Source of the DNA: a virus
Virus record (IMG/VR): IMGVR_UViG_3300012001_000019
Coordinates: 1-42,544 of that record
Length of the DNA: 42,544 nucleotides
Reading direction: 5' to 3' (one strand)
In this document: piece by piece, positions 1 through 42,544 of the stretch
How positions within the stretch are numbered: position 1 is the stretch's first letter
Layout: each line of letters begins with the position of its first letter
Translations under genes and position numbers: made by a program
The notes under the pieces: generated by a model
The model's database searches: none
Told to the model about the DNA's origin: nothing
Seen by the model: the letters and a program-made list of their open reading frames with translations, nothing else

Positions 1-2025
1 AAGATCAATAATCTTAATAAACAAGGGATATTAAGTCCGGAGTCAGAGACAGCTTTCATGGAAGATCTCGTCAGAGAAAAACTAGGTGCAAGTATTAGTG
101 TTGAGGAAGCGTCAAAGATAGCAGAGAAAGCTAATACCTTAGAACAAACCTATTCTAAAGTTACCGGATTAGGTGATCCTTACTCAGATCATAGGTCACA
201 AGAAGCTTATCTTAAGGCTAGGAGAGACATGGAAAACTATGTAGATTCATTAACTCCTTCTTCTAATCTTCGGGTAGCACAGTCAACTATTTCACGTGGC
301 AATATGCTTTTCAGAGCAGGATCTATCTTAGTTAATATCAACTCAAATAATTTGCAAGGAGCATTAGAGTCTGTAGTAAGACGCTTTGAGACCAGAAGAC
401 TAGGCGGGTTAAATAATAAAGCGGTTTCAGATACAGTTAAGTGGCAAACGCATTTGTTTAAAGCCTATGGCTATGATCTTTCCCGCATGACTAGTCTTGA
501 GTCAGACAGAAAGATACTAGGAGAGTCCTACAATAATGTAGCTGGTAAGGGGATCATTAGAAAGACCGGTCAAGTCTATCAGGATTTCTTATTTAATATG
601 ACGCAAGGATTACCCGATGTTTTTGCTTCTTCTCTTGCCGGTGCAGATAGAGCTAACTTAATGTCTACTCGCATGGTAGCAGAGAAAGGACTTAAGGGAG
701 CTGAGGCAAAGACAAAAGCACTAGATATCTATAGAGACTCTATGCGGGTTGAGCCTTTAACTGATGAGGGTAAACTAGTTAAAGCAAACGCCGTTGCCGA
801 TGCATTACGCTCTACTAATCAGGATAAACGAATATTTGCAGATAGAGCTTTAAAGTTTAGAAATTTACTTAATCATGATGATCTTAGGTTTGGTGATATC
901 TCTATTCCGTTTGTTAAGACAACAGCTAACGCTATTCAATCTAGTCTAGAAGCGTCAGGTATAACAGTAGCCCCTAGTGCGATCATTAGAACTATCAAGA
1001 TGGTCAAGATGGTAGCGGGTCATGAAGGTTCACTAGGTGAAGTAAGTAAGGAGGCTTTTAGCGGGTTTGGCAGTACGTTAGTTCGTGCCGGTTTAGGAAC
1101 TACCGGAGCTTTCTTAGTAGCTAATGCTATTGATTCTAAGAACTATATAGGAGTCTATCCGACAACTTCTAAAGAGCAGGAACTACTACGACTTCGGAAG
1201 GCTAGTGCTAACTCTATTAATGTAGGCGGTAAATGGATATCGCTTGATTGGTTCGGGCCATTAGCAGCACCATTAGTAGGCTTTATGTCTGCGAAAAAAT
1301 ATGGTAAAAACTTCCAGGATGGTTTAGTGAACTACGTTCAGGGAGCTGGCTATACTGCTACTCGTACACCAGGATTTGACTTTGTTAATCAGACAGCAAA
1401 GTATATTACTTCGCTTGTACCTGGAACTAAACAAACAGCTTCGGCAAGGATTACTGATGCAGCTAACTATGCAGTTCAGTATATTACTTCTCGTGCTATA
1501 CCCGGCTTTGTAGGTGAAGGGGCACAAGCTACAGATACAGTCACAAGAGAGACATCAGCTAAAGGAGATGTAACAGCACCATTTAAAGCAGCTATACCGG
1601 GTCTTCGTGAAACCTTACCGGCTAAACTATCTGTCTTTGGTGAGACTACGCCAAGTGAAGGCTGGAAGGTTCTTATTTTAGGAGGAAGACTTAAGCAAGG
1701 TAAAACAGATCATGTGATAGATGAACTAACGAGACTTAATGATGCAGGATCGTTACCGGGTATTGCACCGGTCAATGATAGACGTGATGGATTAAGTTCT
1801 TTTACTCGCCTTAAGTCACAGGTAGGAGAACAGCAGTATACAAAGGCCGTCATAGACTTTGGTAAATCTTTTCATAGCGGGATTAGTGACTTAATGAGTA
1901 CCCCGGAGTATAAGGATGCAACTGATCCGGAGAAACAGTTACAGATTAATAACCTTAAGAAAAAGACTGCTACGCAAGTACTTGATGACTACGGCTATAT
2001 TAAGCCGGAGAAAAAAGCAAAATGA
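1..2025 (+). CDS. C-terminal part of large internal virion (polyvalent-type) protein, 5' cut by window edge
   Basis: The frame is open from base 1, and an internal ATG at 58 follows conserved-looking sequence (SPESETAFMEDL), so the gene starts outside the window. The rest is mostly helical, with Gly/Ala-rich hydrophobic stretches (for example ILRAGLGTTGAFLVANAI-like sequence near 1085-1130 and WFGPLAAPLVGFMSAKKYG near 1252-1305). It belongs with the large multi-domain phage proteins encoded after the connector in podovirus-like genomes, which are thought to be internal or ejected at infection. The right-edge gene at 42277 runs into this frame if the contig is closed with one edge base removed, giving about 760 residues. 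The ATGA overlap with the next gene implies coupled translation. Exact role unknown. Confidence 0.7.
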   Translation, partial: KINNLNKQGILSPESETAFMEDLVREKLGASISVEEASKIAEKANTLEQTYSKVTGLGDPYSDHRSQEAYLKARRDMENYVDSLTPSSNLRVAQSTISRGNMLFRAGSILVNINSNNLQGALESVVRRFETRRLGGLNNKAVSDTVKWQTHLFKAYGYDLSRMTSLESDRKILGESYNNVAGKGIIRKTGQVYQDFLFNMTQGLPDVFASSLAGADRANLMSTRMVAEKGLKGAEAKTKALDIYRDSMRVEPLTDEGKLVKANAVADALRSTNQDKRIFADRALKFRNLLNHDDLRFGDISIPFVKTTANAIQSSLEASGITVAPSAIIRTIKMVKMVAGHEGSLGEVSKEAFSGFGSTLVRAGLGTTGAFLVANAIDSKNYIGVYPTTSKEQELLRLRKASANSINVGGKWISLDWFGPLAAPLVGFMSAKKYGKNFQDGLVNYVQGAGYTATRTPGFDFVNQTAKYITSLVPGTKQTASARITDAANYAVQYITSRAIPGFVGEGAQATDTVTRETSAKGDVTAPFKAAIPGLRETLPAKLSVFGETTPSEGWKVLILGGRLKQGKTDHVIDELTRLNDAGSLPGIAPVNDRRDGLSSFTRLKSQVGEQQYTKAVIDFGKSFHSGISDLMSTPEYKDATDPEKQLQINNLKKKTATQVLDDYGYIKPEKKAK

Positions 2026-2288
2026 TCTTAGACGCTTTACACTTATTCTTCATTCACTTCTTTAGTTCAGGAGGTCTAGATCTAGTAATGATTCTCTTAG
2101 GCTTTACCGGAGGAATACTAACTCAATTCAGATTACCGGTAACACTCACTATTTTTCTGATTAAGCTAGTTAGTTGGTGGTTTAAGACTCACCCACATGG
2201 TAAGGAAGTAGCTCAGAAAACTAACTTTGATGAAGAGTTTTATAAACTCTTTGGTAAATACCTAGATACGGAAGTTGACAATAAATAA
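2022..2288 (+). CDS. Small two-helix membrane protein, lysis-region
   Basis: This 88-residue protein starts in an ATGA overlap with the preceding stop. The N-terminal half holds two hydrophobic stretches (around residues 5-30 and 36-54, ending in LVSWWFK), followed by a charged C-terminus (FDEEFYKLFGKYLDTE). It lies directly before a peptidase-type lysin, so a holin or other lysis-accessory role is plausible, but no family was recognised. Its last codons also contain the -35 hexamer of the promoter for the downstream lysin. Confidence 0.65.
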   Translation: MILDALHLFFIHFFSSGGLDLVMILLGFTGGILTQFRLPVTLTIFLIKLVSWWFKTHPHGKEVAQKTNFDEEFYKLFGKYLDTEVDNK

Positions 2289-2304
2289 GCTAGAGTAGTA
2301 CGCT
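2275..2304 (+). promoter_or_regulatory. Leaderless-type promoter of the C39 lysin gene
   Basis: A perfect TTGACA (2275-2280), 18-base spacer, TACGCT (2299-2304) and 6 bases lead to the ATG at 2311. The predicted +1 is the A of the start codon. The downstream gene has no Shine-Dalgarno sequence, which agrees with a leaderless mRNA. The geometry repeats at many other genes in the window. Confidence 0.6.
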
Positions 2305-2310
2305 TACGAT

Positions 2311-3420
2311 ATGGCCGAACTTATATTACTTTCTCAACACGATCCACGCTGGAAAGATATTAAGGTAGGTACTTCTAATTCTACGATTGGACAGATTGGC
2401 TGCACTATTACCTGTATAGCTATGAAGTATGGTCTCACTCCGGATAAAGTGAATGAGTTACTTAATAATGCCGGGGGATATGCCCAAACTAACCTAGTTA
2501 ATTGGACTAAACTTCCTCAAGCCTTACCCGGTACAGAATTTGTTTACAAGTATAGTAACTATGAAAATGAGATAGTTAAACAGAACCTTCCTTGCTTAGT
2601 TGAAGTAGATGCAACTCCTATTGGGGGTACTAGGCATTGGATACTCTATGTTGGTAATGGTATTCTTTACGATCCCTGGGATGGACAAGCTAAGTCAACT
2701 GATACTTATACTCCTTTATCATTTGTAGTACTTAAAGGTATCTATAATGAGTCTACTCAACAAGTTGTTAAGCAGACAGTTAATACCGGAACGAATACGA
2801 TTACGCTTAATTCACATGGAATAGATATTAATAATGAAGCTTCAGTTCAGGTAGTCTTTGATACCTGGTTCGATGTAGCAAATGGAAAGTATGTTACTAA
2901 GGCTGAATATGATGCAGTACTAAGTCAAAAAGAAGTTATAGAAGATCCTAACTATACAGCGTTGAAAGCATTAGGCTATACTAGTGTGGATGACGTTACT
3001 AAAGAACTCAAAAAACGTGATGATGCAATTGTTCCTCTCAAGACGGAAAATGCACAATTACTTAAACGAGTTGACGTACTGGCTGGTGAAATACAAGCAA
3101 CTGCGAAAGAAGATCATACAACAGCTGAACTAGGCGATCAGGCATTAAACGAAAATAAACAGCTTAAAGATCAACTTAATGAGATCATGAAAGCAGCCGG
3201 AGCAGATAAACCAACTTCAAATAGTATTGTCTCCTTCATTCTTCAGGGTAAAGAGTTAGCAGATAGATATATAAAGATTTTAGAGGCACAGGATAAGAAG
3301 CGTAAACAAGAGCAATTAGCAAATCAGGAGACAAAAGTAGTGACCAGTAGTGAACCATCTGGATTTTCTTTGTTACTTAACTTATTAAATATAACCCCAA
3401 ACTCAAAGGAGGTGAAATAG
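2311..3420 (+). CDS. C39-like cysteine peptidase, probable endolysin or virion lysin
   Basis: The 369-residue protein opens with a papain-like C39-type peptidase domain (about 1-150). The visible catalytic set is Cys31 in IGQIGCTITCIAM, His109 in RHWILYVG and Asp121 in LYDPWDG. Members cut peptide bonds; in phages this fold is used against cell-wall peptides. The C-terminal half (about 200-340) is charged and coiled-coil-like (repeated K/E/Q heptads), perhaps for oligomerisation or wall/virion attachment. Neighbours are small membrane proteins, so this is read as the lysis cassette. It has no signal peptide and no amidase or lysozyme motif. Translation probably starts leaderless at 2311. Confidence 0.75.
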   Translation: MAELILLSQHDPRWKDIKVGTSNSTIGQIGCTITCIAMKYGLTPDKVNELLNNAGGYAQTNLVNWTKLPQALPGTEFVYKYSNYENEIVKQNLPCLVEVDATPIGGTRHWILYVGNGILYDPWDGQAKSTDTYTPLSFVVLKGIYNESTQQVVKQTVNTGTNTITLNSHGIDINNEASVQVVFDTWFDVANGKYVTKAEYDAVLSQKEVIEDPNYTALKALGYTSVDDVTKELKKRDDAIVPLKTENAQLLKRVDVLAGEIQATAKEDHTTAELGDQALNENKQLKDQLNEIMKAAGADKPTSNSIVSFILQGKELADRYIKILEAQDKKRKQEQLANQETKVVTSSEPSGFSLLLNLLNITPNSKEVK

Positions 3421-3421
3421 C

Positions 3422-3703
3422 ATGAACGGAAAAATTTTAGGTATCCCAACAGTCTTTATTTTCTTTGTCGTAGGTATCGCTTTACTGATAGATGTTCCTA
3501 TGGTATTACTCCATACAGCAGTACAAAAACACCTTACTACTATAGATCAGTCAGTAGAGACAAATACTCTGTTAGAGAAACGCAACTTTATGGTTCTTAC
3601 AGCAACGCCCACAGCTACGCTTACACCAAAAGTTACACCAACTCCTACACCGGTAGTCTTTAAACGTGTTGTTACATCTATACCAAAAGTACCAGCTAAG
3701 TAA
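3422..3703 (+). CDS. Single-pass membrane protein with Thr/Pro-rich C-terminus
   Basis: This 93-residue protein has a strong Shine-Dalgarno sequence (AAAGGAGGTG) inside the end of the lysin gene. Residues about 8-30 are a transmembrane helix (IPTVFIFFVVGIALLIDVPM), followed by a short polar region and a Thr-Pro-rich tail (TATPTATLTPKVTPTPTP). It could be a spanin-like or holin-accessory protein, or an O-glycosylated surface peptide. No family is recognised. Confidence 0.65.
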   Translation: MNGKILGIPTVFIFFVVGIALLIDVPMVLLHTAVQKHLTTIDQSVETNTLLEKRNFMVLTATPTATLTPKVTPTPTPVVFKRVVTSIPKVPAK

Positions 3704-3704
3704 T

Positions 3705-4050
3705 ATGGAGTACACGCTAGGAGTATTAGCTATTATTGTTAATAATGCACCTAATTTAGTAGGCTTTATTCTTCCCTCAGTTGTTGAAGCTATTAATAAG
3801 GATGTACCTAGTGGGTCAGAAAGAAGAATAGTATCTCTTCTTGTATGTCTCTTCGCTGCGGTTCTTCTTCATTGGAACTCTATTGCCTATGGTACAGCCG
3901 GATGCAGCAGTAGGATCATTTATCTTGCTCTTTGCAGAAAGTCAGACAGTCTTTAGGTTATGGTTCGGTAATTCAAGTGCCAGGACATATATTCAGGATA
4001 AAGTTAATACGTCATGGAAGGATACAGAAGTTACCCCGGTTACTCAATAA
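3705..4050 (+). CDS. Holin-like membrane protein split across two frames
   Basis: The first frame starts at ATG 3705 (MEYTLGVLAII..., LPSVVEAINKDVPSGSERR, then a hydrophobic helix). It reads on to 3956, but after WNSIAYG its sequence turns into a Cys/Arg-rich tail unlike a membrane protein. The +1 frame instead continues sensibly from about 3895 (QPDAAVGSFILLFAESQTVFRLWF... DTEVTPVTQ) to the stop at 4050. Joined near 3890-3897 the two make a protein of roughly 115 residues with three hydrophobic segments, like small phage holins. Either one extra base is present (mutation or sequencing error) or a +1 frameshift occurs; no classic slippery site is visible. Confidence 0.55.
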
Positions 4051-4087
4051 AAAAAGACTACACATTAGAGAAGAGCAGTCTTTTTTT
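4049..4087 (+). terminator. Rho-independent terminator after lysis cassette
   Basis: An 11-bp stem (A-rich arm plus GACT at 4049-4059 with AGTC plus seven T at 4077-4087) overlaps the stop codon of the holin-like gene and ends in a T run. Confidence 0.7.
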
Positions 4088-4201
4088 AGTTCACCGGTCA
4101 AGCCGATAGTTAATTAGTACTAACGCATGGATACTAGCATATTACTGTTCTATTGTAAAGTTCGTGTGAAAAGTGAGTAAGTGAACAGTAAGGAGGCTAT
4201 A

Positions 4202-4591
4202 ATGACTAGACTTTTCACAACAGACTATTTTAGGGGGGAACATTACCCGGATTACTTCAAGACCCGCCACTGGCAACAACTCAAGGATCAACTTATCTAC
4301 TCAAACCCGGATGCTAAGTGCTTTATCTGTAATAGGTTGGACACATTACTTATTCATCATTGTAAGTATGATAATTTGTTTAATGAAGAATTAGGCCGGG
4401 ATGTTTATATTCTTTGTTTTGATTGTCATACACGCACACATTTTCATAGAGATGGCCGGAAAGTTCCCTTAGCTGAGGAAGTGCTAGTTAAACGTATGAA
4501 GTTACTCAAGTATACGTATCATGTTCGATCTTTTAAATTAGGCTCTTGTATTAATGCTATTATAGATTACATCTTTTTTAACTATGCATAA
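4202..4591 (+). CDS. HNH-family endonuclease
   Basis: This 129-residue protein starts at ATG 4202, chosen because AAGGAGG lies just upstream; an in-frame GTG at 4181 is less likely. It shows a zinc-binding HNH arrangement: CFIC, then LIHHCKYDNLFNEE, then ILCFDCHTRTHFHRDG. Phage HNH proteins act as free-standing homing nucleases or assist terminase cleavage. This one stands alone between two terminators, away from the terminase genes, so a selfish homing role is the simplest view. Confidence 0.75.
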   Translation: MTRLFTTDYFRGEHYPDYFKTRHWQQLKDQLIYSNPDAKCFICNRLDTLLIHHCKYDNLFNEELGRDVYILCFDCHTRTHFHRDGRKVPLAEEVLVKRMKLLKYTYHVRSFKLGSCINAIIDYIFFNYA

Positions 4592-4682
4592 TACCGGACT
4601 AGAGTTTATCAATGTAGGAATTTATCTTGTCGTTGCTAGTATTGTATTACTTATTAGCTACTTCTTGACAGATAATAAGTAG
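4584..4682 (+). CDS. Micro-protein with one membrane helix
   Basis: A 32-residue reading frame starts at an ATG inside the last codons of the HNH gene and has a single hydrophobic helix (IYLVVASIVLLISYFL) with a short charged tail. Overlapping starts are the norm for small genes in this genome, which supports it. No SD sequence is evident. Confidence 0.4.
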   Translation: MHNTGLEFINVGIYLVVASIVLLISYFLTDNK

Positions 4683-4767
4683 CAGGTTTACACTAACTAT
4701 GGTGGTATGAATAACACATTGACCTTGGTTATTAAACACTCTGAATGGTAGTTTTCTTAGAATTACT

Positions 4768-4800
4768 AAAAAGCCTTACGAAAGAAGCGTAGGGTTTTTT
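4768..4800 (+). terminator. Rho-independent terminator
   Basis: A 13-bp stem (AAAAAGCCTTACG with CGTAGGGTTTTTT, wobbles allowed) and a 7-base loop end in six T. It insulates the lysis/HNH unit from the early promoter directly downstream. Bases 4683-4767 hold nothing recognisable. Confidence 0.75.
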
Positions 4801-4806
4801 GGTATC

Positions 4807-4835
4807 TTGACAGATTAGAGAACAAGTAGTATAAA
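4807..4835 (+). promoter_or_regulatory. Sigma70-like promoter of the first early gene
   Basis: TTGACA (4807-4812), 17-base spacer and TATAAA (4830-4835) predict a start near 4842. It is the best promoter in the window and produces a leader of about 107 bases. Confidence 0.65.
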
Positions 4836-4867
4836 GTAGATGATCGTAAGGTCAGAGTAAACACAAA

Positions 4868-4949
4868 GTTGAGATGAACTAGAAACTCTTTTAGAGTGCT
4901 GTTGTTCCTCATCTCAACGGCACAGCACTACTCTAAAGGAGTTTTTTTT
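4868..4949 (+). promoter_or_regulatory. Structured 5' leader with competing stems (possible attenuator)
   Basis: A perfect 10-bp stem pairs 4868-4877 (GTTGAGATGA) with 4909-4918. A second, longer pairing joins 4883-4902 with 4922-4944, and its 3' arm contains the AAAGGAG ribosome site and runs into eight T at 4942-4949. The two pairings interleave, so they would compete or form a pseudoknot. The second resembles a terminator that also hides the ribosome site of the gene starting at 4950. Confidence 0.5.
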
Positions 4950-5150
4950 ATGCCTATACACTTAATCAGAATAGTTAAACTACCCGATGATTATTGGGAG
5001 CGTATCATAGAAATACTAGACGTTAGTAATCACCCGGATAGTGATACGATCCTTCATGCTCTTCACTTACAACTCTATCAGTCTCCTTCAGATGTACCCG
5101 CTACGTTTACACCCGATGAAAGCAATCCTAATAGGCTTAAACGCACATAG
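4950..5150 (+). CDS. Small protein of unknown function, first early gene
   Basis: This 66-residue protein (MPIHLIRIVKLPDDYWERIIE...) begins at ATG 4950, eight bases after AAAGGAG. It is mostly helical with an acidic/His-containing middle and a Pro-rich C-terminus (SPSDVPATFTPDESNPNR). It is the only gene between the early promoter and the structured non-coding region. No family is recognised. Confidence 0.6.
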   Translation: MPIHLIRIVKLPDDYWERIIEILDVSNHPDSDTILHALHLQLYQSPSDVPATFTPDESNPNRLKRT

Positions 5151-5236
5151 ATATGATCACTGCCCGATTACCACAACCTAACTACAGAACCCCCCTCCTA
5201 GTCATTCTACGGTCATTAAAGAGTATATGTACCCTT

Positions 5237-5307
5237 ATTTTAAAAGTGTGCTAGTAAGCAACTCGGAGGTAGAGAGCCAGTTGGGGCAACTAGCATACTT
5301 TTAAAAT
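5237..5307 (+). ncRNA. 18-bp stem-loop RNA element
   Basis: Bases 5237-5254 pair with 5290-5307 over 18 bp with one G-U (ATTTTAAAAG... against ...CTTTTAAAAT). The 35-base loop has its own CAACT/AGTTG stem (5259-5263 with 5279-5283) and displays an exposed GGAGG. It is too small for a tRNA, and no known family is recognised. Confidence 0.5.
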
Positions 5308-5318
5308 ACTAGGATAGT

Positions 5319-5417
5319 TACTAACTAAAGAGGTGGGTATAGCTTAATCCTGTAGAGCGATAGACGTAAGTTTATAGGTTCGGAATCAAGCTCCGGTACT
5401 CACCCCCTTAGTTAGTA
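5319..5417 (+). ncRNA. tRNA-like cloverleaf on a 21-bp extended acceptor stem
   Basis: Bases 5333-5339 pair with 5397-5403 as a 7-bp acceptor. A D-like stem (5342-5345 with 5355-5358) is preceded by TA at positions 8-9. The anticodon-like stem (5360-5365 with 5370-5375) closes over GTAA. A perfect 5-bp T stem (5380-5384 with 5392-5396) carries a 7-base loop ATCAAGC. The acceptor continues outward to 5319-5417, giving 21 bp with two A-C mismatches and one G-U. Departures from a working tRNA: the anticodon loop is one base short (a GTA tRNA missing U33 would look so), the D loop has no GG, T54 is A, and there is no CCA. Confidence 0.5.
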
Positions 5418-5442
5418 GCTTTTAATTAGAAGGGTAGAGCAA

Positions 5443-5579
5443 GTTAGTTGTTAAACTAACCTACGGCATGAGCATTGACAGGGATTAAACAAGCCGTTCC
5501 CGATCCAAAGGTAGCGATTTCGAGACCTTTAACTGTCAGTAAGCATACGGCATAAGACTTCTGAAACGAATGAATGCCG
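5443..5579 (+). ncRNA. Branched RNA fold with switchable CGGCAT elements
   Basis: A 7-bp hairpin (5443-5449 with 5454-5460) is followed by a closing stem TGACAG/CTGTCA (5476-5481 with 5533-5538). That stem surrounds GGGA/TCCC and AAAGGT/ACCTTT (5507-5512 with 5525-5530). CGGCAT occurs twice (5464-5469 and 5548-5553), and either copy can pair with ATGCCG at 5574-5579, so alternative folds are possible. Confidence 0.4.
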
Positions 5580-5666
5580 ATTTCATATGACGAGGCTCTG
5601 GTATATTCTTCTTCACTTAGGGAGGAGAGTGGGTACAGTACAGACTAGAGACCGGGCTATTATATA

Positions 5667-5754
5667 GTTAGCTTTGTCGTGTAATAGAATACAAAAACGA
5701 TCCTCACGCTTTTTTTTTCGAGCGAGGACGGATTACAAAGCGATAGTAGCCAAC
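5667..5754 (+). ncRNA. Long interrupted hairpin with internal T9 tract
   Basis: The pairings are GTTaGCT/AGCcAAC, TCG/CGA, TGTAAT/ATTACA (5680-5685 with 5732-5737) and TCCTC..GCT/AGC.GAGGA (5701-5710 with 5721-5728). Nine T lie in the apical loop, so this is not a standard terminator. A second hairpin at 5775-5816 (AGGTA.AGAT with ATCT.TACCT, capped by ATACT/AGTAT) follows. Confidence 0.45.
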
Positions 5755-5861
5755 TAGTAAACTGATACCGATATAGGTAAAGATCATACTCAGGAGTATA
5801 AGGCTAATCTCTACCTTGTCAATGAGCAAATAGGTTGTAATATCAAGCTAAACGATACCAC

Positions 5862-5891
5862 TTGACAATACATACGTATCTACTATACAAT
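5862..5891 (+). promoter_or_regulatory. Near-leaderless promoter of the early operon
   Basis: TTGACA (5862-5867), 18-base spacer and TACAAT (5886-5891; TATACA at 5884 is an alternative with a 16-base spacer) end seven bases before the ATG at 5899. The gene has no Shine-Dalgarno sequence. Confidence 0.6.
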
Positions 5892-5898
5892 AGTAGAT

Positions 5899-6123
5899 AT
5901 GGAACTAGAATACACCGGATTTACTGATAGGAAGGGCAAGAGGATCTATCACAACAGTTTAGTACGTAATGATAGAGGTAATATTTTCGTTGTTAAGAGT
6001 GATCCGGATCTTAGCTACGTTATTGTAGAAGTCTTTGAAAAAACGATAGAATATCTTAGTATAGAGTTATGTTTAGATTTAACTTTAATCATTCAAGACG
6101 TAAGAGACATGAGGTTTTTATGA
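5899..6123 (+). CDS. YopX-like small phage protein
   Basis: In this 74-residue protein, the start (EYTGFTDRKGKRIYHNSLVRN) matches the typical YopX-family core of phage proteins, YTG..D..GK.IY.GD.V. The rest is a small beta-rich domain. The molecular role of the family is unknown; it is frequent in phage early regions. It is first in a chain of overlapping genes reaching 7189 and is probably translated from a leaderless mRNA. Confidence 0.6.
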   Translation: MELEYTGFTDRKGKRIYHNSLVRNDRGNIFVVKSDPDLSYVIVEVFEKTIEYLSIELCLDLTLIIQDVRDMRFL

Positions 6124-6212
6124 AGTACTTACGAGGATTAGCCTTAACTAACTACATTAAGCAAATAGACAGTAACTATAGAGCAAAGCGTTGGTGGGAG
6201 TTCTGGAAATGA
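6120..6212 (+). CDS. 30-residue basic/aromatic micro-protein
   Basis: It starts in an ATGA overlap with the previous stop and ends in an ATGA overlap with the next gene (MKYLRGLALTNYIKQIDS..., ending RWWEFWK). Both overlaps fit the operon pattern, which is the main evidence that it is translated. Function unknown. Confidence 0.5.
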   Translation: MKYLRGLALTNYIKQIDSNYRAKRWWEFWK

Positions 6213-6412
6213 CAAAGCTAAAATCAAAGAGAGATGAAGAGATAGAGTTTCAGATCTGGAACGCTCAAGTAGATATCTATAACAGATTCTATAAAGCTGC
6301 CTTTGATTCCGGTGATGATCCTCTACAGTGTGCAGCACTTCTTATTAAAGAGATGCGTAAGCTTAGAGACGAACTAGCACTCTATAAAGAATTATCCGGG
6401 AGGCGAAATTAA
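6209..6412 (+). CDS. Small helical protein, unknown function
   Basis: This is a 67-residue helical, charged protein (MTKLKSKRDEEIEFQIWNAQ..., ending LALYKELSGRRN). ATG 6209 is chosen over earlier in-frame alternatives because it overlaps the preceding TGA. It looks like a short coiled-coil; no family is recognised. GGAGGC near its 3' end serves the next gene. Confidence 0.55.
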   Translation: MTKLKSKRDEEIEFQIWNAQVDIYNRFYKAAFDSGDDPLQCAALLIKEMRKLRDELALYKELSGRRN

Positions 6413-6765
6413 TGAAAGAGATAAAGATAACCCTCACTATCCAAGTTCCGGATGAGATAAATATCAGTACGAGTAATCAGGATATCGTACATGTCTTTAT
6501 TCCGGACAAGAAAGAAGAAGAACCAGCTACAGATAAGCAAAAGATTTTCCTAGATACAAGAAATCAGGATACAATCGGCTTAACAAAGTCGAAAGCACAA
6601 ACACTGATAGCAGAGATTATCGAACTAGAGAGAAAGCAGAGGAATAATAAGATGAAGATGCCTGTACTTACAGATACACCTAGATACTTTCATGAAGATG
6701 ATATAGTTACAGAACCGCTACCATTTCCGGTTAAGAGAAAACGAGGAAGACCGCGAAAGCTATGA
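6412..6765 (+). CDS. AT-hook-tailed small protein
   Basis: In this 117-residue protein, the N-terminus is beta-like (KEIKITLTIQVPDEI) and the middle has ATDKQKIFLD...LTKSKAQTLIAEI, resembling a short helical motif of phage DNA-associated proteins. The C-terminus ends in KRKRGRPRKL, a canonical AT-hook for minor-groove binding. A DNA-binding role is likely. It starts by TAATG overlap with GGAGGC upstream. Confidence 0.6.
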   Translation: MKEIKITLTIQVPDEINISTSNQDIVHVFIPDKKEEEPATDKQKIFLDTRNQDTIGLTKSKAQTLIAEIIELERKQRNNKMKMPVLTDTPRYFHEDDIVTEPLPFPVKRKRGRPRKL

Positions 6766-6929
6766 AGAGAGATGAACTCAGAAAGTATATAGAGACTATC
6801 CTACTAGACATACGGGGAGATAGAATATACCCGGATCATATGGTACTTCGTGCTAATGCTTCACTCATAATGTCTAAGATGGATGAGTATATAGAGAGTC
6901 AGAATACAAAGAAAGGAAAAACACTATGA
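6762..6929 (+). CDS. 55-residue helical micro-protein
   Basis: It starts ATGA-overlapped (MKRDELRKYIETILLDIRGD...) and ends overlapping the next ATG by four bases. It is charged and helical with no motifs. Operon context is the main support. Confidence 0.5.
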   Translation: MKRDELRKYIETILLDIRGDRIYPDHMVLRANASLIMSKMDEYIESQNTKKGKTL

Positions 6930-7189
6930 GTAGAAAGATATTAAACGCTTCAGAGATGGGTAGAAAAGGCGGGAATAGAATGAAAGAGCTTAAGGCCGGC
7001 ACTAGTTACTATGCAGATATCAATGTAAAGGGTAGAGAGACTATCCTTAAACGTGATCCGGACTTCTATAAGAATCTAGCCAAACAAGGCTACCACGCCC
7101 GTCAGGTCAAGCTACAGGAGATGATAGCTAAACAGATTGGTGATAGATCCGGGATAAATGCATTAGCAAAACTCCTTAAAGGGGAGTAA
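6926..7189 (+). CDS. Small basic protein with KGG-type N-terminus
   Basis: This 87-residue protein begins MSRKILNASEMGRKGG, resembling KGG-containing small basic proteins. The rest is Lys/Arg-rich and helical (ending NALAKLLKGE). Nucleic-acid binding is possible but unproven. It is the last gene of the overlapping early chain; a new promoter begins just after its stop. Confidence 0.55.
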   Translation: MSRKILNASEMGRKGGNRMKELKAGTSYYADINVKGRETILKRDPDFYKNLAKQGYHARQVKLQEMIAKQIGDRSGINALAKLLKGE

Positions 7190-7198
7190 TTTTACTAC

Positions 7199-7228
7199 TT
7201 GACAATACAGACGCTTCTATTGTATATT
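7199..7228 (+). promoter_or_regulatory. Promoter upstream of the 7339 gene
   Basis: TTGACA (7199-7204), 18-base spacer and TATATT (7223-7228) predict a start near 7235 and a leader of about 100 bases. Confidence 0.65.
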
Positions 7229-7244
7229 AACTACAGAACATTAA

Positions 7245-7313
7245 CAGCCTAACTAATTAAACGAATCCGGGAGTACTAAGTACCCTAGATAACGACACTA
7301 TTTAGTTAGGCTG
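7245..7313 (+). promoter_or_regulatory. 12-bp leader hairpin before a strong ribosome site
   Basis: CAGCCTAACTAA (7245-7256) pairs perfectly with 7302-7313. The loop holds a second hairpin (GTAC/GTAC plus GG/CC around 7270-7284). AAAGGAGGTGA and the ATG at 7339 follow. It lies at the expected mRNA 5' end and may protect or present it. Confidence 0.6.
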
Positions 7314-7338
7314 AATGTCTTAAAGGAGGTGAATAAAT

Positions 7339-8124
7339 ATGACAGGATATCAAACTGCAAAAGCAGTAGCAGACAAATTAAAACCGGCTGAAGTCGATGA
7401 GACTATGCCTATAGAGACAGCTAAAGAAGAACTGACACAACTAGCCGTTATTAAGAATGATGAGGCTCTAGCTAAGTTATATAACGATAATGCTTCGATA
7501 GGAGCTGATAATCTAGCCGGAGAATTACCGGTACTCAAAGTTCATTCAGTTGGTAAGAGTATGAAGAATACCTTAGCTGATGGATCAGAACCTAGCGATG
7601 GATACTTCTTTTATAAGCCAACAGGTGAACAGTATAAAGAGTTAGAAGTTCACGTACTTACTATTAGTCGAGGCTTTAAAGCTGAAGGGATGGCCGATCC
7701 ACAGGGTAATACTAAGCTGATTTTCAATCAGATCTTAGGAGGAGTCATCATAGATGCAGGACAGACCAAGCCATTTTTAATGTACTTTACCGGAAGTAAA
7801 CTTTCATCTCTTTGGGAGTTTGGCAAGGAAGCCGGGAAATATACGAAGGCTAAACCCTTTGGCATACCTATGTTTGCTTTAACAGTACGCTTAAGTACTG
7901 AGAAGAAAGAGAATAACTTTGGTAGATCGTGGGTAGTTAATTTCGAGATAGTTAAGGCAGAAGACGGACAAGCTAAGCTAGTCTTAGATCCGGAAGAATT
8001 TAAGTTCTTAAAAGAGAGTGCTATTAGTCTTCAAGATACGATTAATAACTTAATCGACACCAAGACTAATAAAGGAACTGATGAAGAGGTAATACCTTTA
8101 GAGTCAGACATGCCCTTTAAGTAG
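7339..8124 (+). CDS. Putative ssDNA-binding or replication-associated protein
   Basis: This 261-residue protein starts with a perfect SD sequence (AAAGGAGGTGA). The core is globular (LKVHSVGKSMKNTLADG, GYFFYKPTGEQY, FLMYFTGSKLSSLWEFGKEAGKYTKAKP). The C-terminus is acidic and ends LESDMPFK, similar to the acidic DDxPF tail of single-stranded DNA-binding proteins. The leader hairpin and strong SD suggest high expression, as expected for an SSB. The family was not firmly identified, so the function is inferred. Confidence 0.5.
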   Translation: MTGYQTAKAVADKLKPAEVDETMPIETAKEELTQLAVIKNDEALAKLYNDNASIGADNLAGELPVLKVHSVGKSMKNTLADGSEPSDGYFFYKPTGEQYKELEVHVLTISRGFKAEGMADPQGNTKLIFNQILGGVIIDAGQTKPFLMYFTGSKLSSLWEFGKEAGKYTKAKPFGIPMFALTVRLSTEKKENNFGRSWVVNFEIVKAEDGQAKLVLDPEEFKFLKESAISLQDTINNLIDTKTNKGTDEEVIPLESDMPFK

Positions 8125-8135
8125 TAAGATTTATA

Positions 8136-8176
8136 CTTGCTGGCCGTTTCTAGTCGCAAGGTTAGAAGCGGACAAG
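8136..8176 (+). promoter_or_regulatory. Intergenic hairpin
   Basis: CCGTTTCTA (8144-8152) pairs with TAGAAGCGG (8163-8171), extended by CTTG/CAAG (8136-8139 with 8173-8176). There is no T run, so it is a leader or processing hairpin before the gene at 8193 rather than a terminator. Confidence 0.5.
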
Positions 8177-8192
8177 AGGAATAAACCTTTAT

Positions 8193-8393
8193 ATGAATAT
8201 TAAAGTTAAACCGGCTAAATTACCAAGAGATGCGTATGACGTAGACTTTAGCGAGTCAGTCGCTAGGTATGTACCAAGTAACAAGGTCTATTGTCCATGC
8301 CATGTAACTATCTCTTATGATCCATCAAAGTACAAAGCTTGCTATCAATGTTATAAGAATATCTATACGTGTTGCGAGGAGAGACAAGTATGA
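8193..8393 (+). CDS. Small Cys-rich (zinc-binding-like) protein
   Basis: This 66-residue protein has a C-terminal half containing YCPCHVTI and YKACYQCYKNIYTCC, two Cys pairs spaced as in a small zinc ribbon. The N-terminus is basic (MNIKVKPAKLPRD). No close family is recognised. It overlaps the next gene by ATGA. Confidence 0.55.
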   Translation: MNIKVKPAKLPRDAYDVDFSESVARYVPSNKVYCPCHVTISYDPSKYKACYQCYKNIYTCCEERQV

Positions 8394-8554
8394 TCTATCC
8401 AGTAACCAAAGAAGCTAAACAACATATGAATAAACTAGACGGTACAGAGCCAGAGAACAAGATAGTCTTAGCAATAATGATTGTTATGCTTATAGCTATA
8501 GTCCTTATGATAATCGGACACTTTGAGACAGGGAGTATGTTGGGAGGATTATGA
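8390..8554 (+). CDS. Single-pass small membrane protein
   Basis: This 54-residue protein starts at ATG 8390, chosen for its ATGA overlap. A soluble charged N-terminus is followed by a hydrophobic helix (IVLAIMIVMLIAIVLMIIG) and a short tail. GGGAGG just before its stop serves the next gene. Function unknown. Confidence 0.55.
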   Translation: MIYPVTKEAKQHMNKLDGTEPENKIVLAIMIVMLIAIVLMIIGHFETGSMLGGL

Positions 8555-8997
8555 AAAAATTAATAAAAAACTATACAACAGATATAGCAGTCGACAGAAC
8601 GATTGGTGAGATCATTAAACTGCTTGCAGATAATGGTGCTACTGGTATTGCCCACGAATACGAGGACGGTATTTTAAAAAGATTATTCTTTAAAATTAAG
8701 GTGGATAACAAAGAAATTCCTTTTAGATTACCTGTTAAGCCCGAAGCTGTTTATAACGCTCTATTTAAAGATATGCGTGGAGGCTGGGATAAGAAAACTA
8801 AAGCTGAAAGAATGGCAAAATCAGAAAAGATAGCGTGGCGGGTTTGTAAATTGTGGCTCGAAGCTCAACTTACCCATATCAACTTAGAACAGGCTGAGAT
8901 TACTCAAGTATTTTTACCTTACATGGTTACAGGAGAAAATAAGACGCTCTATGACTCAATAAAGGAAAACAACTTTTTATTAGGAAGCGGGTCGTAA
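8551..8997 (+). CDS. Conserved-looking phage protein, unknown function
   Basis: This 148-residue protein (KNYTTDIAVDRTIGEIIKLL, FFKIKVDNKEIPFRLP, RVCKLWLEAQLTHI, QVFLPYMV, and a terminal NFLLGSGS) shows a pattern I recognise from many phage genomes of varied hosts, always uncharacterised. The N-terminal half is beta-rich and the C-terminal half helical. It is translated from GGGAGG with ATGA overlap. Confidence 0.6.
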   Translation: MKKLIKNYTTDIAVDRTIGEIIKLLADNGATGIAHEYEDGILKRLFFKIKVDNKEIPFRLPVKPEAVYNALFKDMRGGWDKKTKAERMAKSEKIAWRVCKLWLEAQLTHINLEQAEITQVFLPYMVTGENKTLYDSIKENNFLLGSGS

Positions 8998-9014
8998 ACG
9001 CAATCATTTACGAC
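8991..9014 (+). promoter_or_regulatory. 8-bp hairpin abutting a strong ribosome site
   Basis: GTCGTAAA (8991-8998) pairs perfectly with TTTACGAC (9007-9014) and includes the stop codon of the preceding gene. AAAAGGAGGTGA follows directly. It is one of several hairpin-plus-SD leaders in this region. Confidence 0.55.
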
Positions 9015-9033
9015 ATGAAAAGGAGGTGAGTAT

Positions 9034-9273
9034 ATGGACGAATTACAGAAAGAGTTACACGATTTGAGAAAAGACATTGATGCAGTTATTCAAAGAGCTG
9101 GATCGTACAAAGTTGGTTACAATGAAGAGCAACGACTCTTAGGACAAGTGAAGATTCAAAGAGAGATCGCTCTGGTTTATACCAAGCTCCAAGAAGCAAA
9201 GATGTGGGCCGGTAAATGTCTTGAGATGACTGGAAGTGAGTTGCCAGCACAGTACCAAGATAAAGCAGAATAG
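9034..9273 (+). CDS. Acb2/Tad1-like helical-hairpin protein, candidate cyclic-nucleotide sponge
   Basis: This 79-residue, fully helical protein has a perfect SD sequence. Its C-terminal half (REIALVYTKLQEAKMWAGK, LEMTGSELPAQY) resembles the hairpin shared by Acb2 and Tad1, phage proteins that bind the cyclic-nucleotide messengers of CBASS and Thoeris immunity. The typical features are an Arg-led helix, a KLQEA.MW stretch, then G..LP. This is a remembered family resemblance, not a search result. Position in a region of tiny accessory genes agrees with counter-defence. Confidence 0.5.
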   Translation: MDELQKELHDLRKDIDAVIQRAGSYKVGYNEEQRLLGQVKIQREIALVYTKLQEAKMWAGKCLEMTGSELPAQYQDKAE

Positions 9274-9289
9274 TTTTTGCCTCAAGGCT

Positions 9290-9535
9290 ATGGCTTTGAG
9301 AGAGAAACTAGGGTCGCACAACAATCAGTATGTGAATAAGAAGATTGCTAAGGCTCATGCTGAAGGAGTACGGGAAGGTTTAAATATGATTGATCCACTT
9401 GATTTAGTAATCTCTTGTGTACCAGATTGTACGCCAGAACAACATGGTTATCATCAAGGAACGTGGGATGCTCATATTAAATTAATGGAGATTCTTAGAA
9501 AGCTCAAGGAAGATAGTAAGGAGAGTAAAGAATGA
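9290..9535 (+). CDS. Small helical protein, unknown function
   Basis: From ATG 9290 it is 81 residues (MALREKLGSHNNQYVNKKIAKAHAEGVREGL...). An in-frame GTG at 9236 would add 18 residues and overlap the previous gene. Neither start has a good SD, and ATG 9290 lies in the loop of a hairpin (CTCAAGGC/GCTTTGAG, 9281-9300). The AEGVREG segment recurs as AEGIREG in the next gene, hinting at related helices. Confidence 0.5.
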   Translation: MALREKLGSHNNQYVNKKIAKAHAEGVREGLNMIDPLDLVISCVPDCTPEQHGYHQGTWDAHIKLMEILRKLKEDSKESKE

Positions 9536-9900
9536 AAACAACAGAAGGTAAAATACCCAATGAGGCCTTAGTTTTTGAAATAATGGAAAGATCTATATAT
9601 GAGAAGTGGTTTACTCATAAAGGGAACAAGACAACAACTGACTGTTCAAAGATAGCTAACTACGTATCAAAGAAGATTGCTAGTCAAAGAAAAGAATTTG
9701 AAGAAGAACTAGTACGCTTACAAACCTACTGGATCAAACGGGTTGAGACTAAAGAAAAAGAGGCGAAGGCAGAGGGAATACGGGAAGGTATACAGAGATT
9801 TTATGAGGCTATAGACAAAGAGTATGAGTCATTTAATGTAACAGTAGATATTGCAAAGATTATGACTAAGCTCAAGGATGATCTAGGAGATAAAGCATGA
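9532..9900 (+). CDS. Coiled-coil-like protein, unknown function
   Basis: This 122-residue protein starts in an ATGA overlap. Residues 45-95 are a charged helix (KKIASQRKEFEEELVRLQ, EKEAKAEGIREGIQRF), and the last 20 residues mirror the end of its upstream neighbour (IMTKLKDDL against LRKLKED). Possibly the product of an old duplication. No function is recognised. Confidence 0.5.
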   Translation: MKTTEGKIPNEALVFEIMERSIYEKWFTHKGNKTTTDCSKIANYVSKKIASQRKEFEEELVRLQTYWIKRVETKEKEAKAEGIREGIQRFYEAIDKEYESFNVTVDIAKIMTKLKDDLGDKA

Positions 9901-10004
9901 AGATACTACTAGACATACTTATATTATTACTAGCCTTTATAGGTAGCATTGTACTTATAGCAGTATTACAGGAAGTAACAGAAAAGGAGATAGAAGAAGT
10001 ATGA
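9897..10004 (+). CDS. 35-residue membrane micro-protein
   Basis: It starts and ends in ATGA overlaps. One transmembrane helix (LLDILILLLAFIGSIVLIAVL) is followed by an acidic tail (EVTEKEIEEV). The overlaps make translation credible. Function unknown. Confidence 0.5.
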   Translation: MKILLDILILLLAFIGSIVLIAVLQEVTEKEIEEV

Positions 10005-10078
10005 TCTGCACCCATTGTCAAAGACTATTTAAAGATGTCCGGAAGTTCTTAGTACATGTACTTAAACTAGACCTATGA
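10001..10078 (+). CDS. 25-residue CxxC micro-protein
   Basis: It starts in an ATGA overlap (MICTHCQRLFKDVRKFL...) and ends in an ATGA overlap with the next gene. A single CTHC pair might bind metal as a dimer. It is supported only by the unbroken overlap chain. Confidence 0.4.
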   Translation: MICTHCQRLFKDVRKFLVHVLKLDL

Positions 10079-10383
10079 GAAAGCGAACAGACTACAGAAA
10101 GCAAGAGAGAAAGATTATCTTAAAGAAAGAAGATCTACTTGTCATAGTTCCGGTAACTATTATCTTTATGCTACAGTTGAGTTATACTATAATGCTTAAT
10201 AATGATTCACTCAAAGGTATCCAGTTAGGTAAGCTGCAAGATGAGATCGCAACGTATAAGCTGAGCAATGAACTGTTACGAGAGGATTATCTACAACATA
10301 GGTCATTAGGTACGATTAGAGATGAGGCATATAAAGCACAGTTTCATGATGTAACTACGAGTGATTACTTGATAGTTAAATAA
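10075..10383 (+). CDS. FtsL/FtsB-like membrane coiled-coil protein
   Basis: This 102-residue protein has a basic cytoplasmic N-terminus (RKRTDYRKQERKIILKK), one membrane helix (about 23-42), a short coiled coil (QLGKLQDEIATYKLSNELL) and then SLGTIRDEAYKAQFHDVTTSDYLIVK. This order and the terminal pattern (helix, then I...A...gf, then YLxV) match bacterial division proteins FtsL, FtsB and DivIC. A phage copy could interfere with host septation. The inference rests on architecture and weak motif likeness. Confidence 0.45.
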   Translation: MRKRTDYRKQERKIILKKEDLLVIVPVTIIFMLQLSYTIMLNNDSLKGIQLGKLQDEIATYKLSNELLREDYLQHRSLGTIRDEAYKAQFHDVTTSDYLIVK

Positions 10384-10622
10384 TGAAATGGTTACTAACC
10401 TTTATTTATATAGTAGTATTTAGAATACGGCATAAAATACATATGACTAAACAACGAATAGTAAAACCTAAAGGTGAAGAGATGAGTATGCACAAGGTAG
10501 CTCATATAGATACTAAAGGTAGATTCATGCTTGTTAGATGTAGTCAATGCGGTGAGACTAACTTAGTCCTGGATAAGAAAGAAGCTAAAGAACTTTATAG
10601 TAAACTAACGTGTATTAGTTAA
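10383..10622 (+). CDS. Membrane-anchored small protein with CxxC
   Basis: This 79-residue protein starts at ATG 10383 (TAATG overlap), giving a short hydrophobic N-terminus (WLLTFIYIVVF) and then basic residues. The C-terminal part (KGRFMLVRCSQCGETNLVLDKKEAKELY) resembles half of a zinc ribbon. An internal start at 10481 could yield the soluble domain alone. Function unknown. Confidence 0.5.
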   Translation: MKWLLTFIYIVVFRIRHKIHMTKQRIVKPKGEEMSMHKVAHIDTKGRFMLVRCSQCGETNLVLDKKEAKELYSKLTCIS

Positions 10623-10636
10623 GGAGGTGATTATCT

Positions 10637-10762
10637 ATGGCAGCTAAAAAGAAAACCGGCAAAAAATTAGATAAAGAGGACATCATGGACATGAAGAAAG
10701 GTACATACTCTAAGAAGGAGGAAATGGCCGAGAAGTTTAAAGGTAAAGCAAAAAAGAAATAG
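10637..10762 (+). CDS. 41-residue Lys-rich protein
   Basis: A perfect AAGGAGGTGA lies ahead of ATG 10637. The product is about 40 percent Lys, rich at both ends (MAAKKKTGKKLDKED..., KFKGKAKKK). It could bind nucleic acid or neutralise DNA charge. The ribosome site is as good as any in the genome, so expression is likely. Confidence 0.6.
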   Translation: MAAKKKTGKKLDKEDIMDMKKGTYSKKEEMAEKFKGKAKKK

Positions 10763-10769
10763 CTTTTTG

Positions 10770-10800
10770 TAAGCCGGGTATCGGGAATATGCCCGGCTTA
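10770..10800 (+). promoter_or_regulatory. 9-bp GC-rich hairpin before a strong ribosome site
   Basis: TAAGCCGGG (10770-10778) pairs with CCCGGCTTA (10792-10800). No T run follows; instead AAAGGAGGTGA and ATG 10831 come about 15 bases later. It is read as a leader hairpin. Confidence 0.55.
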
Positions 10801-10830
10801 GAGGAAAACTATAAAGGAGGTGAGACAAAT

Positions 10831-11271
10831 ATGGAAAACTTAAGTCAAGAAGGATTTACAACACTAGAAGATTATCAGAAAGCAAATCAAGGACAACTAA
10901 CTCTCTTTGATATGCAAGACTTAGCAGTTAAAAAGACTGTTACCCTTGCACAACTACAAGAGCAACTAAAGAAAGCTAATGAAATGTTTAATGATGCTTT
11001 CAAAAACGAACCAAGCTTCAGAGAGCGAGAGAGTAGAGTTAAGCAGGAAAGTTCCAGCTTAAATGAAGTTAAGTTACAGATAAAACGACAGCCTAGCTTA
11101 ATAGCTCTTGAGACAAAGATGAAAGAGATTAAGAACGAGATAAAGGAAAAGAAAGAAGAAGTATCTAACTTTGCTCTTGAAGTCTATCGTCAAACCGGTA
11201 ACAACGAGTTTGAGAAAGACGGTGAAACGTACGAGATTAAGACAGTTGCAAAACTAGTCAAGCGTGCGTAA
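10831..11271 (+). CDS. Coiled-coil protein, unknown function
   Basis: This 146-residue protein starts at ATG 10831, set by AAAGGAGGTGA. After a short N-terminus (LSQEGFTTLEDYQKANQGQLTLFDM) comes a long charged coiled coil (about 45-120). A small beta end follows (NNEFEKDGETYEIKTVAKLVKRA). The arrangement resembles Gam-like or structural-accessory helices, but no family was identified. Confidence 0.55.
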   Translation: MENLSQEGFTTLEDYQKANQGQLTLFDMQDLAVKKTVTLAQLQEQLKKANEMFNDAFKNEPSFRERESRVKQESSSLNEVKLQIKRQPSLIALETKMKEIKNEIKEKKEEVSNFALEVYRQTGNNEFEKDGETYEIKTVAKLVKRA

Positions 11272-11283
11272 TACTAAATACAT

Positions 11284-11319
11284 ACCGGGCATGTCTTAGG
11301 AGAAATACCCTTGCCCGGT
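11284..11319 (+). promoter_or_regulatory. 8-bp GC-rich intergenic hairpin
   Basis: ACCGGGCA (11284-11291) pairs with TGCCCGGT (11312-11319), with a 20-base loop containing TTAGGAGA. It sits just before the RusA gene, which has no clear SD. No T run follows. Confidence 0.5.
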
Positions 11320-11334
11320 TGACTAACTGCCTAA

Positions 11335-11856
11335 ATGAATATACCAACAGAATATATAACAGGTAATAAGAAGTATGACCAGAAGATAGCTCTTGCTCTA
11401 TCTAAAGAGTCACACACTAAGCCTATTAGCTTACCTAAACTCTTCCTGGATACTAACCCGCCTCTTCTTCCTCCGACTCAATACACCTTTACAGTAATCG
11501 CTATGGGTAAGCCCCGGATGACTCAGCGTGATAAGTGGATGAAGCGGGATGTCACTAATAGGTACTGGCTGTATAAAGATGAATTAGTCCGGCAAGCTAG
11601 AGAGTTAGAATTTGATGAGCAAATAGTATTAAGTAACTACTATCACTTAGTCTTTTATCTTCCTATGCCTAAAAGTTGGAGTACTAAGAAGAAGCAAGAA
11701 ATGAACGGCCTATTACACAGGGATAAGCCGGACAAAGATAATCTAGAGAAAGCATTTTTAGATTGTCTATGCAAAGATGATTCGTTTGTAGCAGATAGTA
11801 GAGTAACTAAGTACTGGGCTTATAGAGAGAAAGCCCGTATAGAAGTTAGGAGGTGA
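11335..11856 (+). CDS. rusA: RusA-family Holliday junction resolvase
   Basis: In this 173-residue protein, VIAMGKPRMTQRDKW (about 53-67) is the RusA entry strand and basic patch. HRDKPDKDNLEKAFLDCLCKDD (about 126-147) carries the conserved acidic residues of the metal-binding site, and DSRVTKYWA follows as in the family. RusA cuts four-way DNA junctions; in phages it resolves recombination or replication intermediates before packaging. The N-terminal 45 residues are an extra, family-unlike extension. Confidence 0.85.
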   Translation: MNIPTEYITGNKKYDQKIALALSKESHTKPISLPKLFLDTNPPLLPPTQYTFTVIAMGKPRMTQRDKWMKRDVTNRYWLYKDELVRQARELEFDEQIVLSNYYHLVFYLPMPKSWSTKKKQEMNGLLHRDKPDKDNLEKAFLDCLCKDDSFVADSRVTKYWAYREKARIEVRR

Positions 11857-11865
11857 ACTAAACGC

Positions 11866-12126
11866 ATGGATAATGGATATGGTGGAGGCTTACAGGATGT
11901 AAGTACTTTACAAGTAAAGATCATGGTGTTTGTTAGTGATTGGGCTAAGAAGCAAAAGACTTCCGTACCAAAACGGGAAATTATTATAACTATGAAGCGT
12001 GAAGGTGTAAAAGACTTTACAACTATCAATGCTCTCATGGCATTGATTAAGAAGGGATATATCAGGAAAGCTTGCTCAACAACTAACAGAGTGTCATACG
12101 TACAGTTAAGAGGTCTTAACTATTAA
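11866..12126 (+). CDS. Winged-helix DNA-binding-like protein
   Basis: This 86-residue protein has AGGAGGTG eleven bases upstream. LQVKIMVFVSDWAKKQK, SVPKREIIITMKREG, FTTINALMALIKKGYIRKA and the wing RVSYVQLRGL follow the helix-turn-helix-wing order of MarR/PadR-like folds. It is probably a transcription regulator of the phage. No ligand site is evident. Confidence 0.6.
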   Translation: MDNGYGGGLQDVSTLQVKIMVFVSDWAKKQKTSVPKREIIITMKREGVKDFTTINALMALIKKGYIRKACSTTNRVSYVQLRGLNY

Positions 12127-12146
12127 GATAAGAAAGGAGGATAAAC

Positions 12147-12353
12147 ATGAGTAATACAGATTTAAGGATACGAAGTACCGGAGCTTTTAAGTTAAAGAAC
12201 GTCAAGGGAAAGAATCAACAGACTATTAATCTTAAGAGCTTCGGCTTCGTGCCGGCAACTATCATTATAGAAGCGGTAGAAGGTTTAAAGAATACATTTA
12301 TTGTTTATGGCGTAGCAGATGAAGAGCAAAACGTCATACTTCCCAAGAATTAG
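12147..12353 (+). CDS. Small beta-rich protein, unknown function
   Basis: This 68-residue protein has AAAGGAGG eight bases before the ATG. Alternating polar/hydrophobic strands (FKLKNVKGKNQQTINLKSFGF, ATIIIEAVEGLKNTFIVYGV) suggest a small beta barrel or sandwich. No family is recognised. Confidence 0.55.
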   Translation: MSNTDLRIRSTGAFKLKNVKGKNQQTINLKSFGFVPATIIIEAVEGLKNTFIVYGVADEEQNVILPKN

Positions 12354-12368
12354 CCTCAATATTGCCTA

Positions 12369-12398
12369 TTGACAATACAAGCGTATGTACTGTATATT
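12369..12398 (+). promoter_or_regulatory. Promoter of the 12431 gene
   Basis: TTGACA (12369-12374), 18-base spacer and TATATT (12393-12398) predict a start near 12405. It shares TTGACAATACA with the 7199 and 5862 promoters. Confidence 0.65.
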
Positions 12399-12430
12399 GT
12401 ATTTATCCTAATACAAAGGAGGTGAATAAT

Positions 12431-12850
12431 ATGAGTGCATTTTTAGTAGAAGATAAAACAATCAATCGAGTAGTTACCTATTTAAAGGCTACTAGATTCA
12501 GAGGGGATCATAGTTACACATTAAGTCAATTAGAAGAGTTGGGCTTTAATGTTGAAGATTCAAACTTCGAGCAGAAATTGGGTGAAGCTATGTTTATCTT
12601 AAATATAGGTGGAGTGTCCGAGCGATATGGCAATGCTCAAGGGTTCAGACCTTTAGACTATAAGTATTCTTATGAAATGAATACTAAAAAGATCCAAGTC
12701 CTAAAGAGTTTAAGATGCTTCCTTTATCAATGTAATGAAGGGGAGAATGACAAATTAGATCTATTTAAAGTTCTAACAAGTCTTTCACATGGTTTAGCAT
12801 ATCAAATAGTTTCAGATATGCCGGAGTACGATAACGCAATCTGGGGATAG
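12431..12850 (+). CDS. Conserved-looking protein of unknown function
   Basis: This 139-residue protein starts at ATG 12431, placed by AAAGGAGGTGA. MSAFLVEDKTINRVVTYL, FILNIGGVSERYG, LKSLRCFLYQCNEGE and IVSDMPEYDNAIWG form a pattern I recognise from plasmid and phage hypothetical proteins found in many bacteria. It is mixed helical. Its own strong promoter and SD suggest substantial expression. Confidence 0.6.
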   Translation: MSAFLVEDKTINRVVTYLKATRFRGDHSYTLSQLEELGFNVEDSNFEQKLGEAMFILNIGGVSERYGNAQGFRPLDYKYSYEMNTKKIQVLKSLRCFLYQCNEGENDKLDLFKVLTSLSHGLAYQIVSDMPEYDNAIWG

Positions 12851-12903
12851 GCCTTTGACTATGCTTACTAAGAGGGTAAAAGTAAGCGTAGATGAGAGAC
12901 TTA
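12851..12903 (+). repeat. Intergenic hairpin family, copy 1
   Basis: GCCTTTG is followed by a 10-bp stem (12859-12868 with 12882-12891, one G-U) and then a GAGAGACTTA tail. The flanks match copies 2 and 3, but the stem sequence (CTATGCTTAC) is entirely different. A 20-codon frame crosses it, probably by chance. Confidence 0.65.
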
Positions 12904-12929
12904 AAAGAATAGGAAGGAGGTGAATAATT

Positions 12930-13130
12930 ATGAAGATAGAATACTACAAAAAACAAATATACGGATTAGATAAGTTTTATATTAAAGATACAAGGACAGC
13001 AGTTCTTATAACATCTTTAACCGGAACTATTACTGTAAGTACAATGGATCTGGCTATCTTAAAAGCGTTAGGCCATGAAGTAATAGAAGTATCCCAGGAA
13101 GAGACAGAATTACCGGAACTAACTATTTAA
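12930..13130 (+). CDS. 66-residue protein, unknown function
   Basis: AAGGAGGTGAATAATT precedes ATG 12930. It is small, beta-leading (YYKKQIYGLDKFYIKDTRTAVLITSLTGTIT) with an acidic C-terminus (SQEETELPELTI). It is flanked on both sides by members of the hairpin repeat family. Confidence 0.55.
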   Translation: MKIEYYKKQIYGLDKFYIKDTRTAVLITSLTGTITVSTMDLAILKALGHEVIEVSQEETELPELTI

Positions 13131-13184
13131 GCCTTTGTTAGTGTTGTTTACCAAAAGGCGTAAGCAACACTATAGAGAGACTTA
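13131..13184 (+). repeat. Intergenic hairpin family, copy 2
   Basis: GCCTTTGT is followed by a 13-bp stem (13139-13151 with 13160-13172, one G-U), an 8-base loop and then TAGAGAGACTTA, running into AAAAGGAGGTGA. Confidence 0.7.
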
Positions 13185-13201
13185 AAAGGAGGTGAATATA
13201 T

Positions 13202-13396
13202 ATGAAAACAAATAACAAATGGTATCCAGTAGAAAAGCACGGAAATTACTATAAATTAATTGACGGATTCTTAATGGCTGTACCTATGCTTAGAGGTGGA
13301 GGTATGGACATGGACGGTAATGAACCAAACATATTAGAAGTTACTGAGTTTGAAGATACAGACGACGTAATTGAGATGTTAAAGAATAATGAGTAA
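13202..13396 (+). CDS. 64-residue acidic protein, unknown function
   Basis: AAAAGGAGGTGAATAT precedes ATG 13202. MKTNNKWYPVEKHGNYYKLIDGFLMAVPM, then a Gly/Met-rich turn and an acidic end (EVTEFEDTDDVIEML). No motif is recognised. It lies between hairpin copies 2 and 3. Confidence 0.55.
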   Translation: MKTNNKWYPVEKHGNYYKLIDGFLMAVPMLRGGGMDMDGNEPNILEVTEFEDTDDVIEMLKNNE

Positions 13397-13399
13397 TAA

Positions 13400-13454
13400 G
13401 CCTTTGTTAGTGTTGGTTATTGCTATATAATAATCAACACTATAGAGAGACTTA
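13400..13454 (+). repeat. Intergenic hairpin family, copy 3
   Basis: GCCTTTGT is followed by a 14-bp stem (13408-13421 with 13429-13442, one G-U), a 7-base loop and then TAGAGAGACTTA. It lies before the packaging genes, next to a weak promoter-like TTGCAA at 13456. Confidence 0.7.
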
Positions 13455-13492
13455 CTTGCAACTATATACACTTCTTTGTTATTCTATAGATA

Positions 13493-13511
13493 CCTACACC
13501 GTAAGGAATGG
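13493..13511 (+). promoter_or_regulatory. Shared 5' motif of small terminase gene
   Basis: CCTACACCGTAAGGAATGG lies exactly 8 bases before ATG 13520. The same motif with one extra C lies 8 bases before the scaffold gene start (17794-17813). In the second copy the ATG inside GGAATGG is out of use, followed within two codons by a stop. That argues for 13520, not 13508, as the terminase start. Confidence 0.55.
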
Positions 13512-13519
13512 TAAACACT

Positions 13520-14194
13520 ATGGATACTAAGCCCCCTGTTAAATTCGATCTATCCTTTACGCCTCTTATAGAATCCTATATAGAAGAGTGTAAAGCTTCC
13601 AAGACTAAGATAACTGTTAAGGGATTTGCTAAGAAAATTGGTTGTGATGTTTATGATTTATGGGCTTGGGCTGATAAGAAGAAGAAAGATGATAAGGGAA
13701 ATGTTACAGATGATTTATCCCGGCCTAAGTTTCATGAAGGATTGACTAAGTTAGATAAGTTAGAGAAAGAAGATACTCCGGAATCGTTTACTACTAAGCA
13801 AGAGTTATTCTGTCTGTTATATGTTACAGATGCAGCTATTTGTGGTAATGCTACTCAATGTTATATTAAGGCTTATGGGTTAGATCAGAGTAATGAGAAG
13901 GACTATCATAATGCTAGAGTTAGTTCTTCCAATTTATTAGCGAATCTTAGCATTAAGGTTCGCATGAACGAGATATTACAGGCTCAAGGGTTTAATAATG
14001 AGTTCATAGATAGTCAATTACTCTACTTAGTTAAGCAAAACGAGGATTTATCTACTAAAAGAGGGGCTATCAATGACTATAACAAACTACAGCAACGTAT
14101 TATAGATAAGATCGACCACACTACCAAAGGAGATAAGATAGTACCGATACTAGGAGGGTCAGCAAGTGCTATATCAAGCGACAACAGCAACTAG
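13520..14194 (+). CDS. terS: Terminase small subunit
   Basis: This 224-residue protein has an N-terminal part resembling a helical DNA-recognition domain (ITVKGFAKKIGCDVYDLWAWADKK). The centre has FTTKQELFCLLYV, GNATQCYIKAY and ARVSSSNLLAN...VRMNEIL, the Terminase_2-type signature (LT.KQ..F...Y, GNATQAY..AY). It recognises phage DNA and presents it to the large subunit. The start at 13520 is chosen from the shared upstream motif. The gene overlaps the large subunit by 29 bases. Confidence 0.85.
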   Translation: MDTKPPVKFDLSFTPLIESYIEECKASKTKITVKGFAKKIGCDVYDLWAWADKKKKDDKGNVTDDLSRPKFHEGLTKLDKLEKEDTPESFTTKQELFCLLYVTDAAICGNATQCYIKAYGLDQSNEKDYHNARVSSSNLLANLSIKVRMNEILQAQGFNNEFIDSQLLYLVKQNEDLSTKRGAINDYNKLQQRIIDKIDHTTKGDKIVPILGGSASAISSDNSN

Positions 14195-15353
14195 AAAAGT
14201 CTTAGGACTTACTAAACGAATTAGAGGTATTTCAGGAGGAACTTCAGCAAGTAAAACTATTTCTATTCTTCTATGGCTCATAGATTATGCTCAATCTCAT
14301 AAGAGTACGGAGTTAATCAGTGTAGTATCTGAGACTATGCCACATCTTCGCAAGGGTGCTATGCGTGACTTTGCTAGTATTATGAAGACACATAACTACT
14401 GGAAGGACTCATGTTGGAACGCTACTAACTCCGTTTATACATTTGAGACCGGGATACAAATGGAGTTCTTTAGTGCAGATCAACCGGACAAAGTAAGAGG
14501 GCCGAGACGTGACATACTCTTTATTAATGAAGCAAATAATGTCAGCTATGAGACCTATACGCAATTAGAAATTCGTACAAGAAAGATTGTGTGGTTAGAC
14601 TGGAATCCGGTATCGGAGTTCTGGTTCTATACTGATGTAAAGGGTGCAAGTGATGTGGACTTTATGATCCTTACCTATAAGGATAATGAAGCCTTAGAGA
14701 AATCTATTATAGACTCTATAGAGTCGCGTAGAAATAATAAAAATTGGTGGCTTGTCTATGGTGAAGGACAACTTGGAGAAGCTGAAGGAAGGATCTATAC
14801 ATCCTGGAAAGAGTTAGACGAATTACCACAGGAAGTAAAACTAGTGAGATACGGCCTAGACTTTGGTTATACAAATGATCCAACAGCAATAGTCGGAGTA
14901 TATAAGTGGAATGATGCAAGAATCTATGATGAGATCATCTATCAGAAGCGATTAAGTAATAAGGACATAGCGGATATCATCTTGAGTCAACCGGAGAAAG
15001 CATTAGTAATCGGGGATAGTTCAGAACCAAAAAGCATAGATGAAATCGCTAGTTATGGAGTTAACATCATCGGAGCTAAGAAAGGTAAGGATAGTATCTT
15101 ACAGGGTATACAATATGTTCAATCGCAGAATGTCTTTATTACTAAGCGAAGTACTAACATTATGAAAGAGTACAGAAATTACTTGTGGATGACTAACCCG
15201 GATGGAAAGATAATCAACGAAGCTCAAGACTTTCTTAATCATACTATGGATGCTATACGCTATGCCGAGGACTACACTAATAGACCTACTATATATAATC
15301 AAACAACAGATGTAGGCGGTATTCAGCCATTTATAGAAGGTATGCTTGCTTAG
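14166..15353 (+). CDS. terL: Terminase large subunit
   Basis: This 395-residue protein has a GTG start set by AGGAGGG seven bases upstream. The ATPase has a Walker A variant GGTSASKT (24-31), Walker B DILFINEA (116-123, with Glu122) and a coupling-type motif near LDWNP. The RNase H-like nuclease carries Asp232 (YGLDFGYTNDPTA), Asp284 (VIGDSSEPKS) and Asp362 (HTMDAIRYA). It pumps DNA into the prohead and cuts concatemers. The length is slightly short but complete for Terminase_3/6-type proteins. Confidence 0.93.
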   Translation: MLYQATTATRKVLGLTKRIRGISGGTSASKTISILLWLIDYAQSHKSTELISVVSETMPHLRKGAMRDFASIMKTHNYWKDSCWNATNSVYTFETGIQMEFFSADQPDKVRGPRRDILFINEANNVSYETYTQLEIRTRKIVWLDWNPVSEFWFYTDVKGASDVDFMILTYKDNEALEKSIIDSIESRRNNKNWWLVYGEGQLGEAEGRIYTSWKELDELPQEVKLVRYGLDFGYTNDPTAIVGVYKWNDARIYDEIIYQKRLSNKDIADIILSQPEKALVIGDSSEPKSIDEIASYGVNIIGAKKGKDSILQGIQYVQSQNVFITKRSTNIMKEYRNYLWMTNPDGKIINEAQDFLNHTMDAIRYAEDYTNRPTIYNQTTDVGGIQPFIEGMLA

Positions 15354-15360
15354 CCTAGAG

Positions 15361-15390
15361 TTGCAATAATATAGTATAGTGTTGTAGTGT
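15361..15390 (+). promoter_or_regulatory. Leaderless-geometry promoter of portal gene
   Basis: TTGCAA (15361-15366), N18, TAGTGT (15385-15390) and N6 lead to ATG 15397. The hexamers are imperfect, but the spacing is the same as at the other SD-less genes. Confidence 0.4.
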
Positions 15391-15396
15391 TGAACT

Positions 15397-17199
15397 ATGC
15401 CCGATCAGTTACAAGTTATAGCCCCCGATCCTGAACTCCTCATGTTGCAGCATAACTCTATGGAACAACATGACTATAGATATAGACGTGATAACGACTG
15501 GATTGAGAACTATACATTATCTAGAGATAAGATCATTACTAATCGCTTGACTCAACGACAGACAGTTAACCTTCCCGTAATGAAGACAGTACTAAGAACT
15601 CTTATTAAGGATGTTGATGATATGCCGGTAGTCTATCTTCAGAACTTAGATAACAATAAAGAAGCCGAGATCATTAAGAACGAATACTGGAAGTTTGTCG
15701 GAGATGAGATGCACAGTAAGTTTGTGTTACAGGATATTATAGATAAACGTCAGATCTTCGGGTTTGGTAGATCCTACGGTCAATGGCAAATTATAGATGG
15801 TATGCCGGTATTTAACATCATGGATAGTCGTGATATCTGGGTGCCTCGTTATAATGATCCTACGAATATAGATAACAATAGATCTATGATTCATGGTCAT
15901 ATCTTCGTGCCTCTGGAAGTAGTAGCAAATAACCCGCAATATGATAGGACAGCAGTACGGGATTTAGCTACCTGGTATCAATCGAAAGATGGACTAGTTA
16001 GGTTAGCAGATAATCAAGGCAAGCTAATAGAGAAAGAAAGATTACTTGCTAATATGGGCGATATGAATGTGCAGAGTCCTATTCTTGGCGAGACCTGGGT
16101 TGAGCTAGAGCAACAACTAGTTTATAGGAAGATGCCCGGAGATAGTAAAGAACGTTTATATGTTTATACAGTTGCAGAGAATATGAAGATATTAGGGCGT
16201 AAACCTTTAGCAGATATTATCGGAGGTACTAAGGATAACTTTTGGGATAATCATTTCCCTTATGACTCTTGGGCTGATGAACCTGAAAAGCAAGACTGGT
16301 ATAGCGATAGTATTGCCGATATCGTCAGACCTACGGCAAGAGTAGTAAATGTCTGGTGGTCTCAGTTAGTAGAGAATCGCACCATGCGATCATTTGGAAT
16401 GAACCTTTATAACTCCGGTATAGAAGGCTGGCAGCCACAAACATGGGAAGCTAAGCCGTGGGGTTGGTATGGTGTACCACTTCCACAGGGAAAAACACTT
16501 GATGAAGTTTATAAGCAAATAGAGATTCCGGGATTAGGTGATTCACTTAATGAAATGAACTTTGCTATCAGTATGATAGAGAAAGCAACCGGAGCAACCG
16601 CAACAAGTCAAGGCGCACAACAGGACAGACAAGTAACACTTGGTGAAGTTCAACTTGCATTAGGTGAAGCAAAAGAACGTATCAAGGGTATGTCTAAGTT
16701 CTATACCCAGGTCTGGATTGAAAGAGCATACAAGTTTTGTAAGTTATTAGAAGCAGCACCCGACAAGATAGATGCAGTAACACTCTTTAAGAAGGGTAAG
16801 ACATCTGACTCAATGTATTCAAGAGATGTAACCCCTGAAGATTGGAAAGCTAAGCTAGGTTACTCTGTTAAGGTATGGAGTCAAGAAGATAAGAACGATC
16901 AAGATACTAAGAGTATAGAGAAAGCGTCAGCTATTAAGCAGAATATGCCGGATAATCCTATCGTGGATATGGTATTTAAACGTAAGCTTCTAGAATTTGG
17001 AGACTATTCACCGGATGAAGTAAGTGAAGCTATGAACTATGAACAACAAAAACAAAATGCTATGGTCAATGGTATGGGTAATCCTATGGCTCAAGGCGTT
17101 CAGCCGGGTCAACAAATGGTACCACAGGCACAAATTGCCCCACCTGTACCACCTAAACCTATGCAAATTAGTCCGGCAAGTGTTGGAGGTCAGCAATGA
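15397..17199 (+). CDS. Portal protein
   Basis: This 600-residue protein follows the terminase, and its length and content fit a podovirus portal. An N-terminal region has many charged helices (YRYRRDNDWIENYTLSRDKI). The clip/stem-like middle includes FGFGRSYGQWQIIDGMPVFNIMDSRDIW, and a C-terminal long helix has ATSQGAQQDRQVTLGEVQLALGEAKERI. The end is Gln/Pro/Met-rich. The portal forms the dodecameric DNA gate at one capsid vertex. There is no SD; the start context is GAACT-ATG. Confidence 0.85.
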   Translation: MPDQLQVIAPDPELLMLQHNSMEQHDYRYRRDNDWIENYTLSRDKIITNRLTQRQTVNLPVMKTVLRTLIKDVDDMPVVYLQNLDNNKEAEIIKNEYWKFVGDEMHSKFVLQDIIDKRQIFGFGRSYGQWQIIDGMPVFNIMDSRDIWVPRYNDPTNIDNNRSMIHGHIFVPLEVVANNPQYDRTAVRDLATWYQSKDGLVRLADNQGKLIEKERLLANMGDMNVQSPILGETWVELEQQLVYRKMPGDSKERLYVYTVAENMKILGRKPLADIIGGTKDNFWDNHFPYDSWADEPEKQDWYSDSIADIVRPTARVVNVWWSQLVENRTMRSFGMNLYNSGIEGWQPQTWEAKPWGWYGVPLPQGKTLDEVYKQIEIPGLGDSLNEMNFAISMIEKATGATATSQGAQQDRQVTLGEVQLALGEAKERIKGMSKFYTQVWIERAYKFCKLLEAAPDKIDAVTLFKKGKTSDSMYSRDVTPEDWKAKLGYSVKVWSQEDKNDQDTKSIEKASAIKQNMPDNPIVDMVFKRKLLEFGDYSPDEVSEAMNYEQQKQNAMVNGMGNPMAQGVQPGQQMVPQAQIAPPVPPKPMQISPASVGGQQ

Positions 17200-17510
17200 C
17201 AGGGGATAGACTACTCGAAGCGTTAGGTTATAAGTATGAAGAACTCAACGCAGTTGAAAGAGAGACCTATCTATCTATGGCTCAAGCAGTTCAAGAATCT
17301 GTCCTTACTATAGAGAAGATAAGAGATTCTATTACATCTATGCGGGCTTCAGTTGAACAAGAATTAACTACTTATGATCTAGGCAGTAAGCAAGATATGT
17401 TCTTGAAAGCTAGACTTCGCAACTATATGTTATTAGAAGGAATGTTACAAAGTCCGGAGAAAGCTAGACAAGCATTAGAGCAAGCTCTAGGAAATCTTAA
17501 GAAGAAGTAA
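17196..17510 (+). CDS. Helical head-associated protein after portal
   Basis: This 104-residue protein has an ATGA overlap with the portal stop and GGAGGT upstream. It is all-helical (LLEALGYKYEELNAVERETYL, IRDSITSMRASVEQEL, LKARLRNYMLLEGML). Proteins of this length and pattern commonly follow portals in related-looking phages, with no known role. It may be a portal-bound or scaffold accessory protein. Confidence 0.6.
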   Translation: MTGDRLLEALGYKYEELNAVERETYLSMAQAVQESVLTIEKIRDSITSMRASVEQELTTYDLGSKQDMFLKARLRNYMLLEGMLQSPEKARQALEQALGNLKKK

Positions 17511-17512
17511 AC

Positions 17513-17542
17513 TTGACAAGTAATAGACTAGCCAACTAACAT
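17513..17542 (+). promoter_or_regulatory. Leaderless-geometry promoter
   Basis: TTGACA (17513-17518), N18, TAACAT (17537-17542) and N6 lead to ATG 17549. There is no Shine-Dalgarno sequence. Confidence 0.6.
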
Positions 17543-17548
17543 AACTGT

Positions 17549-17788
17549 ATGGACGAACAGACAACAAACGAATTTAATAGAATCCTCAGTAAGCCTATTG
17601 GTGAACTAACTCCGGAAGATAAAGGCTTTCTTCAAGCAAGACAATCCTATATGGGTCGTAAGACTAAAGAACAATATAAAGAAGTATTAGGTGAAAAGAT
17701 TATTATAGATAAACCAGAGGAACAAGTAGCAGATACTAACCCTTTTCCCTCATCACCTGATGATGGTCAAGATGAAATAGAAGAATAA
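17549..17788 (+). CDS. Small acidic protein in head cluster
   Basis: This 79-residue protein has a helical N-terminus (FNRILSKPIGELTPEDKGFLQARQSYM) and a Pro/Asp/Glu-rich tail (ending DDGQDEIEE). It lies between the portal-associated gene and the scaffold candidate, probably morphogenesis-related. Its start is set by the promoter geometry. Confidence 0.55.
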   Translation: MDEQTTNEFNRILSKPIGELTPEDKGFLQARQSYMGRKTKEQYKEVLGEKIIIDKPEEQVADTNPFPSSPDDGQDEIEE

Positions 17789-17793
17789 GGAAT

Positions 17794-17813
17794 CCTACAC
17801 CCGTAAGGAATGG
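17794..17813 (+). promoter_or_regulatory. Shared 5' motif of scaffold gene
   Basis: CCTACACCCGTAAGGAATGG lies exactly 8 bases before ATG 17822. It is the second copy of the motif at the small terminase gene (13493-13511). Confidence 0.55.
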
Positions 17814-17821
17814 ATTAAACT

Positions 17822-18628
17822 ATGCCAGATGACCATCACTTAACCAGAGAAGAATTAGAAGCACAACTCAAACAAACTTCAGAAGCCCTCGAAGTAATGG
17901 AAGATAAAGAAGAACCTGAAGAGAAAGTAGTAGATGAACCCTCACAGCCTCAAGAAGAAGAATCCCAAGAACAGGAAGTAGTAGATGAACCAGTTGAAGA
18001 GGAAGAAATAGTCGAAGAGGAAGAGAAAGTTACACCAGTTGATACTAAAGAAGAACGGGCAATAGATGAAGTACAGAAGCTTAATGAAGATAAGAAGAAG
18101 ATTAATAGTGCCTTTATTGAGGCTAATAATCTACCGGAACCTACAGATCAAGAGTTAAAGAGTGAGTATACAGACTGGGAGTTAATGTCTGATACTGAAA
18201 AGCGACTAGCTAAAGATAATCTAGCTAATAGAAGACGCTTTGAGGTATTGGCTAAAGCAGATGAACAAAGAGTAGTAGTAGAAGAATGGAATGATAAGGT
18301 AGACGAGTTTATAGATAATCCTAAAACACTTAATCATAATCCGGAACTAGAAGGTAAGCAAACACAATTCAAAGAGTATGCAAAAGATAAGACTAGACGT
18401 ATGCAATCTATGGATCTAATTCTTAAATCTTTTCTCTATGATGTCAGTAAGTCACAAGTAAAGCATACCGGTAAGATGCTAGAGACTGGACAAGGCGGGG
18501 ATAAGAAGATAATGAAGCCAAGAGATGATAAGATTAGTGTTCAAGAATCTGTAAGGATTAGAAATAGTGATTATAATGAATATGTTAGACTTCTAAAGGC
18601 CGGTAAAATTAGAACTGAAATTGAGTAG
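17822..18628 (+). CDS. Probable scaffolding protein
   Basis: In this 268-residue protein, the first 80 residues are extremely Glu-rich and low-complexity (EDKEEPEEKVVDEPSQPQEEE...). They are followed by charged helices (EWNDKVDEFIDNPKTLNHNP, QFKEYAKDKTRRMQSMDLI) and a basic C-terminus (RIRNSDYNEYVRLLKAGKIR). An acidic N-terminus, helical body, basic tail and a position directly upstream of the coat gene are typical of scaffolds, which use a basic tail to bind coat protein. The gene runs tail to tail into the minus-strand HNH gene with a 20-base overlap. Confidence 0.7.
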   Translation: MPDDHHLTREELEAQLKQTSEALEVMEDKEEPEEKVVDEPSQPQEEESQEQEVVDEPVEEEEIVEEEEKVTPVDTKEERAIDEVQKLNEDKKKINSAFIEANNLPEPTDQELKSEYTDWELMSDTEKRLAKDNLANRRRFEVLAKADEQRVVVEEWNDKVDEFIDNPKTLNHNPELEGKQTQFKEYAKDKTRRMQSMDLILKSFLYDVSKSQVKHTGKMLETGQGGDKKIMKPRDDKISVQESVRIRNSDYNEYVRLLKAGKIRTEIE

Positions 18629-18935
18629 GCTTATTCTTCATTCGCTTCTTCGTATTCTTAATACAGAAATCACATAAGGCTATGAGGTTACGAGGGGATG
18701 TATTATCTACGTTACCATCTATATAATGGATATCTGTTATACCTTTATATAAACACATAGTACAAATACCACGATTTACTAATATGCTAGGCAGTAGATA
18801 GTTATCTTTATTATCTCCATGAACAATGATCCTTGCTCTTTCCCTACTTAAGCCATAAAGCCTACCTAGTTCAGCAAAAGAATATCTATCCTCATTGAAT
18901 AACCTACTCATTTGCTTCTTTTCTCGATCAGTCAC
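18609..18935 (-). CDS. HTH-HNH protein, probable homing endonuclease (only minus-strand gene)
   Basis: This 108-residue protein has a GTG start. Residues 10-40 form a sigma-region-4-like helix-turn-helix (RYSFAELGRLYGLSRERARII). The C-terminal part is HNH-like: CTMC, then IHYIDGNVDNTSPRNLIALCDFC with two Cys pairs and the H..D..N pattern. It sits on the opposite strand between scaffold and coat genes with its own promoter, as expected for a selfish insertion. Confidence 0.75.
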   Translation of the reverse strand: MTDREKKQMSRLFNEDRYSFAELGRLYGLSRERARIIVHGDNKDNYLLPSILVNRGICTMCLYKGITDIHYIDGNVDNTSPRNLIALCDFCIKNTKKRMKNKPTQFQF

Positions 18936-18941
18936 TATATC

Positions 18942-18971
18942 ATTCTATAAACTACTATTATCACTTGTCAA
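18942..18971 (-). promoter_or_regulatory. Leaderless-geometry promoter on minus strand
   Basis: Read on the minus strand: TTGACA (18971-18966), N18, TAGAAT (18947-18942), N6 and the GTG start at 18935. Both hexamers are excellent, and the N18/N6 spacing equals that of the plus-strand examples. Confidence 0.65.
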
Positions 18972-18993
18972 CACTTAGCTTCAAACAAGATTA

Positions 18994-19023
18994 TTGACAC
19001 TATATAAGCTGAGTACATATACT
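18994..19023 (+). promoter_or_regulatory. Major capsid gene promoter
   Basis: TTGACA (18994-18999), N18 and TATACT (19018-19023) predict a start near 19030 and a leader of about 66 bases before ATG 19096. A GAGG sequence in the leader is too far upstream for a normal SD. Confidence 0.65.
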
Positions 19024-19095
19024 GAGTAAGTAATAACAACTACAGAGAAGTTTAAGAAATCTGTAAGAGGAAATTACACAAAACTTTAAACAAAT

Positions 19096-20205
19096 ATGGC
19101 AACACGAGCAACAACAATAGCACAAGGATTTTCTAACAAACTAATGTTAGAAATGTATGATAGAGATTTAACAGACATTATCGCTAACCGCAATTATCAG
19201 GGAGAAATCAACGCAGTAGGTAGTAAACTAAACATTCTTAACTTCGATAGGCTTTCAGAAAAAACCTATGCAAATTCTGCTCTTTCAGCAGATGACCTCA
19301 CAGAAAACAACGCTACATTAGTTATTGACCAGTACAAATCATTCTATTGGAAAGAAAAAGATCTTGCTAACTGGCTCTCATATATCAAAGATCCACACCC
19401 TACTATCGTTAGCCAGGTTGCTAATGAACGTAACAAGAATAAAGAAACCTTCTTACTTGGCTTCTATGGAGACGTAGCAGCAGGGAATAGAGTTGGTACA
19501 GACTACACGACTGGTACAGTTACAGTAGATGTTACAACAGGAGCAGTAACAGGATCAGGAACTACATTTACTTCAGCTATGGTTGGTAAGGGCTTCAAAG
19601 CAACTGGTCATACTAAGTGGTACAGAGTAAAGACGTATACTGATGCAACTACAATAGTCATTGAAGATGATAAAGATGATGCAACTTCAGCTTACACAGG
19701 AGGAGCTATTGCAGCAGGAGCAAGTTACACAATCGAAGCAGCTACAGTCGTATCAATTACTACTACTAACTTACTCCAATATGTCGCTTCACTTAGACTT
19801 AAGTTAGATCAGGCTGAAAAGTTCAGTCATTCATCTGTACCGGATACTGACCGTGTACTCGTAGTTCCACCAGAGTTTATGAATACAGTAGTTCGAGCAA
19901 CCGGTATCGCTCTTCATGTACCAGAAGTATATTCACAGCTTATTCAAAAGGGATACGTTGGAGACTTGCTAGGCTTCCATGTCTATGTATCTAATAGACT
20001 TACCGGAGATAATACTAACGGCTATCACTGTTTAGCAGTTCAAAAGAACTGGATCACTATGGCAGAAAAAGTAATTGATGCTCGTATGGAAGAAGATATT
20101 ATCGGAGACTTCGGAACGGCCTATAAGGATTTGTTCGTCTATGGGGCTAAAGTAACTGATTCCAGACGCCACTATGCAGCAGAAGGATTCTTTACCTTCG
20201 CCTAA
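19096..20205 (+). CDS. Major capsid protein with inserted beta domain
   Basis: This 369-residue protein follows the scaffold. The body (LMLEMYDRDLTDIIANRNYQG, FYWKEKDLANWLSYI, VLVVPPEFMNTVVRATG, LGFHVYVSNRL, KDLFVYGAKVTD) reads as an HK97-fold coat. Residues about 137-215 are a Thr/Gly-rich insert (VTVDVTTGAVTGSGTTFTSA, then AYTGGAIAAGASYTI). That insert resembles a beta module more usual in tail fibres and is probably displayed on the capsid surface. The gene ends at a terminator and has its own strong promoter. Confidence 0.85.
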   Translation: MATRATTIAQGFSNKLMLEMYDRDLTDIIANRNYQGEINAVGSKLNILNFDRLSEKTYANSALSADDLTENNATLVIDQYKSFYWKEKDLANWLSYIKDPHPTIVSQVANERNKNKETFLLGFYGDVAAGNRVGTDYTTGTVTVDVTTGAVTGSGTTFTSAMVGKGFKATGHTKWYRVKTYTDATTIVIEDDKDDATSAYTGGAIAAGASYTIEAATVVSITTTNLLQYVASLRLKLDQAEKFSHSSVPDTDRVLVVPPEFMNTVVRATGIALHVPEVYSQLIQKGYVGDLLGFHVYVSNRLTGDNTNGYHCLAVQKNWITMAEKVIDARMEEDIIGDFGTAYKDLFVYGAKVTDSRRHYAAEGFFTFA

Positions 20206-20225
20206 AGAGATAGGAAACATTAATT

Positions 20226-20294
20226 AAAGCCTAAAGCTTTAGAACCTAAAGTTTAATATAAGCAGTAGGTTTTAAAGAAAGAGGGCTTTTTTTT
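20226..20294 (+). terminator. Terminator whose U-tract touches the next start codon
   Basis: AAAGCCT (20226-20232) pairs with AGGGCTTT (20282-20289). Inside lie the palindrome CTAAAGCTTTAG and a 6-bp AACCTA/TAGGTT hairpin, and eight T occupy 20287-20294. The next ATG begins at 20295. The 3' arm includes AAAGAGGG, the only SD-like sequence of the downstream gene. Confidence 0.65.
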
Positions 20295-21032
20295 ATGGCA
20301 TCATTTGAAATCAAATCACAGCTACCAATAGAGACACAGAAAGAGATAGATAGAGTTAATGCTTTACCTAGTGTATCCCGTAATAATTCAGAAGTTGCAT
20401 TTTTAGCAGCACTATCTATCTACGTTAATAATAGAGTACTTCGTTACGATACATTAGGGTATGTTACAGCACAAAATCCCGCACCACTTAATACAACTGA
20501 TCTCATCTTAGAAGCTGAAGGGGATACATTACCTACAAGTTATTCAGGATTTAAACTAGGAGCTTTCTTCTGGTTATCATCTAAGACAGTAGGGCGTAAT
20601 CTCTATATTAATGTAGGTACAACTAGTTCGGCTTTATGGCAGTTAGCTAATACAACCGCCGTATCATCTGTATCACCTTCAGCTTCACAGAGTCCTAGTG
20701 CTTCTGTCAGTCCTTCTGCGTCAGTATCACCAAGTAGTTCATCTTCTGCTTCACAATCACCTTCTGTTAGTATGAGTTTGAGCGTATCGCCTTCAGCTTC
20801 AGCTAGTTCTTCACAAAGTCCTAGTGCTTCTGTCAGTCCTAGTGGTTCTGTTAGTCCTTCTGCGTCAGTCAGTAGTAGTTCTTCGCCTTCACAATCTCCG
20901 TCTGCATCTATTAGTGCCAGTTCGTCACCTTCAAAGAGTCCTAGTGCTTCACAGAGTCCTTCATCATCTGCATCACCAAGTAGTTCTAATTCACCTTCTA
21001 TGTCTCCAAGTCCTTCCTTTCCCTTTGTTTAG
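20295..21032 (+). CDS. Virion protein with Ser-Pro tail (decoration or head-fibre candidate)
   Basis: This 245-residue protein has about 120 residues of compact domain (FEIKSQLPIETQKEIDRVNALP, FKLGAFFWLSSKT, YINVGTTSSALWQLAN). An uninterrupted Ser/Pro/Ala/Val repeat (units [15 protein letters not shown]) then runs to the C-terminus near FPFV. Position directly after the coat gene suggests a capsid-surface protein whose tail projects outward. The tail has no hydrophobic or cross-linking residues and would be an ideal O-glycosylation substrate for the downstream glycosyltransferases. Confidence 0.65.
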   Translation: MASFEIKSQLPIETQKEIDRVNALPSVSRNNSEVAFLAALSIYVNNRVLRYDTLGYVTAQNPAPLNTTDLILEAEGDTLPTSYSGFKLGAFFWLSSKTVGRNLYINVGTTSSALWQLANTTAVSSVSPSASQSPSASVSPSASVSPSSSSSASQSPSVSMSLSVSPSASASSSQSPSASVSPSGSVSPSASVSSSSSPSQSPSASISASSSPSKSPSASQSPSSSASPSSSNSPSMSPSPSFPFV

Positions 21033-21062
21033 TTGACAGATAATAGCCTAGTCTATTAGCAT
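21033..21062 (+). promoter_or_regulatory. Promoter of the glycan island
   Basis: TTGACA (21033-21038), N18 and TAGCAT (21057-21062) end nine bases before ATG 21072. It shares TTGACA.ATAATAG and TTAGCATGTGTAT with the 23716 promoter. Confidence 0.5.
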
Positions 21063-21071
21063 GTGTATAGT

Positions 21072-21992
21072 ATGACCACGATTAAAGGTAAAGTATCTAT
21101 TATTATCCCTGCTAAAAATGAGATCTTTCTTAATCAAACTATTAAAGGTATTTTAGATAATGCTAGAGGAGATATAGAGATCATCGTCAATCTAGACGGT
21201 TACTGGCCTACAGAATTTACCGTTACATCAGGAGAGATTAAAGGAACTACCTATCATCAAGAGATGATTAATGATCCAAGAGTCAACTACATTCATAGAG
21301 GACAGGGTAGAGGCATGCGATCAGGAATAAACGCTACAGCTTCAATAGCAACCGGAGAATACTTACTTAAGTCAGACGCTCATTGTATGTATGATGAAGG
21401 CTTTGATCTTAAACTTAAGGCAGATATGCAGCCTAACTGGATAGTTATACCTAGACGAAAGCGATTAGATGCAGAGAATTGGGCTATCTTAGATGTCGGT
21501 AAGCCAGATGTTGATTACGAATTTCTATCTAGTCCTAGTCATGACGGAGCTAAAGGCCAAGTCTGGAACGAACGAATCAAAGAACGCCTTAATAAACCGG
21601 AGTATGATATAGATGAAGACCTATCTTTTCAAGGATCATGCTGGTTTATGACTAAAGATTACTTCTGGAATCAATTAGAAGGTATGCAGATAGAAGGATA
21701 TGGTGAATTTGTCAGAGAGGCTCAAGAGCTAGGCCTTAAGTGCTGGTTAAGTGGCGGGCAAGTAATGGTTAATAAAAAGACATGGTATGCACATCTTCAT
21801 AAAGGTAAGATTACTGGTCGAATGTACTTTATAGATAAGTTTGGTATGATGGATGGAGAGAAATATTGTGATGACTACTGGTTTAATAACAGGTATCCTA
21901 AAGCAATCCACGATCTAGCTTGGCTTATTGAGAAGTTCAGTCCTGTACCAGGATGGACACCAGAATTAATAGAAAGTATACGAAGCAAATGA
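21072..21992 (+). CDS. Family 2-like glycosyltransferase
   Basis: This 306-residue protein has a GT-A fold start, VSIIIPAKNEIFLNQTI, then EIIVNLDGYWP and a metal-binding type motif in LLKSDAHCMYDEGFD. The later FQGSCWFMTKDYFW and YGEFVREAQELGLKCWLSGG act as the acceptor-side region. It transfers a sugar from a nucleotide donor. A near-identical layout appears in the first half of the 25641 gene. ATG 21072 is preferred to GTG 21063. Confidence 0.8.
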   Translation: MTTIKGKVSIIIPAKNEIFLNQTIKGILDNARGDIEIIVNLDGYWPTEFTVTSGEIKGTTYHQEMINDPRVNYIHRGQGRGMRSGINATASIATGEYLLKSDAHCMYDEGFDLKLKADMQPNWIVIPRRKRLDAENWAILDVGKPDVDYEFLSSPSHDGAKGQVWNERIKERLNKPEYDIDEDLSFQGSCWFMTKDYFWNQLEGMQIEGYGEFVREAQELGLKCWLSGGQVMVNKKTWYAHLHKGKITGRMYFIDKFGMMDGEKYCDDYWFNNRYPKAIHDLAWLIEKFSPVPGWTPELIESIRSK

Positions 21993-22138
21993 GCGACAAA
22001 CATCAAAAGATAACTGTTAAGACCTTACAAGCGTTTCTTAATATCTTTAATACTCAATCTATTAGTAAAGAGACAGTTGATATGATAGAAATGCACCCTA
22101 ACAATGGTACATGGAATATAGTTATTCATTATAAATGA
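21989..22138 (+). CDS. 49-residue protein, unknown function
   Basis: It starts in an ATGA overlap with the glycosyltransferase and ends in an ATGA overlap with the next one (MSDKHQKITVKTLQAFLNIFN..., NNGTWNIVIHYK). The double overlap supports translation. No motif is recognised. Confidence 0.5.
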   Translation: MSDKHQKITVKTLQAFLNIFNTQSISKETVDMIEMHPNNGTWNIVIHYK

Positions 22139-23013
22139 AAGTTTACTTAGAGTTACCGGTAGAAGATAGAGCTTTACAAAGAGTACGAGATGCGTTAGTT
22201 ATGTATAAGCCGGAAGGTTTAGAGATTACTGATAGTCCTAGTGATTCAGATCTAGTTATTCTCCATATAACCGGTAGGCATGATGGTATAAAAGCACAAA
22301 TAGATCTTCTTAATAAGTACAATAAACCCTATGCTATGATTCAGTACGTTTTGCGAAGTACTAAGAATCCTAGTACTTCCGATTGGTTAGATATGTGGCA
22401 AAATGCGAGGCTAGTATGGAGTTATTACTATCTACCCGAACTATGCTTTGAGGATAAAGTACATGAGCAATTTCCTTTCTACTATGCCCCATTAGGAGTT
22501 GATACAAGCGTTTTCTATGATAGAAAGAGTAGTAAGGGTCATAAAGCAGCCGTTATAGCGACAAATAGTAGAGGATTACTTACTGAGTCAGCGAAAGAGT
22601 GTATACAGGCTGGTACATCACTAGATAGAAAAGTATTCTTTCTAGGTGAAGAGGTAAATATCCCCGGAGTCTTTTGTAAAACAAACATAACTGATGATGA
22701 GTTAGCCTATTACTATTCTATTAGTGAATTTGTCTCCGGCTTAAGACGCATAGAAGGCTTTGAACTACCGGCAGCAGAAGGGTTAATGTGTGGAGCAAGG
22801 CCGATTATGTTCAATAAGCCCCATTATAGAGCCTGGTTTGAAAATATGGCTGTCTATATAGAGGAAGGCAATAGAGAGCAAGTACAAACAAGCCTAGAGA
22901 AAGTATTTAAAAAGGGTTCTCGGGAAGTAACAGAGGCAGAACTACAAAGAGCTAAACAGATCTTTAACTGGGAGACTATCATCAAAGGTTTTTGGGATAG
23001 ACTTTTAATATAA
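22135..23013 (+). CDS. GT-B-type glycosyltransferase
   Basis: This 292-residue protein has an N-terminal half with LVILHITGRHDGI, MIQYVLRST and APLGVDTSVFY, the last typical of GT4-like linkers. The C-terminal half has KVFFLGEEV, VSGLRRIEGFELPAAEGLMCGARPIM, carrying the E-x7-E nucleotide-sugar-binding pattern, and ends FNWETIIKGFWDRLL. It is shorter than typical GT4 enzymes (about 350-400). Presumably it extends a glycan begun by its neighbours. Confidence 0.8.
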   Translation: MKVYLELPVEDRALQRVRDALVMYKPEGLEITDSPSDSDLVILHITGRHDGIKAQIDLLNKYNKPYAMIQYVLRSTKNPSTSDWLDMWQNARLVWSYYYLPELCFEDKVHEQFPFYYAPLGVDTSVFYDRKSSKGHKAAVIATNSRGLLTESAKECIQAGTSLDRKVFFLGEEVNIPGVFCKTNITDDELAYYYSISEFVSGLRRIEGFELPAAEGLMCGARPIMFNKPHYRAWFENMAVYIEEGNREQVQTSLEKVFKKGSREVTEAELQRAKQIFNWETIIKGFWDRLLI

Positions 23014-23027
23014 TCATCTGCTATAAC
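22998..23027 (+). promoter_or_regulatory. Weak leaderless-geometry promoter
   Basis: TAGACT, N18, TATAAC (23022-23027) and N6 lead to ATG 23034. The -10 is good and the -35 poor. The spacing equals the stronger sites. Confidence 0.35.
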
Positions 23028-23033
23028 ATACTT

Positions 23034-23726
23034 ATGAACCCAACACTAGAATATTTACAGAAGTCATTTAGAGTCAACTTAAAAGATCAGTTAGTTGAAA
23101 TCCCTAATACAGATAGAGAGTTTCTAGCTAGTATCTTCAAAGACTTAGGCTTTACTAAAGGAGTAGAGATAGGAGTAGAAAGAGGTTTGTATTCAGAAGT
23201 ACTCTGTAGAAATAATCCCGGAGTCCACTTATTTAGTGTCGATGCCTGGACTGCGTATAAAGAATATAGAGATCATGTAACTCAAACTAAACTAGATGGT
23301 ATCTATGAGGAAGCAAAAGCAAGACTTAAACCATATAATGCAGAACTGATTAAAGGATTCTCTATGGATGTTGTAAAGTCTTTCCCTGATAACTACTTTG
23401 ATTTCGTCTACATTGACGGCAATCATGAGTATCAGCACGTTGTGGATGATATCACTCAATGGACTAAGAAGGTACGCCCTGGGGGGATTGTAGCGGGTCA
23501 CGACTATGTAAGACGAAAGACTACACACCAGAAGCAAGAGTACTTAATGCATGTAATCCCGGCTATTCATGGTTACATGGATGCATACCAAGTTAAACCA
23601 CTCTTTATACTAGGTAGTAAAGCTAAAATAGAAGGTGAAAGACGCGATAGCCCTCGATCATGGTTCTTTGTTAAGCCGGAAGATAGACGAGTAGTACCCG
23701 GATACGAAACTAATCTTGACAAATAA
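23034..23726 (+). CDS. SAM-dependent methyltransferase (Methyltransf_24-like)
   Basis: This 230-residue protein has motif I KGVEIGVERGLYSEVL (about 42-57), then LFSVDAWTAYKEY and FDFVYIDGNHEYQHVVDDI, followed by VRPGGIVAGHDYV. The pattern matches the class I family whose members often methylate sugars or act with glycosyltransferases. Its place within a glycosyltransferase cluster supports methylation of a sugar. There is no SD sequence. Confidence 0.8.
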   Translation: MNPTLEYLQKSFRVNLKDQLVEIPNTDREFLASIFKDLGFTKGVEIGVERGLYSEVLCRNNPGVHLFSVDAWTAYKEYRDHVTQTKLDGIYEEAKARLKPYNAELIKGFSMDVVKSFPDNYFDFVYIDGNHEYQHVVDDITQWTKKVRPGGIVAGHDYVRRKTTHQKQEYLMHVIPAIHGYMDAYQVKPLFILGSKAKIEGERRDSPRSWFFVKPEDRRVVPGYETNLDK

Positions 23727-23745
23727 TAGTTAGCATGTGTATGAT
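23716..23745 (+). promoter_or_regulatory. Leaderless-geometry promoter of RHH gene
   Basis: TTGACA (23716-23721), N18, TATGAT (23740-23745) and N6 lead to ATG 23752. The fit decides for ATG 23752 over GTG 23737, which would lie inside the promoter. Confidence 0.65.
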
Positions 23746-23751
23746 ATACAC

Positions 23752-23937
23752 ATGTCTTCAGATCTAGTACGCAAGAACTTCTATATAACCCGAACTGATA
23801 ATGTCTTCTTAAGTAACTTCGATGATCGTACTGCTTCAGAGCATATACGAATAGCTATTAATGAATACGTCACTAAGAAGCGTAAAGAGTTAGGTAAATC
23901 TTCATATTCTCCATCAAGAAAGGTAGCACATGCCTAG
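23752..23937 (+). CDS. Ribbon-helix-helix-like DNA-binding protein
   Basis: In this 61-residue protein, RKNFYITRTDNVFLSNF is a beta strand plus first helix and ASEHIRIAINEYVTKKRKEL the second helix, as in CopG/Arc-type regulators. The tail is basic. It may regulate the island or its own promoter. It overlaps the Tad2-like gene by 8 bases. Confidence 0.65.
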   Translation: MSSDLVRKNFYITRTDNVFLSNFDDRTASEHIRIAINEYVTKKRKELGKSSYSPSRKVAHA

Positions 23938-24154
23938 TCCTATTCCTGAGAAACTAAGTCAAGCTGGTATGTCTTTTGATGAAGCCTTAAGCTTTGTCTT
24001 AGAAGGTAGAAAGATTACTAGGCTTTCCTGGCAAGATCCGGAGACCTACGGCCTACTTAATGGTGAGACCTTAAGTATCATGATTCAAGGTAAACTCAAT
24101 AATTGGATAGTTGTTGTAGGAGACATAGAAGCTAATGATTGGGTTATCGTATGA
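23930..24154 (+). CDS. DUF2829 protein, Tad2-like anti-Thoeris candidate
   Basis: In this 74-residue protein, MSFDEALSFVLEGRKITRLSW matches the opening of DUF2829 proteins (MtFgeAL..lk.GkkV.R.gW). The end, IEANDWVIV, matches the closing .a.DW...  pattern. Tad2, the best known member, sequesters the gcADPR signal of Thoeris immunity. It overlaps both neighbours (RHH upstream, dehydrogenase by ATGA). It is shorter than typical members, so ligand binding is not assured. Confidence 0.65.
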   Translation: MPSPIPEKLSQAGMSFDEALSFVLEGRKITRLSWQDPETYGLLNGETLSIMIQGKLNNWIVVVGDIEANDWVIV

Positions 24155-25023
24155 CTAAAGTAGCAATTATCGGTAATGGGTGGGTGGGTAAAGCGATGCA
24201 GTCACTTTTTCCCGATGCTATAGTTTATTTAAGGGATGAAGAAAAAGTATATCTTCATAATCTTAATCCGGACAATACTAATCTTTATACTTCATTGAAG
24301 GATGCAGTAAATACATGTGAATTTGCCTTTATTTGTGTTCCTACTCCTAATTACATAAGTGAAAATACTCCTGTTCTGAGAGGTGATTATCCTAGTCTTA
24401 AAGGAGAAGGTAAATTAGATACTTCAGCAGTTGAAGAGTGTATCAAGTGGTGTGAATGTCCTATTATCGTTATTCGATCTACTGTTAATCCTGGAGACTG
24501 TGATAGGTGGAGTAGTAAATATGAGAAAGAGATAGTATTTCAACCTGAATACTTAGGGGAGTCTCCTCAACACCCATTACTAGATGTAACTCAAACTAAC
24601 TTCATGATACTTGGTGGCTGGACACATGCTACTAGGAAGCTCATAGATCTTTATGCCACTGTTTATAATGCGAATACTAAGATAAGGCAAGTTTCAGCTA
24701 GGACAGCAGAGATCATTAAACTAACTGAGAATAGAGCTATAGCCTTTAAAGTAGCTCAATGTCAAGAACTCTATGATGTATTAGAAGCAGATCATAGAAA
24801 AGAAGATTATTATGAAATAGTCCAAGCAGTCTATGGTGACGATCCTAGATTTAACTTATGGTGGACTCTTGTATATCCTGATAAAAGAGGGTTTAATAGT
24901 AAGTGTATACCAAAAGATGTCTATGCTTGGTGTGCTTGGGCTGAATCATTAGAATATGAGCCTAAAATAACAAGAGCCTTATTAGAAAAGAATAAGGATT
25001 GGATAGAAGGTGATAACAAATGA
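24151..25023 (+). CDS. Nucleotide-sugar dehydrogenase, short UDP-glucose dehydrogenase-like
   Basis: This 290-residue protein starts at ATG 24151 (ATGA overlap). Rossmann GNGWVG (8-13), FICVPTPNY, IVIRSTVNPGD and FQPEYLGESPQHPLLD follow the UDP-glucose/GDP-mannose dehydrogenase order. GFNSKCIPKDVYAW holds the catalytic Cys (Cys252). Known enzymes oxidise the sugar C6 to a uronate. Full-length members run about 390-430 residues; this one ends after the central domain and lacks the C-terminal UDP-binding domain. It may supply or modify a sugar for the glycosyltransferases. Confidence 0.75.
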   Translation: MTKVAIIGNGWVGKAMQSLFPDAIVYLRDEEKVYLHNLNPDNTNLYTSLKDAVNTCEFAFICVPTPNYISENTPVLRGDYPSLKGEGKLDTSAVEECIKWCECPIIVIRSTVNPGDCDRWSSKYEKEIVFQPEYLGESPQHPLLDVTQTNFMILGGWTHATRKLIDLYATVYNANTKIRQVSARTAEIIKLTENRAIAFKVAQCQELYDVLEADHRKEDYYEIVQAVYGDDPRFNLWWTLVYPDKRGFNSKCIPKDVYAWCAWAESLEYEPKITRALLEKNKDWIEGDNK

Positions 25024-25196
25024 CAAGTGTATTAATTGAGTTTTTATTAGGGATCTATTTTATAGGTGTGTCTATTGCCGTTGCAAGACAACTAACTACG
25101 CCGGTGACGTATAGTAAATCAGTAGATGTATTTAAACTAGTCTTAGGAGTATTACTAGTTCTTCTAGCAGTACTACAAGGAGTAAGGTTTATCTAA
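25020..25196 (+). CDS. 58-residue two-helix membrane protein
   Basis: It starts in an ATGA overlap and ends in a TAATG overlap with the HNH-AP2 gene. Hydrophobic helices lie near LIEFLLGIYFIGVSIAVA and VFKLVLGVLLVLLAVLQGV. Function unknown. Confidence 0.5.
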   Translation: MTSVLIEFLLGIYFIGVSIAVARQLTTPVTYSKSVDVFKLVLGVLLVLLAVLQGVRFI

Positions 25197-25651
25197 TGAC
25201 TATTAAGCTTACTCAAGGATATGAAGCTATCGTTGATGATGAAGATTATAAATATCTTAGTCAATGGAAATGGCATTATAATGCAGGGTACGCAATTAGA
25301 GGAATCTATGTAGGAACTGGTAGGAAAAATAGGAAAATGGTTAAAGTTCTTATGCATAGAGTTATTAATAAAACTCCTAACGGATATGACACAGATCATA
25401 TCAATAGAAATAAATTAGATAATCGTAAGCTTAACCTAAGGTCAGTCGTTAGGAGTTTTAACATTATTAATTCAAAGTTAAGGAAAGATAATACATATGG
25501 AGTAAGGGGAGTATTTTGGAATAAAAGCAATAATAATTGGCGTTCAGCAATATCTATAAATAATAAGAAGATAAGTTTGGGATCATTTAAGACAATAGAA
25601 GAAGCAATAGAGGCCAGAAAGAAAGCAGAGGTTATTTATCATGCAATATGA
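25196..25651 (+). CDS. HNH-AP2 homing endonuclease
   Basis: This 151-residue protein opens with LTQGYEAIVDDEDYKYLSQWKWHY, the usual start of this family. It continues with LMHRVI, YDTDHINRNKLDNRKLNLRSV (HNH core) and a C-terminal AP2-like domain (TYGVRGVFWNKSNNNWRSAI, then SLGSFKTIEEAIEARKKAE). Such genes copy themselves into allelic sites. It interrupts the dehydrogenase-to-glycosyltransferase run. Confidence 0.85.
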   Translation: MTIKLTQGYEAIVDDEDYKYLSQWKWHYNAGYAIRGIYVGTGRKNRKMVKVLMHRVINKTPNGYDTDHINRNKLDNRKLNLRSVVRSFNIINSKLRKDNTYGVRGVFWNKSNNNWRSAISINNKKISLGSFKTIEEAIEARKKAEVIYHAI

Positions 25652-27266
25652 TTTATCTATATTAATACCCGCAAGAAATGAAATGTTCCTATCTCGAACA
25701 GTAGAGGACATTCTTAAAAATAGACGTGGAAATACAGAAGTAATAGTTGGCTTAGATGGTCAATGGAGCAACCCCCCTATAGGTGATTTTGATGATGTCA
25801 CCATATTCTACTCTCCGGTATCACTAGGACAAAGAGAAATGACAAACCAACTGTGTAGACTTTCTAAGTCTAAGTATGTTATGAAGCTGGATAGTCATTG
25901 TGCTTTAGATGAAGGCTTTGATGTCAAGATGATGGACAAGATGAAAGATAACTATACTCTAGTTCCTCTAATGCGGAATCTCCATGCTTTTGACTGGGTA
26001 TGTCCGGAAGGCCATAGGAGATATCAAGGGCCTAGTGGTGTCTGTAAAGAGTGTGGTAAAGAGACAACAAAGGATATCTTATGGATAGGTAAGGATTCTC
26101 CTAAATCTACAGCCTTTCGTTTTGATAAGACGCTTCACTTTCAATACTGGAATGACTTTAAGAAGAGACCGGAAGGCCAAGGAGAACTTACAGATACACT
26201 AACTATACAGGGATCATGTTTTATGTTGACCAGGGATAAGTACTGGGAGTTAAATATTTGTGATCCGGAGTTTGGGAGTTGGGGTCAGCAAGGTGTAGAA
26301 GTAGCTCTAAAGACATGGTTAAGTGGTGGAAGAGTAGTTTGTAATCAAACAACGTGGTACGCTCACATGTTTAGAACACAAGGCGGAGACTTCGGCTTTC
26401 CTTACCCGATATCCGGTAGACAGACAGATCATGCTAGGGAGTTTTCACGTGAACTCTTTATTAAGGACAAATGGTCTCAAGCTATTATGACCTTTAATGA
26501 CGTATTACAAAAATTCTATCCTGTACCTGAATGGCATGATGATACTCCGGCAGTAGTAAAGCCTAAAAAAGAAGTTGTCTACTATACGCATGGAGTAGGG
26601 GATAACCAACTTCTAGAAGCTTGCAGAAGACAACTAGCTAAAGGTATGAAGACTAAACATATTGTGTCTATCTCTACTAATTCTCTAGATTTTGGTAAGA
26701 ATATTGTCTTCCCTCGTCTAGAAGTAGGTGGATTTTTAGATATGTTTCAACGAATCCTCTTAGGTTTAGAAGCTACAACTGCTGATATCATTTTCTTTTG
26801 CGAACATGATGTACTTTATCACCCAAGTCATTTCGACTTTATCCCTCCTAGTAAGGATATGTACTACTACAATACAAATGTATGGAGAGTTAGGGCAAGT
26901 GATGGACACTCTTTATATACTGATAACTTACAACAATTATCCGGACTTTGTGCCTATAGAGAGACACTTCTTACTCATTATAGAAAAAGACTCAAAATGA
27001 TCTATGAGAAGGGCTTTAGTAATGCACAAGGCTTTGAGCCCGGTACACATGGAAGAGAAGAACGAGTTGATGATCTTAAAGCAGAGAGTTACTTTTCAGC
27101 ATTTCCTAACCTAGATATTAGACATGAGACAAATGCTACTGCTTCACGCTGGACAAAAGAAGAGTTTAGGAATAAACGATATACTGAAGGCTGGACTGAA
27201 AAGAAAATTAGTGAGATACCCGGCTGGAATACTACAGATTTAGCCTCATTACTTGCCAACATATAG
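25641..27266 (+). CDS. Two-domain glycosyltransferase
   Basis: This 541-residue protein has a first domain (about 1-300) that is GT2-like: LSILIPARNEMFLSRTVEDI, EVIVGLDGQW, YVMKLDSHCALDEGFD, TIQGSCFMLTRDKYW. It contains a zinc-ribbon-like insert (WVCPEGHRRYQG...GVCKECGK). The second domain (about 315-541) looks like another GT-A-type unit: VVYYTHGVGDNQLLEACRRQL, IIFFCEHDVLYHPSHF, ending RWTKEEFRNKRYTEGW. It could add two different sugars in sequence. The start overlaps the HNH-AP2 gene by 11 bases. Confidence 0.8.
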   Translation: MQYDLSILIPARNEMFLSRTVEDILKNRRGNTEVIVGLDGQWSNPPIGDFDDVTIFYSPVSLGQREMTNQLCRLSKSKYVMKLDSHCALDEGFDVKMMDKMKDNYTLVPLMRNLHAFDWVCPEGHRRYQGPSGVCKECGKETTKDILWIGKDSPKSTAFRFDKTLHFQYWNDFKKRPEGQGELTDTLTIQGSCFMLTRDKYWELNICDPEFGSWGQQGVEVALKTWLSGGRVVCNQTTWYAHMFRTQGGDFGFPYPISGRQTDHAREFSRELFIKDKWSQAIMTFNDVLQKFYPVPEWHDDTPAVVKPKKEVVYYTHGVGDNQLLEACRRQLAKGMKTKHIVSISTNSLDFGKNIVFPRLEVGGFLDMFQRILLGLEATTADIIFFCEHDVLYHPSHFDFIPPSKDMYYYNTNVWRVRASDGHSLYTDNLQQLSGLCAYRETLLTHYRKRLKMIYEKGFSNAQGFEPGTHGREERVDDLKAESYFSAFPNLDIRHETNATASRWTKEEFRNKRYTEGWTEKKISEIPGWNTTDLASLLANI

Positions 27267-27282
27267 ACTAGTATACTAAGCT
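27253..27282 (+). promoter_or_regulatory. Leaderless-geometry promoter of LamG fibre gene
   Basis: TTGCCA (27253-27258), N18, TAAGCT (27277-27282) and N6 lead to ATG 27289. A stronger-looking TATACT at 27272 has poor spacing to any -35. Confidence 0.4.
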
Positions 27283-27288
27283 CTAGGT

Positions 27289-28482
27289 ATGGCATTAGAA
27301 CTAGGTTCAACACATTTAATTAGCGATGCTAACTTACAAGCTTATTATAAGTTAGAAGATGTAAATGATAGCACTGCTAATGCTCGTAATTTAACTAATA
27401 ATGGTACAACTCCTTTTAATGCTGCTAAGTTCAATAATGGAGCAGATTTTGGTTCAGGTAATACAACTAAATTCTTAACTACCACAAATAAACTAGGAAT
27501 AGATGGCGGGGCAATATCTATTTCATTCTGGATTAAAATACCAACAGAAATAACTACATCTCTTTGGGGTTTGATAGCTCACAATAGTAATGTAACTCAA
27601 ACTAGAACAGATATTGATTATCAATATAACGGAGGTACGATTGGGCTTTTAATAGGAAGAACTCGACTTGGAGTAGCAAATGACAGAACAATTTACAATG
27701 GTTCTTTATCTGATGGAACTTTTCATCATATAGTTTATTCTTATGACGGATCTAACTATAAAGTTTATATAGACAATGTAGATAAAGGTGGGGGAGCGTC
27801 AACAGGTAATGGGAATATCAACGGAACTGATGGATTTACTATAGGAGAATCTACAGATGGAACTATAGTTACTGCTAGTGCAATTATTGATGATGTAGGA
27901 GTATTTAATAGAGCATTAACAGCTAGTGATGTAAGTCTTTTATTCTTAGGATATTCCGCCTCTATCAGTCCTTCTAGTTCAGCATCACCTTCCGCCTCTA
28001 TCAGTCCTTCTAGTTCAGCATCACCTTCCGCCTCTATCAGTCCTTCTAGTTCAGTAAGTCCTTCACCTAGTGCCGGTTATACAGACTATTCACGAGGTCA
28101 TTATGCAGCTCTTCCGACAAATGATAATGATTTACTTACAGTTTATTCGGCTCAAGACATTATAGATGTAGGAACAAGTAATAATGTACGAGTAGGGCAA
28201 ACTGGTGCATTAGAATATATGGTTCATGAGTATAAAAACTTTGTAGGTACAGCTTCATTTGCTACGCTTCATTGGGAAGGTCAGACAGATTTAGCCCCAT
28301 CATCATCAACTGTTTACCTACAGATCTATAATAGAAATACGACTACATGGGATAATGTAGCTAGTGATAATACTTCTTCACCCGGCACAGATTTTGTTAT
28401 AGAAGGAACGCTAACAGATTTAACTAACTATAAAGATGCCTCAAATGTGATTGCAAGCCGAGTATATCAGCAAGCAATCTAA
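27289..28482 (+). CDS. LamG-type fibre protein with Ser-Pro linker
   Basis: In this 397-residue protein, residues 1-220 form a concanavalin A-like LamG module: LQAYYKLEDVNDSTANARNL, ISISFWIKIPT, FHHIVYSYDGSNYKVYIDN, DDVGVFNRALTASDVSLLF. A Ser-Pro linker of about 40 residues follows (tandem [12 protein letters not shown] units), then a C-terminal beta domain ending ASRVYQQAI. LamG modules bind glycans or proteins, so this is a candidate receptor-binding or virion-surface protein. Confidence 0.75.
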   Translation: MALELGSTHLISDANLQAYYKLEDVNDSTANARNLTNNGTTPFNAAKFNNGADFGSGNTTKFLTTTNKLGIDGGAISISFWIKIPTEITTSLWGLIAHNSNVTQTRTDIDYQYNGGTIGLLIGRTRLGVANDRTIYNGSLSDGTFHHIVYSYDGSNYKVYIDNVDKGGGASTGNGNINGTDGFTIGESTDGTIVTASAIIDDVGVFNRALTASDVSLLFLGYSASISPSSSASPSASISPSSSASPSASISPSSSVSPSPSAGYTDYSRGHYAALPTNDNDLLTVYSAQDIIDVGTSNNVRVGQTGALEYMVHEYKNFVGTASFATLHWEGQTDLAPSSSTVYLQIYNRNTTTWDNVASDNTSSPGTDFVIEGTLTDLTNYKDASNVIASRVYQQAI

Positions 28483-28485
28483 TAT

Positions 28486-28602
28486 ATGGCAGCAGCAGTA
28501 ACCCTCTTAGGCTCAATCCTCAACACTACATCTGGAACTCTCTGGCTTTCCTGCATGAGTTCCAGATGTAGTGTTGAGGATTGGAGACAGGTGGTAATTT
28601 AA
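28486..28602 (+). CDS. 38-codon frame spanning a perfect inverted repeat
   Basis: [17 protein letters not shown]... has an N-terminus styled like the two neighbouring fibre genes ([20 protein letters not shown]), and an in-frame stop lies one base before the next ATG. The 3' two-thirds is the reverse complement of the middle. It may be the remnant of a fibre gene start disrupted by an inverted duplication. Translation is uncertain. Confidence 0.3.
28514..28583 (+). repeat. Perfect 26-bp inverted repeat between fibre genes
   Basis: Bases 28514-28539 (starting CAATCCTCAACAC) are the exact reverse complement of 28558-28583, separated by 18 bases. No T run follows, so it is not an intrinsic terminator. 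Confidence 0.85.
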
Positions 28603-28603
28603 T

Positions 28604-31600
28604 ATGGCAATATTACTAGATGCAAAAACAGATGGATTAGCTAGGTCTGGTGCAGGACCGTTTACTATCAGTCACACAGTTGGTACGGGAAATGATAGAG
28701 CTATTTTTGTCATTATAGATGGAAGACAGAGTAACAGAACCGCTACGGCTGTTACTTATAATGGAGTTGCTTTAACAAAAGCTAAAAATGTTAATGATGG
28801 TGTTCAAATGTACGGGGAGATATGGTATTTAATAAACCCTGCAAGTGGAGCCAATACTGTTTCTGTTACTAGTTCTGGAACAGGTGGATGGCATTTTTAT
28901 ATAGCAAGTTTTACAGGAGTTAGTCAAGCAACTATATTGGATCAAGTTGGTGGAAGTACAGGAACAACAGCAAGTATAAGTGATGCTGTTGTTCCAACAG
29001 TTGATGGAGAATTAATCCTTTCTGGTCTTGCCCATGAGCAAACTAACGTATCTACACCTGGTCAAACAAGTTTATTTGCTATAGATGATGGTACCTGGAA
29101 TAGTGGTGCTCAATATTTTATCCAAGGGACTCATGCTTCAAAAGCGATGACTTGGGCAGCTGCTGGTTCTGATACTTATGCTCATGTAGTAGCTTCTTTT
29201 TTCCCAGATACTCCACCTACTGTTGCCCTCAATACTCCTACAGATACCGCAACAGGAGTTTCAACTACTCCTGATTTAGTCTTTACAGGTACGGATGCAG
29301 ATGCAGATACGATTGAATACAACGTCAGCTTGTCAAATGGAGTAGATTTTTTTGGTCAGGTTTTGGCAGCAAATCAATATGTAGGTAATGCCGCCAATCC
29401 TGGACAGGCAATGTCATTCACACCTTCAGCTTCAATTACGCTTGGGAGTGCGTTATTTAATATTGCTAAAGCTAGTTCTCCCACTGGCAACATAGTATTG
29501 AAAGTATATACCCATTCAGGGACTTACGGGACATCTAGTATACCAACTGGAGCAGCCCTGGCTACATCAGATGCTGTCAGTAGTTCAGGATTATCTACCT
29601 CACCTTCTTGGGTGAATTTTATATTTTCTGGAGGAAATCAAATATCGCTTACTGCTGGGACTCATTATTGTCTTAGCCTTGAAATGTCATCTGAAACCTA
29701 CCCTAATGGCGTGAATTTATCTTGGGGTTCCGGTCACCCAGGCAATCAATCGATACTTGATAATACAGGTACCTGGACAGTGGGGAGTGGGCTCGATTTG
29801 GATTTTGGAGTTTTTGATAACACCATATCGTTTCCAGTAGTCCTCTCCAAACTCTCCGTTACTCCTGATGCTACCTTTACTGATGTAACTAACGGAGCAG
29901 ATACCCACCCTTTTGCTTCAGGCGACCAGATTAAATATACGGTTCAAATAGGCGATATTCTAGCTGGTTCAACTACTTATTATTGGAGAGTAGCAGGAAC
30001 AGACCCTACAGGATCTAATACCTACGGGGCGTGGTCAACAACCAGAAGTTTTACAACAGTAAGTGGCAGTTCTCCTTCAGCATCTATAAGTCCATCAGCT
30101 AGTATCTCAGCTTCAGTTAGTCCGTCAGCCTCCGTCAGTCCGTCTAGTTCAAATTCACCTTCAGTAAGTCCTTCAGCTAGTGTCAGTCCATCTAGTAGTA
30201 TTTCAGCCTCAGTCAGTCCTAGTGCTTCTGTCAGTCCATCTAGTTCAGTAAGTGCCTCTACTTCACCAAGTAGTAGTATAAGTGCTTCCATATCTCCTTC
30301 TTCTTCTGTTAGTCCTAGTTCATCTATTTCACCATCAAGTTCTATCTCTGCGTCAGTATCTCCATCAAGTTCTATATCCGCATCTGTTTCACCTTCTGCT
30401 TCTATCAGTCCTTCTGCTTCTGTTAGTTCGTCAATTTCACCATCAAGTAGTATATCTGCTTCAGTCTCACCATCTGCTTCTGTTAGTCCGTCTGCTTCTG
30501 TTAGTCCGTCATCATCTGTATCCGCATCAGTCTCACCTAGTAGTTCTATTTCAGCTTCTATCTCACCTTCTGCAAGTATCAGTCCTAGTGCTTCAGTATC
30601 TCCGAGTAGTTCTATAAGTGCATCAGTCTCACCTTCAGCATCAGTCTCACCTAGTAGTAGTATCTCTGCATCTACTTCACCGTCTAGTTCTATAAGTGCA
30701 TCAGTCTCACCTTCTAGTTCAATTAGTCCATCAGCTTCTGTTAGCCCGTCATCAAGTATTTCTGCCTCTGTTTCACCTTCAAGTAGTATTTCAGCTTCAG
30801 TCAGTCCGTCAGCTAGTAAAAGTCCTTCCGCATCAATCAGTCCTTCCAGTAGTATTTCAGCATCTGTATCACCTAGTAGTTCTATTTCAGCTAGTAAGTC
30901 TCCATCAGCATCAGTCTCACCTAGTAGTTCTATTTCGGCTAGTATCAGCCCATCTAGTAGTTCTTCAGCTAGTAAGTCTCCATCAGCTTCAATTAGTCCA
31001 TCTGCTTCTATCTCACCTAGTAGTAGTATTTCCGCTTCAGTCAGTCCTAGTAGTAGTATTTCGGCTTCAGTCTCACCTAGTAGTTCTATTTCACCTTCAA
31101 TTAGTCCTTCTGCATCTGTCTCACCATCTAGTTCAATTAGTCCATCAAGTAGTATATCTTCTTCAGTCTCACCTTCTGCATCTGTCTCACCATCTAGTTC
31201 AATTAGTCCATCAAATGCTATCTATACTCTTCAGACTGATCTATGGTCAATCCTTGCATCTAGTCCGAGTGCTTCGGTAAGTGCATCAGTCTCACCTTCA
31301 GCAAGTCAATCTCCTTCGGCTTCGGTCTCTCCAAGTAGTAGTATCTCAGCGTCTGTTAGTCCTTCTAGTTCAGTAAGTGCGTCCGTCTCTCCTTCTGCGT
31401 CAGTCAGCCCTAGTGCATCGGTAAGTCCATCAGCATCTATCTCAGCCTCAGTCTCACCATCGAGTAGTTCAAGTGCATCGGTAAGTCCATCAGCATCTAA
31501 GAGTCCATCTGCGTCAGTTTCACCTTCTAGTAGTATCTCAGCTTCTATCTCACCTTCGTCTTCAGTCTCAGCATCAGTATCACCATCTGCTTCAGTTAGT

Positions 31601-34387
31601 CCATCTGCGTCAGTTTCACCTTCTAGTAGTATCTCAGCTTCCGTATCACCAAGTAGTAGTTCCTCATCGTCTGTCAGTCCTAGTGCTTCTGTATCACCAT
31701 CTGCTTCAGTTAGTCCTAGTAGTAGCATAAGTGCGTCAATTTCACCTTCATCTAGTAGTTCGGCTTCGGTAAGTCCATCAGCCTCAGTCAGTCCTTCGGC
31801 TTCTACATCTCCTTCGAGTTCAGTAAGTGCCTCAGTCAGTCCTTCTAGTTCAATAAGTTCATCAGTCTCACCTTCAGCCTCAGTCAGTCCTTCTGCGTCA
31901 GTGTCACCAAGTAGTTCAATCTCAGCGTCTGTTAGTCCTTCTAGTTCAATCTCAGCTTCTGTCAGTCCGTCAGCCTCAGTCAGTCCTTCAGCTTCTGTCT
32001 CACCCTCTAGTTCTATCAGTGCAAGTATATCTCCTTCTAGTAGTATATCTGCATCTGTTTCACCTTCGGCTTCAGTAAGTCCATCTGCTTCAGTCTCACC
32101 TAGTAGTTCTATTTCCGCTTCAGTTAGTCCTAGTAGTAGTATTTCCGCTTCTATTAGTCCATCAGCGAGTATCAGTCCTAGTGCTTCTATCAGTCCATCG
32201 GCATCGGTATCATCTTCTGTTTCACCTAGTAGTTCTCTATCAGCTTCCGTCAGTCCTTCAGCTTCTACATCTCCTTCAAGTTCTATATCTGCTTCAGTCT
32301 CACCATCAAGCTCAGTAAGTGCATCTGTAAGTCCATCAGCTTCTGTCAGTCCATCGGCATCTATTTCACCCTCAAGTAGTATTTCAGCCTCAGTCAGTCC
32401 GTCAAGTAGTATTTCAGCCTCAGTCAGTCCATCGGCATCTATTTCACCCTCAAGTAGTATTTCAGCCTCAGTCAGTCCGTCTAGTTCAAATTCACCTTCA
32501 GTAAGTCCTTCAGCTTCTATTAGTCCATCTGCTTCAGTATCACCATCAGCGAGTATCAGTCCTAGTAGTTCTCTATCAGCTAGTCCAAGTCCAGCGGAGA
32601 GTACCTTCGGGCAAGTAACTAGAGATGACGTAGGACATACATTAGGAACTAATGCTTATGCAGCTAAATATAGTCTAGCAAGTCAAGGACTTGTAACTGC
32701 TTTATCTGTTTATATTATAAATTCTAGTGTTTCAAATCATTTAATACAGCTTGCAATTTATAATGATAATGCCGGATCAGTAGGTACAAAAGTATATTCT
32801 ACAGATTCTTTATTATTACTAGCTAGTAACGCAAGAGACGGGTGGCAGACATTTTACCCTAATAATTTAAATTTACTTATTGGTGATTATTGGTTAGCTA
32901 TAGAAGGAGATTCTAGTTCAATTACCTATCCTATTTTAACTGCTTCCACAGTACCGGTTTATAAGTGGACTGCTAGTTTAGGTACATGGGTTGATAATCC
33001 GACTACTACACTTGATTTAGGTTCTGGGGGAATATCTATCTATGCAACGTATACAATAGTTAGTTCTCCATCTGCTAGTATCAGTCCGAGTGCTAGTATT
33101 AGTCCAAGTAGTTCTGTCTCACCATCTAGTAGTAGCTCTGCTTCTGTATCTCCGTCTAGTAGTATTTCAGCCTCAGTCAGTCCGTCAGCGTCAGTTTCTC
33201 CAAGTAGTTCCTCATCAGCTTCTGTCAGTCCATCTGCTTCTATTTCACCTAGTAGTTCTATTTCGGCTTCAGTTAGTCCGAGTAGTAGTATTTCAGCCTC
33301 AGTCTCACCATCAGCCTCAGTCAGTCCATCTGCTTCTATTTCACCTAGTAGTTCTATTTCGGCTTCAGTTAGTCCGAGTAGTTCTGTCTCAGCAAGTATC
33401 AGTCCTTCAGCTTCGGTATCACCTTCATCTTCGGTTAGCCCTTCTAGTTCAGTAAGTGCCTCAGTTTCACCATCAAGTTCTCTATCAGCTTCTATTAGTC
33501 CTTCAGCTTCGGTATCACCTTCATCTTCTATCAGTCCTTCAGCTTCTCTATCGGCTTCTATTAGTCCAAGTAGTTCTGTCTCAGCAAGTATCAGTCCTTC
33601 AGCTTCTATTAGTCCATCTGCTTCAGTATCACCATCAAGCTCTGTAAGTTCATCAGTTTCACCATCAAGTTCGATTTCTTCTTCCGTATCTCCATCGGCA
33701 AGTAATTCACCATCATCATCTATTTCAGCCTCAGTTTCACCATCAAGTTCCGTAAGTCCATCTTCGTCTGCTTCTTCATCACAAAGTCCATCAGCTTCGG
33801 TCTCACCATCTAGTAGTATCTCCGCATCTGTTTCTCCTTCAAGTTCACAGTCACCAAGTAGTTCTATTTCTGCAAGTACTAGTCCATCTAGTTCAGTCTC
33901 ACCTTCTGCTTCAGTATCAGCCAGTATAAGTCCTTCTAGCAGTTCAAGTGCTAGTGTGTCACCATCAAGCTCTATCTCTGCGTCAGTGTCTCCTTCTAGT
34001 AGTAGTTCTTTATCGCAAAGTCCTAGCAGTTCGATCAGTAGTAGTACTAGTCCATCTAGTTCAGTCTCACCATCTTCATCTATTTCAGCCTCAGTTTCAC
34101 CATCAAGCTCTATAAGTCCATCTATTCCTAGCTACACGTTAGAGACAGATCAATTTACTGTACTTCTTCCTATTGTCTATCTGGAAAAATATGTAGTTGA
34201 AAGCACAGTTTATGAAGAAAAGTACACATTAGGAAATAACACGTATGTTAAAAAGTATGAAAAGGAAAACACGATGTTTGCTAATACCTATGAAGAAAAG
34301 GCTACTACCTTTGAAGGGAAATATAATGATTTTCCTACTACTTTTGTTAAACAGTACCCGGATATTAATGCTAATCGGAGTGGTTAG
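28604..34387 (+). CDS. Giant Ser-Pro-repeat fibre protein
   Basis: This is a 1,927-residue protein. Residues 1-200 are a beta-sandwich ([36 protein letters not shown]). Residues about 203-485 are an Fn3-like domain ([17 protein letters not shown] ... [18 protein letters not shown]) split by a jelly-roll-like insert ([21 protein letters not shown]...). About 488-867, 886-1329 and 1487-1840 are Ser-Pro arrays built from [12 protein letters not shown] and SASV units. About 1331-1487 is a second copy of the insert-type domain. The C-terminus (about 1845-1927) repeats EKY/EEKY. All six Ser codons are used, so the repeat is kept at protein level. Probably a long, flexible, glycan-bearing tail or head fibre. 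Confidence 0.75.
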
Positions 34388-34388
34388 G

Positions 34389-34418
34389 TTGTCAATATAT
34401 AGGTTCATCTGTTACAAA
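34389..34418 (+). promoter_or_regulatory. Leaderless-geometry promoter
   Basis: TTGTCA (34389-34394), N18, TACAAA (34413-34418) and N6 lead to ATG 34425. No SD sequence is present. Confidence 0.45.
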
Positions 34419-34424
34419 TAGAGT

Positions 34425-36077
34425 ATGCCAGTCTATACAACGTATAAGTTTTCAGGTGGTTTATCTACCTTTGAAGATAAAGGTCAGCCCGGATCATTTA
34501 AATTCGGTACAAACCTAGATATCAGAAAACAAGTAGATAGTCTTTCCTGTAATCAGGCTCTTGTAGATGTAGGAAATACTGTACAATCACCATCAGCTTC
34601 AGTCTCACCATCATCAAGTGTATCTCCATCTGCTTCTAATTCACCTTCGCCATCATTATCTATATCACCATCAGCTTCACAAAGTCCATCACCGGTTGCT
34701 ACATCTGCCTCTGCATCTGTATCACCATCAGCTAGTAAGAGTCCTTCAGCTTCGGTCTCTATGTCTGCATCAGTGAGTCCTTCTTATTCAGTATCTTCAT
34801 CACCATCGCCATCGGCAGGATTAAAGACTGTTTTTGCTGACTTAATTAAATGGTTTGTTAAAGCTTCAGACGGGTTTACTTATGGGTTTGGTAATGCAGG
34901 AAGAATCTATAGAAGAGATACAGACGGTTACTGGAAGCAGGTTTATAATCAAGGTGAAGAAATTAAGGGTGCAGAAGAAAAGCCATCAGCTACAGGCAAA
35001 ACCTATCTCATCTGGGCAACGAATACGAATCTTCATAGAAAAGAGTTACCGGGTCGATCTGACTGGAATGATGTTGATGCAAGCGGTACAGTTCAAGGTG
35101 ATTCATGGCCTAAAACTAATTTAGATAGTGCAGACTATCATACGATGAAGCAGGTTGCAGGGGATGTCATGATAGCTAATAAGAATAAACTAGCTATGGC
35201 AGCCTATGATGACTCTTATACAAATGAAGCATTAGATCTAATACCTGGTAATCTAGTCAAGACAATTATAGAAAGACATGGAAGGGCAGTAACCGGAACG
35301 TATCGAACCGGAGATCCTAACAATGGGATTAATGCAGCGATAGATGCTGAAGTATCACTAATTCAGGTAGGAAATGATGGTCAGTTAGTCTATGCCGATT
35401 TTATTTCAACAGTACCGGCTAGACGCTTTCCGGGTGGAGGAAGGGTAAACCCCGGAGGTGTAACTAATAAGATAGATCAGGTCATGCTTTTTGATTGGGA
35501 TACGACAGCTCTTTCCTGGATTAATAAGCAAGTGATAGGTAATCTAGCTTTGTTTGCCGTTTATGGTGGAGATAGTGGTAAGAATGGTATCTATTCGTAT
35601 GGGAGAAAAGACAAGGATAAACCTTTTACGCTTAATTTAGATTTTGCTATAGAAGCTGATGAGCTAGGAGCTTTAACAGTTGTTAATGGAAAAGAGATAG
35701 TCAGTTATAAATCAGGAAGTAGTTTCGGAGTCAAAGAACGTGATGATACAACAAAAGCTATTGCTACGTACGAAGGACTTGATTTCTATTCTCCGCCACG
35801 AAAAGCAGAACGACCAACTAGCTTTACTATGGCTGAAGTCTATATGAAGCCTCTACCTACAGGATGTTCACTAGAGTTTTGGTACAAAATGGATAAGACA
35901 AGTGCTTTTACTAGAGCCTATACAGCAGATGACCAAACAAGCTATAGCGTAGCAGGTGAAATGAAGGCAACCTTTAAGTTAGGTCTCAGTGGAGATATCT
36001 ATGAACCTAGACTTGTCCTCAATCCCTATGGTAATACTACTCCGGAAGTCTATAGAGCTAAGACATTCTTTAACTAA
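34425..36077 (+). CDS. Tail/neck structural protein with inserted Ser-Pro linker
   Basis: In this 550-residue protein, the N-terminal motif (FSGGLSTFEDKGQPGSFKFG, LSCNQALVDVG) is followed by a Ser-Pro linker (about residues 54-131). The main body of repeated beta blades follows (FTYGFGNAGRIYRRDTDGYW, TYLIWATNTNLHRKEL, LVYADFISTVPA, LALFAVYGGDSGKNGIYSYG). The body resembles a beta-propeller as in tail-hub proteins. The linker interrupts the N-terminal motif and body, as if pasted in. It is probably exposed on the virion. Confidence 0.65.
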   Translation: MPVYTTYKFSGGLSTFEDKGQPGSFKFGTNLDIRKQVDSLSCNQALVDVGNTVQSPSASVSPSSSVSPSASNSPSPSLSISPSASQSPSPVATSASASVSPSASKSPSASVSMSASVSPSYSVSSSPSPSAGLKTVFADLIKWFVKASDGFTYGFGNAGRIYRRDTDGYWKQVYNQGEEIKGAEEKPSATGKTYLIWATNTNLHRKELPGRSDWNDVDASGTVQGDSWPKTNLDSADYHTMKQVAGDVMIANKNKLAMAAYDDSYTNEALDLIPGNLVKTIIERHGRAVTGTYRTGDPNNGINAAIDAEVSLIQVGNDGQLVYADFISTVPARRFPGGGRVNPGGVTNKIDQVMLFDWDTTALSWINKQVIGNLALFAVYGGDSGKNGIYSYGRKDKDKPFTLNLDFAIEADELGALTVVNGKEIVSYKSGSSFGVKERDDTTKAIATYEGLDFYSPPRKAERPTSFTMAEVYMKPLPTGCSLEFWYKMDKTSAFTRAYTADDQTSYSVAGEMKATFKLGLSGDIYEPRLVLNPYGNTTPEVYRAKTFFN

Positions 36078-36079
36078 CT

Positions 36080-36580
36080 ATGGATACTAATGAGAAAGTC
36101 TACGTACCAACTGAAGTAACTGATACTCCTTTCCCACAATCTACACCTATTGTGACAGCAGCAACGCAAACAGCAAATGGTGAATCTTTTACTCCGCCTG
36201 AAACGTCTACGAATAGTTTTCCCAAAAAGTTGATAGCTCATGAAACCTTAAGTAGTGTCTTTAATACTGTCTCTAAGAAGGTTTTAAAGATGTTTACTCT
36301 AGATCAGTCCGGAGGCTTTCAGATAGGCAAGTATGAAGAAGGAGTCAGTGGAGATGTGAGAATTACTCCTAATGGCATACTTGGAAGAGATCAGGCAGGA
36401 AATACTACTTTTGCGGTTGATGCGGATACGGGTGATGCAACTTTTAAGGGTACGCTACAGGCAGGAAGTGTCATAGCCGGTGATAATTCTATTGTCATGG
36501 AAGAATCAACAAATGGTAATGGTAGGATTGTCTTCTATAATAATGGTATACCAGTTATAGTTATTGGTGATCCTAGCTAA
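36080..36580 (+). CDS. Tail-fibre-type protein
   Basis: In this 166-residue protein, the first half is Thr/Pro-rich and disordered. The second half (SGDVRITPNGILGRDQAGNTTFAVDADTGDATFKGTLQAGSVIAGDN) is the module common near the ends of phage tail and fibre proteins, ending in beta strands (RIVFYNNGIPVIVIGDP). It has no SD; the start context is TAACT-ATG, two bases after the previous stop. Confidence 0.65.
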   Translation: MDTNEKVYVPTEVTDTPFPQSTPIVTAATQTANGESFTPPETSTNSFPKKLIAHETLSSVFNTVSKKVLKMFTLDQSGGFQIGKYEEGVSGDVRITPNGILGRDQAGNTTFAVDADTGDATFKGTLQAGSVIAGDNSIVMEESTNGNGRIVFYNNGIPVIVIGDPS

Positions 36581-36581
36581 T

Positions 36582-37802
36582 ATGTCTAATGTAGTTCGCG
36601 TCACTCTTCCAAATCCAACAGGCGGTTTTTACGATGCTTCAACGGATACAGACCTAGATCATTTCTCTTTATATTCTGACTTAGATAATGTACTGATTAA
36701 ACGTGCTTTTACTGGGCTTGGGCATGTCGCAGTAGCAGGCGGATCAGGGTATACAGTCGATACTATTGCTCATAATCTAGGCTACATTCCTTTCTTTACA
36801 GTCTATGCTAACTTTATAGACCTAACAGGAGATAATGAGAAGTTATTAAATAATCAAAGCAATCCGTTCTCAGTACCTAGTGCTATTGCTTCTGCTGATG
36901 TTAATAATCTTTATATTTATAATTTCCAGGCTACTACACTCCCTTATGCCTATGATATTTTTTACGATGATATGAGTCAGACGGGCAATCCTCAGATAGT
37001 TGAAAGTGAAAGCGTCTTTAAGGTAGCACGACCAGGGAAATCAGCTTTATCTAAAAATCCTAATGACTATATTATGCATTCAGACCTTAATACCTTTAAG
37101 ATTCTCAAACAGACAACACTTGCCAGTCATGCCTTAAGTAGCGGTTTAAATACCATAGCTCATGGTGCAAATATAGATAGTGATTATAGGCAGTTTATCT
37201 TTATTAAGTTTCCCGATGGAAAGACAACAATTCTAGGAAGTGCCGCATCATATTCATTTGATGAGACAAAGTGGGCTATCGCAAGTATGGATGGTACAAA
37301 TATCTATATCTATGCCAGTAGTGCATATACAGTTGATATAACGTATATCATCTATGGTACAGGAGTTGCTGGAGATATTCCTTTATCTCAAAATGTCTTA
37401 GGTATAGCCAAAAGTGGGAAAGATATTCTTACTACTACTGATCCGGAAGAGACTACTTTCTACTCAACATTACCAACGCTTAAGTATTATGTTTCAGATA
37501 CTTATAATATGGGTGCAGTTACTAATGCGACTACTCAGACGATAGCTCATAACTTAGGCTACGTACCTTTCTTTATATGTTTTGTTAATGATTATACTAA
37601 CTTTGTAGCTAATGGTTACTGTATTGCTCCGTATTATGAAGGTAGATCAACATCAACAAACCCAACTCAAGATATTTCAGCTCAAGTCTATGCTGACTCA
37701 ACTAACCTGTATCTAAAAGCGTTATATCAGACTAATGCCAGTGGCACGAGCAGAACCTTTAATTGGTACTATAAATTGTTTAAAAATAGCCTCGGATTAT
37801 AG
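36582..37802 (+). CDS. Fibre protein with three related beta repeats
   Basis: In this 406-residue protein, three similar segments each carry a TIAHNLGYIPFF-type motif: about 64, 194 (degenerate, TIAHGANIDSDYRQFIFI) and 321 (TIAHNLGYVPFFICFV). This motif is typical of the distal beta domains of phage tail proteins. ATG 36582 is chosen directly after the previous stop rather than the in-frame TTG at 36564. A receptor-contact role is likely but not shown. Confidence 0.65.
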   Translation: MSNVVRVTLPNPTGGFYDASTDTDLDHFSLYSDLDNVLIKRAFTGLGHVAVAGGSGYTVDTIAHNLGYIPFFTVYANFIDLTGDNEKLLNNQSNPFSVPSAIASADVNNLYIYNFQATTLPYAYDIFYDDMSQTGNPQIVESESVFKVARPGKSALSKNPNDYIMHSDLNTFKILKQTTLASHALSSGLNTIAHGANIDSDYRQFIFIKFPDGKTTILGSAASYSFDETKWAIASMDGTNIYIYASSAYTVDITYIIYGTGVAGDIPLSQNVLGIAKSGKDILTTTDPEETTFYSTLPTLKYYVSDTYNMGAVTNATTQTIAHNLGYVPFFICFVNDYTNFVANGYCIAPYYEGRSTSTNPTQDISAQVYADSTNLYLKALYQTNASGTSRTFNWYYKLFKNSLGL

Positions 37803-37808
37803 CTATAC

Positions 37809-37838
37809 TTGCGTTTAAATAGGATTATAGTCTATTGT
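37809..37838 (+). promoter_or_regulatory. Leaderless-geometry promoter of connector gene
   Basis: TTGCGT (37809-37814), N18, TATTGT (37833-37838) and N6 lead to ATG 37845. Confidence 0.45.
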
Positions 37839-37844
37839 TAGTAT

Positions 37845-38546
37845 ATGAACACTTTTCTTGAAATGATCTCAGGCGTACAGGATGATCTTACTGTAGGTTC
37901 AGGCTCTTCACTATTTAACCCGGATATTATCAAACGAACCCTTAATAGATCTAGAAATAAAGCTTATGCTATGTTTCGCTGGCCGGATCTAGAAGATGCT
38001 ATGAAAACCTGGTCAGTAGTCGATCAGGAGTATTACGATTTCCCCGAAACATGGCAGTCTGACTCTCTCTGGAAGTTACGTGTTGATTCGGTAGATTATG
38101 GTGATCCTCTTGCCTTTAAAGACTATCTTTCTGAAAAAGAAAATGATCTACCTTCAGGACTTAAAAAGATGTGGTCGGTCTTTGGTAGACAGATATTTAT
38201 TTATCCTACACCAACAGTCACTAAAGATGTTAATACTGATCCGGCTAATATCTGTGTCTGGGGTCAGAAAGCAGGGGATGACTTGGTTAATGATGGAGAT
38301 ACTACTATTTTTTCCTATTCTCAGCCCGATTGTAATGAAGCTATCGTTTTGGAGGCTATTTCTATGCTTAAGAATAAGGGAGATGTTATTCAGCCGGTAA
38401 TGAGATCCTACATAGGCGGTACACAGCTTCTTAGTTATGTAGCTCAGAACATTTTAACACTTAACTTTGCAAAGATCAGACAGAACCAAGCTAAATATGA
38501 AAAGACTACGGGCATGTTTAATGACGTAGACTTTTTTAAGAATTAA
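37845..38546 (+). CDS. Probable head-tail connector (adaptor)
   Basis: This 233-residue protein begins with helices followed by RTLNRSRNKAYAMFRWPDLEDAM, EYYDFPETWQSDSLWKLRV, GRQIFIYPTPT and a helical end (EAIVLEAISMLKNKGD, AKYEKTTGMFNDVDFF). The helix, beta, helix arrangement and the YDFPE..W..  / IFIYPTP pattern resemble podovirus connector and stopper proteins. It follows the tail-protein genes and precedes the internal proteins. Confidence 0.6.
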   Translation: MNTFLEMISGVQDDLTVGSGSSLFNPDIIKRTLNRSRNKAYAMFRWPDLEDAMKTWSVVDQEYYDFPETWQSDSLWKLRVDSVDYGDPLAFKDYLSEKENDLPSGLKKMWSVFGRQIFIYPTPTVTKDVNTDPANICVWGQKAGDDLVNDGDTTIFSYSQPDCNEAIVLEAISMLKNKGDVIQPVMRSYIGGTQLLSYVAQNILTLNFAKIRQNQAKYEKTTGMFNDVDFFKN

Positions 38547-38558
38547 GGACTATAACGC

Positions 38559-39677
38559 ATGGCTACAGTAATAGGTAATGGACAACTTAAGCAGAATGAC
38601 GGATCTATTGTAACTCCTCAACAGGGTGGCTGGTATGATGGTCAGCAATTTTGGGGCGGTTCTCTTTCTAATCCCGGTCAGATCAATTCTCAATCAAATC
38701 AACAGGGTGCAGGACAACAGGTATCTAATGAAGTTATAGCCCAAACAAATCCCGCTAATGTAGCTTATGTTCAACAACAGCAACAACAGCGACAACAAGC
38801 AGATGGTGGAAGTGCAGTTAGTCCGGCAGTTGGAAGCGGTGGTAGTACTGGTGGTGGTGGAATAGGTGGAGGAATAGCAGCCGATCCTAATACACCTAAT
38901 CTACCCGATCTGTATAGTTCTCTCTATGCTTCAAAAGGAATTACTGATTTAGAAAAGCAACTTTCAGACCAACAGGCAGGGTATAACAAAGAGACAAGTA
39001 CGATCAATGATAATCCCTGGTTAAGTGAAGCTTCACGTACCGGAAGAATCGCTAAGCTAACAACTGACTATAATAACAATAGTGCAGGAGTCAGAAGCGA
39101 TATAGCTACTCGTAAAGCAGATATAGAGACTCAAATAGGTATTCAAACTAAACAATTTGATATCAACTCACAAGCAGCAAGTGCAGCTCTCCAAAAGTTT
39201 AATACTCTTTTGTCTTTAGGTGCATTAGATAATGCCTCACCAGATGATATCGCTAGTATTACCAGATCAACAGGGCTATCAAGCGGTGCAATTCAGTCAG
39301 CCATTAAAGCCGGTCAGGAAAAGAACTCTCCAACTAGTGTTATTCAGTTTGATGATGGTACAAATCAAGGCTTTGAAATCATCAACCCTAAGACCGGTGA
39401 AGTTATTAGTAAGCAAGTTGTTGCAGCTAGTAAGCCAACAAAGGCAACTAAGGGATCAAGTTCAGATACGAATAATCTCAAGCCAGCAGATTATATTAGT
39501 TACTTACAGCAGGATGCTTCCTCTAAATCTAAGTATTCTCTTGCTAGTTTAGTTCAGAATTATCAAAAATATGTACCAATAGATAAGATCTATCAGATCT
39601 ATAACCAGGTATCACCAAATGGAAAAGCAAAAGAGACACTAGCTCAAGTAAAAGCAGGTGCTTATAACTATAAATAA
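38559..39677 (+). CDS. Internal virion/ejection-type protein
   Basis: This 372-residue protein has an N-terminus (GGWYDGQQFWGGSLSNPGQIN, VIAQTNPANVAYVQQQ) that is Gln/Asn/Gly-rich. A Gly-rich linker follows (GSGGSTGGGGIGGG), then a long coiled coil (ITDLEKQLSDQQAGYNKETS, IATRKADIETQIGIQTKQF) and a basic C-terminus. Such proteins, encoded after the connector and before the giant protein, fit ejection proteins that exit the head at infection. It has only a weak AAGGA upstream. Confidence 0.6.
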   Translation: MATVIGNGQLKQNDGSIVTPQQGGWYDGQQFWGGSLSNPGQINSQSNQQGAGQQVSNEVIAQTNPANVAYVQQQQQQRQQADGGSAVSPAVGSGGSTGGGGIGGGIAADPNTPNLPDLYSSLYASKGITDLEKQLSDQQAGYNKETSTINDNPWLSEASRTGRIAKLTTDYNNNSAGVRSDIATRKADIETQIGIQTKQFDINSQAASAALQKFNTLLSLGALDNASPDDIASITRSTGLSSGAIQSAIKAGQEKNSPTSVIQFDDGTNQGFEIINPKTGEVISKQVVAASKPTKATKGSSSDTNNLKPADYISYLQQDASSKSKYSLASLVQNYQKYVPIDKIYQIYNQVSPNGKAKETLAQVKAGAYNYK

Positions 39678-39685
39678 AATGAACT

Positions 39686-42274
39686 ATGGCATTTCAACCT
39701 TTATCCGGATTTTCCACAGCACAAACATCAGGTAGTACCGGAGGTTTTAAACCTTTATCCGGATTTTCTCCAACTCAAAAACCTACTAATACAGGTGGAT
39801 TTCAGCCTCTTAGTATTTCTAACCCCAATCCTAAACCTGTATCACAACCTAATGCTCCTAAACTAGACATAGGTAAGGCATTTGCTAGTGGTGGCTTACA
39901 GATAGATAGAGTAGGTAGCAACTTACCAAAAGACGCACAAAAGCAGGTCAATGATGCAGTTCAGCAACGAAAAAATGCGGATAATGCCTATAATAAAGTT
40001 GTTAACCTTCCGGAATTTAAATTTGCAGAGGATGAAAAGCTCTATAAACCGTTCGGATTTGCTAAACCGGCAGCTCAATTTGTAGCAGGAGTAGGGCAAG
40101 GGCTATTAAATACACCTCAAGAGGCTTTTAAGGGTGCAGCTAGTCTAGGTAAACATCAAGCAGTTGGTGATTCTACTTGGCAGCAGCAAGCCGGTGATAT
40201 AGCAGCTATGGCTCAACTTCCACTTCTGATAGCTTCTTTCGGTACTTCTTCTATAGCTAAGGAAGGTGTAGTACAAACTGTAAAAGAGGTAGCTAAAAAG
40301 AGTGCAGTTGACGCACTCAAGACAGTCGCTAAACATACAGTAGAAGGTGCAGGATATGGCTTGCTAGGCGGTATTCAGTCAGGTAGGGATATAACAAACC
40401 TTAAAGACTATGGTATCAATCTCCTTAAGAATATAGGAGTAGGTGCAGGGATAGGTGGTTCAATATCTGGGTTTAGTCATGTAGTTATTCCTTTAAGTAA
40501 AGATGCTACTAATGGCATAGGTGCAGTCTTTCTTAAAAATGCAGATAAGAGACCGATTGTTACGAAAATAGAACTAGATCCACGAGTAGCAGTCAGTAGT
40601 GTTACTGGTGATACAGAGACAGCGTTTGGTAAAGAGGTTCGCATGGCTTCAGCGAAAGCAATTCAAACTGATAGTCATATAGCGATTATCCCGGATGAAC
40701 ATGGCAAAGTAACAACACCTAATGGAGATAAGGTCAATATAGAAGTAGTAGCTCCGTATGAACCGGAAGTAGCTAAACAAAATGATGTTACTACTTTTGA
40801 GAAGAATATCAGTGACTATAGAGCTAATGGTGGTGTCTCTGAGGGAACTAGAGTAGAAGATGCAGCTTTACGAGATATAGCTAAGGAAGCTGACTTACCC
40901 CATGTTAAAGAATACACCCAAGAGAAAGTACAGAAAGCGATCAAGGACGGCAAACTTAAGGTAGATGATAAAGGTGATGTAACACTCTATCGAGGTGGAG
41001 AGCCTAGCAGTAAGAATAAGTTAATGTCTGCCTCATACGATAAAGAACACGCACAGATCTTTGCAGATAACGCTAAGATGCCGGTTACTGAAATCAAGGT
41101 TAAGCCTAGTGAAATCAAAGCCTTTATAGGGAAAGCAGAAGGGGAAGTATTACTTAAGAATCCTAAGATTGAGTCTGGTGTCGCAGAGCCTACCCTTTCT
41201 GACACGAAAATTACCAAGTCATTTGATGTAAAAGGTAAAGATATAGCTGAAAAGAAAGTAGCGTACAACTCTAAAGATTCACAGGCAGTACAGAAAGTCT
41301 TTAGTGAGAAGCTTAGTAATATCGTTGGGGAAACTAAGACACAAGAAGAAGCTATTAGTAAGGTTACTTCTATGCTTAATGAAGTAACTACTCGTATGAA
41401 GTACGATAGACGAGGCTTAGCAGGGATACGGACAGCTATTCAAAACGAGATCAAAGGCTTAGCCGGTATAGGTGAAGGAAAGGTAAATTATGAAGGGATC
41501 GTTAAGGCTATGTACGATGATCCGGATATAGGAAAGTATGTAGAGTTCCTAGAGACTAAGAAGGTAGAGTTAGATAATAAAATTCTTAAGACTCCGGAAG
41601 CTCCACCGCCTCAGTTACTTAAAGAACAAAAAGCAAGTAAGGGAGTAGCCAAAGAATCTAGCCCTACTACGCCAGTGGGTACAGGCAAGCTTAAGGAATC
41701 TAAAGCCTATCAAAGATTAGTAGATCATCTAGAAGTTAATGATCCGGAGACTTTTAATAAGGTTAAAGATGATCCTAAACTACTCTACAATGCAGTTAAT
41801 CAGAAGTATGACTTTGAAAACGCTGCAAAGATCGTTGAAGAAGATCCTCAGAAAGCATATCGCATAGCTAAACAGTATGAAAATGCTCCTACAGGCCAGA
41901 GATGGGAGTCGGTCAATATCGTTCTTGCAGATAGAGCCTTAAAAGAAAAAAACTATGCCATGTGGAAAGACTTAGAGCAAAGCAGATCACTAGCTCAAAC
42001 GAGAGCAGGACAGGGAATAGTGGCAGAGCGTGGCCGGTTTAGCGATAACTCGCCTCATCACTTTGTTCAGCAAGTACTAGATGAAAGACTGACTAGGTTA
42101 GGTAAGACTGTTACTGATACTATAGATATGTCTAAGGATCAGATAAAGTCAGCTAAGACAAAGGCAGTAGCTAAGATAGATCAACAGGTTAAAAAAGCTA
42201 TAGATTTTACTTCTAAACAGAAAAAGACAATTGACTTTGCTCAGAAGTTCTTAGATAACATTACCTGTAAATAA
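39686..42274 (+). CDS. Large internal protein with ADP-ribosyltransferase-like domain
   Basis: In this 862-residue protein, the N-terminus has repeated FxPLSGFS segments (residues 2-45). About 125-270 are Ala/Gly-rich amphipathic or membrane-active stretches (PLLIASFGTSSIA, NIGVGAGIGGSISGF). Residues about 432-495 read VTLYRGGEPSSKNKL, MSASYDKEHAQIF, EIKVKPSEIKAF and KAEGEVLLKNPKI, the Arg, Ser-x-Ser, ExE order of an ART fold. The rest is charged helix. It is probably packaged and ejected, with the ART domain modifying a host target. The catalytic assignment is inferred. Confidence 0.6.
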   Translation: MAFQPLSGFSTAQTSGSTGGFKPLSGFSPTQKPTNTGGFQPLSISNPNPKPVSQPNAPKLDIGKAFASGGLQIDRVGSNLPKDAQKQVNDAVQQRKNADNAYNKVVNLPEFKFAEDEKLYKPFGFAKPAAQFVAGVGQGLLNTPQEAFKGAASLGKHQAVGDSTWQQQAGDIAAMAQLPLLIASFGTSSIAKEGVVQTVKEVAKKSAVDALKTVAKHTVEGAGYGLLGGIQSGRDITNLKDYGINLLKNIGVGAGIGGSISGFSHVVIPLSKDATNGIGAVFLKNADKRPIVTKIELDPRVAVSSVTGDTETAFGKEVRMASAKAIQTDSHIAIIPDEHGKVTTPNGDKVNIEVVAPYEPEVAKQNDVTTFEKNISDYRANGGVSEGTRVEDAALRDIAKEADLPHVKEYTQEKVQKAIKDGKLKVDDKGDVTLYRGGEPSSKNKLMSASYDKEHAQIFADNAKMPVTEIKVKPSEIKAFIGKAEGEVLLKNPKIESGVAEPTLSDTKITKSFDVKGKDIAEKKVAYNSKDSQAVQKVFSEKLSNIVGETKTQEEAISKVTSMLNEVTTRMKYDRRGLAGIRTAIQNEIKGLAGIGEGKVNYEGIVKAMYDDPDIGKYVEFLETKKVELDNKILKTPEAPPPQLLKEQKASKGVAKESSPTTPVGTGKLKESKAYQRLVDHLEVNDPETFNKVKDDPKLLYNAVNQKYDFENAAKIVEEDPQKAYRIAKQYENAPTGQRWESVNIVLADRALKEKNYAMWKDLEQSRSLAQTRAGQGIVAERGRFSDNSPHHFVQQVLDERLTRLGKTVTDTIDMSKDQIKSAKTKAVAKIDQQVKKAIDFTSKQKKTIDFAQKFLDNITCK

Positions 42275-42276
42275 CT

Positions 42277-42544
42277 ATGCCAGAATTTTGCTTAAGACCG
42301 GAGCTAACCGCTAAACTAAAAGATGCTGCTAAAGCCGGTCAAATCTCTATTGAAAAACTAGCTACGATGTCTTCGGAAGAAAGGCGGGTATTGTTCGGGA
42401 AATTTATAGATGCAGAATCAGCAAAGGGAGTTAATGCGGGGTTTGAAAACGCCTGGACTAAAGAATCAGCTACTGCTATGAAGACGTGGGTAGAAAAGAC
42501 GTTTTCATCTGCTGAAAAGAAGAAGCCAGCGTATAATGATATTA
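42277..42544 (+). CDS. N-terminal part of large internal virion protein, 3' cut by window edge
   Basis: The frame is open to the last base: MPEFCLRPELTAKLKDAAKAG..., MSSEERRVLFGKFI, ESAKGVNAGFENAW and KTWVEKTFSSAEKKKPAYNDI. The EERR.LF.KF...E.AK.VNA.FE pattern is typical of the start of large phage polyvalent proteins, whose next segment (SPE.E.AFLEDL) is just what begins the window at base 25. The two ends are therefore one gene. The start context is TAACT-ATG, two bases after the previous stop. Confidence 0.65.
   Translation, partial: MPEFCLRPELTAKLKDAAKAGQISIEKLATMSSEERRVLFGKFIDAESAKGVNAGFENAWTKESATAMKTWVEKTFSSAEKKKPAYNDI

Follow-up and report, generated by a model that had tools for sequence, protein, structure and literature searches.

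Three related hairpins lie within a run of small genes in a 42,544-base virus record from IMG/VR (the whole of which is referred to here as the window), and each begins at, or directly after, the stop codon of the gene preceding it. The family is real, is maintained at the RNA level, is small, and is confined to one phage, with its anchoring to stop codons being its most interesting feature. As the best explanation we propose, with a probability of roughly 0.45, that these are cis-acting hairpins at cistron 3' ends in a polycistronic phage mRNA, where they would serve as exonuclease barriers, as processing sites, or both.

The three hairpins and their gene setting

The window encodes terminase, portal and major head genes, and the hairpins lie just upstream of the terminase small subunit gene, terS (Table 1). 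The original prediction of three intergenic copies holds, with GCCTTTG at 12851, 13131 and 13400, and with GAGAGACTTA closing the copies at 12903, 13184 and 13454. The fixed flanks common to the three copies amount to 17 bases; the flank pair matches three times, always on the + strand, and a reversed-pattern control gives no matches.

Folding with the stop codon included reveals that the flanks pair with each other, a feature missed at first reading. They form a fixed but imperfect basal helix, UA(A/G)G-C-CUUU-G / G-AGAG-A-CUUA, in which the segments UA(A/G)G/CUUA and CUUU/AGAG are paired, and C-A and G-G mismatches are present in all three copies. The UA(A/G)G/CUUA pairing extends the element beyond its first description, so that the positions stand but not the length; the true start coincides with the stop codon in copies 1 and 2 (12848 and 13128) and immediately follows it in copy 3 (13397). 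Of the eight basal pairs only one varies, from A-U to G-U, owing to the UAG stop of copy 1. Above them is a single pair, which copy 1 has as A-U and the other two copies as U-A, then a bulge and the upper stem. The stems had been given as 10, 13 and 14 bp; the second value is right, and the others become 11 and 15 when G-U pairs are counted.

Each copy has a total duplex of about 20–24 pairs, with mismatches and one bulge, spanning about two helical turns. The fold z-scores are -4.1, -5.9 and -5.4 for copies 1, 2 and 3, and the family model R1, which was built from these same sequences, scores them at 72.6, 80.4 and 79.2 bits. These are stable sense-strand stem-loops between co-directional genes, as an intercistronic mRNA hairpin should be, and the duplex has the length of an RNase III site (at least about 20 bp, irregularities allowed).

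Table 1. Coordinates of the hairpins and neighboring features in the window.
Feature	Coordinates	Strand	Remarks
Promoter-like site TTGACA-18-TATATT	12369..12398	+	One of three repeated copies
Gene preceding copy 1	12431..12850	+	About 139 aa, phrog_35696-like, function unassigned; homologues in L136-L140
Copy 1	12848..12903	+	Basal helix includes stop TAG 12848-12850; 11-bp upper stem
Small gene separating copies 1 and 2	12930..13130	+	66 aa
Copy 2	13128..13184	+	Basal helix includes stop TAA 13128-13130; 13-bp upper stem; abuts AAAGGAGG
Small gene separating copies 2 and 3	13202..13396	+	64 aa
Copy 3	13397..13454	+	Basal helix directly after stop TAA 13394-13396; 15-bp upper stem
terS, 3' of copy 3	13520..14194	+	Start judged from AAGGA site
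Possible diverged fourth member	10759..10814	+	At stop TAG 10760-10762, before AAAGGAGG of next gene

The 66-aa gene has one homologue, in a locus (L081) without the hairpin flanks, and a homologue search with the 64-aa gene matched nothing beyond a near-identical record. The start of terS is 13508 in the open reading frame list, as opposed to the 13520 judged from its AAGGA site. The promoter-like site at 12369 probably drives the hairpin-bearing segment. The window has three copies (5851-5891, 7188-7228 and 12358-12398) of a promoter-like repeat of 41 nt (TTGACAATACA...), which shows dyad symmetry and is perhaps a promoter with an operator. The sole genome-contig match is a metagenome-assembled (MAG) contig labelled Sphingopyxis, but as this is possibly misbinned we have not adopted Sphingopyxis as the host. 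Elsewhere, in the structural region (21063-27266), there is a block of glycosyltransferase, methyltransferase and UDP-glucose/GDP-mannose dehydrogenase-like genes, together with an AP2/HNH-like gene that falls below the Pfam cut-off.

Covariation and strand preference

When the three copies are aligned in register, 64 of 65 cells (98.5%) pair; nine of the 22 pairs have changed on both sides and ten never vary. Shuffled controls give 3.1 +/- 1.4 two-sided pairs and none of 500 reaches nine, although the shuffles ignore relatedness and independent events are few among three paralogues, two of them close. Sliding the partner strand out of register leaves only 0–2 two-sided changes. Nearly all of the sequence change sits in the upper stem. 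Copies 2 and 3 have an almost entirely common outer stem, with a single two-sided Watson-Crick change and one swap of U-G for G-U between them, and most of the covariation is therefore between copy 1 and the other two. It is also confined to these three paralogues, since no orthologous copies were found.

G-U or U-G pairs account for seven of the counted cells and would be A-C mismatches on the opposite strand; one such cell reads U-G in one of copies 2 and 3 and G-U in the other. Folding energies on the + strand are -19.0, -22.3 and -21.4 kcal/mol for copies 1, 2 and 3, versus -12.5, -18.7 and -15.9 kcal/mol on the minus strand. The G-U pairs and the weaker minus-strand fold argue for selection on the sense RNA, and against a perfect DNA palindrome maintained by repair. 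The original suggestion that the RNA fold is selected is borne out by the two-sided changes, the sense-only G-U pairs, the stop-codon anchoring and the occurrence of a second, independent family built alike (see below), and maintenance of the fold at the RNA level is well supported.

This preference for one strand, G-U pairs included, also makes it quite improbable that the hairpins are DNA-level sites such as terminase recognition repeats, integron-like attC sites or cruciforms near terS, a reading suggested by the presence of three copies inside 0.7 kb upstream of terS/terL and by the cassette-like order of gene, hairpin and gene. Integron attC sites in particular were rejected: the core sites GTTRRRY/RYYYAAC are absent, the ends being TA(A/G)G.../...CTTA, and there is no integrase among the window proteins tested.

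A different view is that the copies spread recently, either by recombination or in the manner of a very small mobile palindrome, or that they mark module joints, with the fixed base as a trace of copying. The homology between copies 2 and 3 does end at the element boundaries, the intervening genes are near-orphans, and the gene content beside terS differs from that of a related locus, L056, which has a single gene without recognised similarity between its 11866-type gene and terS. However, pure copying does not explain an invariant base beneath a stem that has changed at most positions and still pairs, and the G-U pairs persist rather than having been converted to perfect palindromes. No mobility gene is present among the window proteins tested and no copies turned up elsewhere by pattern or covariance-model search, and we consider this origin unlikely.

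Stop-codon anchoring and its interpretation

The offset from the start of the helix to the stop codon is 0, 0 and 3 nt in copies 1, 2 and 3, with the stop codon providing the first three helix bases in copies 1 and 2, whereas the distance to the next Shine-Dalgarno sequence is about 9, 0 and about 47 nt, the last being to the presumed terS site. Because the offset to the stop is fixed and that to the Shine-Dalgarno varies, the anchor is the end of the upstream gene and not the start of the downstream one. Copies 1 and 2 were both thought to run into a ribosome site; this is so for copy 2, but copy 1 stops short of one. The Shine-Dalgarno is unpaired in whole-gap folds of copies 1 and 2.

We favor a role at cistron 3' ends, the hairpin anatomy being consistent with a 3'-end element that belongs to the upstream cistron. 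After departure of the terminating ribosome, the pairs of the duplex would close to form a barrier at the cistron junction, which would halt 3'-to-5' exonucleases entering the upstream gene, or be cut by an RNase III-like enzyme, or both. Each small gene could thereby be held at its own level, with the downstream Shine-Dalgarno remaining free. The fixed mismatched base would probably be read by a host or phage RNA-binding protein or nuclease, and the upper stem would need only to form a stable duplex. No dedicated RNA-binding protein or nuclease was identified among the window proteins tested, and the fixed base may reflect recent copying and not protein reading, given the unrelated hairpins in many other gaps. 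Intrinsic terminators were rejected, as no T-run follows the stems and a terminator search lists none of the three copies.

It is possible, but doubtful, that the hairpins are specifically RNase III processing sites, with cleavage of the irregular helix freeing a downstream mRNA whose new 5' end lies beside a strong polypurine Shine-Dalgarno. RNase III does not require conserved sequence at the base, which counts against this, and copy 3 has no adjacent ribosome site. The two helical turns with fixed internal mismatches would suit the enzyme, copy 2 abuts AAAGGAGG and copy 1 is near one, and there is a parallel in phage SP82, for which RNase III sites, and stabilisation through a ribosome site, are cited in PMC12502629 and PMC7509114.

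Alternatively, the hairpins could be regulatory sites for a phage or host RNA-binding protein, with the genes forming a regulon under translation or termination control. A free stem on a fixed, mismatched base is typical of protein sites such as the T4 gp43 operator hairpin (PMC3014915), but the Shine-Dalgarno is not sequestered, copy 3 is far from the next start, and there is no candidate protein, so that this too seems unlikely. Stimulation of stop-codon readthrough or T4 gene-60-like bypassing is extremely improbable and was rejected on sequence. The hairpins do begin at the stop, and GGA-UAG in copy 1 resembles the T4 take-off site (PMC3014915), but GGA is absent from copies 2 and 3, and in copy 1 the frame closes six codons past the stop and the candidate landing GGA meets a TGA two codons later.

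Throughout a block from 7.2 to 13.5 kb some strong hairpin is present in most gaps of at least 60 nt, so that intercistronic structure appears to be a habit of this block, and clear common sequence is found there only among the three copies. The segment at 10759-10814 scores 16.2 bits (E 0.097) against the family model, has a fold z-score of -4.5, and matches the 3' side of copy 2 as a 76% repeat, making it a weak candidate for a fourth member. A hairpin at 7245-7313, proposed earlier as a distant relative, has no family-model score at E ≤10, sits in a 5' leader after a promoter-like site, and was rejected as a member. The broader structure there (7240-7320; z -4.9) has a 12-bp closing stem and lies between the promoter-like repeat and the gene at 7339. 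At 9270-9310 (z -3.7) the stop TAG 9271-9273 pairs with AAACTA within the beginning of the following gene, perhaps by chance. A near-perfect 28-bp hairpin without a T-run at 28513-28584 (gap z -7.4) precedes a large repetitive gene, 28604-34387.

Relatives, a second family, and known systems

Further copies in relatives, whose absence had been named in advance as counting against the original interpretation, were found neither by pattern search nor with a covariance model, and the family is present only in the window phage and in a record (L017) that is 99.99% identical to it. The exact flank pattern occurs in 51 IMG/VR stretches, with the hairpins only in L017; the other matches lack them and look like chance. 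Relaxed flank patterns yielded no additional member, the covariance model found nothing at E ≤10 in 86 loci (1.04 Mb), phage and plasmid collections contained no match, and in Rfam 15 no family reached the gathering cut-off for the window element. The flanks are also absent from terminase relatives (47–65% identity). Literature on repeated intergenic phage hairpins offered little beyond the papers cited here, in which we did not find the window family described as a family. Separately, related phages carry hairpins with an identical loop, CTTGTGA, and differing stems (L092:9527-9557, L094:17043-17073 and L122:12304-12334).

A search of the relatives for hairpins with common flanks and differing stems returned the window and L137-L139, which were included as carriers of a homologue of the gene before copy 1. 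This second family, which is not similar in sequence to that of the window, has 14 copies (e.g. L139:2449-2530 and L139:3864-3945), with one or two each in L137, L138, L139, L140, L145, L147, L148 and L151. The homologue is known in only some of these contigs; the others resemble carriers. The basal helix of the element (UUGACUAG/CUGGUCAA, also given as TTGACTAG/CTGGTCAA) and the 4x4 internal loop above it are both nearly fixed; a 10-bp stem of variable sequence comes next, and then a second hairpin, whose loop is CGGCAA. Across the 14 copies 98.2% of cells are paired, and 11 pairs (55 cells, versus 19.9 cells in shuffles) have changed on both sides, all in the upper stem and second hairpin. 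Every copy begins no more than 9 nt from a plausible stop codon, the offset being -3 or +1 in 12 cases, with the upstream frame running to the contig edge for two copies. The genes downstream differ, and Rfam has no match in the five second-family loci tested.

These comparisons suggest that the plan of a fixed base and covarying stem recurs in uncultured phages. That there is a general phage class, in which a sequence-fixed basal helix including or abutting the stop is read by a dedicated factor and opened by each terminating ribosome beneath a freely drifting stem, with sequence-unrelated elements in at least two phage lineages, is a speculative extension that we hold to be unlikely. If true, the class would couple 3'-end formation or decay of each cistron to translation termination. 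The fixed base and covarying stem separate reading of sequence from reading of shape, and the repeated copies in one presumed transcript provide a ready experimental set.

Among known elements, the ESAS of the cluster K mycobacteriophages are also repeated inverted repeats with a variable spacer beside small phage genes (PMC3203893). Their 17-bp conserved arms lie upstream of the SAS 13-mer, GGGATAGGAGCCC, at start codons, and departures in the arms are uncompensated and do not support RNA pairing, whereas the window family compensates and is stop-anchored. The window hairpins are thus not ESAS, as their changes compensate and no SAS 13-mer lies beside the three copies. The intergenic CUUCGG hairpins of T4 (Tuerk 1988, as cited in PMC8948821) are likewise numerous phage elements with a common fixed part and variable stems, but as described there the division is the reverse: the loop is fixed in T4, whereas the window family keeps its base and varies in the loop and upper stem.

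The nearest phage precedent for processing, by analogy and as cited in PMC12502629 and PMC7509114, is the early mRNA of the Bacillus phage SP82, with its RNase III sites and polypurine stabiliser. Both involve polycistronic phage mRNA, stem-loops, and sequence rich in ribosome sites downstream; cleavage is proven in SP82, whereas it would be a prediction for the window family, whose likeness is one of plan. The E-hairpin of the Escherichia coli gal operon blocks 3'-to-5' exonucleases at a cistron junction, as demonstrated by compensatory mutation (PMC9239205), and similarly follows an upstream gene and depends on its pairing. It is, however, a single copy with an 8-bp G+C-rich stem about 130 nt past the stop, whereas the window hairpins are repeated, lie directly at the stop, and share a fixed basal helix.

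Follow-up and report, generated by a model that had tools for sequence, protein, structure and literature searches.

Glycosylation of phage virions is an already known phenomenon, and the module described here would be a variant of it. Virion glycosylation has been described in the mycobacteriophages Che8, Corndog and Myrna (Freeman et al. 2023, via PMC12363180 and PMC12619734), where capsid and tail-tube proteins are substrates of phage-encoded glycosyltransferases (GTs) and the reported sites are the C-termini of the capsid and tail tube; the available parts of the two accounts mention neither Ser-alternating arrays nor a pair of enzymes like those of CAZy family GT27. A second described system is that of the serine-rich repeat (SRR) adhesin islands of Gram-positive bacteria (GtfA/GtfB, GtfC and further members, SecA2/Y2), in which Ser alternates with Ala, Val or Thr in the SRR domains and several GTs are encoded beside the gene for their substrate (PMC6973325). 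With regard to GT27 itself, a survey of GT-A enzymes found that a DxH motif marks GT27 and GT60, families that share polypeptide Ser/Thr O-glycosylation (PMC7185993). Our literature search, in which subscription journals were mostly outside the scope, returned nothing relevant on GT27 in phages or bacteria and no mucin-like phage proteins.

The window analyzed here is a stretch of 42,544 nucleotides that its gene content identifies as a contig of an uncultured tailed phage. PHROGs place TerS at position 13508, TerL at 14166 and the major capsid protein (MCP) at 19096, and the features that follow the latter are:

19096..20205, + strand, MCP (PHROG_267 major head protein, 2.8e-15), the anchor of the co-occurrence test
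20295..21032, + strand, array protein 1, an N-terminal domain of ~106 aa and then a C-terminal Ser-alternating array (nt 20613-21029)
21063..21992, + strand, GTs, a small, single-domain GT27-like glycosyltransferase (PF00535, 1.5e-12)
22135..23013, + strand, probable GT-B glycosyltransferase (PHROG_4356/2170 glycosyltransferase, weak, 9e-6)
23034..23726, + strand, Methyltransf_24 methyltransferase (PF13578, 1.9e-18), a candidate sugar O-methyltransferase
24139..25023, + strand, nucleotide-sugar dehydrogenase of UDP-glucose type (PF00984/PF03721, 1e-9; PHROG_9148, 4.7e-27)
25196..25651, + strand, HNH/AP2 homing-endonuclease-like ORF (PF00847, 2.9e-6, and PF13392, 5e-4, both below cut-off)
25641..27266, + strand, GTL, a two-domain glycosyltransferase with a GT27-like N-terminal domain (residues ~1-300) and a second GT-like C-terminal domain
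27289..28482, + strand, array protein 2, with a LamG/ConA-like lectin domain (PF13385, 7.2e-16), an array (nt 27907-28128) and a C-terminal domain
28604..34387, + strand, array protein 3 (1927 aa), with a globular N-terminal part, a spacer and array blocks at nt 30005-32653 and 32990-34186
34425..36077, + strand, array protein 4, an array insert (nt 34536-34853) within a conserved protein

The initial annotation had described four virion-type proteins with Ser/Pro/Ala arrays, and the four ORFs were present at the coordinates that it gave; their label as virion-type is a likely one, drawn from their position and their relatives. It had also placed five enzymes among them, and Pfam and PHROG searches agreed for those at 21063, 23034, 24139 and 25641, while the PHROG match for 22135 was weak and no Pfam or NCBIfam match was obtained for it. 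The HNH/AP2 ORF, which the initial annotation had not listed and which overlaps the start of GTL by 11 bp, is probably an insertion in the island.

Arrays were defined by a scoring window of 40 in which one phase is at least 80% Ser and the other at most 40% Ser, with at least three Pro. By this strict criterion the proteins at 20295, 27289, 28604 and 34425 contain 130, 59, 1237 and 94 array residues, respectively, while shuffling of the residues within the same Ser-rich parts gave means of only 2.5, 0, 42 and 1.5, so that the alternation of Ser far exceeds what composition provides. The composition of the arrays is 52% Ser, 12% Pro, 11% Ala, 9% Val and 6% Ile, and their Ser codons (539 TCN and 298 AGY) are mixed about as in the rest of the genome. 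Alternation was kept across 174 loci, at a median of 90% versus 7% Ser in the two phases, and GC-rich phages maintain it with other codons; the partner residues vary (P, A, V, I, L, E, G, R, K, Q) and the Ser phase is constant. Chance composition as the origin of the arrays was ruled out by the shuffles together with the Ser phase. A looser metric in a six-frame scan produced false arrays in off-frames of GC-rich sequences (L192), and the final counts use the alternating-Ser metric; a Thr-rich stretch of 41 aa in L315 was excluded from the arrays in the final table. The larger block of array protein 3 (nt 30005-32653) contains a short non-array insert, and array protein 1 had no family match in the Pfam and PHROG searches. 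The slot after the MCP gene, which array protein 1 occupies here, holds an array gene in most GT-bearing relatives.

GTs and the N-terminal half of GTL resemble the catalytic domains of polypeptide GalNAc-transferases (CAZy GT27; ppGalNAc-Ts), as judged from profile matches and predicted structures, a likeness that the initial annotation had not noted. Both match Glycos_transf_2 in Pfam (GTs at 1.5e-12, GTL at 7.7e-10). The GTs profile matched ppGalNAc-T4 at 4e-11 in an alignment spanning nearly the whole of GTs, the GTL profile matched ppGalNAc-T1 at 3.5e-12, and phmmer matched GTL to ppGalNAc-T9 at 1.4e-6. For the AF2 model of GTs (pLDDT 95) all of the best 50 structure matches in the PDB were ppGalNAc-Ts, and for that of GTL (pLDDT 93) 48 of the best 50 were GalNAc-Ts. 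The DxH motif and the C-terminal metal-binding His are conserved in both: D105, E219, E222 and H244 are invariant among 51 aligned GTs rows, with H107 in 49, and D84, H86, W214 and H242 are invariant among 68 GTL rows. The GT-A catalytic fold, these metal-site residues and, in part, a W-G...E...GG segment are shared with GT27, whereas the enzymes of the window are ~15-20% identical to that family, are phage-encoded and have no Pfam match to a ricin-type lectin domain, the C-terminus of GTL being the second GT-like domain. Relative to the catalytic-loop W-G-G-E-N of ppGalNAc-T, GTL has W214-G215 but Gln at the Glu position in 60 of 68 rows, and GTs lacks the Trp but aligns its invariant E219 with the Glu. 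Given the Gln in GTL and the missing lectin domain, donor and acceptor may differ from those of GT27, and similarity of fold does not fix the substrate of either enzyme. Neither is represented in PHROGs. Among the other island enzymes, the dehydrogenase matched TIGR03026 at 1.6e-24, which is nevertheless below the cut-off of that model, and has a visible CIPKD motif; methyltransferases of the 23034 type recur in related modules.

The comparison of related phages that the initial annotation had recommended came out in favor of linked arrays and GTs. In the capsid-anchored set (62 relatives in two capsid lineages), 28 had both, 34 had neither and none was discordant. Trees of the capsid lineages placed four joint array/GT changes, and since only these four are independent the phylogenetic sign test is not significant by itself (p 0.25, three pairs). 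Arrays were present in 45 of 47 GTL-anchored loci, the exceptions being L160 and L165, and GT27-like genes in 27 of 31 long array-anchored records; of the remaining four, G017 and G027 had no GT2 at all and G003 and G019 had other GT2s only. These six exceptions may be fragments. Three further loci (L292, L157 and L170) only seemed discordant: they do carry arrays, whose apparent absence was an artefact of the 6-kb limit or of the choice of an opposite-strand ORF. All 97 array ORFs lie on the GT strand, at a median distance of 132 bp and as the next gene in 25 loci. For the 34425-type protein, two aligned GT-bearing phages have the array insert, and the orthologue in the GT-free L044 lacks exactly that segment.

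Other explanations deserve comparison with these results. The arrays could be flexible, unmodified low-complexity linkers grown by repeat slippage, with their link to GTs due to hitch-hiking in a fibre cassette, and the widely differing array lengths among relatives, as well as the long arrays of G017 and G027, are in keeping with this. We consider it unlikely in view of the Ser phase that stays fixed while partner residues and codons change, the 45/47 and 27/31 associations, and the finding of the module with three MCP types. Equally improbable in our judgment is that the GTs, dehydrogenase and methyltransferase act on the host surface, for example to keep out other phages or to aid attachment of an episymbiotic host, and that the arrays are unmodified spacers in the same late cassette. 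Patescibacteria phages have been reported with surface-sugar auxiliary genes (PMC12911398), host polymers are common GT2 targets, and L160 and L165 have GTs without arrays; the enzymes are, however, polypeptide-transferase-like with DxH rather than of membrane GtrABC type, the island adjoins the array genes within the head-tail gene run, and arrays and GTs are jointly present or absent. Modification of DNA bases, which phage GTs are able to glycosylate (Pyle et al. 2024, as cited in PMC12619734), was rejected as highly improbable because no base-hypermodification enzyme was recognized among the window proteins scanned, polypeptide transferases are the top matches in both fold and sequence, and the island is located in the virion gene run.

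We conclude that the phage quite likely encodes an O-glycosylation module for the Ser arrays of its virion proteins, an analogue of the SRR adhesin systems with GT27-like initiators. Since the arrays and the enzymes, which resemble the initiators of mucin glycosylation in animals, come and go together in relatives, the phage probably provides its virion with a sugar coat by means of its own enzymes. We infer that the array Ser residues are the acceptors, that the array proteins are in the virion and that the steps have the following order. The first sugar would be put on array Ser by GTs and/or the N-terminal domain of GTL, the glycan would be extended by the C-terminal domain of GTL and the GT-B enzyme, the dehydrogenase would supply a uronic-type donor, and the methyltransferase may cap the glycan. 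As the arrays are in proteins encoded with capsid and tail, a capsid-associated protein and tail/fibre proteins of the particle would display extended, mucin-like stretches densely covered with glycans. Such a coat might, as the initial annotation suggested, mask the virion, stiffen the fibres or mimic host surface glycans.

The analogy with SRR adhesins drawn in the initial annotation stands for the long Ser-alternating arrays and the several GTs beside the substrate gene, but not for the initiation step, which here likely depends on a GT27-like GT-A enzyme rather than on GtfA/GtfB; in addition, the phage arrays are Pro-rich and are carried in head-tail gene runs. Strict membership of the SRR system was rejected, as the five island enzymes had no NCBIfam or Pfam match to the GtfA/GtfB initiating pair, no accessory Sec (SecA2/Y2) was recognized in the window proteins scanned, and LPXTG anchors are absent from the array-protein C-termini.

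No relative of either GT27-like enzyme or of the window's MCP was found in 50,697 GenBank phage records, which indicates that the group is unexplored. Co-inheritance connects the phage-encoded enzymes with the proteins that they likely modify, in numerous uncultured phages that have three or more MCP types between them (phrog_267, phrog_29 and the L011 type, which has no phrog_267 match), so that virion glycosylation becomes predictable from sequence. The pair of Ser array and GT is of a size that would allow reconstitution in E. coli. A wider and more tentative possibility is that bacterial viruses, some probably on episymbiotic CPR bacteria, carry a transferable mucin-type O-glycosylation cassette, in which GT27-like polypeptide transferases build glycans on the SRR-like Ser arrays of virion proteins and so give the particles a mucin-like coat. 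If true, GT27-type protein O-glycosylation would have a prokaryotic/viral branch, and the existence of GT27-like polypeptide transferases in phages would be relevant to how mucin-type glycosylation arose. Contrary to the initial annotation, the module is not strictly private to phages, since a copy of it adjoins ksgA and pcrA on a chromosomal contig of a CPR-like genome. A scan of genome contigs gave a single match, L251.

The array genes lie around an island of glycosyltransferases (GTs) downstream of the major capsid gene, in a tailed-phage contig arranged as follows.

13508, small terminase gene
14166, large terminase gene (TerL)
15397, portal-like gene, without a family match, that recurs next to TerL in relatives
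19096-20205, major capsid gene
20295, plus strand, array gene, the first gene listed after the capsid gene
21063, plus strand, small single-domain GT
22135, plus strand, GT-B (weak match)
23034, plus strand, methyltransferase (Methyltransf_24)
24139, plus strand, nucleotide-sugar dehydrogenase with a CIPKD motif
25196-25651, plus strand, HNH/AP2 homing-endonuclease-like ORF
25641, plus strand, large two-domain GT
27289, plus strand, array gene
28604, plus strand, array gene
34425, plus strand, array gene

The arrays go beyond mere richness in Ser and Pro, in that every second position is Ser ([18 protein letters not shown]). Under a strict metric (a window of 40 residues with one phase at least 80% Ser, the other at most 40%, and at least three Pro), the proteins from 20295, 27289, 28604 and 34425 contained 130, 59, 1237 and 94 array residues, compared to means of 2.5, 0, 42 and 1.5 when residues were shuffled within the same Ser-rich parts. 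Where arrays reached at least 80 residues (174 loci), the median Ser fraction was 0.90 in phase and 0.07 out of phase, while the partner residues varied (P, A, V, L, I, E, G, T, Q, K and R). Array Ser codons were both TCN and AGY, as elsewhere in the genome, and GC-rich phages retained the alternation with TCG/AGC codons. These comparisons point to the regular spacing of Ser as the feature that is kept, and regularly spaced Ser is a requirement of a glycosylation substrate.

Both 21063 and 25641 matched Pfam Glycos_transf_2, and their best solved relatives were polypeptide GalNAc-transferases (ppGalNAc-Ts, CAZy family GT27). A single-sequence search with 25641 returned mostly ppGalNAc-Ts (best 1.4e-6), and profiles built from 51 and 68 relatives, respectively, matched 21063 to ppGalNAc-T4 (4e-11, covering nearly all of its length) and 25641 to ppGalNAc-T1 (3.5e-12). 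AlphaFold2 models were confident (pLDDT 95 for 21063 and 93 for 25641), and among their best 50 Foldseek matches in the PDB were 50 and 48 GalNAc-Ts, respectively, the other two for 25641 being chondroitin polymerase; a close fold was also found in the BFVD viral protein A0A516LS96 (E 9.7e-21). Both types keep the DxH motif for metal binding as well as the metal-binding His near the C-terminal end (D84/H86/H242 in 68/68 relatives of 25641; D105/H244 in 51/51 and H107 in 49/51 of 21063). A GT-A survey describes the switch from DxD to DxH as restricted to GT27 and GT60, both of which are said to O-glycosylate polypeptide Ser/Thr (PMC7185993). The phage enzymes nevertheless differ from ppGalNAc-Ts in having only ~15-20% identity to them, in that no lectin domain was found in either, and in the catalytic loop of 25641, which has Gln where Glu stands in ppGalNAc-Ts.

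The initial annotation had proposed a comparative check of whether arrays and GTs co-occur, and they do: among capsid-anchored loci, a starting point mostly independent of both features, 28 had both, 34 had neither and none was discordant, with the proviso that some loci came via the GT search, which could inflate the first class but could not create array-only or neither loci. For the window-type capsid (31 unique capsids with at least 6 kb downstream) the numbers were 21, 10 and 0, and for a second capsid type (L011/L012), with no match to the first, 7, 24 and 0. Most of these 62 loci are not independent, as the trees contained only 3 + 1 joint array/GT changes for the two capsid types, respectively. 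When anchored on 25641, with at least 5 kb either side, 45 of 47 loci had arrays (exceptions L160 and L165). All 97 array ORFs at GT loci were on the strand of the GT, at a median distance of 132 bp, and in 25 loci the array gene was the immediate next gene. Starting instead from the array DNA pattern, GT27-like genes were present, among the matches listed, in 27 of 31 array-bearing records (a nonrandom set of at least 30 kb each, drawn from the first 119 stretches with a match); two others had other GT2s, and two (G017 and G027) had no GT2. The latter records, of 34-37 kb, have long arrays (L437/L438 and L439/L440), on which either host GTs act or which can remain unmodified.

A contrasting locus, L044, has the capsid, portal and 34425-type protein in common with the window and lacks both GTs and arrays. 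Its orthologue of 34425 aligns over the entire length with the array segment missing, and the slot after its capsid gene is occupied by a conventional tail-fibre protein (phrog_5668). From this array-free orthologue and from where the array genes sit in the head-tail gene run, we infer that their products belong to the virion. In the likeliest scheme, 21063 and 25641, as GT27-like enzymes, would start O-glycosylation at Ser residues of the arrays; the remaining GTs would lengthen the glycan, and the dehydrogenase and methyltransferase would tailor it. Masking, stiffening and adhesion are all candidate functions of the putatively glycosylated arrays.

Serine-rich repeat adhesins of Gram-positive bacteria are O-glycosylated by GTs encoded alongside them, and share Ser alternation with the window arrays (PMC6973325). 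Virion glycosylation is already described for mycobacteriophages Che8, Corndog and Myrna (as cited in PMC12363180 and PMC12619734). The array-plus-GT27-like cassette had no match in the literature searched, and 50,697 GenBank phage records yielded no relatives of either GT (25641, 21063) or of the capsid.

A third head type (phrog_29 capsid) was represented by L251, the sole match in the GTDB collection, in which the large GT is followed directly by a 1769-aa array protein. Genomes of the phylum to which this bin belongs are mostly 0.5-1.2 Mb, and ribosomal protein L30 was missing in 56/59; small genomes and absence of L30 are features of CPR/Patescibacteria. In the same phylum, 6/380 genomes had the small GT accompanied either by the large GT or by the C-terminal domain of the large GT. 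In one of these genomes, at L469 (G131:C14:36000-47446), a Ser-array protein is encoded together with a GT27-like pair and a small hypothetical protein. Because the contig of L469 also carries ksgA and pcrA, as well as a LysM/M23 peptidase, the module appears to occur on a chromosome as well, in a small-genome, CPR-like bacterium, either as a cellular gene or as a prophage remnant. At L470 (G318:C6:9000-23485), the array/GT module is accompanied by heptose-activation-type genes (HddA-, GmhA- and HddC-like, below cut-offs), which suggests that the added sugar differs among elements and may be heptose there.

Three further features of the window were observed. The HNH/AP2 ORF within the GT island, which runs 11 bp into the beginning of 25641, is probably a mobile insertion. 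Residues 137-217 of the capsid protein resemble tail-fibre family phrog_2712 and are possibly a surface insertion domain. Lastly, at the same position upstream of the capsid gene, the window (18609-18935, minus strand) and L292 (L292:8075-8599, minus strand) each have a reverse-strand ORF whose start resembles a helix-turn-helix, in L292 along with HNH-like cysteines; this is possibly a conserved antisense gene, in a late region whose other genes lie on a single strand.
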